Below, piece after piece: positions 1-54,434 of a stretch of DNA of 54,434 nt. The notes under the pieces are model-generated. The model did no database searches, had not been told where the DNA came from, and was given only the letters and a program-made list of their open reading frames with translations. Location: contig JANYKT010000055.1 in assembly GCA_025358085.1 (NCBI GenBank), positions 1 to 54,434 on the forward strand, given 5' to 3'. The stretch comes from Deltaproteobacteria bacterium. Lineage in GTDB: Bacteria > Myxococcota > Myxococcia > Myxococcales > 40CM-4-68-19. Every line of letters begins with the position of its first letter. Position 1 is the stretch's first letter. A program made the position numbers and the translations under genes.

Positions 1-177
1 CTTCGGCTCACGCCCAGCGGCCGGCCCTTCTGGATCTCCACGGAGGATTACGTTGGCAGCTGCGGCAATGCCGGGGCCGCCTCCGCAGTGTTCGGCCGCT
101 CTCGCGCGCGCGGGTTCATTCCCTATGCGACCGACGCCAGCGCGGGCCAGAAGACGCTCTGCTACTGGAACTTCTGA
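1..177 (+). CDS. C-terminal end of a secreted protein (5' end outside window)
   Basis: Frame 1 is open from the first base to a TGA at 175-177 and gives 58 residues ending in ...GQKTLCYWNF. The piece contains the motifs STEDYVGSCGN and GFIPYATDAS. The two cysteines and the aromatic-rich end suggest an exported enzyme. The ending loosely recalls endo-alpha-1,4-polygalactosaminidase/TM1410-type glycosidases (GH114), but this is from memory and weak. The gene converges on the malic enzyme gene. The start and most of the protein lie outside the window. Confidence 0.45.
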   Translation, partial: LRLTPSGRPFWISTEDYVGSCGNAGAASAVFGRSRARGFIPYATDASAGQKTLCYWNF

Positions 178-233
178 AAATCCAGTCATTCATTGCACGA
201 AGGTCATTTGTCGCCTCGTGCAAGTGACCTGGT

Positions 234-1871
234 TCAAGCGAAGCTTTGATAGATCGGCTGGTACATGGTCTTTGCCACGTACCTCCGCACGTCGGGGGGT
301 CGGGGCTTCTGCGTGAGCCCGCGATCCCAGGCAACGGTGGCCACGGTGGTCGCAATCTCGAGCGATACCTCGCGGAGACGCGACAGCGCCGGATAGACGC
401 GGCCCACTTGCAAGTCAGCAGGCCCCACCATCGCCGCGAGTGCCCGCGCCGCGGCCAAGAACATTTCATCGGTCACGCGCGACGCGCCGCTCGCGACTAC
501 TCCCAGGCCCACGCCGGGAAACACGTACGCATTGTTCCCCTGCCCCGGATTCAGGCGGCGACCCTCGACCGTCACCTCGGGGAAAGGACTGCCGCTGGCG
601 AAGATGGCGCGCCCGTGCGTCCAGCCATAAGCCTGCACTGCCGTACACTCGGACTTCGAAGTGGGATTGGATAGCGCGAAAATAATCGGACGCTCATTCA
701 AGCGCGCCATCCGCTCCAATACCGGCTGGGTGAACGCCCCCGTAGCGCCGGCGACGCCGATGAGCGCCGTGGGCCGCAGCGCCTGCACCGCAGCCAGCAA
801 GTCATGAATTACTGGCGCGTCGTGCGCATACGGCCGCTTGTGCGCGGCAAGATCCTGGCGCGAGGCCACGACCAGACCTTTGGAGTCCATGAACCAGCAA
901 CAACGCCGCGCCTCGGCTTCCGGGACCCCTTCCGCGCCCAGCAAAGCGACGAGGAGATTGGCAATCCCGGTGCCCGCTTCCCCGGCGCCGAAAAAAAGCA
1001 GCCGCTGATCGAGCAGCTTTCCGCTGGTCAAGCGCAGCGCGGAGATGAGTCCGGCCACTGCCACCGCCGCGGTGCCCTGGATATCGTCGTCGAAGGTGGG
1101 GAGCCGGTCGCGATACCGCGCCAACAGCGCGAATGCGTTGGCGGTGGCGAAGTCTTCAAATTGCAGCAGTGCGCCCGGAAACACCTCTTGCACGGCCTCG
1201 ACGAACTCCTCCAGCAAAGCGTCATATTCCGGCCCGCGCAGGCGCGGCTCGCGGACGCCGAGATAGAGCGGGTCGTTGCGCAGCGTTTCGTTTCCAGTAC
1301 CCACGTCCAGCGCCACGGGCAGGCACGCCTCGGGCGGGATTCCGGCGCAGGCGGTGTAGAGCGCAAGCTTGCCGACCGAGATGCCCATGCCGTTCGCGCC
1401 CAGGTCGCCGAGGCCAAGGATTCGCTCGCCGTCGGTGACCACGATGGCGCGGACCTGTGCGGCCTTGGGCCAGTTCCGCAGTATCAGCGCGATATGACCG
1501 CGATCCTGTCGCGACACGTAGAGCCCGGCGGGGCTGCGGAAGATGCTCCCGTAGGATTGGCAAGCCTCGCCCACGGTGGGCGTGTAGACGACGGGCATCA
1601 GCTCTTCGAGGTGACCGATCAGCACTCGATAGAAGAGCGTCTGGTTCCGCGCCTGCAAGGAGCTGAGAAAGATGTATTTCTCCAGCGGCGAGTCCTTGCG
1701 CCGCAGGTTTTCCATCACCCGCACGAGCTGCTCTTCAATGGTGCAGACACGCGGCGGCAAGAGCCCGCGGAACCCAAGCGCTTCGCGCTCGGCCAGGGTG
1801 AAGGCAGTGCCCTTGTTCAGTGCGGGATCGCGCAGCGGATTTACCCCGCGCGGAATGGCGGTCACGGTCAT
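234..1871 (-). CDS. maeA: NAD-dependent malic enzyme
   Basis: A 545-residue malate dehydrogenase (oxaloacetate-decarboxylating), which converts malate to pyruvate, CO2 and NADH in the cytosol. The family landmarks are present: VVYTPTVGEACQ with the catalytic Tyr near residue 100, the GLGDLGANGMGISVGKL segment, the metal-binding LQFEDFATANAF region, and the Rossmann motif FFGAGEAGTGIA. The length matches the large SfcA/MaeA class (about 540-570). The start at 1871 (MTVTAIPRG) was chosen because a GAGG box lies just upstream; a longer reading to 1907 has no such box. The gene stands alone, divergent from the Nfn fusion gene, so it may help set the pyruvate/NADH supply next to a transhydrogenase-like enzyme. 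Confidence 0.93.
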   Translation of the reverse strand: MTVTAIPRGVNPLRDPALNKGTAFTLAEREALGFRGLLPPRVCTIEEQLVRVMENLRRKDSPLEKYIFLSSLQARNQTLFYRVLIGHLEELMPVVYTPTVGEACQSYGSIFRSPAGLYVSRQDRGHIALILRNWPKAAQVRAIVVTDGERILGLGDLGANGMGISVGKLALYTACAGIPPEACLPVALDVGTGNETLRNDPLYLGVREPRLRGPEYDALLEEFVEAVQEVFPGALLQFEDFATANAFALLARYRDRLPTFDDDIQGTAAVAVAGLISALRLTSGKLLDQRLLFFGAGEAGTGIANLLVALLGAEGVPEAEARRCCWFMDSKGLVVASRQDLAAHKRPYAHDAPVIHDLLAAVQALRPTALIGVAGATGAFTQPVLERMARLNERPIIFALSNPTSKSECTAVQAYGWTHGRAIFASGSPFPEVTVEGRRLNPGQGNNAYVFPGVGLGVVASGASRVTDEMFLAAARALAAMVGPADLQVGRVYPALSRLREVSLEIATTVATVAWDRGLTQKPRPPDVRRYVAKTMYQPIYQSFA

Positions 1872-2169
1872 TGAATAACCTCGATGGCATAGCTCCTTGC
1901 ACCGCACGTGCCCTTTGCGAAGCTCCTCGTAGCGCGGCCCTGGCCTGGCGCAAGAGGTGCCGCTGAACCCCGAAGGGCGCGGCGGCGGTGACCGGCGGCG
2001 GCTTCATCACGCTCGCGGCCACACTCTCGGCGGTGGGCAACATTCCGGTTGCCGGACTGACGCTACTTTCGGGGCGCACGGTTTGCGCAGACTTTCACTG
2101 CGGCGCAAATCGTGCGGAGGGTCGCGGCGGGCGCGCCACCCGGGCTGTCGCGCCCGCCTCTTGCAATGA

Positions 2170-5130
2170 ATGGCTGCAATGTTCCCGATCGTGCGCCGCG
2201 AAGCCTTCTCCGAGACCACCTTCCTCTGGGAAGTCTTTGCGCCGGATGTTGCCCGCGCCGCCAGGCCTGGACACTTCGTGATGCTCCGGCTGGACGACAA
2301 TGCCGAGCGCATCCCGCTCACCGTGGCGGACATGGACCCGGAGCGCGGCACCATCACCATGGTGATTCAGGCGCTGGGAAAGAGTACCCGGCAAATGCGC
2401 GACGAGTACCAGCAGGGCGACTCGTTTCTCGACTTCGTCGGGCCGCTCGGGCAGCCGCAGCACATCGAGCGCGCGGGACACGTGGTGCTGGTCGGCGGCG
2501 GGCTCGGGGTCGCGCCGGTATTTCCGCAGCTGCGCGCCTTCAAGGAGGCCGGCAATCGCGTCACGGGCATCATCGGCTTTCGCAGCAAGGAGCTGGTCTT
2601 CTGGGAGAATAAGTTCCGCGCCTATTGCGATGATCTCATCGTCTGCACCGACGACGGCTCGTATGGACGGAAGGGCTTTGTCACCGCGGCGCTCGAGGCG
2701 TTGGTGCGCGGCGACAGGCCAGATCTGGTGGTGGCCATCGGGCCTCTACCGATGATGCACGCCTGCGTCGAGGTCACGCGGCCGCCTGGCGTGAAGACTT
2801 TGGTCTCACTCAACACCATCATGGTGGACGGCACCGGGATGTGCGGCTCCTGCCGCGCCACCATCGGCGGCGAGGTGAAATTCGCCTGTGTAGACGGCCC
2901 GGATTTCGACGGGCACCTGGTGGACTTTGGCGAGCTGGCTGCGCGCCAGAAGCGCTTCAAGCCGCAAGAAAGCAAAGCCAACGACGACTACGCGCACGTC
3001 TGCAAGATCGACGAGGAGCTCTTCGGTCAGGAGAAGCGCAACTACAAGAAGCTCAAGGGCCTGCAGCCGCACCAGACTCGAATGCAGGAGCGCGACGCCT
3101 TCGAGCGCGCCGGAAACTTCAAGGAAGTGAATCTCGGTTACGCGCTGCAGGACGCGCTACAGGAGGCCGAGCGGTGTATCCAATGCGCGATTCCGACCTG
3201 TATCGCGGGCTGTCCGGTCGCTATCGATATCCCCCGCTTCATTCGCCATCTATTGGTGCGCGATCTGGAGGGCGCACTCGCGACCATTCATGAGGCGAGC
3301 ATCTTTCCGTCGATCTGCGGCCGGGTCTGCCCGCAGGAGACACAATGCGAAGCGCAATGCATCATCGCCAAGAAGATGGATTCGGTGGCCATTGGCCGTC
3401 TCGAGAGATTCGTCGGCGACAACGCGCGACCAGCGCCGGTGCGGGCGCCGCTCTTCCAGCGCGTTGACAAGCTGGGACGGGTCGCGATCTGCGGCTCCGG
3501 TCCCGCGGGGCTGGCCGCCGCCGCCGACCTGGTTCGATACGGTTGCGACGTCACCGTCTTTGAGGCGCTCCACGTCGCGGGCGGAGTGCTTCGCTATGGC
3601 ATCCCCGCCTTCCGCCTGCCGCGCGAGATCATCGATCGCGAGTTGAAGTGCCTCACCGATCTCGGCGTGCACATCGAAACCAATAAGGTCATTGGCAAGA
3701 CCTTTACCGTGCCGCAATTGCTCGGGGAGATGGGCTTTGACGCAGCCTTCGTCGGCGTCGGCGCGGGGTCGCCGGCCTTTCTCGGCATTCCGGGTGAATT
3801 CGCCGGGCAGGTGGTTTCCGCCAATGAATTCCTCACGCGTGTCAATCTCATGGGCGGCGATCAATTCCCGCTGCGCGATACGCCCATCAACGTGGGGAAG
3901 AGCGTCGTAGTGATTGGCGCGGGCAATACCGCAATGGATTGCCTGCGCGTCGCGCGGAGGCTCGGCGTGGCCACCGTGCGCTGCGTCTATCGGCGCGGTG
4001 AGGCCGAGGCGCCCGCGCGCATTGAAGAGCTGCGACATGCCAAAGAGGAAGGTATCGAGTTCTTCTTTCTGCACGCGCCGGTCGAGATCCGGGTTGACGA
4101 ACTAGGCTGCGTGAGCGGGATGAAGGTTGAAGAGATGGAGCTGGGCGAGCCGGACGACAAGGGCCGTCGCAAGCCGCTGCCGACCGGGCGCTTCAAAGAG
4201 CTTGATTGCGACACGGTCATCTATGCACTCGGCAGCAAGGCGAACCCGATCGTGGCGCGGTCCACGCCGGGCCTGCGCACCGACAAGCGCGGCAACATCG
4301 TGGCGGACGACGGCGGTACCCAGGCGACCTCACTGCCCGGTGTCTTCGCCGGCGGCGACATCGTGACAGGAGGCGCGACCGTAATTCTCGCCATGGGCGC
4401 GGGCCGGCGCGCGGCGCGCTCCATCGCTGCCTATTTGAAGAGCGGCAAGCAATGGCCGGTCTCGCGCGAGCAGGCCGACGCGTTCGTGCCGCCGATCGCC
4501 GGCGCGGTGTGCCCCAAATGCCATCGCCCGGTCGAAGGCGATGAGGCCTATGTCTGCTGCGCTGGCGCGTACCTCAGCTGGCGCTGCGACGGCTGCGCGA
4601 AGGTCAGCGACGGGTTCGCGTTTCCCTATGGAATGTGTCCGGAGTGCGGCGGCGTCTTGCGCACGCTCGGCGCCCGCCGTGTGGAAGGAGCAGGACTGGA
4701 AGCGATCCGCGCCGCCTTCGAGATTGAGCTGGGCGGCCTCGCTTTCTATACGCGCGCGTCGCGCGAGGCCAGGGAAGCGGAGCTGCGCGACTTGTTCGGG
4801 CGCCTGGCCGCGATGGAGCAGGAACACCTGGCCACGCTTTCGGCGCGCTATCATGTGGACCCGCCGCAACCGGGGCAGTTTCGGCTGGATCGAGCGGCTC
4901 TTTACGCAGGCATTACCCACCAGCCCGACGCGCCGGACAATCTCTTCCGCATCGCCATCGCTTTCGAGCAGCGCGCGGCTGCCTTCTTCGAGGAGCGGCA
5001 CGAGCACTGCTTCGAAGGCTCGGCGGAGGCGGAGCTCTACCGCGAGCTTGCCGCGGAGGAGCACGAGCACGTGCAGGTGCTGATCTCCGAGATGCAGCGA
5101 TGGCGCGCCGGCAAGCCGGGGCTGCTCTGA
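2170..5130 (+). CDS. nfnAB: Fused NfnA-NfnB (NADH-dependent ferredoxin:NADP+ oxidoreductase) with zinc ribbon and rubrerythrin-like C-terminus
   Basis: A 986-residue fusion. Residues 1-285 are the FNR-type small subunit (FAD/NAD domain, [2Fe-2S] cysteines C225, C228, C240 in [20 protein letters not shown]). Residues 286-760 are the GltD-like large subunit: two [4Fe-4S] sets (C336/339/344/348 and C383/387/393/397), FAD motif GSGPAG at 442, second nucleotide motif [10 protein letters not shown], and the terminal [12 protein letters not shown]. NfnAB couples NADH, NADPH and ferredoxin by flavin-based electron bifurcation. Residues about 780-825 add a CPxC/CxxC zinc or rubredoxin-like ribbon. Residues 830-980 form a ferritin-like four-helix domain with EQEH and EEHEH diiron-type motifs. 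The two subunits are normally separate genes, and the rubrerythrin-like tail is unusual. The start is uncertain (ATG 2170 or 2179, no good Shine-Dalgarno). A plain SudAB-type sulfide dehydrogenase is the main alternative. Confidence 0.9.
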
Positions 5131-5242
5131 ACCGCTTCGGCGGCACCGACAACCTGGTCGCCCTTCAATTGAAGGTTTCGCCGGTCTCCGGGATCAGCTC
5201 GGTGGAGTCGTAGCGCTCCATGCGATCGGTCGGGAGACTGAT

Positions 5243-5728
5243 TCAATGACAACCCTGCGCATTGCTCATCATTGAAGAGCCCGCGCTGTTTCCCATTCCT
5301 TCCATCTGACCCATGCGGTCCAGCTCGTGGCCGGTGTGATCATTCATCGCCGCGGTGTGCCGGCTCATCTCCGCGGCGAGGCCCGGCGCGGCACAGCCAT
5401 TCTTTGCGTGCGCGTCGAGCTCGGAGCGAATGGCCGCGCAGCTGGCGGAGAGATCAGCCCGGTCCGACCGGCCCAGCGACGTCATGCACTGGTCCATGCG
5501 GCCGCTCATCGATTGCAAGCGGTCAACGAGAACGCCGGCCTGTCGCGCATAGTCCGCCATCGCAGCCGGGCAGGTGGCCGGGTCGATCGCTGCCGAGGAC
5601 CTCGAGTGGGCATCGACCACCGCGGCCAGGGAGTTCGTGGTGGACCGATAGGCAGAGATCTGATCTGAAAACATGGAGCCGCCACAGCCGGCGGCGAGGA
5701 GGGTGACGACGGTCAGAAGAGAACGCAT
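5243..5728 (-). CDS. Small lipoprotein of unknown function
   Basis: A 161-residue protein beginning MRSLLTVVTLLAAGCGG, a lipoprotein signal with lipobox LAAGC, so it is probably anchored in the periplasm or outer membrane. The mature part is predicted helical, with spaced Cys residues, several Met/His-rich patches (MSRHTAAMNDHTGHELDRMGQM) and a Cys-His end. The Met/His content could bind copper or another metal, but that is inference. The start at 5728 is supported by AAGGAG seven bases upstream. It converges on the Nfn fusion gene and is divergent from the next lipoprotein gene. No family was recognised. Confidence 0.75.
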   Translation of the reverse strand: MRSLLTVVTLLAAGCGGSMFSDQISAYRSTTNSLAAVVDAHSRSSAAIDPATCPAAMADYARQAGVLVDRLQSMSGRMDQCMTSLGRSDRADLSASCAAIRSELDAHAKNGCAAPGLAAEMSRHTAAMNDHTGHELDRMGQMEGMGNSAGSSMMSNAQGCH

Positions 5729-5953
5729 CAATAAACTCCTTGTTGGTCTGCTAGTGAGAGAGCGGACGTGAGCTAAAAGGTTCCACGGCGCAATGGTGCA
5801 GAGCGCGTGCCACTGCATTTGCTGCGCAGCCGCACGAACCCGTGCAAATCCTGCGCTCGTGCGCTAGTCATCGCCCCGTCTCGGCCGCCATCAAAGGCGA
5901 GGCCCGATTCTCGCAAAGACTGGCCGAATCGACCCGTCGAACCTGGAGACTTC

Positions 5954-6775
5954 ATGCTTCGAACTATCGTTGTCGCGCTCGCTCTCGCCCTGGCTTGCGG
6001 AAAGCAGCCGTCCCGCACCGAGCCCACGGTGGTTGCAACGACCGCCGCCGCCGCCGCCCCCATCGCCGCGACCGTCGTTCCCGGCGAGCCCGCGCTCACC
6101 GGCCGGATTGAAGAGAAGATCGACGCCAGCACGTACAGCTATCTGCGCTTGATGACTCGCACGGGCGAGGTCTGGGCCGCGGTGCCGAAATCCAACCTCA
6201 AAGTCGGCGCGCAGGCCACCGTGGTCGGCGCGAACTGGATGGAAGACTTCACCAGCTCGACGCTTTCCCGCACCTGGCCGCGCATCGCCTTTGGCACTCT
6301 CGCTGGAGACGCGGAGCCCGCGACTGAATCTTCGCCGAGCGCGAGCCCAGGCCAGGCGGGCGCGGGGATGTTCGCGCAGCAGGCCGCGAAGTCCTTCCCG
6401 TCCCAGGCGCCAGCGGAAGTCCAGGCCGGGCCGGCGCTGCACAAGGTGGGGACGCACGAGGGACGCACCATCGCCGAGATCTACGCGCAGAAAGTTGCTC
6501 TCAAGGACAAGAGCGTCACCGTGCGCGGCAAGGTGGTGAAGGCTGTCTCTGGCGTCATGGGCAAGAACTGGCTGCACCTGCAGGATGGGACCGGAACCGG
6601 CCCATCGGCCGATCTGGCGGTGACCACTGACGGCGACGCGAAGGTCGGCGACGTCGTGGTGGCGACCGGGACGGTGCACCTCGACCGCGACCTCGGCTCT
6701 GGCTATCGCTACGACATCCTGGTCGAGGATGCGCAGCTGCAGGCGGCGACGACCTCGATTTCGCAGAAGCATTGA
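5954..6775 (+). CDS. Lipoprotein with OB-fold-like domains (NrfJ-like)
   Basis: A 273-residue protein starting MLRTIVVALALALACGKQ (lipobox ALAC), with GGAG six bases before the ATG. Two small beta-rich domains follow. The first (about residues 45-110: TGRIEEKIDASTYSYLRLMTRTGEVWAAVPK) resembles the domain annotated NrfJ in cytochrome-rich deltaproteobacteria. The second (about 165-265: VTVRGKVVKAVSGVMGKNWLHLQDGTG) looks like an OB-fold of the bacterial periplasmic type. An Ala/Pro/Gln linker joins them. The role is unknown; the genes around such proteins often concern cytochromes or metals. A longer reading upstream to 5807 lacks a signal peptide start and was rejected. Confidence 0.75.
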   Translation: MLRTIVVALALALACGKQPSRTEPTVVATTAAAAAPIAATVVPGEPALTGRIEEKIDASTYSYLRLMTRTGEVWAAVPKSNLKVGAQATVVGANWMEDFTSSTLSRTWPRIAFGTLAGDAEPATESSPSASPGQAGAGMFAQQAAKSFPSQAPAEVQAGPALHKVGTHEGRTIAEIYAQKVALKDKSVTVRGKVVKAVSGVMGKNWLHLQDGTGTGPSADLAVTTDGDAKVGDVVVATGTVHLDRDLGSGYRYDILVEDAQLQAATTSISQKH

Positions 6776-6798
6776 ATCAGCTGCTCTTTGACGATTAA

Positions 6799-7160
6799 CA
6801 CCGATGCCGGTCAGTGAGCAGCGCCCTTTCTCTCTGCAGGGAACGCCGCCTTTGAGACCGTGGGGGTCGTCGCCCTCAGACAGGTGGTCACCCCCTGGCG
6901 GGGGTTGCGCATCGGGGTGGTTGCTGGGGGGCTCCGCAACTCGTTCGCCGACCCCCACGGTCTCAAACGCGGCTTGCACGCGCTGAAGATCCCCCTGTTC
7001 TAGCCCGCAAGCGCGCAGGAGATCTTTGTCTCCATCGCGCGGCTGGGTCCATCCCGCAACACCGGTCAGGGGCGGCGCGCATGTCTGAGGGCGGCGGCCC
7101 CCACGCTCTTCCTGCGGCGTTCGTTGCCCAGATGAAAGGCCTCTTGACTGAGTGGCATTG
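6799..7160. mobile_element. MITE-like element, copy 1, with long imperfect terminal inverted repeats
   Basis: A non-coding 362-base element. Its left end (ATGCCGGTCAG...AACGCCGCC...GTGGGGG) and right end (GTGGGGG-type block, GCGGCGTT, ...CTGAGTGGCAT) are imperfect inverted repeats of about 65 bases. A second inner inverted pair (GAGACCGTGGGGGTCG at 6855 and its complement ending at 6964) forms a strong stem. CGATTAA occurs on both sides (6792-6798 and 7161-7167) and fits a 7-base target duplication. Copy 2 at 10589-10807 is in the opposite orientation, and a half copy lies at 48352. No transposase is encoded. Confidence 0.7.
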
Positions 7161-7492
7161 CGATTAATGAAGACCGGGACTACTTGACTCGTTGATAGCC
7201 AGGTCAACCGCCTTACACCTATTGCCGAGCAGGGGTCAGCGGACTCGCTTTAAACTGGCTACCCGTAGTTGGCCCGTTTTAGAAAAAGTCTCCCAGGGTC
7301 GGCTGACCCTCGCCTCGTGCGCGGGCTGGCTGGGAGCACGGGTGCACGCCACGCCGAGGAGGAGGAAGGGCCGGCATCTGCGCGACGCGCTCTTCATGGC
7401 TCGCTCCCCGATCCGGTCCACTCCATCCGCTGCTGATCGGCTCTGTGCCGATCCATCGCGCTCGGCCCCGACGCCCGCGCTAGTCTGGGCGG
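7161..7492. other. Intergenic stretch with an inverted repeat
   Basis: No credible gene. It contains an inverted repeat (7231-7244 against 7298-7310, core GGGTCAGC/GCTGACCC) around about 50 bases of AT-richer sequence, plus a perfect 6-base stem AGGGTC/GACCCT at 7295-7310. It may be a remnant of another small insertion. The following broken sensor gene begins at 7493. Confidence 0.4.
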
Positions 7493-10420
7493 ATGTTCCT
7501 TGCTCTCCTCTGCGCCGCTGAAGCGCTCACGCCATCGCCGCAAGGGCGGTACGCTTTCCGCTCCTATGGGAGCGAAGAGGGCCTGACCAACCTGGCGGTG
7601 CAGGCGCTGGCGCAGGACCGCACGGGCTTCATCTGGGTGGGCACGGAAGACGGGCTCTTTCGCTACGACGGGCGCAGGTTCCAGCAGCGGGCGAGCCCCG
7701 CCCTGTCGAGCAGCAGCATCGCCATGCTGGCGCAGGTCGGCGAAGGCCCGCTCTGGGTCGTGACCAACAAGGGCATCGCCGTGCAGGACGGCGATGGCTT
7801 CCGCGCCCCCGAAGGCTTTGCCGAGCAGGAGGCGGCGTCGGTCGCGGCCCTGCCCGACGGCAGCGCCATCGTGGCGACGCGCACAGGACTGGTTGCCGGC
7901 TCTGCCGATCGGCCCTTTGCCCCCCTCCCCGGCGCGCCGTCTGGCGAAGTGACCGCCGTCCTCTGGACTCGCGGCGAGGTGGTGGCCGCGCTTTCGGGCC
8001 AGCGGCTGGCGCGGAGGACCGCCGCCGGCGCGTGGACCCTCCAGCCCGCCCCCACCGCGCGCGTCATCTCCGGCCTGGCGGTCGATGGAAAAGGCCGGCT
8101 CTGGCTGCGCACGCGCGAGGCCCTGTTCCGCCAGGACCGTCCCGGTGGCCCGTTCGAGGACCTGAGCGCGCACCTGCCCGCCGCATCCGTTTACAGGGCG
8201 CCGCTCACGGTCGACGCGACCGGCCGCCTCTGGATCCCCACCAACCTGGGCCTCGTCGTCGTCGAGGGCGACCACTGGGATCGCATCGGAGAGGAGCGTG
8301 GCTTCCCGACCACCTGGACCGCCGCCGCACTGGTCGACCACGAGGGTTCGCTCTGGGTCGCCAGCGAAGGAGTGCATCGACAGCTGGGGCGCGGGCTCTG
8401 GATGCAGCACGGAAAGAAGAACGGGCTGCTCGTCGATACGGTGTGGTCGATCGCGCGATCGGGCGATGGCGAGCTTTGGGTGGGCACGAACAACGGCCTC
8501 GCGCGCGCGACCGCAACCGGGTGGCAGCCGGTCGAGGGCACCGCGCGGTGGGCCATCTACGCGCTCGCGGTGGATCCGGAGGGTGAGGTCTGGGCTGGTG
8601 GCTACCCGGGAGAGCAGGCAGCGTCGTCGATCCTGCACCGCAAGCGGGGCGGCAGCTGGGAGGAGGTGCCCCTGCCGTCGATGCCAGGGGGCGCGACCAT
8701 CAACACCATGGCGTTCGACAAGCACGGGACGCTCTTCGTGGGGACGGTCAAGGCGGGCCTTCTGGCCTGGCCACCCGATCATGGAGGGCTCGCGCCGCTG
8801 CCGGGCGGCAAGGCGGAGCAGATCGACCAGATCATCGGCGACGGGCACGGCGGTGTCTGGGTGGGAGGTGCGGGAGGGCTCGCGCATTGGGATGGCGCCG
8901 TGTGGACCCGGGCGGGCCGCGAGGCGGGACTTCTCGAGGACCACGTGGAGGCGCTCACGACGGCGCCGGACGGGCAGTCGTCCTCAGCTACTGGAACGAG
9001 CACGGGCTCTCGCGTTTCGCGGACGGCCACGCGGCGGTGCTCGACGGGCCGGCGATGCTGACTGCCGACAAGATCTATTCGCTCGCGTACGACACCGCTG
9101 GCGCGCTCTGGCTCGGAACGGCGCAGGGCGCCAAGCGCATCGCCGGCAGCGAAGCGGAGCAATTCGGCCGCGGCGAGGGGCTCCCGGGCGAGGACTGCCA
9201 GGGCAACGCCATCCTCGCCGAATCGGATGGGCGCGTGTGGATTGGGCTCTCGAATGGCCTGGCCGAGTTGCACCCGGGACCGCTGATCCACCCTCCCCCC
9301 CCCGCCGACCACGGTGATGACGGCGGCGCTGCTCAAGAAGGACCAGCCGTTCCCGCGAGGAGCTGTGCCGGTGGTGCCGTATCGCGACCGGACGGTCGAC
9401 CTGCACTTCGCGGCCTTGAGCTTCCTGGACGAGGCGCGGCTGCAGTTCGGGGTGCGGCTGGTCGGCTTGGAGGACGAGTGGCGCGAGACCGATCTGCGCG
9501 AGGAGCGGTACACGACGCTGCCCGCGGGGAGGTACCGCTTCGAGGCGCGCGCGCGGAGGCCCGGCGGCGATTGGGGCCCGGTGGCCGTCCAGGCGTTTAC
9601 CATCGCCACGCCCTGGTTCCAGTCGGCCTGGTTCATCGCGCTCACCATCGTGCTCGGAGGAGCAGCCATCGCGGGGTCGTTCCGGCTGCGGCTGCGCTAC
9701 CTGCGCCGCGAGAACGAGCGCCTCGAGGCGCTGGTGCGGGGCCGCACCAAGGAGCTGGAGGAGATCTCGCTGCACGATCCGCTGACGGGGCTGAAGAACC
9801 GGCGCTACCTCGATCCCACCATGCAGCGCGACGTGGCGCTGTCCGTCCGCGGCGCGCGCAGCGGCAGGGCGCAGATGGACCTGGTCTTCCTGCTCGTGGA
9901 CCTGGACCATTTCAAGGAGGTCAACGACACCTACGGGCACGCGGTTGGCGATCGCGTCCTGCGGCAGTGCGCGCGGGCGCTGGAGGCGTCGTGCCGCGAG
10001 AGCGACGTGGTGGTGCGCTGGGGAGGGGAGGAGTTCCTCATCGTCGCGCAGAACACCGAGCGGCGGTCGGCGGAGGTGATCGCCAGGAACCTCTAGGCGG
10101 CGGTGCGCGACCAGGAATTCGATCTGGGCGAGGGCCGCATGCTGCGGAGGACCTGCTCGATCGGCTTCTCGGCGTTCCCTCTCTATCCCAACGCGGTCGC
10201 CGCGCCCACCTGGGAGCTGACGGTCGAGCTCGCCGACCGCTGCCTGTATGGGGCCAAGGCCAGCGGCCGCGACACCTGGGTGGGGGTCATCGGCACGCTG
10301 GGCCGCGCCGTCGATCTGCGCACGCGGCTCGCCTCCGACTTTGCCGGCTTGTTGCGGGAGCTGGAGGTCCGCACTTCCCTCCCCGACGGTCGCCCCGTGC
10401 AGTGGGATCGGCAAGCATGA
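7493..10420 (+). pseudogene. Broken sensor diguanylate cyclase (beta-propeller, Y_Y_Y, TM, GGDEF)
   Basis: Three reading-frame segments together make one recognisable protein. Residues from 7493 form a two-component-regulator propeller with repeated D..G.IWVGT-type blades. The frame changes near 8975-8985, just before ...VVLSYWNEHGLSRF. It changes back near 9290-9305 at a run of C, giving a Y_Y_Y-like domain, one TM segment (about 9620-9680), a short coiled coil and a GGDEF domain with RWGGEEF at about 10017. A TAG at 10094-10096 cuts the GGDEF domain, which then continues in the same frame (CSIGFSAFP...ADRCLYGAKASGRD) to 10420. The intact family makes cyclic di-GMP. Two frameshifts plus a stop argue for decay, though assembly errors at the C-run are possible. 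The gene lies between two inverted mobile element copies. Confidence 0.8.
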
Positions 10421-10588
10421 ACCTGGATTCCACTCCACGCGATCCTCAAGATCGTGGTGCCCGAGATCCACGTCGTGGGGATGCTCTGATCACGCGATGC
10501 CACCATCGCGCGAGGACAGCTCGTCTTCAGAGTTGCATTCAATCGCCGGCGCGGCCTCGAGGCCAAAGGGCTCGAGCGGCTGTAACCT

Positions 10589-10807
10589 CAATGCCACTCA
10601 CTTAAGGAGGCCTCTCATCTGGGCAACGAACGCCGCAGGAGGAGCGTGGGGGTCGGCGAACGAGTTGCGGAGCCCCCCAGCAACCACGCCGATGCGCAAC
10701 CCCCGCCAGGGGGTGAGCACCTGTCTTAAGGGCGACGACCCCCACGGTCTCTAAGGCGGCGTTCCCTGCAGAGAGAAAGGGCGCTGCTAACCGACCGGCA
10801 TTGGCTT
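10589..10807. mobile_element. MITE-like element, copy 2 (inverted relative to copy 1)
   Basis: About 219 bases from CAATGCCACTCA to GGCATTGGCTT, matching copy 1 on the opposite strand but lacking copy 1's middle (about 7000-7080). The shared blocks include GAACGCCGC, GTGGGGGTCGGCGAACGAG, the GGGGGT...CCCCC inner stem, and the CTGCAGAGAGAAAGGGCGCTGCT end. TAACCT flanks both sides (10583-10588 and 10808-10813), a possible target duplication. With copy 1 it brackets the broken sensor gene, so recombination between them could invert 6.8-10.8 kb. Confidence 0.7.
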
Positions 10808-10994
10808 TAACCTCTGGCTCCCGTAGAGGACGAGGGGCGGTTCTCGCGGGCGCGCAGACGGGTTCTATCTGCGGTACCGGCCGCGTTCTTCCGCGGCGGT
10901 CCGGATCACCGTCTCCCGGCTCCAGCCCCGGGACGCCGGGCGCCTCGCCGATGCCCTCGCGGCGGTCCTCCGTCCGGCGCGGCGACGGTCGCCT

Positions 10995-11393
10995 TTATCT
11001 AGATTGCTCAGGCTGAAAAGCGCGCAGGTATTTCACCAGCGCCGCCGTCTCCTCGGCAGAGTACCTGCCCTGGTAAGACGGCATTGCCTTGTCGGCCGTG
11101 CCCTCGTTCATGACCTTTGTAATCGCCGCGTCGGTGAGATCCTTCCAGAGGGCGGCCTGCGTAAGGTCCTTGGTCTTGAGCTTGAGACCGATGGGCGTCT
11201 TCGCCTTGCCGTCCCGGCCGTGGCAGGTGGAGCAGCGAGCGTTGTAGAGGTCCTGACCGACGTCGTCCGGAGGGACGGCGGCTGGACCCGGAACGGCGGG
11301 TGGAGCCGGAGCGGCGGCCCGCTCTGTGGCGCGCGCCGCACCAGCGGCGACGGCAATGATCAGCGTGGCGGCGAACGCGCGGAGGTTCTTCAT
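10995..11393 (-). CDS. Small periplasmic monoheme cytochrome c
   Basis: A 132-residue class I-like cytochrome c. A signal peptide (MKNLRAFAATLIIAVAAGAARA) is followed by an Ala/Pro linker and a single heme site CSTCH near residue 55. A distal Met is offered by KAMPSYQ near residue 103, and there is a C-terminal helix SAEETAALVKYLRAF. It would carry single electrons in the periplasm. It is the last gene of the operon running from 18809: its ATG is two bases after the stop of the multiheme cytochrome gene, with AGGAGG inside the upstream gene's end. It likely hands electrons to or from the conduit proteins encoded upstream. Confidence 0.9.
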   Translation of the reverse strand: MKNLRAFAATLIIAVAAGAARATERAAAPAPPAVPGPAAVPPDDVGQDLYNARCSTCHGRDGKAKTPIGLKLKTKDLTQAALWKDLTDAAITKVMNEGTADKAMPSYQGRYSAEETAALVKYLRAFQPEQSR

Positions 11394-11395
11394 CG

Positions 11396-13231
11396 CTAGC
11401 CTCCTGTCGGCCAATTGGGAAAGAGCGAGTCAGGCGCGGGCGCGCCTTGAAGTCGGGGTGCAGGCGCCGGGCCAGTTTGCCTCGGCTGGGAAAGACAGGG
11501 CAGGCCGGGGCCGCAATACGTCGCGGGGTCGTGGTTCACGCCGTGGCAGCTCAGGAAACACTGGCCGCCCTTGCCCATGGGAAGGAACGCAAGCTGGCCG
11601 CGCTTGTTCACCTGCACGATGCGCGGATCGAACTGCACCAGCGAAGGCTGGTCCGAGCCGTGCGAGTTGTGGCAGGCGGCGCAGGGCGCGCGCAGGTCGA
11701 CGATGTGCTTGCGGTGCTGCGGGAACGATTGGTCGGCGAGAATGCTCGAGCGGTTGTGGCAGCGGTAACAGAGGTCGAAGCGCGCCGGGCTCTCGGGCAG
11801 GTTGTCCTCGGTTGAGTATTGACGCACCAGCAGCGGCGCGTAGATCGATCCGTGCGGCCCCTGGGCGGCGGCTGCCTCGTCGTTCCCGTGGCAGTCGGTG
11901 CAGCTCATCACGCTTGCACCGCTGAGCGGCGGCAGCAGCGACGGCAGCGAGGTGCCGCGACCGGGTCCGAGCACCGGGTGGAAGGAGGTGCTGGTGAATT
12001 GCTTCTGGACGTCCGGCTGCCGGGCGGGCCGGTTCGCGGCCGGCCCGTGACAGAGGAGGCAATTCTGCGCCTCGTTGGGAAACCGCCGTGTGGTCGAGGA
12101 GCGCATGCGCGTGCCGGCCAGGTCGCGCGGCTCCTGGGGCGGCGGGCCGTGCGCGTCGTGGCAGTCGAGACACTTGACGTGACGGCGCGCATTCGAATTC
12201 GTCTCGGGAGACCGCTCCGAGGAGCTGTGCTCGCCCGGCCACTCGACCGGGTGGTGCGACGGCTTGAGAAATTGCGACTGCACGTCGGACGTATTGACGC
12301 GCTCGGAGAGCCGGCCGGCGCGCACTTCCTCACCGCGACCCGAGCCGTGGCAGCGGTAGCACGAGTCCTCGTCGCGCCCGAACAGCAGGCCGCGCTTTCC
12401 CTCGGGCGGCGCGTGGCCCGCGTGGCAACTCATGCATGCGAGCGGAAGCGTCTCGGTATTGAGGTGAGCGCCGCCGCGGGGCGCGCCCAGAGGCGGTTCG
12501 CCGGCTGCGAGCACCAGCGCCGATGAGCGCGGCGCGGCCACGAGCGCGTGCGGGCCTTGATCGGCGGGCGCCTGCGCGTGGCAGACCACGCAGGTCCCGG
12601 CGCGCTGGGGCTTGTTGTAGAAGCGCACGCCGCTGGTGGCGAAGTTGTCGTCGTTGTGCGGGTCGTGACACGCGGTGCACTGCACGCGATTGGCCCCGTC
12701 GAGATGCACGAGCGGATCGGCCTTCATCGCCGCCACCGTATTGAGAGGCGCGTTCTTCGCGTTGTTGGCAGCGACGAGCTGGTCGGTGACGGCGAACGAG
12801 ATCGGGTGCGTGCGGCTCAGGTCGGTGCCGATGAAGCCGGTCTCTCCCGCAACCATCGCCGTCTTGCCCCCGGCGAGCGGGATGAGGCCCTTGGCGACCG
12901 CGCCCAGCGCGACCGTGCCGTCGTGGCAGGAGAGGCAGAGCTTGGAGGACCCGTTCGGGTCGGGCGCGGTGGCCTGGCTCGAGTACGCGATCATCGTCGG
13001 CGAGAGGTACTTGAGATAGGTCACTCCGCTCGAGAGTTGGTGGTTCCAGAGCGGCCCGGCGGGGTTCGAGTTGTGCGGCGTGTGGCAGAAGATGCAGACC
13101 TGCGTCTCGGTGGTGGCGCGCACCGGACCGGGCCCCGAGGTGGAGAGGTTGTGGGGCGTGTTGACAATGCTGCCCGCGCCCAGCGGCCGGGACATCGCGA
13201 GCAGCACCGCGAGAAAGGCCACGCGCTTCAT
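11396..13231 (-). CDS. Multiheme cytochrome c with an OmcE-like N-terminal tetraheme module
   Basis: A 611-residue exported cytochrome (signal MKRVAFLAVLLAMSRPLGAG). There are eleven CXXCH sites (CIFCH, CLSCH, CTACH, CVVCH, CMSCH, CYRCH, CLDCH, CLLCH, CTDCH, CYRCH, CAACH) plus one spaced C-X3-CH site (CFLSCH) near the C-terminus, so about 12 hemes. Residues 20-220 share an ordered pattern with the tetraheme protein at 19019-19870: HNLSTSG, VCIFCHTPHN, PLWN, LCLSCHDGT, GTDLSRTHPISF, CTACHDPH, CVVCH. The rest resembles doubled-CXXCH cytochromes. Its ATG overlaps the NHL gene stop (ATGA). It is probably the secreted or surface cytochrome served by the barrel proteins encoded upstream. Confidence 0.92.
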   Translation of the reverse strand: MKRVAFLAVLLAMSRPLGAGSIVNTPHNLSTSGPGPVRATTETQVCIFCHTPHNSNPAGPLWNHQLSSGVTYLKYLSPTMIAYSSQATAPDPNGSSKLCLSCHDGTVALGAVAKGLIPLAGGKTAMVAGETGFIGTDLSRTHPISFAVTDQLVAANNAKNAPLNTVAAMKADPLVHLDGANRVQCTACHDPHNDDNFATSGVRFYNKPQRAGTCVVCHAQAPADQGPHALVAAPRSSALVLAAGEPPLGAPRGGAHLNTETLPLACMSCHAGHAPPEGKRGLLFGRDEDSCYRCHGSGRGEEVRAGRLSERVNTSDVQSQFLKPSHHPVEWPGEHSSSERSPETNSNARRHVKCLDCHDAHGPPPQEPRDLAGTRMRSSTTRRFPNEAQNCLLCHGPAANRPARQPDVQKQFTSTSFHPVLGPGRGTSLPSLLPPLSGASVMSCTDCHGNDEAAAAQGPHGSIYAPLLVRQYSTEDNLPESPARFDLCYRCHNRSSILADQSFPQHRKHIVDLRAPCAACHNSHGSDQPSLVQFDPRIVQVNKRGQLAFLPMGKGGQCFLSCHGVNHDPATYCGPGLPCLSQPRQTGPAPAPRLQGAPAPDSLFPNWPTGG

Positions 13232-14244
13232 GGCGCCTCCCCGGGGAGGCCGTCGGGCGCGACCTCGAAGAGCAGCACGCGCGCGTTGCCGGTGTCCACC
13301 ACGGCCACCTCGCCGTTATGCACCGCCAGTCCTGCCGGCATCCAGAACTGGCCCGGACCGCGGCCGTGCTCGCCGACGAAGAGGAGCAACCGCCCTTCCT
13401 CGTCGAAGATCTGAAAATTGTCGAACATGGTATCGGCCAGGTAGATGCGCCCGGCGGCATCGGCGGCGATGCCCTTCGGCCGGTCGAGATCGCCCGAGCC
13501 GTTGCCGGCGTGACCGAACGTGCTCGCGAAGGTTCCGTCGGGGCCGAAGATCGCGATCCGGAAGTTCATCGTGTCGTTGACGATCGCGCGGCCCGCAGCA
13601 TCGACGGCGACGAAGGTGGGGAAGTTCAGCTCGCCGGGACCGCTGCCGTGGCCGCTGCCGAGGACGCGCACTGGCGTCCCGTCGAGCTTGAGGACGCGGA
13701 CGACGTGCGCCGGCGTGTCCACCACGTAGAGGAGCTTGCGGGCGCGGTCGATGGAGACCCCGGTAGGCCGCTGCAGCGTGCCTCCGGCGTCGATGCGCGC
13801 GAGCCACGCGCCGTCGGGCGAGAGCACCTGCACCACGTTGCGGCGGCCGTCGGCGACGTAGATGCGCCCTTCCCCGTCGCTCGCTACGCCCATCGGGAGC
13901 AGGAGCGCGTGCTCGCCTTCAAGCGTGAGGACGCGATACTCGCCGCGCTCGCGATCGATGACCACCACCGCGCCGCGCGCCCGGTCGGTCACCAGCAGCC
14001 GGCCAGAGGTATCGAACGCCGCGGCGAACGGCGACTGCAGCACGTCGGGAACGCTCGCCCCGACGAACAGAGAGGTGAATCGCTGCCAGGCCGACGGGTC
14101 GGAAACGTCGCTCTCGCCGCGAACCTCGCCCCGGTACAGTACGCGCGCGCGCTGCGGCGCAGGCGGCCACGACAGCGAGGGCGGGCGCGGCCTCGCGGCG
14201 GAGCAAGCGCAGACGCAAAGAAGCACGACGGAGGCTCTGTTCAT
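13228..14244 (-). CDS. NHL-repeat beta-propeller lipoprotein
   Basis: A 338-residue lipoprotein (MNRASVVLLCVCACSAA, lipobox VCAC) with about six NHL blades of the type LPMGVASDGEGRIYVADGRRNVVQVLSPDG between residues 75 and 325. NHL propellers are protein-binding scaffolds, and such genes recur next to surface multiheme cytochromes in Geobacter-type organisms. It is translationally coupled to the cytochrome gene downstream (ATGA overlap) and directly abuts the upstream barrel gene (stop 14245). It is paralogous to the NHL protein at 20016-21104. A role in cytochrome assembly or secretion is inferred from position only. Confidence 0.88.
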   Translation of the reverse strand: MNRASVVLLCVCACSAARPRPPSLSWPPAPQRARVLYRGEVRGESDVSDPSAWQRFTSLFVGASVPDVLQSPFAAAFDTSGRLLVTDRARGAVVVIDRERGEYRVLTLEGEHALLLPMGVASDGEGRIYVADGRRNVVQVLSPDGAWLARIDAGGTLQRPTGVSIDRARKLLYVVDTPAHVVRVLKLDGTPVRVLGSGHGSGPGELNFPTFVAVDAAGRAIVNDTMNFRIAIFGPDGTFASTFGHAGNGSGDLDRPKGIAADAAGRIYLADTMFDNFQIFDEEGRLLLFVGEHGRGPGQFWMPAGLAVHNGEVAVVDTGNARVLLFEVAPDGLPGEAP

Positions 14245-15926
14245 TTAGTGCTCCGGCAAGAAGGAAAAGCGCAGGGACCGGGTGAAGAGCACGCTGACCG
14301 AGTGAGTGCCGCCGTCCGACGGGAACGCGCGGCTGTAGATGTAATTGAGGGAGAGGTTCGACTCGCGGAAGGTCCAGACCCCCGACGCGAGCAGCGCCGC
14401 AGAGGTGCCGCCGTTCAGCTGGTGCGTGACGTCGGCGGCCAGGTTTCCAAAGGTCCCCGGCCCGAAGGAAAACGCGTTGCCTGCGTGCGCGAACAGCGAA
14501 CCGGTCGCTACCGTGTTGGGCTGATTCGACCACCCTTCCGACCAGCCAGCGGCGAAGGTCACCACGGTGCGCGAGACCGGCGCGGCGCCGCTGAGCAGCA
14601 GGCTGGTGGAGCTGTTCTCGAGCCAGCCGTCGACCACCGGAGAGGTCTGCGCGGTGCGGGTATAGGTGAACGCCGGCAGGAGCAGCACGCGGCCGCGGAT
14701 GAAAATGGTGGAGACGTTGCCGTTGAGCGTTCGGCTGCTCAGGGCCGCGGTGGACCGGTCGTCGCGCAGCGCGTAGGAGACCGCGCCGCGGACGGGGAGC
14801 CCGAGCACCGGCCCTTGCGCATTGCCGCTCGCCCCAAAGCCCAGCAGCAATCCCGGGCGGCCATCGGAGACCTCGCTGTACCCGACCTGCCCGCTGGTGC
14901 CGAGCCCGAATTGCAGCGCCCCCGCTCGACCAAAAGTCGAGAGGCCCTGCGCAGCCGAGACGGTTGCAAGAGTCCTCTTCAGCCCGGGCGCGGAGATGGT
15001 GGAATAGGTTGCGGCGGCCCCTTCGCCGAGCAGCAGCGGAAGCGGGCGCAGGTCGATGGTCGCGCCCGTGGTCAGCGCGTTCGACTCCTGGTCGCGGTCG
15101 CTCGCGCCCGCACCGTTGAAGGCATATTCCGTGCGCAGCAACGTCCGCGAGCCCAGCCGCGAGAACAGGCTGGCCGAGGTCTGGTATCCGTTGAAGCCTT
15201 CCTCCTGGTCGCCACCCAGGCCGCGGCCCTGCACGATGCCGGCCTGCAGGCGCGCGCTGGTGTCGCGCCCCGGGTAAAGGTCGTCCGCGATCGAGGCGAG
15301 CAGGGTTCCTGTTGAGCGCTCCGTGCCGGTCCGCTGCGCCGACCAGGTGGCGACGCCGGCGTACCGGTGCAGGCTGGACTCGCCGTGCACCGCGCCGCCG
15401 ATCGAGTCCGCGACGTAGCGCGGCTGATTTGGGGCCTCCTCGATCAAGCGCTGCACCTGCAGTTCAGCTTTGGGCAGCAGGGAACTGACAAGTTGGGCGG
15501 TACCGGAGAGCGAGGTCGTGCTGGCGGACTGCACCGCCTCGGCGGTGGAGCCGGGGAGCGTGAGCCCGCGCGCCAACGAAAGCGTGAGGGGAAGGATCGA
15601 TCCCGAGAACAGGCGCAGCGACGTTCCGTAGCCGAAGCTGTACGGACCCGAGCGGTGTGGCGCGAGCTGATCCAGGTGCAGCACCAGCACGAATGAGCGG
15701 AAGGTGAGGTAGCGCGAGTCGCCCACCCAACCCCCCAGGTCCGCGCTCACGCCCTCACCGAGCTGGTTGGTCAGCAGCAGGCCGCGGTGCGATGGGCTCA
15801 AGCTGCCGGCGTATGAGACCAGCGCGCGCCCCGTCAGCGTCCAGCTGGAGGTGTCGTCCTGCACGAACACCTGCGCCTGCGCGGCGCCAGCCAGGCCGAT
15901 GCAGAGGCCGGCGAAAAGGGCGCACC

Positions 15927-15930
<4 letters not shown>
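14245..15930 (-). CDS. Outer-membrane beta-barrel protein of a porin-cytochrome cluster
   Basis: A 561-residue protein with signal peptide MRCALFAGLCIGLAGAAQA. There follow long alternating polar/hydrophobic strands with many short turns, and a C-terminal strand ending ...SLRFSFLPEH, as expected of an outer-membrane barrel. There is no CXXCH. Size and content match the large barrels that sheath periplasmic multiheme cytochromes, or the conduits for secreted ones, but no family was recognised by sequence. Its ATG overlaps the stop of the upstream OmpA-like gene by four bases, and its stop abuts the NHL gene, so the proteins are probably made together. Confidence 0.75.
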
Positions 15931-17867
<1,937 letters not shown>

Positions 17868-17891
17868 GTCAGCGTCCTCTCCGATTCCTCC

Positions 17892-18809
17892 CTACTGGTT
17901 CGCCAGCACGATCTTCCCCGCCGCGTGCAGCCGATCGTCGAGTTGCTGCAGCGCGGCCTTCCGGGTCTCGTCGCGCAGGTCGGCGAGGATCGAAGCCTTT
18001 ACGTCGTCGAAGGTGGCCTGCCGCGGCGCCTGCGTGGCCTCGCGCTTGAGCAGGTACCAGCCGCGCAGCGAACGGAGCGGCGCGGTGATTTCGCCATCGG
18101 CGATTCCCCAGCCGCCCTTCTCCATCACCGGGTCGAGGCTGCCTTGGTGCACCAAGCCCAGGTCGCCGCCCTTGGGCGCGAACGCGTCGCACTTCTGCTG
18201 GGTGGCGATCGCCGCGAAGTCCACCTTCAGCGCCCGGTCGCGCAGCGTCCGGGCCTCGACCTCGGCTGCCTGCCACTGCTTTTCATTGGAAGACGGATCG
18301 ACGCGGACGCAGGTCGCACGCAGCTTGAGGGCGCCCGGGACCAGGTACCGCAGGGGATTGGCCTGGTAGCGCGCCAGCGCCTGGGCGGCCGTGGGCACCG
18401 GGACACCATTGACTTCGAGCTCCGTGAGCCGACTGGCGAGCGCAGGCCGGGAGATGATCTCGAGATAGCGCGCGCGATCGATGCCGTAGGTGGCGAGCAT
18501 GGTCTCGAACTTCTCGCGCCCGCCGGCGTTCTTCTCCTCGCCGGCCGCGAGCTGCTCGAGCGGCGCCTGCGGAATCGAGAGCCCCCGCCTGCGCGCCTCC
18601 TGCGCGCGCAGCTCCGCGGTGATCAGCTCATCAAGCACCTTCTTGCGAACGTCGGCGGTCTGCTTCTCGTCGAGTTGGCGGTGGAACATGGTCTTGCGGA
18701 TGCGGTCCCCCATCGCCTTGACCACTTCGGGTTCGGTGATGGGCTTGAGGTTGACCGTAGCTGGCGAGGTGGCGAGTGCGAGGACGAAGACGAAGACGAG
18801 CGGGAGCAT
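17892..18809 (-). CDS. PpiC/SurA-type periplasmic peptidyl-prolyl isomerase
   Basis: A 305-residue exported protein (MLPLVFVFVLALATSPA). A SurA-like N-terminal helical region (about 25-140, with the DELITAELRAQEARRRGL segment) precedes a parvulin domain (about 165-270: LRATCVRVDPSSNEK...GGDLGLVHQGSLDPVMEKGGWGIADGEITAPLRSLRGWYLLKRE). These enzymes chaperone outer-membrane proteins and some cytochromes. The start at 18809 has GGAG upstream and makes a signal peptide; a reading from 18956 does not. It is the first gene of the operon down to 10995, with a sigma54-like site at 18882-18897. PpiC genes are repeatedly found with nanowire cytochromes in Geobacter-type clusters. Confidence 0.88.
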   Translation of the reverse strand: MLPLVFVFVLALATSPATVNLKPITEPEVVKAMGDRIRKTMFHRQLDEKQTADVRKKVLDELITAELRAQEARRRGLSIPQAPLEQLAAGEEKNAGGREKFETMLATYGIDRARYLEIISRPALASRLTELEVNGVPVPTAAQALARYQANPLRYLVPGALKLRATCVRVDPSSNEKQWQAAEVEARTLRDRALKVDFAAIATQQKCDAFAPKGGDLGLVHQGSLDPVMEKGGWGIADGEITAPLRSLRGWYLLKREATQAPRQATFDDVKASILADLRDETRKAALQQLDDRLHAAGKIVLANQ

Positions 18810-18881
18810 TTCGGGTCTCCAATCGACTGAGAATCCTGCCCGCGCAAACCTTGCAGCGATCCGCGCGTCCCAGAGGGAGAT

Positions 18882-18897
18882 TGCACCATTCATGCCC
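18882..18897 (-). promoter_or_regulatory. Candidate sigma54 promoter of the ppiC-porin-cytochrome operon
   Basis: On the minus strand GGGCATGAATGGTGCA fits TGGCACG-N4-TTGCW, with GG and GC at the required 10-base spacing. Mismatches are T1, C6 and T12. The predicted start is near 18871, leaving about 60 bases before ATG 18809. It is the weakest of the eight sites. Confidence 0.45.
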
Positions 18898-18930
18898 GCA
18901 GCCCGTGCGTCCGCCTCTTCATGAAAGCAA

Positions 18931-18967
18931 AGAAAAGGAGCGCCGGGAGGAATCACCCGGCGCTCCC
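18931..18967 (-). terminator. Rho-independent terminator after the tetraheme cytochrome gene
   Basis: A perfect 11-base stem GGAGCGCCGGG / CCCGGCGCTCC (18938-18948 with 18957-18967) has an 8-base loop and is followed on the minus strand by TTTTCTT. It ends the tetraheme cytochrome transcript about 50 bases after its stop and isolates it from the ppiC operon. Confidence 0.88.
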
Positions 18968-19018
18968 TTTGGAGCCTGCAACGCTTACTTCCCGGCGGCT
19001 ACCCTGCCGGTTGCGAGA

Positions 19019-19870
19019 CTACTTGTTGTGGCAGGTGAGGCAGAGGTTCGAGTTCTGGTTTGACTTGATGAGGAACGGGTAGTTGCTGGCGGCGGTCAGG
19101 TCGCCCTGCATGTGCGGCTCGTGGCAGGAAGCGCACTCCAGCTGGTTCTGCACGCCTGCGCCATTCTTGGTGAACAGCATCTGGGACGAGATGGTGTTGG
19201 CGGCCACGTTGCCGGCCCGCAGGATGACCAGGGCGCCGGTGGTCCCGACGTTGGTCAGGGCGGTGGTCGGGTCGCGCAGCGTGCTGCCCTTCAAGGTGGC
19301 CAGCGCGGCGTCGAAGGTGAACGAGATCGGGTGGTCGTTGGTCAGGTCGGTGCCGATGGTCGCGCTGGCCGGGCCGGGAGCGGAGGCGCCGGTCATGTTC
19401 GTCACCACCACGGCGCCGGACTGGAACGTGTAGCTGCCGGGGAGGATTCCGCCGACGGGCAGGGCCGCGTCGAGATCGATCATCGGGCCCTGGTTCAGGG
19501 AGTTGAACGCCGTCACGCCGTCATGACAGGACAGGCAGGCCAGCGAGACCGGGCCGACCGGGCGCGCGACCGTGTTGGTGTCGGCTGCGTTGAGCTGGAA
19601 GGTGGAGCTGTTGGCCGCCGAGTACATCTGGAAGGAGGTGGTGCTGTTGGTGCGGTTCCACAGCGGCGCGCCGACGTTCACCGCGTTGTGAGGCATGTGG
19701 CAATAAACGCAGACCTGGTTCTGGGCCTGGCCCGCGGCGCCCTGCACGTCCTTGCCGGTCGCCGACAGGTCGTGCGAGGAGGCGACCACGCTCGTCGCTG
19801 AAAATGCCGATGCGCCGGTCGCGAGGACTGCGATTACGAGAGCTGGGAAGATCTTCATGAGCTTCGTCAT
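19019..19870 (-). CDS. Tetraheme cytochrome c resembling OmcE-type nanowire cytochromes
   Basis: A 283-residue exported protein (signal to about residue 23, ...ATGASAFSA) with exactly four CXXCH sites: CVYCH, CLSCH, CASCH, CLTCH. The spacing and surrounding motifs are SSHDLSATG near the mature N-terminus, VCVYCHMPHNA, PLWNR, LACLSCHDGVTAFN, TDLTNDHPISF, ECASCHEPH and a CLTCHNK end. From memory these match the Geobacter OmcE family, which polymerises into extracellular heme filaments; the match was not tested by alignment. The middle is rich in Thr/Ala/Gly/Asn, as in secreted filament subunits. It has its own sigma54-like promoter and a strong terminator, suggesting high, separate expression. 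Start 19870 has GGAG upstream; Met5 is an alternative. Confidence 0.9.
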   Translation of the reverse strand: MTKLMKIFPALVIAVLATGASAFSATSVVASSHDLSATGKDVQGAAGQAQNQVCVYCHMPHNAVNVGAPLWNRTNSTTSFQMYSAANSSTFQLNAADTNTVARPVGPVSLACLSCHDGVTAFNSLNQGPMIDLDAALPVGGILPGSYTFQSGAVVVTNMTGASAPGPASATIGTDLTNDHPISFTFDAALATLKGSTLRDPTTALTNVGTTGALVILRAGNVAANTISSQMLFTKNGAGVQNQLECASCHEPHMQGDLTAASNYPFLIKSNQNSNLCLTCHNK

Positions 19871-19956
19871 TTGGATTGTCTCCGTGACAATTCCGACTGG
19901 GTGAGTTCCGAGGCTTGGTTTCGCCTGTCAGGCGGCCCAGCCACGAACCCACCCAT

Positions 19957-19972
19957 CGCAACCTCCGGGCCA
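19957..19972 (-). promoter_or_regulatory. Candidate sigma54 promoter of the tetraheme cytochrome gene
   Basis: Minus-strand TGGCCCGGAGGTTGCG matches TGGCACG-N4-TTGC at all positions but A5. The predicted transcript start is near 19946, about 75 bases before ATG 19870. Confidence 0.65.
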
Positions 19973-20015
19973 CCGCACGCTTGCACCGGTCTACGAGTGA
20001 TCGGCAAGGATCGGC

Positions 20016-21104
20016 TCACCGCGCGACGACCGGATCCTGGGGCTTCTCACCCACCGCTGGGGCAACAGCCCCAACCACCGCGGCCGCTGCCCCAATGGCT
20101 GGCTGCTTGAGATAGGCGTAGCGCTGCACCCGGTGATTCATCTGGTCGACCACGAAGAGGTGATCGGTCGAGTCGATGGAGATCCCCTCGATGAGCTGAA
20201 AGTCGCCGGGCTTCGAGCCGGGCGCCCCCAGCCAGATGAGCAGCTTCCCTTCCTGGTCGAACACCTGGACGTTGCAGAACGCGGCGTCGCTCACGTAGAC
20301 GTGATTCTCCGAGTCGAGCGCGATGCCCTTGGGCCGCGCGAACGAGCCCGGCTCCTGGCCGATCAAGCCGTGCGTCAAGAGGAACTTCCCCTCGGCGTCG
20401 AAGACCTGGTAGCGAAAGTTCAGCGAGTCGACGACGTAGACCTTGCCGTCTTTTCCGATCGTTACGCTCGAGGGGTAATTGAACTTGCCTGGATCATTGC
20501 CCCGCTCGCCGATGGTGCGCACCAGCTTCTTGTCCACCAGCGAAAACACCTGCACGCGGTGACCCTTGCTGTCCGCGACGTAGAGGAGCTTGCGCTGCGG
20601 ATCGACCGCCGCGTCGACAGGCGTCTCCAGCGATTCCTTGGACCCGAACACGCCGAGGAGCTTTCCGTCCGGCGCGAACTCGAAGACCTGGCGAAGCTTG
20701 CCGTCGGCGACGAAGAGGTTCCCGTCCGGGTCGAGGCCCATGCCAAGCGGCAGGACCAGTCGCCCCTCGCCCTCGACGCCGATCAGGCGAACTTCGTGTT
20801 TCACCTCGTCAAACACCTCGATGCGCGGCGGCTTGGCGGTGTCGCTGATGTAAACGAGGCCCTTGCCGTTGGAGGCGACGTCCATCGGCTTGAAGAGTTG
20901 GTGCTGCTCGGCCGCGGTCTTGCTGCCGAAGACCGCGTCGAGAGCGCCGCTCTTCTCGTATTCAGCCGAGCCCGTATAGATATGCTCCAGCTTGTAACGC
21001 GCCGGCTCCGGCGGCGGCGGGACCACCACGTCGTACTTCTGGTTCGTGCTGTGGGCGCAGGCGAGCAGCGCGGCAAAGACAGCAACGATGGTAATGCGCT
21101 TCAT
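20016..21104 (-). CDS. NHL-repeat beta-propeller lipoprotein
   Basis: A 362-residue lipoprotein (MKRITIVAVFAALLACAHS, lipobox LLAC). Six NHL-type blades lie between about residues 70 and 335, for example FKPMDVASNGKGLVYISDTAKPPRIEVFD and FARPKGIALDSENHVYVSDAAFCNVQVFDQEGK. An Ala/Val/Pro-rich tail follows. It has AAGGAG before the ATG, embedded in the end of the 19-heme cytochrome gene ten bases upstream, so the two are one operon. It lies between two cytochrome genes and is paralogous to the protein at 13228-14244. Binding or helping to export a cytochrome is inferred from context. Confidence 0.9.
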   Translation of the reverse strand: MKRITIVAVFAALLACAHSTNQKYDVVVPPPPEPARYKLEHIYTGSAEYEKSGALDAVFGSKTAAEQHQLFKPMDVASNGKGLVYISDTAKPPRIEVFDEVKHEVRLIGVEGEGRLVLPLGMGLDPDGNLFVADGKLRQVFEFAPDGKLLGVFGSKESLETPVDAAVDPQRKLLYVADSKGHRVQVFSLVDKKLVRTIGERGNDPGKFNYPSSVTIGKDGKVYVVDSLNFRYQVFDAEGKFLLTHGLIGQEPGSFARPKGIALDSENHVYVSDAAFCNVQVFDQEGKLLIWLGAPGSKPGDFQLIEGISIDSTDHLFVVDQMNHRVQRYAYLKQPAIGAAAAVVGAVAPAVGEKPQDPVVAR

Positions 21105-21113
21105 TGAAGCTCC

Positions 21114-22625
21114 TTAGTGCTTGGCGTGGCACCGCGTGCAGACGTCCATCTTCGTCTCGCCGCTGAGCCACAGCTTGGGCCTGTTGCTGCTGTGAGGGTC
21201 GTGGCAGGACAGGCAAGACAACGTCTTGCCCGGCCGCGCCGGGTCGGGCTTTCCTTCCATCGGATGAATCTTTCCGTCGAATGAAACGAAGACGTGGTCG
21301 CCGGTGATCTTCGCGTGGCAGGTCAGACAAAGCTTGTTGCCGGTCGCCTTGAGCAGCTTGTCGTCGTTGGAGCCGTGCGGGTCGTGGCAGCCGACGCACC
21401 CGAACTGCGTGAGCGCCGGGTGCACGTTCTTCTTGATTGCTATGGCCTCATGGCAAGTCTGGCAGAGCTTGTCTTTCGGGCTGGTCAGGTTGGCCGCGTT
21501 CTCCGACGAGTGCTGCTCGTGGCACATCAGGCACAGGCCGCGATCGACCGGGTAATGCACGCTCTTGCGTCCAGTCGAGTCGTCGGAATGGCAGCGAAAG
21601 CACATGTCCGAAACCTTCGCGTCCCGGACCAGCCCATTGTTGTTGGACGAGTGCGGATCGTGGCAGGTGGTGCAGCGCCCGAGCACCACGGCGCTGTGGA
21701 CGTGCTTGTCCTCGTCGAGACGCGCGTGACATTTGTAGCAAAGCGTCGGCGGCGGGACCTTGAGCAGCTTGGCGTTGTCGGACGCGTGGTGCTGGTGGCA
21801 GTCGGTGCAGTCCCCGCCCGATACCGCCTTGTGCACGGTCTTCAGCGTGAGGTCGATGACCTTGCTGGGCATGCCCGGCTTTCCCGACTGCTTCGGGTCA
21901 TGGCACTTGAGGCACAGCGCTTTGCCGGGCTCCAGCGTCTGCGCTTTGTTGTCGCTCAGGTGCGGGTCGTGGCAGCCGAGACAGTTGCCGGAGGTCACTG
22001 GAGAATGGACGCTCTCGCCTTTGGTCAGCTTTGCTTTGTCGTGGCAAGCGAAACAAAGCAGTTCGCGCTTGTCGATGAGCAGCGGCTTTGCCTCGCCCGC
22101 GTGCGGGCTGTGGCACCCGAGGCACTTGCCCTGCTTGACGGCGGTGTGAATGAACTTGGCGTCATCGAACCTGGCGTGACACTTGGCGCAGAGCGCCTCG
22201 ACCGGGAAGGTCTTGAGCAGCGAAGGATTCTTCGACGCGTGCGGGTCATGGCAAGCAACGCAGCCCGAGGTCTTGATGACCGGGTGCAGCGGCGTCACCG
22301 CGGTCACGTCATGGCACTTGGTGCACAGCGCCGGCTGCTCGGCCTTCAGCTTCCAGGCCGGCCCCGCGGGGCTCTGGCATTTGCCAGCCACGCCTGGCGC
22401 CGCGACGTGGCACGAGTCGCACTCCCCGCTTCGAGCTGGCTTGTGCGCTTTGAGATCCGTGAGCATCGGCGCGTGGCAGCTGAGGCAGGCATTGAGGTCG
22501 GCTCCGCGCGCCGGAGGGACGGCTACGACAGGCGTCGCGGCCGCATCGGCCGGGGCTGGTTCGCCCGCGACGGCCGCATTGCCCGCGGCCGCCAGCAACA
22601 CGATTGCGAAAAGCGGCGCCAGCAT
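21114..22625 (-). CDS. 19-heme doubled-CXXCH cytochrome c
   Basis: A 503-residue exported cytochrome (signal MLAPLFAIVLLAAAGNAAVAG) with 19 CXXCH sites, about one heme per 25 residues. It is built from repeated pairs of the type CxxCHDPHASxN...LCxKCH (doubled CXXCH, paired cytochrome family). Each pair is followed by an HxxV/HP segment giving distal ligands. Such proteins act as long periplasmic or surface heme wires. The gene starts an operon with the NHL gene. The ATG at 22625 lacks a Shine-Dalgarno sequence, and a stop codon lies in frame nine bases upstream, so no longer start exists. A sigma54-like site lies at 22639-22654. Confidence 0.93.
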   Translation of the reverse strand: MLAPLFAIVLLAAAGNAAVAGEPAPADAAATPVVAVPPARGADLNACLSCHAPMLTDLKAHKPARSGECDSCHVAAPGVAGKCQSPAGPAWKLKAEQPALCTKCHDVTAVTPLHPVIKTSGCVACHDPHASKNPSLLKTFPVEALCAKCHARFDDAKFIHTAVKQGKCLGCHSPHAGEAKPLLIDKRELLCFACHDKAKLTKGESVHSPVTSGNCLGCHDPHLSDNKAQTLEPGKALCLKCHDPKQSGKPGMPSKVIDLTLKTVHKAVSGGDCTDCHQHHASDNAKLLKVPPPTLCYKCHARLDEDKHVHSAVVLGRCTTCHDPHSSNNNGLVRDAKVSDMCFRCHSDDSTGRKSVHYPVDRGLCLMCHEQHSSENAANLTSPKDKLCQTCHEAIAIKKNVHPALTQFGCVGCHDPHGSNDDKLLKATGNKLCLTCHAKITGDHVFVSFDGKIHPMEGKPDPARPGKTLSCLSCHDPHSSNRPKLWLSGETKMDVCTRCHAKH

Positions 22626-22638
22626 TCGAGTTCAAAAG

Positions 22639-22654
22639 AGCAAGAGACATGCCC
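22639..22654 (-). promoter_or_regulatory. Candidate sigma54 promoter of the 19-heme cytochrome operon
   Basis: Minus-strand GGGCATGTCTCTTGCT matches TGGCACG-N4-TTGCT except at T1 and C6. The expected transcript start (about 22628) is only about three bases before ATG 22625, so the message would be nearly leaderless, or the site is fortuitous. An inverted repeat GCGCAGGA/TCCTGCGC (22709-22716, 22735-22742) lies upstream between the divergent promoters and could be an activator site. Confidence 0.5.
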
Positions 22655-22807
22655 GGAGTGTGAGAGGCCCCGCCAAAGAGCGCTCTCTCCTGTGGGCCGA
22701 TGGACCAGGCGCAGGAAATGCGGTCAACACGCGCTCCTGCGCAGTTCTTGCGGCTGGCCTCTATCCGGCCAATCGGGCGCTGCCAGCCCGCGCTGCACCG
22801 GTGTCGC

Positions 22808-22823
22808 TGGTCCGAACCTTGCT
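22808..22823 (+). promoter_or_regulatory. Candidate sigma54 promoter of the kinase/regulator operon
   Basis: TGGTCCGAACCTTGCT fits TGGCACG-N4-TTGCT with two changes (C4, A5). The predicted start is near 22834, about 39 bases before ATG 22873. It implies self-activation by the encoded NtrC-type regulator. Confidence 0.55.
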
Positions 22824-22872
22824 GGAGAGCCGAGGAGAGAAGTGGCGGTGTCCGCATGCGCGAGGCCAGCAC

Positions 22873-24360
22873 ATGAGCTACATCCGGAGCATCTGGGCGC
22901 GCCTCGACGCGAGCGTTCGGGCTCGTGTGTTCCTCCCCTCCGCCCTGCTGTTCGCGGTGACGATGGCGACGATGGTCTTCGCGTCGGTGGAACTGCTCGG
23001 TAAAGACCTGGAAGTAGCAGCACACCAGCGTGCCGAGCTCTTCATCCACGTCGCGGCAGACGGCCTCACGGCAGCGATGATCCACTCGGGCGCGAACGCG
23101 TTGCCCGAGATGCTCACGGTGGTGAACCAGCATCGCGAAGAGATCATCTCGGTCAGCCTGCTTCGCGAAAACGGCGTCGTCATTTCGTCGTCGGACAAAT
23201 CGCTGCTGGAGACCTCGCCCTGGAGCGAGTTGCCGTCGAGGGACCGCGTAACGGTGGTGCCCGTCGACGCGAAGCAGTTTGCCGTGGTGCGCCCGATCGA
23301 AAACGAGGACCGGTGCGTGCGCTGCCATGGGCCGGTTTCCAAGCTCAACGGCTGGCTCGACGCGCGCTTCTCCCGCGAGCCGGTCACCAGCGCAAAGACG
23401 CTCCTCGCCGGCAAGCTTGCCACCGCGGCCGTCCCCTCACTGGTCGTCCTGCTCGCGATCGCCTGGTGGCTGCTCGGGCGCGAGGTCGTCAACCCGCTGC
23501 AGCGGCTGGTCCGCGCGATGCAGCGGGCAGCGGCGGGGGACATTGAGGTCGTCGCCAACGAAGGCCGTCCCGACGAGGTCGGGATCGCGGCTCGCGGCTT
23601 CGACGCCACGCTTTCGGCGCTCCACAGCAGCACGCGCGAATTGGAGAAAGTCTATGCAGACCGAATGGTGCGCGCCGATCGCTTTGCGGCAGTCGGCGAA
23701 ATGGCCACCGGACTGGCGCACGAGATTCGCAATCCATTAGCCGGACTCTCCGGGGCGCTGGAGCTTCTCGCGGAAGATCTCGCCTCCTCACCGCCGCAGG
23801 CCGAGGTGGTCAAGGAGATGCGCCACCAGATCGGGCGGCTGACGCAGACGATGGAGGGCCTCTTGCGCTTCGCGCGGCCGCCCCGTGCGCGCATGCGAAC
23901 CCTGGACGTGAATGCAGTGCTGGAAAACGTCCTCTTTCTCGTGCGCCAGCAACGGACCTCAAAGGCCACCATTCATATCGTCAGGCATTCCGAGCCTCTG
24001 CTGCCGCCGGTGGACGGCGACCCGGCGCTGCTCGAGCAGGTCTTTGTCAATGTCTGTCTCAATGCTTGTCAGGCAATGAATGGGGCTGGCGGAACTCTCA
24101 CCGTGAGCAGCCTTTTGCGCGACGGTCGCGTCATCATCGAGATCGCCGACAGCGGTCCGGGCATTCCAGAAGCGGTCCGCGCGCATATCTTCACGCCCTT
24201 CTTCACCACCCGCCACGATGGCAACGGTCTTGGCCTCGCCATCTCCGCCCGCATCGTCCTCGAGCACGGCGGACTGATCGACTTCAGCTGCCCGAAATCA
24301 GGCGGCACCATCTTCTCCGTGTCGCTGCCCATCGGCACGTCCATCGAACAGGCCGCATGA
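22873..24360 (+). CDS. Membrane sensor histidine kinase with a periplasmic c-type heme motif
   Basis: 495 residues. TM1 is at about 18-38. A periplasmic sensor region (about 40-180) carries DRCVRCHGP (CXXCH at 148-152), and TM2 is at about 183-202. Then come a HAMP domain, a HisKA domain with LAHEIRNPLAG (His283), an N-box (NVCLNACQAM), DSGPGIP and FFTTRHDGNGLGLAI. One CXXCH in the sensor domain implies a covalently bound heme, so the kinase may sense redox state or a gas at the periplasm; the ligand is unknown. The start at 22873 has GAGG upstream and places TM1 correctly. It overlaps the regulator gene by ATGA and is divergent from the cytochrome island, which it probably controls. Confidence 0.92.
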   Translation: MSYIRSIWARLDASVRARVFLPSALLFAVTMATMVFASVELLGKDLEVAAHQRAELFIHVAADGLTAAMIHSGANALPEMLTVVNQHREEIISVSLLRENGVVISSSDKSLLETSPWSELPSRDRVTVVPVDAKQFAVVRPIENEDRCVRCHGPVSKLNGWLDARFSREPVTSAKTLLAGKLATAAVPSLVVLLAIAWWLLGREVVNPLQRLVRAMQRAAAGDIEVVANEGRPDEVGIAARGFDATLSALHSSTRELEKVYADRMVRADRFAAVGEMATGLAHEIRNPLAGLSGALELLAEDLASSPPQAEVVKEMRHQIGRLTQTMEGLLRFARPPRARMRTLDVNAVLENVLFLVRQQRTSKATIHIVRHSEPLLPPVDGDPALLEQVFVNVCLNACQAMNGAGGTLTVSSLLRDGRVIIEIADSGPGIPEAVRAHIFTPFFTTRHDGNGLGLAISARIVLEHGGLIDFSCPKSGGTIFSVSLPIGTSIEQAA

Positions 24361-25772
24361 GCACGACTCCGCGAGTGTTGGTGGTGGACGACGAGAAGCT
24401 GATCCGCTGGTCGGTCAGCGAGCGGCTGACGAGGAAAGGCTGCCAGGTATCGGTCGCGGAAACAGGCGAACGCGCGCTGGAGCTGCTCGCCAGCGAGAAG
24501 CCGGAGGTGATGCTCCTCGATGTCCGGCTGCCGGGGATCGACGGCCTCGAGACGCTGCGTCGCGCGCTCGTGCTCCAGCCGGACCTGGTGGTGGTGATGA
24601 TGTCCGCCCACGGAACGGTTGATATCGCCGTCGAAGGAATGAAGCGCGGAGCAGTCGATTTCCTTTCCAAGCCATTCCCGCTGGCGATGCTCGATGCTGC
24701 GGTTGCGCGGGCCCATGCGGCCGCCGAGACGCGGCGGCTCCTCGCCGGCGCGGGCACGGAGCTCCTGACCGAGGCGAGCGAGGGCGGCCTGGTGGGCAGG
24801 TCTCCCGCCATCGAACGGATTCGCGCCATGGTGGGGCGCATCGCAAAAAGCGACTTCGCTACCGTGCTGGTCGAAGGCGAGAGCGGAACCGGCAAGGAGG
24901 TCGTCGCCCGCGCCATTCATATCCAGAGCGCACGGGCGTCCAAGCCGTTCCTCTGCGTGAACTGCGCCGCACTCCCGGAGCAGCTGCTCGAGAGCGAATT
25001 GTTCGGACACGAGCGCGGCGCCTTTACCGACGCGCGTGAGCAGAAGGTGGGGCTTTTCGAGGCCGCAGCCGGCGGGACGGTCATGCTCGACGAGGTCGGC
25101 GATATGCCACCGGGTGGCCAGGCGAAGCTGCTCCGCCTGCTCGAGAACCGGACCTTCCGCCGCGTCGGCGGCGTGTCGGAAATGCACAGCGACGTGCGCG
25201 TGGTGGCCGCCACCAATGCCGATCTCGAGCAGCGGGTGTCCGAGGGCCGCTTCCGCGCTGACCTCTATTTCCGGTTGAACGTGGTGCGGATCCAGATTCC
25301 GCCGCTGCGCGAGCGCGAGGAGGACGTGCCGCTGCTCGCGGCGGCCTTCATTGCCCGATACAACGAAGAGATGAAGCGGACGCTGCGCAGCATCTCGCCA
25401 TCCGCACTGGCACTGATGACAGCGTATCGCTGGCCCGGCAATGTTCGCGAGCTGCGCAATCTGATTGAACGCGCGCTCATCCTTCACGGGGAGTTCGACG
25501 AGCTGCGCCCGGAGCACCTTCCGGAGGCGGTCCGCGATGCCTTGTCCGCGGCGCACCCGGCCGCCGCGCACGCCGACCAGCCGATGACCGCGCCCAGCAC
25601 CCGCGCGGGCCCGGCTCCGGGTGTGCACCCCGCGCTCCTGGGGTCGATGGAGCGGCAGATGATTTGCGAGGCATTGGAGAAGAGCGGCGGAAATCAATCA
25701 GAGGCGGCACGGCTTTTGGGCATCTCGCGCGATACCTTGCGGTACCGACAGAAGCGGCACTCAATCGCTTGA
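24357..25772 (+). CDS. NtrC-family sigma54-dependent response regulator
   Basis: 471 residues: a receiver (about 5-118; acidic DDE at 11-13, phospho-site D55, K105), an AAA+ sigma54-activation domain (about 143-375; Walker A GESGTGK at 174-180, Walker B TVMLDEVGDM, R-finger region), and a Fis-type helix-turn-helix (SGGNQSEAARLLGISRDTLRYR). The sigma54-contact loop reads GAFTDA (221-226) instead of the usual GAFTGA, a variant known in some activators. It should activate sigma54 promoters after phosphorylation by the kinase encoded just upstream (ATGA overlap). Eight sigma54-like sites upstream of cytochrome, heme and signalling genes in this window are obvious candidate targets. Confidence 0.94.
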   Translation: MSTTPRVLVVDDEKLIRWSVSERLTRKGCQVSVAETGERALELLASEKPEVMLLDVRLPGIDGLETLRRALVLQPDLVVVMMSAHGTVDIAVEGMKRGAVDFLSKPFPLAMLDAAVARAHAAAETRRLLAGAGTELLTEASEGGLVGRSPAIERIRAMVGRIAKSDFATVLVEGESGTGKEVVARAIHIQSARASKPFLCVNCAALPEQLLESELFGHERGAFTDAREQKVGLFEAAAGGTVMLDEVGDMPPGGQAKLLRLLENRTFRRVGGVSEMHSDVRVVAATNADLEQRVSEGRFRADLYFRLNVVRIQIPPLREREEDVPLLAAAFIARYNEEMKRTLRSISPSALALMTAYRWPGNVRELRNLIERALILHGEFDELRPEHLPEAVRDALSAAHPAAAHADQPMTAPSTRAGPAPGVHPALLGSMERQMICEALEKSGGNQSEAARLLGISRDTLRYRQKRHSIA

Positions 25773-26526
25773 TGCCGTCGTACTTGCTTGAGTGCCTGAT
25801 TGCTTGATTGCTTGATCCCGTCGCGTGGTCTGCGTCGGGGTGCCGACAAACCAGAGCACCCGGCCGCCTCACCTCGCCTTGGCCGCGCCTGACCGAGCCG
25901 CGTCCAACCGCACTGCCTTGCCCGGCCGCCTCGCGGAAGGACGCACCTCGCTTCGCCTTCAGCCTCACCGGCTCGCCAGCCCCTCCCCCCGCCCGGACGC
26001 ACCTCGCTTCGCCTCGCCGCTTTCAACCGCACCGGCCTTCGCCCGGCCGTCTCGCCTTGGCCGCGCCTGACCGAGCCGCATCCAATCGCACCGCCTGACC
26101 GGCCTCCTCGCGTCGCAAGGACGCACCTCGCTTCGCCTTCGACCGCACCGGCTCGCCCAGCCCCCTCGCCCGGACGCACCTCGCCTCGCCGCTTTCAACC
26201 GCACGGCCTTCGCCCGGGCCGCCTCGCCTTGGCCGCGCCTGACCGAGCCGCATCCAATCGCACCCGCCTCGCCTAGCCGCACCGCCGCACCGCCTCGCCG
26301 GGCCGCCTCGCGTCGCAAGGACGCACCTCGCTTCGCCGCCTTCAACCGCACCGGCCTTCGCCCGAGCCGCCTCGCCTTGGCCGCGCCTGACCGAGCCGCA
26401 CCGCCTTGCCCGGCCGCCTCGCCGCTTTCAACCGCACCGGGCCTCGCCCGCCGCCTTGCCTTGGCCACGCCCGACCGGGCCGCGTTCAACCGCACCGCCT
26501 CGCCCGGCCGCCTCGCCGAAGTCACT
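25773..26526. repeat. GC-rich imperfect tandem repeats (about five units)
   Basis: Units begin at 25873, 26051, 26223, 26371 and 26455 with CTCGCCTTGGCCGCGCCTGA (last unit diverged). They measure about 178, 172, 148, 84 and 70 bases and shorten by internal deletion. Each holds subrepeats such as GGACGCACCTCGCTTCGCC and CGCTTTCAACCGCACCGGCC. Just before, at 25780-25815, is a short TTGCTTGAT run. The stretch is almost free of stops on the minus strand only because of composition; no gene is supported. It lies between the regulator and the first RAYT gene. Confidence 0.75.
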
Positions 26527-27141
26527 TCAGCTGGTGCCGTAACAGCCGACACGCAGCAGCCACGTTTCGGGCCCTGCGACCGGCGCGGCGGGCCCAGGCG
26601 AGTTGGCTAGATAGCGCATTGAACTGAATGGATCGATGAAGGCGGCGCTGATCTTCTCGCCCCAGGCGCGCGCATGATGCGCAAAATTCATCAGGACATA
26701 GCGCAGCGCATGGGCGGCCTCGCGGGGCGATTTCAGGATGTGCGCGTGATAGCGATCGGCGAAGACGCGACCCTTGCGCTTCATCATTCGGTTGAGCGCC
26801 CTCGCGAGCCGCACTTCGAGCCCCTTCATCCCGCGCGCGAGCGACCCTTTATCCGCTGCCTCGACCAGCAAATGCAGATGATTCCCTTGCACCGAGTAGT
26901 GGACGAGCCGGAACCCGAACCGTTCGCGCCCGGCGTGGAACGCCGGCTCCAGCGCACGAAGGGCCCGGAAGCTGCGCAAGTTCCAGCAGCCTTTCGCGAC
27001 CCGCAGCGTGACGTGGACCGGGTGGCGCGGGGCCAGCTCGGCTCGTTGCATGTGCGGCATGGCCCGGCTCTTCGCGCGCTTCCGCCCGGCCCCCGCGCGC
27101 CGGCCACCCCTCAAATGAAGATTCAGCTCCGTCTGCATCAT
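26527..27141 (-). CDS. REP-associated tyrosine transposase (RAYT, Y1/IS200-like)
   Basis: A 204-residue Y1_Tnp-type protein. It has a basic N-terminus (GGRRAGAGRKRAKSR), first strand HPVHVTLRV, the HUH metal-binding motif GNHLHLLVEA near residue 87, and MKGLEVRLARALNRMMKRKGRVFADRYHAHILKSP with the Tyr-containing helix. RAYTs are single-copy housekeeping-like transposases that act on REP hairpins. A REP-like hairpin (27226-27250) lies just upstream. A shortened paralogue follows at 27729-28193 in the same orientation. It appears intact. Confidence 0.9.
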   Translation of the reverse strand: MMQTELNLHLRGGRRAGAGRKRAKSRAMPHMQRAELAPRHPVHVTLRVAKGCWNLRSFRALRALEPAFHAGRERFGFRLVHYSVQGNHLHLLVEAADKGSLARGMKGLEVRLARALNRMMKRKGRVFADRYHAHILKSPREAAHALRYVLMNFAHHARAWGEKISAAFIDPFSSMRYLANSPGPAAPVAGPETWLLRVGCYGTS

Positions 27142-27728
27142 TTGATTATGGCGGACAATGGGTAGAAGTCAAGCGCAGCAGGTCCACACCGGGTACATCA
27201 TAGTGCCTGGTGCCAGCGTGCCCAGTGCCAGCGTGCCCGGCCCGCTGGCATTTCCCAGCACATGCACGCGCTTCCGCCGGAAGCGCCGACGGAAGCCCGG
27301 CGATGACAGTCGCGCGAGCTGTTTGTCGAGCGCAGGCGCGTCCACGAGATACCGACCGGTATAGCGGGCGAGCAACCCGAGTAAGGAAACTGCAGCGGTA
27401 CGTGCGCGCGAAAGCGAGCGCGAAGCGCAGCGACAACACGAGTGTGAAAGCGGCGAAGGCGATGGCAAGGAGCGTCGCCCAGGCGCCCGGGCTTTTTTTC
27501 GCAAATTGACCGGATTCCGCCGCCAGACGATCGAATACTGACGACGGAGGATATGAGTGCGGCTCGATACAATGCTTCGGTCGACCAAAGTGCGCGGCCA
27601 CTGCGTTGGCATGTGTTCGCAGGGTTGAATCGATATCCTTCAGGGAGCGATGTCTGGTGGATCGGGACCCGCGGCGTTACCGCGGGTGGCCGGTGCAGTG
27701 AATCAACGGTGCCCTTCATTGAACCGCT
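27142..27728. other. Intergenic stretch with REP-like hairpin
   Basis: Contains direct repeats GTGCCAGCGTGCCC at 27210-27223 and 27225-27238. A stem TGCCAGCG / CGCTGGCA (27226-27233 with 27243-27250) has a 9-base loop, a size and position typical of REP sequences served by the adjacent RAYT. GTGCCAGCGT recurs at 28251-28260 upstream of the second RAYT gene. No convincing gene was seen; open frames here lack recognisable domains or good starts. Confidence 0.5.
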
Positions 27729-28193
27729 TCAACTCGCGCCCTGCCACCCCACGCGCAGCAGCCATGTCCGGGGGCGGGCGACCGGCGCTCCATCTCCGGG
27801 AAGGGTGGCGAGGTAGCGGATTGAGCTGAGCGGATCGATGAAGTGCGCGGACAACCGCTCGCGCCAAGCCTGCGCGTGATGGGCGAAGTTCGTCAAGACA
27901 TAGCGCAACGCTCGTGCGGCCTCGCGAGGGCTCTTCAGGACGTGCGCGTGGTAGCGGTCGGCAAAGACGCGTCCTTTTCGATTCATCATCCTGTTGAGGC
28001 CCCGCGCGGCGCGAGCCTCGAGTCCCTTCATCCCGCGGGCGAGCCATTCCTTGCTATCGGCTTCCACCATCAAGTGCAGGTGAATACCCAGAACGGAGTA
28101 ATGAACGAGCCGGAACCAGAAGCGCTCGCGCCCGGCGTTGAATGCGCTCTCGAGCACCCGCAACGCGCGATGGAAGTCCGGGTCCGTTTGCAT
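27729..28193 (-). pseudogene. N-terminally deleted RAYT paralogue
   Basis: 154 residues very similar to the RAYT at 26527-27141 from RERFWFRLVHYSV onward, including IHLHLMVEA, MKGLEARAARGLNRMMNRKGRVFADRYHAHVLKSP and the WLLRVG end. About 45 residues are missing after the initial MQTD, including the first core beta strand (HPVHVTLRV in the full copy). Loss of that strand should disrupt the catalytic fold, so it is probably inactive even though the frame is open. It likely arose by duplication and deletion. Confidence 0.75.
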
Positions 28194-28309
28194 CAATTGA
28201 TTAAAGCATACATATGGGAAAAGTCAGGCGGGGCCTGCAATCGGCCCTCTGTGCCAGCGTGAATTGGTGCCTGCACCCGTAAAACCTGGGCACGGTGCGC
28301 GGAGGGCCA

Positions 28310-28740
28310 ATGGCCAAGCGGTCTTCGCCTGCGTACAAGGATAAAGGCGATGACTGGCCGCGATACAGCGAGCGCGCGGCCGATCTCCCAGGACAGCGGG
28401 CTCTCGCAGGAGACGCTCTCGCGAAGGCTGCGGGATGCGCACAATCTGCCGCTGATACCATCCAGCAAGGAGCTGCCGAAGAAACGATCGGTCGAAGACA
28501 AGGCCCTTGTTCTAACCGAGACCGCGAGTTGACTGGCGCCGAGCTGGGTGAATACCTTGAGCGGCGAGGCTTGCGACTCGCCGGATCTCGAACAGTGGCG
28601 CATAGCGCTCGGAGATGAGCGTGGCGCGGCGGTCGCGGTGCAGGTCCGAAGCCTCGAACGCGCTCTTGGCGCCCATTGCACTCAATACGTTGCTGACACC
28701 TATAGTCGCCAGTGCGGCCTGACTCGACAACTTTCTTAAC
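28310..28740 (+). pseudogene. Degenerate IS3-type transposase OrfA remnant
   Basis: Pieces in two frames together read like the DNA-binding subunit of an IS3-class transposase: GLSQETLSRRLRDAHNLPLIPS...KKRSVEDKALVLTETAS (frame of 28350), then LTGAELGEYLERRGLRLA (other frame), then DLEQWRIALGDERGAAVAVQVRSLERALGA (first frame again). At least two frameshifts separate them and no OrfB follows. It is an old insertion remnant. Confidence 0.65.
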
Positions 28741-28766
28741 GCCCACCCAGGGTATTGAAGGTTCCG

Positions 28767-29200
28767 GTGCCCTGGATAGCGACCTGTCCGATGAAGCAGA
28801 GAATGCAGTTCGTGATTGAATGGCGGGGCGGGACGAGGAGCATAGCTGCGCTCTGCCGGACCTTCGGCTTCGTCCGCGAGGCCGGTGCAGCTCGCCCAGC
28901 GGGCTGCCCCCGAGCGAGACCGGCTACAAGTGGATGAGGCGGTTTTCGCTCGAGGCCCGTCGGGGTCCCTCGAAGAACATCCGCGGCGCCGGCAATCGCC
29001 ACCGTAACGGCCCGGCGGGGCTGCTCCCTTGGCCGTCGGCATGTCCAGTGTCGCGCGCTGGCAAAGCGCCCTTGAGCGCGCTCGCCACGAGCGCCATCCC
29101 ACGCGTTCTCGCTCCACTGGTCTCGGGACCACCCGTAGATGCGCGCAAATCTCGCGCGCCAGTCTTCAGGAGCGCAGATTTTTCGCCGCTGACCGCTCGC
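28767..29200 (+). pseudogene. Degenerate IS481-type transposase remnant
   Basis: The start VPWIATCPMKQRMQFVIEW...SIAALCRTFG, followed in another frame by SETGYKWMRRF and then by ALERARHERHPTRSRSTGLG, follows the N-terminal order of IS481-family transposases (helix-turn-helix, TGYKWLRR, HPTWGPRKL). There are several frame changes and no DDE domain, so it is non-functional. It ends next to the Rieske operon promoter. Confidence 0.6.
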
Positions 29201-29228
29201 CGGGCAGCAGTCCGAGACCGCAGCCCGC

Positions 29229-29244
29229 TGGCCCCGCAATTGCT
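29229..29244 (+). promoter_or_regulatory. Candidate sigma54 promoter of the Rieske/cytochrome b operon
   Basis: TGGCCCCGCAATTGCT matches TGGCACG-N4-TTGCT except at A5 and G7. The predicted start is near 29255, 23 bases before ATG 29278, with GGAGG correctly inside the leader. Confidence 0.6.
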
Positions 29245-29277
29245 CTTGCCGCGGGGGAACCGCAGTGGAGGCACCTG

Positions 29278-29757
29278 ATGCCAGACGAAGGTTGTCCGCT
29301 CAAAAAGAAGCGCTCGCGCCGGGGCTTCATCGACATCATGCTCGGGCTCGGCTTCATGGGCTCCACGGCCAGCGTGGTCTACCCGGTGCTGCGGTACCTG
29401 AAGCCGCTCGGACCCTCCGGTGCCCAGGGGCCGATGAAGCTCACCAAAGAGGACCAGGCCAAGCTCGAGCGCGAGCACATGCTGATCGTGCGCTCCGGCA
29501 CCACTCGCATCCTCGTCTTCGAGGACGGGCAGCAGAAGCTGCGGGCGCTGGACGCGCGCTGCACCCATGAGGGCTGCACGGTGCAGTTCGTACCTGGTGA
29601 ATCGCTGATCTGGTGCGCCTGCCACAACGGCAAGTTTGATCTCGACGGCCGCGTGCTCTCCGGTCCGCCGCCCCGGCCGCTGGCTCAATATTCATGCACG
29701 CGTGAAGCCGATGGGTCGCTGGTCGTCAATACCGACCGCAAGAAGGAGGAAGCATGA
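29278..29757 (+). CDS. Rieske iron-sulfur protein of a menaquinol-oxidising bc-type complex
   Basis: 159 residues. The N-terminus KKKRSRRGFIDIML is a Tat-like signal anchor (SRRGF), followed by one TM segment. The Rieske cluster motifs are CTHEGC and CACHNGKFDLDG, with the [2Fe-2S] ligands Cys-X-His and Cys-X-X-His near residues 97-120. It sits on the periplasmic face and takes the first electron from quinol. The start at 29278 has GGAGG seven bases upstream. The stop overlaps the cytochrome b start by ATGA, so the two are a complex. Confidence 0.94.
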   Translation: MPDEGCPLKKKRSRRGFIDIMLGLGFMGSTASVVYPVLRYLKPLGPSGAQGPMKLTKEDQAKLEREHMLIVRSGTTRILVFEDGQQKLRALDARCTHEGCTVQFVPGESLIWCACHNGKFDLDGRVLSGPPPRPLAQYSCTREADGSLVVNTDRKKEEA

Positions 29758-31124
29758 GCCGCGCCTTTGATTGGCTCGACAAGCGCTATGGCCTGACGCC
29801 ACTGGTCGACTTCCTCAAGCACAAGGAAGTTCCCGTCGGCGGTCATTCAATGGTCTGGTATTACCTGGGTGGCACCACGCTGTTCTTCTTCGCGAGCCAG
29901 GTCTGCACGGGTCTGTTGCTGCTGCTCTTCTACCAGCCCGGCGAAGCGACCGCTTACGAAAGCATCCGCTTCATCACCACCAAAGTGCCCTTTGGCTGGC
30001 TGGTCCGATCGCTCCATTGCTGGAGCGCACATCTCATGATCGTCTCATTGATTGTGCACATGTTCAGCACCTTCTTCCTCAAGGCCTACCGGCCGCCCCG
30101 CGAGCTGAGCTGGGTTACCGGCTTCGTCCTCTTCATGCTGGCGCTCGGGTTCGGCTTCTCCGGATACTTGCTCCCCTGGAACGAGCTGGCCTTCTTTGCC
30201 ACCTCGGTCGGCACCGACTCGATGAAAGCCGTTCCGGGCATCGGCGACTGGCTGTTACAGGTATTGCGCGGCGGCACCGACGTCAGCGCCCAGACTCTCT
30301 ATCGCTTCTTCGCGCTGCATGTGGTCGCGCTCCCGCTCATCACCGTCGGCCTGGTGGGCGGCCACCTCCTCTTCATCCAGCGCCAGGGAATGGCGCCGGC
30401 GATGGGCACCCACGTAGCCAGGCGCGGACTTCGCTTCTTTCCCGACTTCCTGCTTCGCGACCTGCTGCTCTGGCTCCTGTGCCTGATCCTGCTCGCGACG
30501 CTGGCGGTGAGCCTGCCTTACGGCCCCGGGCTCCCGGGCGTCGAGTGGGAGCTGGGGAAGAAAGCCAATCCCCTGGCTCCTGCATATCCCGGCATCAAGC
30601 CGGAATGGTACTTCCTCTGGGTCTATCAACTGCTGAAGGAATTTCCACCGCACATCCTGGGAATGGAAGGCCCGCAGGCGGCCATACTGCTGGTCTCGGT
30701 CATGCTGGGGATCTGGGCGGCGGTGCCGTGGCTCGACCGGCGGGCGCAGCGGGATGAGTCTTCGACGGCCTTCAGTGATCTGGGCGTGGCCGCCATCCTC
30801 TTCGTCGGCTATCTCACGCTCAAAGCCTGGGATATCGGCGGCAAAGGCCTCAAGGTGCCCGATACCTTCGCGGTCGCCCGTGCAACCTCCATCATTACCG
30901 TCATTGTGGCGGCGGCGATCTTCGCGCTCCGCCGCTTTGCCTACCAGCACAGGTTCTTCCTGCTGAGTGGCGCCGCCACGCTGCAGATCGCATTGCATGG
31001 CTTTCTCCGGGTCTCCTATCTGAATGCCGGTATCGTTTCAGTTCTGCTGATAGCCGCCGGCTTCGCCTATCTGCGTCTGCGTCCCGGGCCTTCTGTCCCG
31101 CCTCGCCTGGGAGTCGCGCCATGA
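29754..31124 (+). CDS. Cytochrome b (b6f/bc type, N- and C-domains fused)
   Basis: 456 residues with about ten to eleven TM segments. Heme-b histidine pairs are visible in RSLHCWSAHLMIVSLIVHMF and in FFALHVVALPLITVGLVGGHLLF. The quinol-site motif is KPEWYFLWVYQLLKEFP (PEWY). The four-helix core is followed by the subunit IV-like part and extra C-terminal helices. It oxidises menaquinol in the inner membrane. It is coupled by ATGA overlaps to the Rieske gene before it and to the nine-heme cytochrome gene after it, which replaces cytochrome c1. Confidence 0.94.
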   Translation: MSRAFDWLDKRYGLTPLVDFLKHKEVPVGGHSMVWYYLGGTTLFFFASQVCTGLLLLLFYQPGEATAYESIRFITTKVPFGWLVRSLHCWSAHLMIVSLIVHMFSTFFLKAYRPPRELSWVTGFVLFMLALGFGFSGYLLPWNELAFFATSVGTDSMKAVPGIGDWLLQVLRGGTDVSAQTLYRFFALHVVALPLITVGLVGGHLLFIQRQGMAPAMGTHVARRGLRFFPDFLLRDLLLWLLCLILLATLAVSLPYGPGLPGVEWELGKKANPLAPAYPGIKPEWYFLWVYQLLKEFPPHILGMEGPQAAILLVSVMLGIWAAVPWLDRRAQRDESSTAFSDLGVAAILFVGYLTLKAWDIGGKGLKVPDTFAVARATSIITVIVAAAIFALRRFAYQHRFFLLSGAATLQIALHGFLRVSYLNAGIVSVLLIAAGFAYLRLRPGPSVPPRLGVAP

Positions 31125-32668
31125 TCGCCCTCGCTCTGCTGCTCGCCGCCGCCATCGAATATTCCGCGCCGCTGAAGCAATTCGTCGGCGCGGTCGGCAA
31201 GGACGGGAAGCCGGTGCTCACGCAAGGCCAGCTGCACACGCTCGACGGGCTGCCCGAGCACACCCGCGAGCTGCTTTCCACTGCTATCGACAATCAAATC
31301 ATCGGCAGCGCGAAGCATCTGGGCATCCTGCTCTCGGTCGATATGCCGGCCCAGTCGCTGGCGCTGGTCGCGCAGGACAATTGCGTCCTTTGCCACACCG
31401 ACCCCGGCAACGTGAAAGCCAGAAGTCTCTTCTCTCCCGATCCGAAAGTATCAAATTCCAATCCCTTGCTGAACCTGACCGAGTTCGTCAACGACACGCA
31501 CTTCCGCCAGGGACTCTCCTGCTCGGGCTGCCACGGAGGGACGCCCAAGGACGAGTCGATGGCGAATGAGATCGCCCAGCGCTGGCCCAGCGACCCCGGG
31601 CTGCGCCACGCGGACCGGACCTGGATCCCCGGGTTCTGCGCGCGTTGCCACTCCGACCCCGCGTTCATGCGCGGCTTCAGCCCGGCCATGCCCACCGACC
31701 AATTGGTCAAGTATCAGCAAAGCAAGCATGGGACACTGCTGCTCGGCGAGCACGATTCAAAAGCGGCCCAATGCGTCAGTTGCCACGGCGTGCACGGCAT
31801 CCGCGGTGCGAAGAGCCGCAATTCGAAAGTCTACGCCCAGCGCATTCCGGAGACCTGCGGCACTTGCCACGCCGACGCGCAATATATGGCCGGCTACAAG
31901 AACGTAAACGGCGATCCACTGCCGACCAACCAGCTGGCGCAATACAAGCTCAGCGTGCACGGCAAGGCATTGTTGGAGAAGGGCGACCTGGGTGCGCCCG
32001 CCTGCAACGGCTGCCACGGCAACCACGGCAACAACGTCGCTGCGACTGCGGTGGCCGTGGCGAGCTTCTCGCAAGCCTGCCGGACCTGCCATCCAACGAA
32101 CGCCTCCCTCTTCGAAGCCAGCAAGCACAAGAAAGCCTTTGACGAGCACCAGTGGCCCGCATGCGAGCAATGCCATGGGCGCCACCAGATCATGAAGCCC
32201 ACTGATGCGCTCCTGGCCAATGAGCCCGGCGCCCTTTGCTTCGATTGCCATGCAAAGTATTCAAAGGAAAACCTGGCTTGCGGCAAGACCGCGGCGCATT
32301 TCAAGGGCGCGCTCACGCAGCTCGGCGAGGGGAAGGCGGAACTCTCGGGCACCGTCGAGCACCTCGCCGAAGCGGGTCTGGACGTGGAGCCCCTGACCGG
32401 CGTGATCGGCGAATTGAGCGAGGCCGTGGTGCAGACGCGAACTCGAGTGCATTCCTTCGATCAAGGCACCTTCGATTCGGCTGCGACCCCCGGCCTCGAG
32501 ACGCTTGCGCGCGGGCGCAAGCTGGTGGCCGACGCGAGAGCCGAACACGGCTTCCGTCGCAAGGGCCTGCTGATGGCCATCGGCTCGCTGCTGCTGCTGG
32601 CTTCGGGGCTGGCTTTCAAGATCAGGGGCCTGGGCAGCCGCGCCTCGGATGACGAGAAGCGGCCGTGA
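31121..32668 (+). CDS. Membrane-anchored nine-heme cytochrome c of the bc-type complex
   Basis: 515 residues. A short signal (MIALALLLAAA) precedes nine CXXCH sites: CVLCH, CSGCH, CARCH, CVSCH, CGTCH, CNGCH, CRTCH, CEQCH, CFDCH, between about residues 85 and 385. A helical segment follows, and a C-terminal TM anchor (LLMAIGSLLLLASGLAFKI) with a basic tail. It probably receives electrons from the Rieske protein and passes them to periplasmic carriers, as multiheme subunits do in other delta-type quinol complexes. It overlaps cytochrome b (ATGA) and FeoB (GTGA). Confidence 0.92.
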   Translation: MIALALLLAAAIEYSAPLKQFVGAVGKDGKPVLTQGQLHTLDGLPEHTRELLSTAIDNQIIGSAKHLGILLSVDMPAQSLALVAQDNCVLCHTDPGNVKARSLFSPDPKVSNSNPLLNLTEFVNDTHFRQGLSCSGCHGGTPKDESMANEIAQRWPSDPGLRHADRTWIPGFCARCHSDPAFMRGFSPAMPTDQLVKYQQSKHGTLLLGEHDSKAAQCVSCHGVHGIRGAKSRNSKVYAQRIPETCGTCHADAQYMAGYKNVNGDPLPTNQLAQYKLSVHGKALLEKGDLGAPACNGCHGNHGNNVAATAVAVASFSQACRTCHPTNASLFEASKHKKAFDEHQWPACEQCHGRHQIMKPTDALLANEPGALCFDCHAKYSKENLACGKTAAHFKGALTQLGEGKAELSGTVEHLAEAGLDVEPLTGVIGELSEAVVQTRTRVHSFDQGTFDSAATPGLETLARGRKLVADARAEHGFRRKGLLMAIGSLLLLASGLAFKIRGLGSRASDDEKRP

Positions 32669-34515
32669 GCCCGCCGGGCGCCCAGAACAGAATCGCGGAC
32701 TGCGCGCCACCCGCTCGAGAAATGGAGGCCGCGGACCGCGGGCTGCAGCCCGACACCGTGATCCTGGTCGGCAATCCCAACGTCGGAAAGAGCGCGCTGT
32801 TTGGCGCGCTGACCGGCACCTACGCCACCGTCTCCAACTATCCCGGCACCACGGTGGCCGTCACGCGCGGGCGGATGCGCAGCGGGCTTTCCACACTCGC
32901 GGTGCTCGATACGCCGGGCACCTCCAGCCTCGCTTCGACATCGGAGGACGAGGCGGTCACCCGCGATATCCTGCGCGCCGAGAAGAATGCGGTGGTGGTG
33001 CAGGTCCTCGACGCAAAGAACCTGCGCCGCGGCCTGCTCTTGACCGCGGAACTCGCGCAGGCCGGGGTACCGCTCGCGCTGGCACTCAATATGTCCGACG
33101 AAGCGCGGGAGCGTGGCTATTCAATCGACGCCCCGCTGCTGTCGTGTCTGCTGGGCGTCCCCATCGCGCAGACCATCGCCGTGCAGCGGGAAGGCATGCA
33201 GCAGTTGCGCGAGGCCATCGCGCACGCGCAACCGGTGCGGCCCTTCGTGCTGAAAGGGGCTTCGGTCACCGAGCGGCTGGTGGACGTCGACACACTTCTC
33301 GCTCTGGTCATGACCCAGAGCAATGCCGGCCGGGCCAGCCCCTGGGCGGTGCGGCTCGATCGCCTCACCACCCACCGCTTCCTGGGCTTGCCCATTCTCG
33401 CCGCGGTTCTTTATGTCTGTTACGAATTCGTCGGCGTGCTCGGCGCCAAGCTGGGCGTGGACTTCCTCGAGAATTCAGTCTTTGGAAAGCTGCTGGTTCC
33501 GCTCTTGTCCCGGGCACTCGCCTGGCTTTTGCCTTCAGGCGCCGTGCAGGCTTTCCTGATTGGCCCCGCGGGATTGGTGACCGGCCGTTATGGCCTGTTC
33601 TCAATGGGGCTCGCTTATGGCATCGCCATCGTGCTGCCGATCGTCGCGAGCTTCTTTCTCGCTTTCAGCGTGCTTGAAGACTCAGGCTATCTGCCGCGGC
33701 TCGCCGTCATGGCCGACCGCGGATTGCGCGTCATTGGATTGAATGGAAAGGCCGTGCTGCCCATGGTGTTGGGCCTCGGCTGCGGGACCATGGCCACCAT
33801 GACCTCGCGCATACTCGAAACCAAAAAAGAGCGCGTGCTGGTGACGCTGCTGCTGGCGGTGGGCGTGCCTTGCAGCGCGCAGCTGGCGGTCATATTTGCC
33901 ATGCTCGCGGGAGTCAGCGCCGGTGCCGCGCTGTGGTTTGTCGCGGTCATGACAGGGGTCATGATCCTGGTCGGACTGCTGGCGGCGCAATTGATTCCGG
34001 GTCGCTCTTCGGAGTTCGTGCTGGAGCTTCCGCCGCTGCGGCTGCCGCACCCCGGTAACGTCGTGATCAAGACCGTCTCCCGCATTGAATGGTACCTGCG
34101 CGAGGCTTTGCCTCTGTTCCTGGTCGGGACCTTCTTGCTCTGGGTGCTTGATCGCACGGGAGGACTTCTGGTCCTGGAGCACGCCGCGGCCCCGCTGGTG
34201 GTGGGTTTGCTCGATCTCCCGCGCGAGACGGCGGGTTCATTCATCCTTGGCTTCCTGCGCCGCGACTACGCCGCCGCCGGTCTCTTTGCGCACTACGCGC
34301 CGTTCGCGCGGGCGGGCTTGATGACCCGGGCCATGGAAATCGAAGTGGTGGTGGCGCTGACCACGGTGACGCTCTTCATTCCCTGTATCGCGAGCTTCCT
34401 GGTGATCTGGAAAGAGCGCGGCGCCGCCTTCGCGCTTGGCGTTCTCGCCTTCATCTTCCCGCTCGCCTTCGGCACTGGCGCGCTGGTGAACGTCTTGATG
34501 CGGAGGTTCTACTGA
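32665..34515 (+). CDS. feoB: Ferrous iron transporter FeoB
   Basis: 616 residues. The N-terminal G-domain has GNPNVGKS (about 33-40), NYPGTT, DTPG and NMSD. It is followed by the membrane part with two Gate motifs (SVLEDSGYLPRLAVMADR and GCGTMATMTSR...VPCSAQLAVI). It imports Fe2+ across the inner membrane under anoxic conditions. The start is GTG at 32665 overlapping the upstream stop; ATG 32722 is an alternative. Unusually, it is in one overlapping operon with the quinol-oxidase genes, which would tie iron uptake to cytochrome production. It is somewhat shorter than E. coli FeoB. Confidence 0.94.
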   Translation: MSPPGAQNRIADCAPPAREMEAADRGLQPDTVILVGNPNVGKSALFGALTGTYATVSNYPGTTVAVTRGRMRSGLSTLAVLDTPGTSSLASTSEDEAVTRDILRAEKNAVVVQVLDAKNLRRGLLLTAELAQAGVPLALALNMSDEARERGYSIDAPLLSCLLGVPIAQTIAVQREGMQQLREAIAHAQPVRPFVLKGASVTERLVDVDTLLALVMTQSNAGRASPWAVRLDRLTTHRFLGLPILAAVLYVCYEFVGVLGAKLGVDFLENSVFGKLLVPLLSRALAWLLPSGAVQAFLIGPAGLVTGRYGLFSMGLAYGIAIVLPIVASFFLAFSVLEDSGYLPRLAVMADRGLRVIGLNGKAVLPMVLGLGCGTMATMTSRILETKKERVLVTLLLAVGVPCSAQLAVIFAMLAGVSAGAALWFVAVMTGVMILVGLLAAQLIPGRSSEFVLELPPLRLPHPGNVVIKTVSRIEWYLREALPLFLVGTFLLWVLDRTGGLLVLEHAAAPLVVGLLDLPRETAGSFILGFLRRDYAAAGLFAHYAPFARAGLMTRAMEIEVVVALTTVTLFIPCIASFLVIWKERGAAFALGVLAFIFPLAFGTGALVNVLMRRFY

Positions 34516-34718
34516 TGCCCGGCCAACAAACACTCTGTCCCTTGTGCGGCGCACGCTTTGATCCGACCGATGCAGCCTCGTGCCCGAGTTGCCCGCTCAG
34601 CGGCTCCTGCACCGCGCTGTGCTGTCCGCGGTGCCGGTACAGCTTCCCGGCCGAGACTCCGATTGCGGCCATGCTGCGGCGCGCGCTGGGCCGGCATGCG
34701 AGCCGGAGGGCCATTTGA
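34515..34718 (+). CDS. Small Cys-rich zinc-ribbon protein of the Feo operon
   Basis: 67 residues with seven to eight cysteines in CPLCGARFDP, SCPSCPLSGSC and LCCPRCRYSFP. This looks like a double zinc ribbon or Fe-S binding module, followed by a basic helix (MLRRALGRHASRR). Its start overlaps the feoB stop (TGATG) and its stop overlaps the regulator start, so translation is coupled on both sides. It may be an accessory to FeoB, comparable in place to FeoC, but there is no sequence likeness to enterobacterial FeoC. The function is inferred from position. Confidence 0.8.
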   Translation: MPGQQTLCPLCGARFDPTDAASCPSCPLSGSCTALCCPRCRYSFPAETPIAAMLRRALGRHASRRAI

Positions 34719-35371
34719 TGCGCCCGCAAAAGCTCGAAGAGCTGCTCGAGACCATCTTTACCGAGCGCGAATGCGGCCGCGACGACGCCGCTTCAATTCT
34801 CGCGCACACGAACGAGCGCCACGCCGAGGGAAAGTGCACCGCCGACTTCGCCGTGCTTGCGTTCGAGGGGCTGGTGTCCTTGTCCCTGGATCGCGTCTCG
34901 CTCACGCAGGCCGGCGAGGTCCGGGCCGCCTTCGTGGTGCGACGGCACCGGCTGGCCGAGCGGCTCTATACCGACCTGCTCGACCTTGCGCCCGATCAGA
35001 TCGAACAGCAGGCCTGCGAGCTGGAACACGTGCTCTCCGCCGAGGCGACCGACTCCGTCTGCGCGCTGCTTGGTCACCCCGCGCTCTGCCCGCACGGCAA
35101 GAAGATCCCGCGCGGCGCCTGCTGCGACCTCAGCGAAATCGCGCATCCGGTGGTGCCTCTTTCGCAGCTCGCTGACGGCGCGCGGGCGCGAATCGCGTTT
35201 CTCGCCTCTCGCACGCCGGGCCGGGTCTCGCGGCTCTTGCCCTTTGGCATCGCGCCCGGCAGCGAGCTGCGCCTGCGCCAGCGTGCTCCCGCCTTCGTCA
35301 TCGAGGTCGGCGAGACCACGCTTGCGCTCGAAGCCAGCGTCGCCCGCGAGGTCTTCGTCCAGCCGCTGTAG
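34718..35371 (+). CDS. DtxR/MntR-family metal-dependent regulator with FeoA domain
   Basis: 217 residues. An N-terminal winged helix (about 1-65, ...VLAFEGLVSLSLDRVSLTQAG) and a DtxR dimerisation/metal-binding domain (ERLYTDLLDLAPDQIEQQACELEHVLS...CALLGHPALCPHGKKIP, with the usual Glu/Cys/His ligands) are followed by an SH3-like FeoA domain (about 145-217). It should repress or tune the operon in response to Fe2+ (or Mn2+). It is the last gene of the Rieske-FeoB operon, so the operon has a built-in iron feedback. Confidence 0.92.
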   Translation: MRPQKLEELLETIFTERECGRDDAASILAHTNERHAEGKCTADFAVLAFEGLVSLSLDRVSLTQAGEVRAAFVVRRHRLAERLYTDLLDLAPDQIEQQACELEHVLSAEATDSVCALLGHPALCPHGKKIPRGACCDLSEIAHPVVPLSQLADGARARIAFLASRTPGRVSRLLPFGIAPGSELRLRQRAPAFVIEVGETTLALEASVAREVFVQPL

Positions 35372-35380
35372 AGCGTGCGC

Positions 35381-38300
35381 TTACGGCGTGAACTGGTTGG
35401 TCACGGTCTCGACAAAGTACTCGCGCGATCCGCGATGGAAGGGCAGCTTGATGATGTCGCGCTGCGGCTCGTAGGTCGGGCGGATGACCGCGAAATACGA
35501 GTTACCGGCCGTCAAGAGACCCGGGGGAAACTGGATGCTGGTTGCAATCGTCGAGAACTGCGTGATCCCGGGGACCAGGACGCAATTCTTCGCGCCATCG
35601 TCGACCAATTGATAGAGGAAGATGCGGTAATAGTTTGGCGTAATGGTCGTGGTGGGGGCGTTCCATTGCAGCGTCGGCGTGGTTCCGACCCCGAGATTGT
35701 CCTGAAAGGCACTCACGAAGGGGCCGCCTGCAATTGCCTGCAGCCTCGGGCTCCCGACCGGCCCCATGTGGGGGGAGAGACCCGGGCTGGCCGCTTCGGG
35801 CAAGACATGATCGAGACTGTCGATGGTGGTTCCGCCGGTCACGTTCTGGAAGGGCGTCAAACCGGAGCCACAATTGATGGGGACGCTGAAGTTTACCGTG
35901 ATGGCCGCGTACGTGTACCAGCCCGGGTAGGCATTCGGAAGTAGCAGGTTGCCGAGGTTCACGTCGGTCGTGCCGCTGTCGAGGCTGACGGTGAGCAAAT
36001 CAGCCGCCAGCGAGACAAAGGGATGAGCATTGCCATCGGCATCCAGCGGCACCGCACTGAAGGTCAGTGAATCGGGTGCGTTGAGGGTGACTGCTGCCGG
36101 GTTGATCAGCGGTCCCAGGGCCTTGAACTTGCTGCGCTGGTAGTTGAACGCAACCGGCGTCGCGGCCCCGATCACGTCGGTGAAGGTGCCGGTGATTGCG
36201 AGTGCACGGCCCTCGACCGCGCTCAGTTGCGGGATGGCGTAGGTGCGGCTGACGGTTACGTACGGCACACCGGTTGAGCTGGTAAAGGGCGACATTTCGA
36301 CCAGCTTCGGTTTATCGCCGGCTGCCGTATCAATCTGTAGATTCCACTGTTCGGCGTCCACCGTGAAGGGTTTGAGTTGCGTATCGCCCGGCGCCGGCGC
36401 GCCAGCCATGGCGACCTGTTCGAGGAAGTACGCATCGGCCCCCACATTGCTGCTGAAAAGTTCGAGGTGGCTTCCCGGAGTCCAGGCCAGCAGGTTGTCC
36501 ATCGTAAACGAGACCGGCGTGGTGGCGGAATAGAAAGTCGAGTTCTGCCGGCCGTACCTGTCCTGGCTTAAATCCATCGTGCGCTCAGTGGTCACGAAGT
36601 AAGAGGAGCCCAGCGCGACAAAGACAGGAGCGAGCCCCCCGGACAGACCAGTCGCGAGGCAGTTGCCGTCAGGGAGACTTTGAATGGGAATGGTAACCCC
36701 GGTCGTTGGGTCAAAAATAGTGAATCGTCGGGAAGTCGGAGCTCGAGTGGTGGCCGTGTCCGAATAGAAGGACGTGAAAGCGGTGCACACGAAGCTGGTC
36801 GCCGCGTCAGCGACTGTTACCGGCGACGTTGCCGAGCTGATAGTGCTTGGCCCAGTGCCGTTGTTCGCGGTCACCTGGTACGAATACGAGTTGTTCGAGG
36901 TGACGCCTTTATCCGTAAGATAGGCATTCGGCGCCGGTAGTGTGACTGTCGCTCCGGCGGGCGCGACGGGAGTACGGGTCACTGTATAAGCCGTCGCGGT
37001 CGGAACTTTGTTCCAGCTCAGCAGCGCCTCGCCTGCGCCCGCGGCGAGCACCTTCAGTCCGGAGGGCGTGCCGGGGCTCACCGGGTTCGCGGTAATAATA
37101 GTCTGGACCGGCGCCCAGGGGGTCACCGCACCTCCGCTCGACCAGCGCGCGCGCGCAGAATAATACCAGGTGCCTGCAGCAGTCACGGTGTCTGTTGTGG
37201 TGATGGCCCCGCTGGTGGGAGGAACGACAATCGTGGGCGTGGCTACGTTGGTCGGCGGCGCTGAAGTAGCGCTGCGATAGAATTCATAGGTGTCGTAGCC
37301 GGGAAGCCGGTAGCAGCTGAGCGCTACACGCGTTCCATCGATATCGATGGCCTGAAATACTGGACCGTTCAGGTTGGCTGTAGTGGCACTCGCTTCATTG
37401 GTGGGCAGGCTGAAATTGTTGGTGTTTGAATCGAAGACCCGGACCGTATAGAAGTATCTCAAGCCCGGTACGAGGAAGGCGTCCGTGTACGACGAAGGAG
37501 TGGTGCTGGTCGCGATGTCGAACCCCGCCGACCCCTCCTGTGAAGTGACCAGGCCCCGCAAAAGCTCATAAGTATAGGTGGCGCCACCGGGCGGTACGGT
37601 CCAGCTCAGCTGCACCGAACCATCGGTGCTTCCGGCAACTGCGGTAAGTCTCGTAGGCGCGGGGTAAAGCGTGCGATTGGTGGCCTCGCCGCTCAACCCG
37701 CTCTGCTGCACGGGCGAGCTGTCGTGGCGCGCAACGACTTTATAGAAGTAAGGCGTATTGGCAGTCAGTCCTGAATCATTGAACGTCACCCGCCCGCCAG
37801 CAGCCGGATTCGTGACCGGAAGACCGGCAGCCGAGAGCTTCACTTCATTGCTCGCCGATGTACCGCGGTACACGTCGTAGCTATCGACGCCAGCGGGCGC
37901 GCGACCCCAACTCAGCGAAAGATGGGTGTCGTCCACCGCCACAGCGCTGACGCTGGTAGGCATTGGCGTCGGAGTTCCGGCCAGCACCGGGTCGGACAGG
38001 GCGCTGGTCAGGGATCCGGTCGAGTCGGATGCCGTCACCACGTAGGAGTACGCCGACGAGGGTTGCGCGCTGCCGTCAATGAGTCCCAGCGAAGGAGCGG
38101 TCGCAACGCCCACCACGGTCTGGGTGGACCCGAGCGAACGGCTGACGGTGTACGTCGCGGCGGTTGAGGAAGCATTCCATGCCAGCGTCACGCTGCCGGG
38201 GGCGATGGCCGTTACGTGCAGACCCGTCGGCGCGGCCGGGACGGTGGTAATCGATAGTTCGTTGCCCGGCACGCCCGCGGCGGCGTTCTTCGCCACCAGG

Positions 38301-38659
38301 TGAAAGTGGAAGGTCTGGCCGGTGGCTGACTCGGTGTCGATATAGGAATTGAGCGGATCGGCGAACGTCTGGAAGAGCGTTTCGGTCTCCTGCGTAGAGC
38401 CTTTGTAAAGATCGTAGGAAATCGCACCGGCTGACCGCACCCAGGAGAACCTGATCAAGGTGGTGGTGCCGCTGCTGGAGAGGAGCGCGGAAAGCGTGGG
38501 CGGACCGGGTCGCGCGGCGGTTGAGCATTGCCCGGAGGTCGCGCAATACGCCCCGTCCGGGCATTGGCCGTCATTCCGGCAGGGCAGAGAGTTGACGGGT
38601 ACCGAGCCGGAGCAGGCTGCGCCGAACAGGACCAGCGCGATATAGACAGTTTGTTTCAT
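35381..38659 (-). CDS. Large fibronectin type III repeat lipoprotein
   Basis: 1092 residues. The signal MKQTVYIALVLFGAACSG (lipobox GAAC) is followed by a Cys-rich patch (LPCRNDGQCPDGAYCATSGQCS) typical of myxobacterial surface lipoproteins. About six fibronectin III domains lie between residues 60 and 650 (recurring PxxLTAVAGSTDGSVQLSWTVPPGGATYTYELLRG). A beta-rich C-terminal region of unknown fold contains few Cys. It probably sits on the cell surface and binds other proteins or polymers. The start at 38659 gives a proper signal with GGGAGA upstream. It is convergent with the DtxR gene and divergent from the TPR gene, and there is no link to the respiratory genes. Confidence 0.85.
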   Translation of the reverse strand: MKQTVYIALVLFGAACSGSVPVNSLPCRNDGQCPDGAYCATSGQCSTAARPGPPTLSALLSSSGTTTLIRFSWVRSAGAISYDLYKGSTQETETLFQTFADPLNSYIDTESATGQTFHFHLVAKNAAAGVPGNELSITTVPAAPTGLHVTAIAPGSVTLAWNASSTAATYTVSRSLGSTQTVVGVATAPSLGLIDGSAQPSSAYSYVVTASDSTGSLTSALSDPVLAGTPTPMPTSVSAVAVDDTHLSLSWGRAPAGVDSYDVYRGTSASNEVKLSAAGLPVTNPAAGGRVTFNDSGLTANTPYFYKVVARHDSSPVQQSGLSGEATNRTLYPAPTRLTAVAGSTDGSVQLSWTVPPGGATYTYELLRGLVTSQEGSAGFDIATSTTPSSYTDAFLVPGLRYFYTVRVFDSNTNNFSLPTNEASATTANLNGPVFQAIDIDGTRVALSCYRLPGYDTYEFYRSATSAPPTNVATPTIVVPPTSGAITTTDTVTAAGTWYYSARARWSSGGAVTPWAPVQTIITANPVSPGTPSGLKVLAAGAGEALLSWNKVPTATAYTVTRTPVAPAGATVTLPAPNAYLTDKGVTSNNSYSYQVTANNGTGPSTISSATSPVTVADAATSFVCTAFTSFYSDTATTRAPTSRRFTIFDPTTGVTIPIQSLPDGNCLATGLSGGLAPVFVALGSSYFVTTERTMDLSQDRYGRQNSTFYSATTPVSFTMDNLLAWTPGSHLELFSSNVGADAYFLEQVAMAGAPAPGDTQLKPFTVDAEQWNLQIDTAAGDKPKLVEMSPFTSSTGVPYVTVSRTYAIPQLSAVEGRALAITGTFTDVIGAATPVAFNYQRSKFKALGPLINPAAVTLNAPDSLTFSAVPLDADGNAHPFVSLAADLLTVSLDSGTTDVNLGNLLLPNAYPGWYTYAAITVNFSVPINCGSGLTPFQNVTGGTTIDSLDHVLPEAASPGLSPHMGPVGSPRLQAIAGGPFVSAFQDNLGVGTTPTLQWNAPTTTITPNYYRIFLYQLVDDGAKNCVLVPGITQFSTIATSIQFPPGLLTAGNSYFAVIRPTYEPQRDIIKLPFHRGSREYFVETVTNQFTP

Positions 38660-38781
38660 CACTCGTCTCCCCCATGAACGCAATCGAGAAAGGCTATCAC
38701 GCACTCCGGGGTACGAAGTTATTCTTTGAATTGCAGCTGCTGGATTCGTGGAGCCCTGTGCTGCGTGCTAAAGTGGTGCTG

Positions 38782-39726
38782 ATGACAACTTCCATGATGG
38801 CTGCTGTATCTGGTCTGGTGTTGGCGATGCTGCTCCTGCCCGCACGGGCCCAGGGGCAACCGGCCAGGTCCGGCGTCGCGATCTCCGCGCAATCCGACTC
38901 GGCCGAGCAGGCCAGGACCGCTTACACGCACGGCCAGGCTGAATACAACCTGAACAACTATCAGGATGCGGTCAAATACTTCGAGGAAGCTTATCGGCTG
39001 AAGCCAGTGCCAGGGCTTCTCTTCAATATCGGTCAGTGCTATCGCGCCCTCGGCGAGTTGCAACGCGCGGCCGCAGCCTATCGATCCTATCTGCGCAATG
39101 CAGCAGAGGGAGACCGGAATCGCGGCCGGGTCAAGGAGCTACTCACCGAAATGCAGACAGCGATTGCACGGCAGGAGACCGCGAAGGCGGCGAAGCCGCA
39201 GGGGCTGGCCAAGGACGCGGAGGGAAAGCAGGATGCGGCTTTGGCCGGCCCTCGAAGAGTGCCTGCGCCGCCAGACTCGAATGGTGCGACGGCCGCCCGA
39301 AGCAGCTCCACGGCGGGTGAGGCCCCGGTCGGCGCTGCGACAGTTGCCGGTGGAGCGGGCGCCGCGCGTGGCAACTCGATGAATGGCGGTCACGCTGTGA
39401 ACGTGAACTCGATTGCTGGCGGAGTCAGCGCTGCGCCGGCGAACGCCCTCGCCATTTCCCCGGCAGCGCGAATGGCTGACCCGGCCCCACGCCTCTGGAC
39501 CTGGGTGGCCGCGGGCGGAGCAGTGGTCGCACTCGGCGCGGGCACCGCCTTCGGGCTCAAGTCCAGGAACGCTGCGCAGGAATTGACCGCGCGCGAGCAC
39601 AGCACCAGCGAGATCGCCGCGCAATCGGGCGAGGTAAAGACCAATGCGACCAAGGCCAATGTGCTCTTCGCTGCGGGAGCGGTACTCGCCGTCGCGGCCG
39701 GTGTTTTATTCGTGATTCACTTCTAG
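38782..39726 (+). CDS. TPR-containing envelope protein of unknown function
   Basis: 314 residues from MTTSMMAAVSGLVL. A signal peptide ends at ...ARAQG. Two to three tetratricopeptide repeats follow (RTAYTHGQAEYNLNNYQDAVKYFEEAYRLKPVPGLLFNIGQCYRALGELQRAAAAYRSYLRN), then a long Ala/Gly/Ser linker and two C-terminal TM segments (WVAAGGAVVALGAGTAFGL, VLFAAGAVLAVAAGVLFVI). The layout is common in Myxococcota; the role is unknown. A longer start at 38674 is possible but would bury the signal peptide. Confidence 0.75.
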   Translation: MTTSMMAAVSGLVLAMLLLPARAQGQPARSGVAISAQSDSAEQARTAYTHGQAEYNLNNYQDAVKYFEEAYRLKPVPGLLFNIGQCYRALGELQRAAAAYRSYLRNAAEGDRNRGRVKELLTEMQTAIARQETAKAAKPQGLAKDAEGKQDAALAGPRRVPAPPDSNGATAARSSSTAGEAPVGAATVAGGAGAARGNSMNGGHAVNVNSIAGGVSAAPANALAISPAARMADPAPRLWTWVAAGGAVVALGAGTAFGLKSRNAAQELTAREHSTSEIAAQSGEVKTNATKANVLFAAGAVLAVAAGVLFVIHF

Positions 39727-39731
39727 TCAAC

Positions 39732-40388
39732 TCACGAGTGAATTGCCGGCGGCCTCGGCGCCTCTTGATAGGCGTCCGGTAACCTCTGCGGTGCCGCCGG
39801 CGCCAGTAGAGCGGATTCCAGGGCTGATGACAGAGCCGGTGCCTTCTGCGCGGGCAAAGGGAGGCTGGCCAGCAGCTCGCGCGTGAAGGCATCCACAGAG
39901 GGCCAGTCGGTATATTCATAATCGCGGCTGGCGTCGGTTTCGCGGTCGGCCAGGCGGGCGAAGAAGCGCATCACCCGCCGGAGGAACGGGCTGTAGCGGG
40001 TGTAGAGCAGCGCGCCGGCCACGGCAAAGATTCGCGTCGGCACCCAGGCGGTCGTCTTGATGAAGTGCGAGAGCGCCTTCGCCACCTCGCGGCGTGCGCC
40101 GGGCCGCGACCGTGCGGCCGAGAGGCTCACCGAGACAAACGCGCTCGGCCGCGCGAACAGTGCCTCGCGATTCGCCGTGCAGAAGGCAAGCGCCGCGCGG
40201 TGGTGCTTGCCGTAGCGCACCGGGGCCGCGACCAGCGTGAAGTCGAAATCCCCGCTGTCCGGCTGCGGCCCCACCATCAGATTGGCCAGCACCAGCGCGT
40301 GTCCGGCGCCTGAAATCAGGTCGGCCATCCGTTGCGCGACTCGGCCCGTCTGGCCGTCGCCAGTAGCGAATGCGATCAGGATCTTCAT
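39732..40388 (-). CDS. hemG: Flavodoxin-like protoporphyrinogen IX oxidase HemG
   Basis: 218 residues. A flavodoxin fold begins MKILIAFATGDGQTGRVAQRMAD (FMN phosphate loop) and continues with the HemG-type RYGKHHRAALAFC and FVSVSLSAAR segments. It oxidises protoporphyrinogen IX to protoporphyrin IX using menaquinone. The Ala/Pro-rich C-terminal extension of about 40 residues is unusual. Its start overlaps the ccsA stop by ATGA, so heme synthesis and cytochrome c maturation share one transcript (43794 to 39732). Confidence 0.88.
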   Translation of the reverse strand: MKILIAFATGDGQTGRVAQRMADLISGAGHALVLANLMVGPQPDSGDFDFTLVAAPVRYGKHHRAALAFCTANREALFARPSAFVSVSLSAARSRPGARREVAKALSHFIKTTAWVPTRIFAVAGALLYTRYSPFLRRVMRFFARLADRETDASRDYEYTDWPSVDAFTRELLASLPLPAQKAPALSSALESALLAPAAPQRLPDAYQEAPRPPAIHS

Positions 40389-41968
40389 AGGGCCACCGGC
40401 TGGTGGCGGAACTGGAGCCGCCGCGGAGCAAGGCAGAGCAGCATGGCCACGATCTGCGAGCCGATGAAGAACGAGAGCGCGAAGAAAGCGCTGTCCATGA
40501 ATCCATAGGAGTGCAGGCCGACGCCCAGCATATTGACCCCGAACCAGGAGAGACTCGTAATCACATTACCGAAGATGGCCATTGCCATCAATCCCTTCTC
40601 CCGCACGAATCCGCCCCAGCGAGAGTGCAAGATGGTCGCGTTCCAGAGGACGATCAAGAGCGCGCCGTTCTCTTTCGGGTCCCAGCCCCAGAAGCGGCCC
40701 CACGACTGGTCGGCCCAGATTCCGCCCAGCACGGTGCCGACAAAGCTGAAAAAGAGCGCGAAGCAGATGACGCCATAAGCCATCGAGGCAAGCGTCTTGC
40801 CGGTGGCGGGATCGGGGTGCCGAGCCAAGTGGCGCCAGGCGGTGTAGCCGAGCCCGAGTGCACCGGCGAGAAAGGCGCCGCTATAGCCGATGGTGACGGT
40901 AACAACATGCGTGGCCAGCCAGAAATTGGAGTCGAGCACGGCGCGCATCATCTCCATGGTGTCGCCGTCGGACGCGAGGTGATGGGCGACGATCAGCGAG
41001 GCGAAGCCGGAGGCCGCCGCGACCGCCGTGCCGAAGCCACGGCGGTAGATGCGCTCGAGAACGATGCCGACCAGCACCGCGGCCCAGCCAATGAAGATGG
41101 CTGATGAGTAGAGGTTCGTGACCGGCGGGCGGCCCTGCAGCAGGATGCGCGCGGCGAGCCCGGCGGTGTGCACCAGGGCGCCCGCGCAGAGCAGCATGAG
41201 AGCCGTGCGCTGCAGAAGCGCGGGCTTGCCCATCCACGAGGCAAAGAGCGTGAGCAGCGCCAGCACGTAGATGATCATGCCGACATAGAACGGCTGCGCA
41301 CGGTTGAAGAGCATCTCGCGCCAGGCCGCCTGTACCGTCTCGGGCCGCTGTGTCCTTTCATCGGCTGCCAAATCCGCGACCGCGGCATTAAAAGCAGGAG
41401 CATCCTGGGAAGCCCACGCGCGGCCCACCCGCGTCCACTGTTCAGGACTGGCGCCGGCGGCCTTGGTCTCCGCGACCCGGCGAAAGAGCACCAGTCGCTC
41501 GAAGAGATTCGCAATGGCTTGCTCGAAGCGCGTGCGCGCCTGCGCTTCGACGGCTTGCGCGGCCGTGGCCTGCCGCTCGAGTTCGGGGAGGAACGGCTCC
41601 ATCCCTTTGAACGAGAAGTAGCGATTGGAGGTCTGCCTCAGCCCCAGCAATCCCAGCACGTCGGGATCATTGATGACAAAAGAGAGCTGGGCGTCGGAGA
41701 CCTCGGGGCGAAAGAGCAGGTCCAGCAGCCACTCGTCGGCGCCGAGAGTGCGGCCGAGGTCCTGGAAGCTCTGCTGGCTGCGAATCACCAGGAGCGAGTT
41801 GCGCGCCAACGAGTCGAGCGGCTTGATGCGGCCGCCCTCGAGCACCGGGAGGGCGGCGAAGCCGTCGAGATCGAAGCCGCGCACCTTGCCCTGCGGCAGG
41901 AGCGTTGCCGCGGAAGCGACCATCGCCAGCAGAGCGATGCCCCAGGGAATGACTTTGATCAGCTTCAT
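40385..41968 (-). CDS. ccsA: Cytochrome c biogenesis protein CcsA/ResC (system II)
   Basis: 527 residues with an N-terminal segment, a large soluble insertion (about 40-215) and at least eight TM helices. The tryptophan-rich heme-handling motif IWADQSWGRFWGWDPKENGALL (WWD domain) and flanking His residues (LVHTAGLAARI, HHLASDGD) mark the heme export channel of system II. With ResB it carries heme to the periplasm and attaches it to CXXCH sites. It begins two bases after the resB stop. Confidence 0.92.
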   Translation of the reverse strand: MKLIKVIPWGIALLAMVASAATLLPQGKVRGFDLDGFAALPVLEGGRIKPLDSLARNSLLVIRSQQSFQDLGRTLGADEWLLDLLFRPEVSDAQLSFVINDPDVLGLLGLRQTSNRYFSFKGMEPFLPELERQATAAQAVEAQARTRFEQAIANLFERLVLFRRVAETKAAGASPEQWTRVGRAWASQDAPAFNAAVADLAADERTQRPETVQAAWREMLFNRAQPFYVGMIIYVLALLTLFASWMGKPALLQRTALMLLCAGALVHTAGLAARILLQGRPPVTNLYSSAIFIGWAAVLVGIVLERIYRRGFGTAVAAASGFASLIVAHHLASDGDTMEMMRAVLDSNFWLATHVVTVTIGYSGAFLAGALGLGYTAWRHLARHPDPATGKTLASMAYGVICFALFFSFVGTVLGGIWADQSWGRFWGWDPKENGALLIVLWNATILHSRWGGFVREKGLMAMAIFGNVITSLSWFGVNMLGVGLHSYGFMDSAFFALSFFIGSQIVAMLLCLAPRRLQFRHQPVAL

Positions 41969-41969
41969 A

Positions 41970-43151
41970 TCAAGCTCCTGCCGGAATGAGCGCCGGCTGC
42001 CGCCGCCGTAGCGAGCGGCCCAGCGAGAGCGCGAAGTGCAAGACCAGTCCCGCCGCCACCAGCACGCAGGAGATATAGGGCAACAGCCAGCCGGGATTTT
42101 CGACTACCTGCAGGATCGAGAGCGTATCGTTCTTGCCGAAGCTTGCCTGGTAGAAGGCCTTGCCCGCATAGCGCAGCGGTTGATTCATGGAGATGAGCAC
42201 GTCGCGCTCCTCGCCGCGCGCGGGATTCGACAGGTGCACGAGGCTGGAGAAGTTTTTCGGGATATCGGTGCCCGGATAGATATCGTGGCTGAACTTTTTT
42301 AGCGTGAGTGAGTACGGCAGGTACTCGCGACGCTGCCGCAGCGAGAGCGTATAAGTCCGGCCCTCATCGATGAATGTTTGCGGCGCACCGAGCCCATTCG
42401 AAACAAGCCAGGTGCCATAGCTCTTGCCGGCGGCAATGGGCTCGATAAAGACGGCTCGCAGATCGCGCTCATCGTCGCGGCTGACCGGGGGCAGCTCGCG
42501 CACGGCGAGCGACGTCCCGACGCCGGCGGTGGCGAGCGAGATCGGATCCGCGTCAGCCCGGCGCGAGAGGTCGGCGTTCTGGTAATAGCGCGAGACCTTG
42601 ATCGAGAGCGGCGTGCCCGGGACCGCGATCAGGTTCTCGTGAGAGAGCAGGGCCTCGGGAATGCCGTGCACCTGGTCGCGCGCAGGATCGGTGACATCGG
42701 TGATGGCCAGCTCCAGGTCGCGCGGCGATTCGAGGAAGGCGACGGTCTGTCCCTCTTCGATGGGAAGCTGCATTTCAACCTGCCGCGCGCCGCTGATGAA
42801 TTCGCCGACGAACAAGAGAATGAGTCCGGCGTGGACCAGCCAGAGTCCGCTCTTGCGCCAGCTTGCTTCGAGTCGCCGGCCCTGCGCGACGATCAGATTG
42901 ATGAGCAGCACCACTCCCACCGTCAGGCCGCCGGGAAACACCGGCAGCCGCAAGCCCATCCCGGGCAGATGCCACCAGACTACGGCGCTGCGGATATACG
43001 CCGTGACCGCGCCCAGCGTTCCCATCCGGACCTGGGCGAGAGTGCAGGCCACCACCAGGACCATCAGACAAACGAGACAGGCGATGGTGAGCTTGAGCGA
43101 CGCGACCGCGTCCAGGACGCGCGTCCCCGGATGCGCTTTAGTTCGCGGCAT
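41970..43151 (-). CDS. resB: ResB-like cytochrome c biogenesis protein (system II)
   Basis: 393 residues with TM helices near 18-40, 75-90, 103-120 and 355-375, and a large periplasmic beta-rich domain between. Motifs such as SLKLTIACLVCLMVLV, LWLVHAGLILLFVGEF and MNQPLRYAGKAFYQASF...VVENPGWLLPYISCVLVAAG are those of the ResB/Ccs1 family. It partners CcsA in heme ligation. It overlaps the upstream lipoprotein gene by 14 bases. Confidence 0.92.
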   Translation of the reverse strand: MPRTKAHPGTRVLDAVASLKLTIACLVCLMVLVVACTLAQVRMGTLGAVTAYIRSAVVWWHLPGMGLRLPVFPGGLTVGVVLLINLIVAQGRRLEASWRKSGLWLVHAGLILLFVGEFISGARQVEMQLPIEEGQTVAFLESPRDLELAITDVTDPARDQVHGIPEALLSHENLIAVPGTPLSIKVSRYYQNADLSRRADADPISLATAGVGTSLAVRELPPVSRDDERDLRAVFIEPIAAGKSYGTWLVSNGLGAPQTFIDEGRTYTLSLRQRREYLPYSLTLKKFSHDIYPGTDIPKNFSSLVHLSNPARGEERDVLISMNQPLRYAGKAFYQASFGKNDTLSILQVVENPGWLLPYISCVLVAAGLVLHFALSLGRSLRRRQPALIPAGA

Positions 43152-43794
43152 CGAAGTGGAGACTCTGCAGGAGGTGATTGAATTCGGGGCGCGCCTTCTT
43201 CACTTCGACTGCGTCGCCCAGCATCTTGAGGAACCAGGTCCTGTCGCCGTTGGTGGCCAGCGCGGCGACCATCCGGCTCTGCTTCTCCCCGTCGCTCAAG
43301 AAGTCATAGACGGCCAGGTCTCCCGCTTTCGCATGCAGCGTCACCCGCGCCGCAGAGAGCGCAGGTTCCCCGATGGCGGACAGGCCGATCTGGCTGCGCC
43401 AGCGATTCACGTTGGCCAGCTCTCCTCCGGCGGGCCCCGACAGGACCACCACCGACACATCGACGCTGCCGCCCGGCGGCCTCAGCGTCGCGTAGCGCAT
43501 TCCGCCCGGGTGCGTCTCGACCCATCCTCCCGGCAGGCTCCATTTGAGTGCGGGCCCGCCCTCCTCTGCCGTGGCAAAGGCGGGCGCTGCGGCGGAAGCT
43601 GGCGCGGCGGAAGGGGGCGCGACCGATGCCTGGGCGACCGCTGGCGGCGCGGCGGGGGCGCCCTGCGCTTTCGGGAGCGAGGCGAGCGTGACCTGCTCCT
43701 GCCGGCAGTCGGCACAAGAGAGGATCAGGACCAGGACTGTCATCAGCGATGGGGCCGGGAGCGTTGCCATCCCCGTGCTCATAGCGAGTTCCAT
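43138..43794 (-). CDS. Envelope lipoprotein at the head of the ccs-hemG operon
   Basis: About 218 residues. An N-terminal hydrophobic stretch ends VLVLILSCADC (lipobox-like), followed by an Ala/Pro linker and a compact C-terminal domain (ALKWSLPGGWVETHPGGMRYATLRPPGGSVDVSVVVLSG...NVNRWRSQIGLSAI). This looks like the small beta-rich domain often encoded next to system II cytochrome maturation genes. The start is uncertain: 43794, 43782 or 43743 all give a signal, with no clear Shine-Dalgarno. The function is unknown; linkage suggests a part in cytochrome assembly. Confidence 0.75.
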   Translation of the reverse strand: MELAMSTGMATLPAPSLMTVLVLILSCADCRQEQVTLASLPKAQGAPAAPPAVAQASVAPPSAAPASAAAPAFATAEEGGPALKWSLPGGWVETHPGGMRYATLRPPGGSVDVSVVVLSGPAGGELANVNRWRSQIGLSAIGEPALSAARVTLHAKAGDLAVYDFLSDGEKQSRMVAALATNGDRTWFLKMLGDAVEVKKARPEFNHLLQSLHFDAAN

Positions 43795-43912
43795 GCCTGC
43801 GACCGTCCCTCTGCAGAGCAGGCGATTCGCGGCGCAATTCGTGCGCACGGCGAACGGGGGCGCGCAAAGTCTGCGCATTGCCGCCTGGCACCCGGATTCC
43901 GCGAGGGTTCAG

Positions 43913-43932
43913 GTGCCAATGACCCGTGGCAC
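43913..43932. promoter_or_regulatory. Palindrome next to a sigma54-like site
   Basis: GTGCCA and TGGCAC, separated by eight bases, form a perfect palindrome ending three bases before the -24 element at 43935. It could bind an activator or a repressor. No identical copy was seen at the other sites. Confidence 0.4.
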
Positions 43933-43934
43933 AG

Positions 43935-43950
43935 GGGCACGGTCCTTGCT
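43935..43950 (+). promoter_or_regulatory. Candidate sigma54 promoter of the small cytochrome c gene
   Basis: GGGCACGGTCCTTGCT matches the consensus TGGCACG-N4-TTGCT at every position but the first. The predicted start is near 43961, 45 bases before ATG 44006. Confidence 0.7.
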
Positions 43951-44005
43951 CAAGCGCATCACAGCGTCGAGCCGGGATTGCCCGGCTCTGCCGGGAGGCT
44001 TGCAT

Positions 44006-44353
44006 ATGTTGAAGAGAGTATGGATAAGCGGGTTTCTTGCCCTTGCGTTGCCATTCGCTGCCGCACACGCGGAGGCGGACAAGAAGACCGAGCGGCTCTG
44101 GAAGGCAAAGTGCGCCACTTGCCACGGCGTTGATGGCAAAGCCCAGACGGACCAGGGCAAGAAGATGGGGATGGTCGACATGACCACCGCGGATTGGCAG
44201 AAGAGCCTCACTGACGATCAGGTCAAGAAGGCCATCGCGACCGGGTTGAAGCGGGAGAAGGGCGGCAAGGCGCAGGAGATGGATCCCTTCAGCGAGAAGC
44301 TGGAGGTCGCCCAGATCGATACGCTCGCCGCATATGTCCGCACGCTGAAGTAA
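44006..44353 (+). CDS. Small periplasmic cytochrome c
   Basis: 115 residues. The signal MLKRVWISGFLALALPFAAAHA is followed by a heme site CATCHGVDGKAQT near residue 36 and a Met/Lys-rich loop (KKMGMVDMTT) offering a distal Met. A C-terminal helix (VAQIDTLAAYVRTLK) completes a class I fold. GGGAGG lies upstream of the ATG. It is similar in type to the protein at 10995-11393 and would shuttle electrons in the periplasm. It lies divergent from the ccs operon and convergent with hemN. Confidence 0.92.
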   Translation: MLKRVWISGFLALALPFAAAHAEADKKTERLWKAKCATCHGVDGKAQTDQGKKMGMVDMTTADWQKSLTDDQVKKAIATGLKREKGGKAQEMDPFSEKLEVAQIDTLAAYVRTLK

Positions 44354-44382
44354 GGCTTGCCCAACAATGCAACCGTAGGGAA

Positions 44383-44417
44383 CCGCCGCTTCCGTTTCAG
44401 GCAACGGAGAGCGGCGG
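44383..44417. terminator. Bidirectional hairpin between cytochrome c and hemN
   Basis: CCGCCGCT-T-CCGTT pairs with AACGG-AG-AGCGGCGG around a 6-base loop. It sits between two convergent genes and has no long T-run, so it is either a weak intrinsic or a general stop structure. Confidence 0.6.
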
Positions 44418-44438
44418 ATTTGCGTGCATCCCAGGTGA

Positions 44439-45788
44439 TTAGACCGTACGCGAGAAGGACTGTTCCTGCCGTTCGAGATAAGCGTCGAACACCGTAGCGA
44501 CGTTGCGCACGAAGATGCGGCCGAGCGGCGTCAGTTCGATCTCGCGGCCGCGCACCCGCGCCAGGCCTTCGAGTTCGGGCCCCGCAAGGCGTGACAGCTC
44601 TCGCTCGTACCCAGGCACGCCGCGCAGGTCGACCCAGAAGTTGCACATCAACTGCGAGATGATGGCCCGGCGCTGTAGGTCGTCCGCCGTGAGCTGAATG
44701 CCTCGCTCGACCGCGAGCTCACCGCGATTGACCGCCTCTTCGTAGCGCGGCAGCCCGTGCGGGCTCTGCGCGTAGATGCCGCCGATGTCGCTGATAGCCG
44801 AGGCGCCGAACGCCACCACCTCGGTTGCCGCCTGGACCGTATAGCCCTGGAAGTTGCGCCCGAGCGCCCGCTTCGACTGCGCCTGCGCCAGCTCGTCTTC
44901 GGGCACCGCAAAGTGGTCCATGCCGATCTGCTGGTAGCCGGCTCCGGTCAGGGCCTCCCAGGCGAGACGAAACAACTCGAGCTTCTCGTACGCTCGCGGA
45001 ATGCCCGCGACGGCCAGACGCTTCTGATTCGGACGCACCTCGGGCACGAACGCAAAGCTGTAGACGGCAAGCCGGTCGGGCCGCATCTCGAGAACCTGCT
45101 CGAGAGTGCGCTGCCAGGTCTTCGGCGTCTGGTGGGGAAGGCCATAAATAAGATCGAAGTTAATCCCTTTGAATCCAAGCGCGCGGGCGTGGTCGAGCGC
45201 AGCGCGCGTCTCCTCGACGGACTGCACCCGATCAATGGCCTTCTGCACCACGGGGTCGAGGTCCTGCACGCCGACGGAGATGCGGTTGAACCCGAGCTGG
45301 CGCAGCACCTCGAGCTGGGAGCGAGAGGTCACGACCGGATCGATCTCGATGGCCACCTCCGCATTCGGCAGCACGCGGAAGCGATCGGTGATCGCCGTCC
45401 AGAGCGTCTCGATCTGCCGCTCGTCCAGAAAGGTCGGCGTTCCCCCGCCCCAATGGATCTGCGACAGCGAACGTCGATCGCCCAGGTGCCTGGCGACGGT
45501 GTCCATCTCGCGCGTCAGCGTCTCGATATAGCGGTCGGCCTTGTCCCGGCTGCGGGTGACAACCACGTTGCATCCGCAAAAAGTGCACCGCTCCCTGCAG
45601 AACGGAATGTGCACGTACGTCGAGAGCGGCGCAGCCGGAGTCTGCGAGGCGCGGTGGAGCGCTGCGGCGAGCGCAGCCGGGCCCACGGCCTCGGTCCAGG
45701 CGGGTACGGTCGGATAGCTGGTGTAGCGCGGCGCGGGGACGTCGTAGCGGCGCAGGACTTCTTCACTGACGGGCGGAAAGGTCGGCAT
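44439..45788 (-). CDS. hemN: Oxygen-independent coproporphyrinogen III oxidase HemN
   Basis: A 449-residue radical SAM enzyme. The cluster motif is CRERCTFCGC (C-X3-C-X2-C, near residue 65), followed by the GGGTPTFL SAM-binding segment, ISVGVQDLDPVVQKAIDR and NFDLIYGLPHQT. The HemN-type C-terminal domain ends ...LTPLGRIFVRNVATVFDAYL. It makes protoporphyrinogen IX without oxygen, so heme can be formed anaerobically. It lies 15 bases after the response regulator gene (46562-45804), so the two are one operon under the sigma54-like site at 46578. Confidence 0.95.
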   Translation of the reverse strand: MPTFPPVSEEVLRRYDVPAPRYTSYPTVPAWTEAVGPAALAAALHRASQTPAAPLSTYVHIPFCRERCTFCGCNVVVTRSRDKADRYIETLTREMDTVARHLGDRRSLSQIHWGGGTPTFLDERQIETLWTAITDRFRVLPNAEVAIEIDPVVTSRSQLEVLRQLGFNRISVGVQDLDPVVQKAIDRVQSVEETRAALDHARALGFKGINFDLIYGLPHQTPKTWQRTLEQVLEMRPDRLAVYSFAFVPEVRPNQKRLAVAGIPRAYEKLELFRLAWEALTGAGYQQIGMDHFAVPEDELAQAQSKRALGRNFQGYTVQAATEVVAFGASAISDIGGIYAQSPHGLPRYEEAVNRGELAVERGIQLTADDLQRRAIISQLMCNFWVDLRGVPGYERELSRLAGPELEGLARVRGREIELTPLGRIFVRNVATVFDAYLERQEQSFSRTV

Positions 45789-45803
45789 GACCCTGCATCA
45801 GAT

Positions 45804-46562
45804 TCACGATTCGTGCCCGCCCCCTGAAGTGCTGCGGGCCAGCGACGGGGCTGCCTGAACCGGGTGTCGAGCCGCGGTGCCGTACTCCTTCAGGCGGTAT
45901 TGAATCTTCCGTACGCTGATGCCGAGGATCTCGGCGGTGCGAGTGGTCGATCCGGAAACCATCTCCAGCGTCCGCACGATCGCTTCGTGCTCGATCTCAT
46001 GGAGCGAGGCGCCCGGGACAAAGCCCCAGCTTTCACGCGTCAAGGGCCGAGGCTCGCTCACGGTCGCGGGGACCGCGGTCTTGCTGTTTGCAGCGCGCTG
46101 CAACACTTCGAGGATGGCCTGCAGCTCCAGCGCGCCGCCAACGATACCCTCGAGCCGGAAACGCTCGCGCAGGTTCCGTGCATCGTTGATGAGGCGCGCC
46201 TTCTCGAGCGCCTTCTCAACAAAGACCAGCACCGAGGCTGCTTCGAGCGGGACCATAAGATAGTTCTCGGCGCCGGCTTTCAGCGCCTCAATGGCAATCT
46301 CGACGCCGGAGGAGGGCGTCATCATCAAGAAGACGGCCCGGAGGCCCTCTTCCTTTGCTCTCTTGAGCAGCGTGACGCCGCTCATCCGCGGTAAATGTAC
46401 GTTCGCGAGCACGACCTGCGCATCAAACTCTTGCAGGCGCGCAAGGGCCTCCTCACCGTCCTGCGCTTCGAGTAATTCATATGCTTCCGGCGCGAGGATG
46501 CTTCGGAGTGCGTCGCGGGAGCTCTGCTCTTCGGCGACGATGAGGATGCGGTCTTTCGCCAT
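45804..46562 (-). CDS. Degenerate response regulator: pseudo-receiver plus Fis HTH, AAA+ domain deleted
   Basis: 252 residues. The receiver-like domain (1-120) has Asn54 where the phosphorylated Asp should be (VVLANVHLPRMSG) and Val104 in place of the conserved Lys (YLMVPLE). After a linker, about 25 residues of an AAA+ domain start remain (IVGGALELQAILEVLQRAANSKTAV). The chain then passes directly to an NtrC-type Fis helix-turn-helix (SLHEIEHEAIVRTLEMVSGSTTRTAEILGISVRKIQYRLKEYG). It can neither be phosphorylated normally nor drive sigma54, but could bind DNA, perhaps as a modulator of sites shared with the full-length regulator. It is co-transcribed with hemN. The ATG lacks a Shine-Dalgarno. 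Confidence 0.88.
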   Translation of the reverse strand: MAKDRILIVAEEQSSRDALRSILAPEAYELLEAQDGEEALARLQEFDAQVVLANVHLPRMSGVTLLKRAKEEGLRAVFLMMTPSSGVEIAIEALKAGAENYLMVPLEAASVLVFVEKALEKARLINDARNLRERFRLEGIVGGALELQAILEVLQRAANSKTAVPATVSEPRPLTRESWGFVPGASLHEIEHEAIVRTLEMVSGSTTRTAEILGISVRKIQYRLKEYGTAARHPVQAAPSLARSTSGGGHES

Positions 46563-46577
46563 TTGAAGAAATCAATA

Positions 46578-46593
46578 AGCAAGCACCGTGCCC
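46578..46593 (-). promoter_or_regulatory. Candidate sigma54 promoter of the regulator-hemN operon
   Basis: Minus-strand GGGCACGGTGCTTGCT matches the consensus except at position 1 and is nearly identical to the site at 43935. The predicted start (about 46567) leaves only about five bases before ATG 46562. Confidence 0.6.
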
Positions 46594-46663
46594 TGTCGCT
46601 GGACTTGCTCGGGTTACGCACGCGAAACAACGCGGCGTCCGTCGACCTGCGCCGCGCGCAACC

Positions 46664-46679
46664 TGGCGGGCCTCTTGCA
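46664..46679 (+). promoter_or_regulatory. Candidate sigma54 promoter of hemA
   Basis: TGGCGGGCCTCTTGCA fits TGGCACG-N4-TTGCA except at A5 and C6. The predicted start is near 46690, about 100 bases before ATG 46792. The 70 bases between this site and the divergent one at 46578 could hold a shared activator site. Confidence 0.55.
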
Positions 46680-46791
46680 CCTGCGTCGGGGCGTGAAGCG
46701 ATCTCCAGTCACTTCTTGGCAAATCCACGCAGGTTTTGCATCGGCCCTTGCGGGCCGCGCAGTCTTTGCACCCTTCCCCGGGGACTGAGCC

Positions 46792-48138
46792 ATGCTCCTC
46801 TGCGTCAGTGTTTCGCATAAGGAAGCTCCCATCGCCGTGCGCGAGCAGCTTGCCGTGCCGGCCGCGCAACTTTCCGCGCGGCTCGAGCGGCTCAAGGGGA
46901 TCAAGGGGGTGCGGGAGGCATTCTTGCTCGCGACCTGCAACCGCCTGGAGATCTTTGCCGAGGCCGCCGAGCGCGGAGTGGCCGACGATCTGGTCCGCGA
47001 GCTCGGCCCGCTTGCCGCGCCCCACGCCGCGGTCCGGTTCGAGACCGACGCTCTCCTGCACCTCTTGCGCGTGGCTGCAAGCCTTGAGTCCATGGTCGTG
47101 GGCGAAGCGCAGATCCTCGGTCAACTCAAGGACGCGGTCGCGGTCGCACGGGCCTGCGGTGCGCTCGGTCCGCGGCTGGGCCAGGCGGTCACCCACGCAA
47201 TGTCCGCCGCCCGGCGAGTGCGCACCGAAACCGGCATCGCCCGCGGCGCCGTCTCGGTCGCGAGCGTCGCTGCGCATCTCGCGACCAAGGTTCTCGGTGA
47301 TCTCGCCGGCAAGTGTGTGCTGCTCCTCGGCGCGGGCGAAATGGCGCAGCTGGCGGCGCGCGAGCTGAAGGCGGACGGGGTGCGCGAGCTCCTGGTCGCG
47401 AATCGCAGCCCGGAGCACGCCCGAGCGCTGGCACTCGAAGCGGGTGGCATTGCGGTCAGCCTCGAAGACTTGCCGGCGCTGCTCGAGCGCGTGGACGTGG
47501 TGGTCTGTTCGACCGGAGCGCCGCACGCCATCGTAACGCGTGAGCTGATGGAGCGGACGCTGAAGGCACGGCGATTCCGGCCCATTTTTTTGATTGACCT
47601 CTCGCTGCCTCGCAACGTCGAGCCGTCAGTGAACGAGCTGGAAAACACCTATCTGTATGATCTCGACGACCTGGAGCGCGTGGCGGCGGAAAACCGCGAG
47701 TTGCGCAAGGGCGAGTTGAGCCGGGCCGAGCAGATCCTTGGCGAGGAGCTCGAAGCGCACCTCACCGCTGCACGACAGCAGGGGGCCGCGCCTGTCATCA
47801 AGCAGCTTCGCGCCCATGCCGAGTCGGTCGCGGAGGCCGAGATCCTGCGCACCCTGACCGGGCTCGGCCTCTCCGACAAACAGGACAAGTGCGTGCGGGC
47901 GATGACGAAGGCCATCGTGAACAAGCTGCTGCACGAGCCGACCTCGCGTCTGCGCGCCGACGCCGGAGGGCCGCTCGGCGAGGCGGCGATGCAGCTTTTT
48001 GCACTCGCAGATTTGGCGCAGCCGCAGGTGGTGCCGCCGCGAGTGGCAGAGTTGCCGTCTCCCCCGCGGCTGCTGGCGGCGGTTCCGAGTGTGAAGCCGC
48101 AGGCCGCGCTGGTCTTGACGCAGCAGGTTTTCGCTTGA
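46792..48138 (+). CDS. hemA: Glutamyl-tRNA reductase HemA
   Basis: 448 residues. Catalytic motif LLATCNRLEIF (active Cys about 50), SLESMVVGEAQILGQLKDAV, NADPH-binding LLLGAGEMAQLAARELKADG, FLIDLSLPRNVEPSV with YLYDLDDLE, and a C-terminal dimerisation helix. There is a Pro-rich extension of about 40 residues beyond the usual end. It makes glutamate-1-semialdehyde, the first committed step to heme. It is divergent from the regulator-hemN operon, so both ends of the heme pathway share one control region. Confidence 0.95.
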   Translation: MLLCVSVSHKEAPIAVREQLAVPAAQLSARLERLKGIKGVREAFLLATCNRLEIFAEAAERGVADDLVRELGPLAAPHAAVRFETDALLHLLRVAASLESMVVGEAQILGQLKDAVAVARACGALGPRLGQAVTHAMSAARRVRTETGIARGAVSVASVAAHLATKVLGDLAGKCVLLLGAGEMAQLAARELKADGVRELLVANRSPEHARALALEAGGIAVSLEDLPALLERVDVVVCSTGAPHAIVTRELMERTLKARRFRPIFLIDLSLPRNVEPSVNELENTYLYDLDDLERVAAENRELRKGELSRAEQILGEELEAHLTAARQQGAAPVIKQLRAHAESVAEAEILRTLTGLGLSDKQDKCVRAMTKAIVNKLLHEPTSRLRADAGGPLGEAAMQLFALADLAQPQVVPPRVAELPSPPRLLAAVPSVKPQAALVLTQQVFA

Positions 48139-48656
48139 TTTGACGAGCCGGCCTGCTTGTCCCGGGACGAGTTGAATTCCCGGTACCCGGCGACTGGCAT
48201 GCTCTTGGTCGCGCGCAGCCGAGCCAGGAGCGAGTCGACCCTACGACCGGGAAGCCCGCGATGAACTGGCCTGCTTCATTTAGTCGTGCGGAGACGGCCA
48301 TCGCTGCAGATTCGCGCCCAAGCCCAGGGTCGAACCCAGGCGGCTTGGGCCCAATGCCGGTCAGTCAGCAGCGCTTTTCCTCTCTGCAAGGAACGCCGCC
48401 TTAGAGACCGTGGGGGGGCGAACAAGAAGATCATCCTCCTCACCCACCATCAACCGGTGGATGTGGACGGCTACAGCCTCAACGGCGGGGAGACAACGAA
48501 CGTGGGGGCGATCATTCAATCGACCGGGCGAGCCGATAAGGCTCACGAATCTTTCGATAGAAAGCCATTCTATCCGTCTCCACGGAGTACACATCTACGG
48601 GGCATGTTTACGGTGTTGAAGGTGCGAGGCTGCAATCACAGTCCCGCTTTGCGCGA
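48139..48656. other. Intergenic stretch with mobile-element half copy and gene scrap
   Basis: Holds the third MITE-like copy (48352-48418) and, from 48420, a scrap reading NKKIILLTHHQPVDVDG, like the end of a calcineurin-type phosphoesterase. A later piece in another frame (RLHGVHIYGACLRC) fits the same family. The scrap is broken and carries no start. No clear promoter or riboswitch for mntH was seen. Confidence 0.4.
48352..48418. mobile_element. Half copy of the MITE-like element
   Basis: CAATGCCGGTCAGTCAGCAG ... CTCTCTGCAAGGAACGCCGCC ... GAGACCGTGGGGG matches the left end of copy 1 (6799 onward) with few changes. It then stops abruptly at 48418, so only one end remains. Confidence 0.65.
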
Positions 48657-50000
48657 ATGGCGCTCGCCCGCTACAAGTCTCCGGTGCTCGGACTGCCCAC
48701 CACCGCGACCGCCCCGTTCTGCCCTTCCGAGGCGCGAGGCACGGTCGACGCGCAGCTTCCCGGTTCGTTCTGGAAGAAGATGCTGCGCTTTGCCGGGCCC
48801 GGCCTGCTGGTGTCGGTCGGCTATATGGACCCGGGCAATTGGGCGACCGACCTCGAGGCGGGCTCGCGGTTCGGTTATGACCTGCTCTTCGTGGTGGTGC
48901 TGTCCAGCCTCGCCGCCATCGTGCTGCAGTGCCTGAGCATGCGGCTCGGCCTCGCCTCGGAAAAAGATCTGGCGCAGCAGTCGCACGACCACTTCTCGGC
49001 CCGGGTCAATATCGGACTCTGGCTGATGGCCGAGATCGCCATCGTCGCCTGTGACCTGGCGGAAGTGCTGGGCAGCGCGCTCGCGTTCCACTTGCTGCTC
49101 GGGGTCCCGGTGATGGTGGGCATCGCCCTCACCGCGCTCGACACGTTGGTGGTGCTGGCGCTCAAGGGCAAAGGATTCCGCGCATTGGAGGCCATCATCC
49201 TTGGCCTCATCGCCACGATCGGCATCTGCTTCTTCGTCGAACTCGCGTTCTTGAAACCGGACTGGTCCGAGGTCGCGCGCGGCCTCCTGCCTTCTCGCGC
49301 GCTCCTGGGAGATCACGGCGCCTGGTACGTGAGCATCGGTATTCTCGGCGCCACGGTCATGCCGCACAATTTATATCTCCATTCATCCATCGTGCTCAGT
49401 CGCAAGCTCTCGCCGGGCCAGGCCGCCAAGGCCGAAGCCATTCGCTTCGCTACCCTCGATACCGTTAGCTCGCTGCTGCTCGCGCTCTTGATCAATGCCG
49501 CCATCCTGGTGCTGGCCGGCGGGGCTTTTCACGGCGGCCAGAGCGCTCCGGTCACCGAAATCGAGAGTGCCTATCACCTGCTCGATCCCGTCGTTGGCAC
49601 ACGGTTCGCGGGCACGCTCTTCGCGCTGGGTCTGCTCGCGTCGGGGCAAAGCTCAACCTTCACCGGGACCATCGCCGGTCAGGTGCTGATGGAGGGCAGC
49701 CTGAATGTGCATATCCCCTGCTGGCAGCGCCGCCTGATCACCCGCGTGCTCGCGCTCGCCCCCGCCTTTATCGGCGTGTGGCTCCTCGGCGGGGGAGCCA
49801 TCGGCAAGATGCTGGTGGTGAGTCAGGTGGTGCTGAGTTTCCAGCTTCCGTTTGCAATGGCGCCGCTGATTCTATTGACCAGCAGGCGGAGCGTAATGGG
49901 CCAGTTTGTCAGCGCGTCCTGGCTCAAGATCGTCGGCTGGACTCTTTTTGCCGTCATCGCGGCGGCGAATCTCTGGCTCGTCGTGCAGCTCCTGCGCTAG
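48657..50000 (+). CDS. mntH: Nramp-family Mn2+/Fe2+ transporter
   Basis: 447 residues with about eleven TM helices. The Nramp landmarks are present: metal-binding SVGYMDPGNWATDL (DPGN) near residue 58, and ILGATVMPHNLYLHSSIV (MPHNxxLH) near 230. It imports Mn2+, and probably Fe2+, with protons. It is a single gene with a poor Shine-Dalgarno, preceded by a mobile-element remnant and convergent with a TetR gene. It is the second divalent-metal importer in the window besides FeoB. Confidence 0.93.
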   Translation: MALARYKSPVLGLPTTATAPFCPSEARGTVDAQLPGSFWKKMLRFAGPGLLVSVGYMDPGNWATDLEAGSRFGYDLLFVVVLSSLAAIVLQCLSMRLGLASEKDLAQQSHDHFSARVNIGLWLMAEIAIVACDLAEVLGSALAFHLLLGVPVMVGIALTALDTLVVLALKGKGFRALEAIILGLIATIGICFFVELAFLKPDWSEVARGLLPSRALLGDHGAWYVSIGILGATVMPHNLYLHSSIVLSRKLSPGQAAKAEAIRFATLDTVSSLLLALLINAAILVLAGGAFHGGQSAPVTEIESAYHLLDPVVGTRFAGTLFALGLLASGQSSTFTGTIAGQVLMEGSLNVHIPCWQRRLITRVLALAPAFIGVWLLGGGAIGKMLVVSQVVLSFQLPFAMAPLILLTSRRSVMGQFVSASWLKIVGWTLFAVIAAANLWLVVQLLR

Positions 50001-50033
50001 GTCGCAGCCGCGCGAGGCGTTGGGGCAAGCTCT

Positions 50034-50053
50034 CAACGCGCTCTAGCGCGTTG
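50034..50053. terminator. Possible terminator hairpin after mntH
   Basis: CAACGCGCT / AGCGCGTTG is a perfect 9-base stem with a 2-base centre, lying between convergent mntH and the TetR gene. There is no T-run. Confidence 0.4.
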
Positions 50054-50060
50054 CCCTCGT

Positions 50061-50675
50061 CTATTTCGCGCCTTTGCGCACCGCGAGGCCCAGCTCAAGG
50101 CAGCGAGTGACGGCCTTGGCAAGATCGCGCGGCACCGCATCGGGCATCTGGCCGTCGAGCAGCAGCATTGCGCAGCCGTGCACCATTGACCAGGCGGCAA
50201 AAGCCAACTCTTGCGGGTCCCCGGCAACGACTCTTCCCGCCGCTTGCGCCTCGCTGACTCGCTGGACCAGCACGTCGTGGGTCACGCTGGAGACCGCGGC
50301 CAGCGCCGGGTAGCGCGCACGGTCCGCGAGCTCGGTGGCGAACATCACACGCAGGGCGCTTGGATGCGCCAGAGCGTATTCGACGTAGGCAACACCCAGC
50401 GCCGTCAACCCGTCTGCCTTGTTGCGCGCCGCCCTCTCCGCTGCTGCCTGGAGAGCCGCAAGCATTCCGCGAAAACCCTCCTCGGCGACCGCGGCGACGA
50501 GACTCTCCCGGTCATTGAAGTGTCGATACGGCGCAGCGTGCGAAACCCCGACCCGGCGCGCGACCGCCCGCAGCGTGAGCGCTGCGACACCCTGCTCGTC
50601 GATGAGCTGCAGCGCCGCTTCCAGCAACGACCTGCGCAAATCGCCGTGATGGTAGGGCTGCTTCCGCGCTCTCAT
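50061..50675 (-). CDS. TetR-family transcriptional regulator
   Basis: 204 residues. An N-terminal helix-turn-helix (about 12-58: LRRSLLEAALQLIDEQGVAALTLRAVARRVGVSHAAPYRHFNDRESLVAAVAEEGF) is followed by a ligand domain with the AFAAWSMVHGCAMLLLDG segment seen in WHG-type TetR proteins. It probably represses its own gene and the divergent membrane-protein gene through the palindrome at 50697-50715. The ligand is unknown. Confidence 0.9.
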   Translation of the reverse strand: MRARKQPYHHGDLRRSLLEAALQLIDEQGVAALTLRAVARRVGVSHAAPYRHFNDRESLVAAVAEEGFRGMLAALQAAAERAARNKADGLTALGVAYVEYALAHPSALRVMFATELADRARYPALAAVSSVTHDVLVQRVSEAQAAGRVVAGDPQELAFAAWSMVHGCAMLLLDGQMPDAVPRDLAKAVTRCLELGLAVRKGAK

Positions 50676-50696
50676 TCAAACGCTATAGCAGCACTC

Positions 50697-50728
50697 ATGT
50701 TGACATCGACAACATTGCGGTCTATGTT
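50697..50728 (+). promoter_or_regulatory. Sigma70 promoter with overlapping TetR-type operator
   Basis: TTGACA (50700-50705) and TATGTT (50723-50728) are separated by exactly 17 bases. The -35 box lies within the palindrome ATGTTG-N7-CAACAT (50697-50715), a size and position expected for a TetR operator between divergent genes. Confidence 0.65.
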
Positions 50729-50756
50729 TCTTCTGTCTACATTCAACGGAGACTCC

Positions 50757-51458
50757 ATGGACTTGATCAAAGTCGCCTTACACCTGCACGTCGCTGCCGG
50801 CGCGATTGCCCTCTCGTCGATGCTGATTCCGATTCTCTCCCGCAAAGGCGGCGTCTCGCACCGCTGGCTGGGGTGGGTCTTCGTTCTCGGCATGGCGGTC
50901 ATCTGCACCACCGCCCTCCTGGTGAGTGGCGAGGCAATCCGGCAAGCGCAGAACGCGCATGATCGCGATTTTCCCATCTTCCTCTTCTGCCTGAGCATCT
51001 TCACCGGAGGACTGTTGTCCATCGGGGTACGGGCTCTCCGGACGAAGCAGCGCACGGAAAGAAGCCGCAGCGCCTGGGACCTGGGCCTCGGGGGCCTTTC
51101 GTTGCTCGCTGCAACCACCGCCCTGGTCTACGGGCTCGAGCGAGACCGATCGGTATTCGTCGGCTTTGGCTTCGTTGCCGTTCCGCTCTGCAGCGTACAA
51201 TTGCGTTATTGGCTACGGGCGCCGCAAAGCAAGGTGCATCACATCCTGCAGCACATCGTCGGCATGCTGGGCTCGTGCATCGCCGGATTGATTGCCTTCA
51301 CCGTCATCAATGGTCATCGCTTTGGCCTGCCTCGAAGCGCCGGTGTGCTGTGGGCCACGCCCGCCCTGGTGCGCGGCCCGGTCGTTGTCGGGTGGCTGAT
51401 CGTGACCTGGCGCCGGTCGGAGAAATCAACCCGCATTGTCCTGCAAGCTTCACCGTGA
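50757..51458 (+). CDS. Polytopic membrane protein (DUF2306-like)
   Basis: 233 residues with about six to seven TM helices. It starts MDLIKVALHLHVAAGAIALSSMLIPILSRKGGVSHRWLGWVFVLGMAVICTTALL, an HxxAG...RKGxxxHRxxG pattern like DUF2306/heme-copper-like small membrane proteins. More His residues lie at KVHHILQHIVGMLGS. The His could bind heme, but this is unproven. GGAG precedes the ATG. It is divergent from the TetR gene and likely its target; an intrinsic terminator follows. Confidence 0.8.
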   Translation: MDLIKVALHLHVAAGAIALSSMLIPILSRKGGVSHRWLGWVFVLGMAVICTTALLVSGEAIRQAQNAHDRDFPIFLFCLSIFTGGLLSIGVRALRTKQRTERSRSAWDLGLGGLSLLAATTALVYGLERDRSVFVGFGFVAVPLCSVQLRYWLRAPQSKVHHILQHIVGMLGSCIAGLIAFTVINGHRFGLPRSAGVLWATPALVRGPVVVGWLIVTWRRSEKSTRIVLQASP

Positions 51459-51467
51459 ACGAACGAA

Positions 51468-51503
51468 GCCCGGCCAGAGACACGATCTGACCGGGCCCCT
51501 TTT
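51468..51503 (+). terminator. Rho-independent terminator after the membrane-protein gene
   Basis: GCCCGG-C-CAGA pairs with TCTG-A-CCGGGC and is followed by CCCTTTT. It lies ten bases after the stop of the gene at 50757. Confidence 0.8.
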
Positions 51504-51770
51504 GCGGACTTGTCTCTTTGCAGTCGATTCTTGGCTCGGTTGAGCGCGAGCCCAAACCGCTGATCGTCAAATGGCTTGAGCAGATAGTGGACCGCCTCGA
51601 ACTCGAAGGCGCGCACCGCGTGCTGCTCGGCCGCCGTGACGAACACCACCGCTTTCGGCCGCGTTGCAGCGAGGACTGCGCAAGTATGAAACAGCCCAGC
51701 GCGGTGCACGCGGCGATGCTCACGCTCCATCGGGGACTCGGCGGCGAATGGACGGAGAGCACGGTGCATT
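51480..51770 (-). pseudogene. Fragment of a LytTR-type response regulator
   Basis: The minus-strand frame reads RPKAVVFVTAAEQHAVRAFEFEAVHYLLKPFDDQRFGLALNRAKNRLQ, the second half of a receiver of the LytTR/AgrA class (VTAYDxHAxxAFEVxAxDYLLKPF). The N-terminal half with the phospho-Asp is not recognisable. The chain runs into the terminator of the preceding gene with no LytTR DNA-binding domain. It is a remnant, not a functional regulator. Confidence 0.6.
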
Positions 51771-51852
51771 CCTAGCGCTTGCGCAAATCGCGGGCCTCAG
51801 GGCGCGTTGAACCGGGACCGCTGCCGCTCTTTAGTGCGAAGATGCCGATCCT

Positions 51853-52401
51853 ATGACTCCCAATGATTGGCTCGCGTCGCTCTCCGAACGGCCGCTCTGG
51901 CTCGGCAGCTACCTGCTGGCATTGCCCGTCCTCGCGCTGCTCCTCGGCCTTCTGCACCGCCGCGGCGCCGGCAACGACGCTCCCTGGAAATACTTCTATT
52001 CTATCCTCGTGTATGCGGCGTGCATTCCCGGCACTTTCGGCGCGCTCATGATCCTCTATATACTTTTGTTCGTCGGGCAGAATCTGCTCGAGGTGAACAT
52101 GCTGGTCACGGTCGGCCCGGTCGTTGCCATGGCCGCGGCGCTGGCTGTCGCGGGCCGCAACGTAGACTTCGGCCCGCTGCCGGGCTTTGGCCGGTTGAGC
52201 GGCCTCATGGCGGTGCTGGGCATGACTTTCGCCGTGCTGTTCGCGCTCTCGCGGACACGGCTCTTCGTCGTCTTTGGCGGTTCGGTGCTCTGGCTGGGCG
52301 TGATTGGCGCCTTTGTTTTCGCGCTGATCAAATGGGGCGGCTCTATGGCCTTCCGCCGCCGCGACGAGCCGCAACTCCCGCCGCCAGGGTTCGGCACTTG
52401 A
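51853..52401 (+). CDS. Small polytopic membrane protein of unknown function
   Basis: 182 residues with four to five TM helices (about 20-35, 50-75, 80-100, 115-130, 135-160), no Cys-His pattern and a polar Pro-rich end (RRRDEPQLPPPGFGT). It has the codon pattern and Met start of a real gene but no recognised family. It stands alone between a regulator fragment and a convergent AhpD-like gene. Confidence 0.7.
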   Translation: MTPNDWLASLSERPLWLGSYLLALPVLALLLGLLHRRGAGNDAPWKYFYSILVYAACIPGTFGALMILYILLFVGQNLLEVNMLVTVGPVVAMAAALAVAGRNVDFGPLPGFGRLSGLMAVLGMTFAVLFALSRTRLFVVFGGSVLWLGVIGAFVFALIKWGGSMAFRRRDEPQLPPPGFGT

Positions 52402-52478
52402 ATCAACGTACTCTCCTCCAGGTGCGATTGATTGAATGAAGCGCTCGCACACTTCAAGCTTCGTGAGCTCCTCTTTGA

Positions 52479-53123
52479 CTACTTCTCCAAAGTCACTCCG
52501 GTTGCCACCACGAAGCGCGAGACCATGTTGTATCCGGCAATCGTGCCAATGAGTTCCACGACCTGCGCGTCGGGCAAAACCGCTCGAACGCGCTTCATGG
52601 TCGCGTCGGTCACGACGATGTCGCGGGTCATCTCGGTGGTCAGCGCCAGAGCGGCGCGCTCCGCCTCGTTGAAGAGCTTCGCATTCGTTGCGGCCGTCGG
52701 CACTTCCTTCAGAGCTTCCAGCTGTCCGCGGGTGCCGCCCGCCGCGATAAACTCTTTTTCATGCTGTGCCCACTCGTAATCAGCTTTATTCAGTGAGCCT
52801 ATCGACATGATGGCGAGTTCCCGCAGCCGGGCGGGAAGCGCGAGCTGCCCACGAATCGCGCCGAACATGCCATTCCAGCCTTTGGCGAAGCCCGGACTGT
52901 GCAGCAGCATCCGGTCCAGGTTCAACAGTTTGCCGCCGGAGCGGCGGGCGCGGATGGCTTGAACAAGCTCCGCAGGACCGGCCTGTTCATTGTCTGGCTT
53001 ATAGGGGATTCCGGACCGCGAGTTGTCGGGCACCAGGGGCTTCTCCGCTGCCGCCAGAGGACTCGCCTGCAGCAGCGAGACGGCGAGCGCACCCGCCACC
53101 AGGATTTGAATCGAGAGAGTCAT
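52479..53123 (-). CDS. Exported carboxymuconolactone decarboxylase/AhpD-like protein
   Basis: 214 residues. The signal MTLSIQILVAGALAVSLLQASPLAAA is followed by a CMD-fold helix bundle: LLHSPGFAKGWNGMFGAIRGQLALPARLRELAIMSIGSLNKADYEWAQHEKEFIAAG. The redox CXXC of AhpD is absent; the EWAQHE motif is that of the decarboxylase-like branch. Export of such a protein is unusual. The start at 53123 has GGAG six bases upstream. The substrate is unknown. Confidence 0.88.
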   Translation of the reverse strand: MTLSIQILVAGALAVSLLQASPLAAAEKPLVPDNSRSGIPYKPDNEQAGPAELVQAIRARRSGGKLLNLDRMLLHSPGFAKGWNGMFGAIRGQLALPARLRELAIMSIGSLNKADYEWAQHEKEFIAAGGTRGQLEALKEVPTAATNAKLFNEAERAALALTTEMTRDIVVTDATMKRVRAVLPDAQVVELIGTIAGYNMVSRFVVATGVTLEK

Positions 53124-53193
53124 CGGTTCTCCATACACCACGCCCTGCTTCCTGGCAGCGGATTGAATCGCCTTGATTCCCCATCCGCGTTTC

Positions 53194-53456
53194 TCAATCG
53201 GAGAGCCTTCGCTGACTCCTGCCTGATTCAGGTTGCAGCCAGGGCAGGAGCACGAGAGCCTGCGCGAGGAAGAGGACCTGCACGAAGATCAGTGCGCGCA
53301 CCACGCGCGGTCCCGGGAGAAGGCCGCGAGCCCTCCGGTTCCGGCTTTGACGCCCGCAGCGGTCGCTGCCCGGATGGCGAGCGAGTTGACAAGCGCGGCG
53401 ACGACGCCCGCTGCCGCTGCGAGCCCCGGCCGTGCCCCGCGCCACGGCGCCTTCAC
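53194..53456 (-). pseudogene. Possible frameshifted small membrane protein
   Basis: From a GTG at 53456, just past the stop of the upstream gene, the frame reads VKAPWRGARPGLAAAAGVVAALVNSLAIRAA and a second hydrophobic piece (VVRALIFVQVLFLAQALVLLPWLQPES) follows in another frame after about 53320. Together they resemble a two- to four-helix membrane protein with one frameshift. A small direct repeat (GGCGCCTTCAC twice, 53446-53467) lies at the start. Evidence is weak. Confidence 0.3.
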
Positions 53457-53463
53457 GGCGCCT

Positions 53464-54351
53464 TCACGGCGAGAAGTATCGCCCGTTGACCTCTTCGCCA
53501 ATGACGCCGAAGGCCGCTTTCGAGTTGCTCTGGGGCCCGGACCTCCAGCGAAAACCGGTCGAGGGGATCTCCAGGGACGCTTCGACTTGCGCCGTCGCGC
53601 GAAAGCCGCGCAGTGAGAATTGCTTGACCGGATCGGACCAGGCGACAGGTTCGCCGGTCGCGGTCCAGGTGACACGATAGTCGAGCCGCGCAGGAGTCAT
53701 TTCCGCATCGTGAGCGGGCCAGCGGGGTTGATCGATGACGGGTAGATCGCGAAGCTCGAGAGTCGCGGTGAGGCCGTCGGCGCCGACGGTCAACGCGCCC
53801 TGCGGGATGACCGTGACCCAATACAAGCCAGCGGGCGAGATGGGCGTATGGAAGTCGTGAATCTTGTTTTCGGGAGCCGCCGGCCCCCGGAACAGCGTGA
53901 GTCAAAGATGTCCGAACATTCCCTGCCGGGCCTGACGTCCGGCGAAGTATTCGCCTTTCATGAAGGAAAAGTCGGTGCTCTTTGTGCCAAACGAGAGCGG
54001 CTCTCCATCGCCTGCCGCGCCGGTACCGCTGAAGTCATTCGCGCGCGCGACGCGGCCCTTGAAGTGGAAAATGCTGGAGGGCTCGGCCAAAGGTCCCGGC
54101 GGCTGGTTGTGGCTCCCGTTCTTGTCGAGCCAGGGAATAGGCTGGGGTGCAGCCCCGCCGTTTCCCAAATCCTCGGCCGCGAGGGCGTCCAGTGCCGGAT
54201 TGGCCAGCGGAGAACGCGCGTGCAGCAACGCCGGGCCCGCGGCCGCGCAGCCCGGGACGATCAACCCCGCCGCGCCAAACGCGAGACCTGCGCGCAGCAG
54301 GCCGCGTCGCGATGAAGCGCCGCCGCTAGTTCGATTCGATGGTGATTGCAT
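53464..54351 (-). pseudogene. Tat-exported protein interrupted by an in-frame TGA
   Basis: One frame codes for 295 residues with a TGA at codon 150 (53902-53904). The N-terminal part has a Tat lipoprotein-like signal (SSRRGLLRAGLAFGAAGLIVPGCAAAG) and runs to ...RQGMFGHL. The same frame continues LTLFRGPAAPENKIHDFHTPISPAGLYWVTVIPQGALTVGADG to ...VNGRYFSP. The TGA probably replaces a Trp codon (a GHLWLTLFRG-like join is expected). The function was not recognised. Either a recent nonsense mutation or an assembly error. Confidence 0.6.
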
Positions 54352-54434
54352 CGGAACTCCTCTTCTTCAACGGGGTTAAAGTGCGACCAGGTTCGCAGCA
54401 GCCAACTGTGATGCAGGCCCATCGCCCACGACCA

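Follow-up and report, generated by a model that had tools for sequence, protein, structure and literature searches.

Within the window, as we call the whole 54,434-nucleotide stretch of DNA that was analysed, an intact 283-codon-product ORF (19019-19870, (−) strand) encodes a tetraheme cytochrome that, judged by sequence comparison and structure prediction, is a true homologue of OmcE. OmcE holds four hemes stacked end to end and makes electron-conducting filaments on Geobacter. We consider it probable that the protein encoded here is likewise a subunit of an OmcE-type cytochrome filament, which is the best overall explanation of the locus from export of the protein to the route of its electrons. 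The 283 aa precursor is preceded by a ribosome-binding site (GGAG) and starts with a signal peptide ending at ASA|F (22/23), both assigned by inspection. It has exactly four CXXCH motifs, at residues 54, 112, 246 and 277, and exactly eight histidines (33, 58, 61, 116, 180, 250, 253 and 281); the motif count and the sequence motifs that an earlier, sequence-only reading had quoted are all present. Among all PDB sequences, the best phmmer match was OmcE (7tfs, E=8e-21) and the second was 9yuq (4e-16). A profile of eight close homologues matched OmcE over its full length (4e-45), and the profile (HMM) comparison with OmcE that the sequence-only reading had proposed as a check gave, with 106 homologues, a match at 4e-57; with the same profile 9yuq, a second solved homologue, was matched at 2e-49. 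In alignments to 7tfs, the four CXXCH motifs follow OmcE's order and spacing and H33, H61, H180 and H253 fall at the positions of its distal histidines, so that the OmcE layout claimed for the heme sites proved to be an identical ligand layout. Each of the eight histidine positions was kept in 93–99 of 99 aligned rows, for which 98 tetraheme homologues had been picked by similarity and motif count alone, without reference to histidines.

The predicted fold agreed with this assignment. AlphaFold2 given an input of only eight sequences returned an unusable model (pLDDT 32), and 106 homologues were used instead, without templates (pLDDT 73, pTM 0.74). Searched against the PDB with Foldseek, this model had OmcE as its sole significant match (E 6e-10), and VIA-align superposed the two with Z 12.9 and an rmsd of 3.0 over 188 of 202 residues at 36% identity. 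A lack of shared fold or ligand spacing had been named beforehand as the outcome that would speak against OmcE; we found the fold shared and the ligand layout the same, which supports the reading of the gene as an OmcE-like tetraheme cytochrome. Matches to Pfam and NCBIfam are to generic models only (PF09699, PF14522 and, weakly, TIGR03153), which would also fit an unrelated periplasmic tetraheme carrier, akin to cytochrome c3/c7 or NrfH, whose likeness to OmcE went no further than the repeated CXXCH. We regard such a carrier as highly improbable, because the OmcE alignment spans the whole chain, because W71, DG118, HP181 and a C-terminal CH are common to the protein and the OmcE family, and because the model matches OmcE and not the c3/c7 or NrfH folds. 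The NrfH and c3/c7 families were ruled out by the Pfam, NCBIfam and Foldseek results. Compared with OmcE of Geobacter sulfurreducens (GSU0618), with which it also shares a C-terminal CHxK, the window protein has longer loops (283 vs 232 aa), and whereas OmcE polymerises, the window protein is known here from its gene and predicted fold. PDB 9YUQ, a ‘putative multiheme cytochrome c’ with 16 chains, belongs to the same family by sequence comparison.

In OmcE, the distal ligand of heme 2 is a histidine supplied by the adjacent subunit (PMC12203936), and the hemes form a chain through the filament (PMC12954529). Eight histidines for four bis-His hemes leave none spare, which fits an OmcE-style histidine exchange. 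This bears on a second explanation, in which the protein belongs to the OmcE family but forms no filament and instead works as a monomeric or dimeric outer-surface electron carrier of a Uet-type porin-cytochrome complex, docked on the undecaheme cytochrome encoded nearby, at its OmcE-like head. That head could indeed be its docking partner, and PMC10734462 describes UetA simply as an extracellular tetraheme cytochrome belonging to a porin complex. We nevertheless think a non-polymerising carrier unlikely, since the protein shares its fold and full ligand set with a proven filament subunit, and if heme 2 is served in trans, as it is in OmcE, exactly eight histidines mean that a single chain by itself would be short of a distal histidine for one heme. 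The gene also has its own terminator, which fits a higher dosage of the subunit; the strong terminator reported from sequence was borne out (RNA fold z = −3.45). The promoter-like site reported with it was not: no sigma-70-like site was found upstream of the gene, and a sigma-54-like site (GG-N10-GC, 19957-19972, (−)) is of a kind found 30 times across the window against 25 expected, i.e. not above chance.

The tetraheme gene lies in a cluster whose order is 19-heme cytochrome, NHL, tetraheme, PpiC, TSP3-type protein, barrel-sized ORF, NHL and undecaheme, with a sensor kinase and a sigma-54 regulator divergent from it (Table 1). The 19-heme cytochrome, a candidate periplasm-spanning conduit by sequence, scored 183 bits against TIGR03508, where the cut-off is 192. 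For the TSP3-type protein there was no Pfam match; homologues were found in the L051 cluster (L051:10847-11812, E 6e-14) and in the genome G080. Of the NHL, PpiC and barrel neighbours named in the sequence-only reading, Pfam confirmed the first two, and the barrel, with no Pfam or NCBIfam match, stands by position. Cys-poor ORFs of ~560-670 aa occupy the same position in most of the other clusters examined; the window ORF had no sequence similarity to them, nor did it stand out in a crude test for beta-alternation (z 0.8).

Table 1. Positions of the features discussed, in window coordinates except for the last row, which lists loci of other genomes
Feature	Position	Strand	Basis or remark
Small monoheme cytochrome c downstream of undecaheme gene	10998..11393	(−)	PF13442
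Undecaheme cytochrome (UetJ-like)	11396..13231	(−)	OmcE-like head (residues 1-220) + seven-heme tail
NHL beta-propeller (UetH/I-like), just upstream of undecaheme gene	13228..14244	(−)	PF01436
Putative outer-membrane beta-barrel (UetC position)	14245..15930	(−)	By position only
Outer-membrane-type protein, calcium-binding TSP3-like repeats (by eye)	15927..17867	(−)	Syntenic in G080
PpiC/SurA-like peptidyl-prolyl isomerase (UetB/OscH-like)	17892..18809	(−)	PF00639, PF13624; start by inspection
Rho-independent terminator	18933..18970	(−)	After tetraheme gene, before PpiC; 15-pair stem + U-rich tail
OmcE-type tetraheme cytochrome (UetA-like)	19019..19870	(−)	Four CXXCH, eight His, signal peptide
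NHL beta-propeller (UetH/I-like; cf. OscD) upstream of tetraheme gene	20016..21104	(−)	PF01436
19-heme doubled-CXXCH cytochrome, MtrA/DmsE-like	21114..22625	(−)	MtrA 6r2q_A, E 1e-14
Sensor histidine kinase	22873..24360	(+)	One periplasmic CXXCH (CVRCH)
Sigma-54 response regulator	24354..25772	(+)	PF00158, PF00072
CXXCH kinases linked to OmcE-type clusters	L029, L031, L033, L037, L040, L042, L045, L051, L053, L057, L060, L064, L067, L069, L079		

Apart from the differences given below, this arrangement matches the gene set of the Uet (undecaheme electron transfer) complex of Tenderiales and Gallionella, described in cathode-oxidising Tenderiales (PMC10734462). The counterparts of UetA (tetraheme), UetB (PpiC), UetHI (NHL) and UetJ (undecaheme) are all in the one window cluster, with the barrel-sized ORF, without family match, at the position of UetC; the three trihemes UetDEG are absent, a 19-heme MtrA-like cytochrome being present instead, and the window has in addition the TSP3-type protein and the attached kinase and regulator. 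No triheme cytochrome was found in the window, whose multiheme ORFs have 11, 4, 19 and 9 hemes only, and there was no 6-heme ORF of the kind expected for an OmcS-type subunit. The domain types of OscH and OscD, as given by Shen et al. in 2025, are reportedly prolyl isomerase and propeller, respectively. In G. sulfurreducens the osc (omcS-companion) cluster likewise places genes for a prolyl isomerase, a propeller and a channel beside a filament cytochrome, the putative barrel being the channel's counterpart here (PMC13194489 and PMC12977616), and for OmcS wires a gene cluster concerned with folding, secretion and morphology is reported (PMC13194489). The osc cluster serves the hexaheme OmcS, however, and the window tetraheme is OmcE-type; OmcS and OmcE have neither sequence nor fold in common (PMC9473688).

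We found at least 499 relatives of the tetraheme, in many phyla, in a scan of species genomes, consistent with the report of OmcE homologues across bacteria and archaea (PMC12307469); no homologue was found in plasmid records. The genes usually neighbour NHL-propeller and PpiC genes, a barrel-sized ORF and an undecaheme cytochrome. Eighty relatives were kept, from Bacteroidota, Calditrichota, Pseudomonadota, Campylobacterota, Acidobacteriota, Nitrospirota, Planctomycetota, Gemmatimonadota and others. NHL proteins were present at 72 of the 80 homologous loci and PpiC at 26; at 57 of 74 other loci an NHL gene with the same orientation lay within 600 bp, and 40 of the 43 undecaheme genes of other genomes had one directly upstream. 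As background, NHL matches occur at only about eight loci of this 5.4-Mb genome, two of them in this cluster. In G080, from another family of the same order, the genes from NHL to NHL are in identical order on one contig, and the undecaheme gene adjoins NHL on a second. Identity to the G080 copies is 73% for the tetraheme, 60% for the undecaheme, 53% for PpiC and 37% for the barrel-sized ORF; dN/dS against the G080 copy (0.23/0.41) was uninformative. The contig belongs to its bin, because its HemA is closest to same-family copies (56-66% identical, as against mostly 39-49% to other families of the order). A filament cytochrome in a probable myxobacterial lineage, which the sequence-only reading had thought notable, is less so given the G080 cluster and the homologues present in 22 of the 195 genomes from this phylum, and OmcS homologues had already been reported in Anaeromyxobacter (PMC10954620). 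The OmcE-type family is not new, and the window protein adds a member to it.

The undecaheme partner carries a further copy of the OmcE domain. Its head (residues 1-219) matched OmcE at E=5e-25, i.e. more closely than did the tetraheme, and forms a complete OmcE domain, in which 33-34 of 34 aligned rows retain each of the eight OmcE-type histidines. In the tail, another 12 histidines outside the motifs are conserved, and a CX3CH at residues 558-563 (QCFLSCH) is conserved in 33 of 34 homologues; together these suggest that the ‘undecaheme’ may bind 12 hemes. At three loci of Acidobacteriota (L042, L046 and L069) and at L051, the undecaheme is split into neighbouring tetraheme and heptaheme genes, the latter matching the undecaheme tail at E 1e-44 to 1e-53. 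A tree of 159 domains strongly segregated heads from filament-type tetrahemes (4 changes vs 43 in shuffles): the window undecaheme head groups with the split-locus tetrahemes (98*), and the window tetraheme was placed with OmcE in the half made up of tetrahemes (unstarred branch support of 90). We infer from these comparisons that the undecaheme joins a filament subunit, its head, to a piece of the conduit; no statement of this was found in the literature searched. The OmcE-like head, the split genes and the kinases with c-heme motifs together suggest that the undecaheme is a terminal subunit, joining the filament to an outer-membrane conduit.

Like the window kinase, 15 of the 19 kinase ORFs linked to other clusters have one CXXCH in their periplasmic sensor domain. 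This conservation points to redox control through covalently bound heme, and the kinase beside the sigma-54 regulator is likely a c-heme redox sensor of the nanowire genes. Beyond the regulator, at 29754-32665 (+), a cytochrome b/b6 gene is followed by one for a nine-heme cytochrome that has a hydrophobic segment at its C terminus; the pair is a candidate for the module that oxidises quinol in a chain exporting electrons. The same surroundings contain FeoB (32722-34512, (+)), a cytochrome c assembly protein (40388-41968, (−)), HemA (46789-48135, (+)), of which contig C72 holds a second copy, and a HemN-looking radical-SAM protein. It is plausible that these genes form a respiration island with the filament cluster as its outlet. 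Two similar ORFs at 26527-27141 and 27729-28196 (−), with the motifs VHYSVQGNHLHLLVEA and VHYSVLGIHLHLMVEA, resemble REP-associated (Y1) transposases. In Geothermobacter hydrogeniphilus, an open frame with 57 CXXCH (L060:10750-19011) lies directly beside the OmcE-type gene.

Taken as a filament subunit, the tetraheme apoprotein would be exported and then loaded with four c-hemes, while the PpiC protein would keep it foldable and the barrel would pass it outward. Outside the cell, each subunit would receive the distal histidine of its heme 2 from a neighbour and would thereby be linked to it head to tail, giving a continuous heme chain. Electrons from the quinol pool would pass to the MtrA-like cytochrome with its 19 hemes, seated in the barrel, on to the undecaheme, whose OmcE-like head would be the terminal filament subunit, and so into the filament, with the c-heme-sensing kinase and the sigma-54 regulator switching the cluster. 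The likely role is extracellular electron transfer with metal oxides or partner cells, in either direction; the physiological role of OmcE and OmcS filaments is itself disputed (PMC11077965).

Taken alone, the tetraheme is a modest result, one more member of a widespread family. We know of no answer to how cytochrome nanowires start, how they attach to the cell or how they are supplied with electrons. Tentatively, and at somewhat less than even likelihood, we propose that UetJ-type undecahemes are terminal nanowire subunits in many phyla: the head would polymerise with the tetrahemes and the heptaheme tail would sit in the conduit, so that the protein would start, anchor and charge the filament, and a heme-sensing kinase would switch the system by periplasmic redox state. 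A concrete candidate for these steps is found in the cluster: a partner protein in which seven further hemes are added to a copy of the filament subunit, and which stands beside OmcE-type genes in many phyla.
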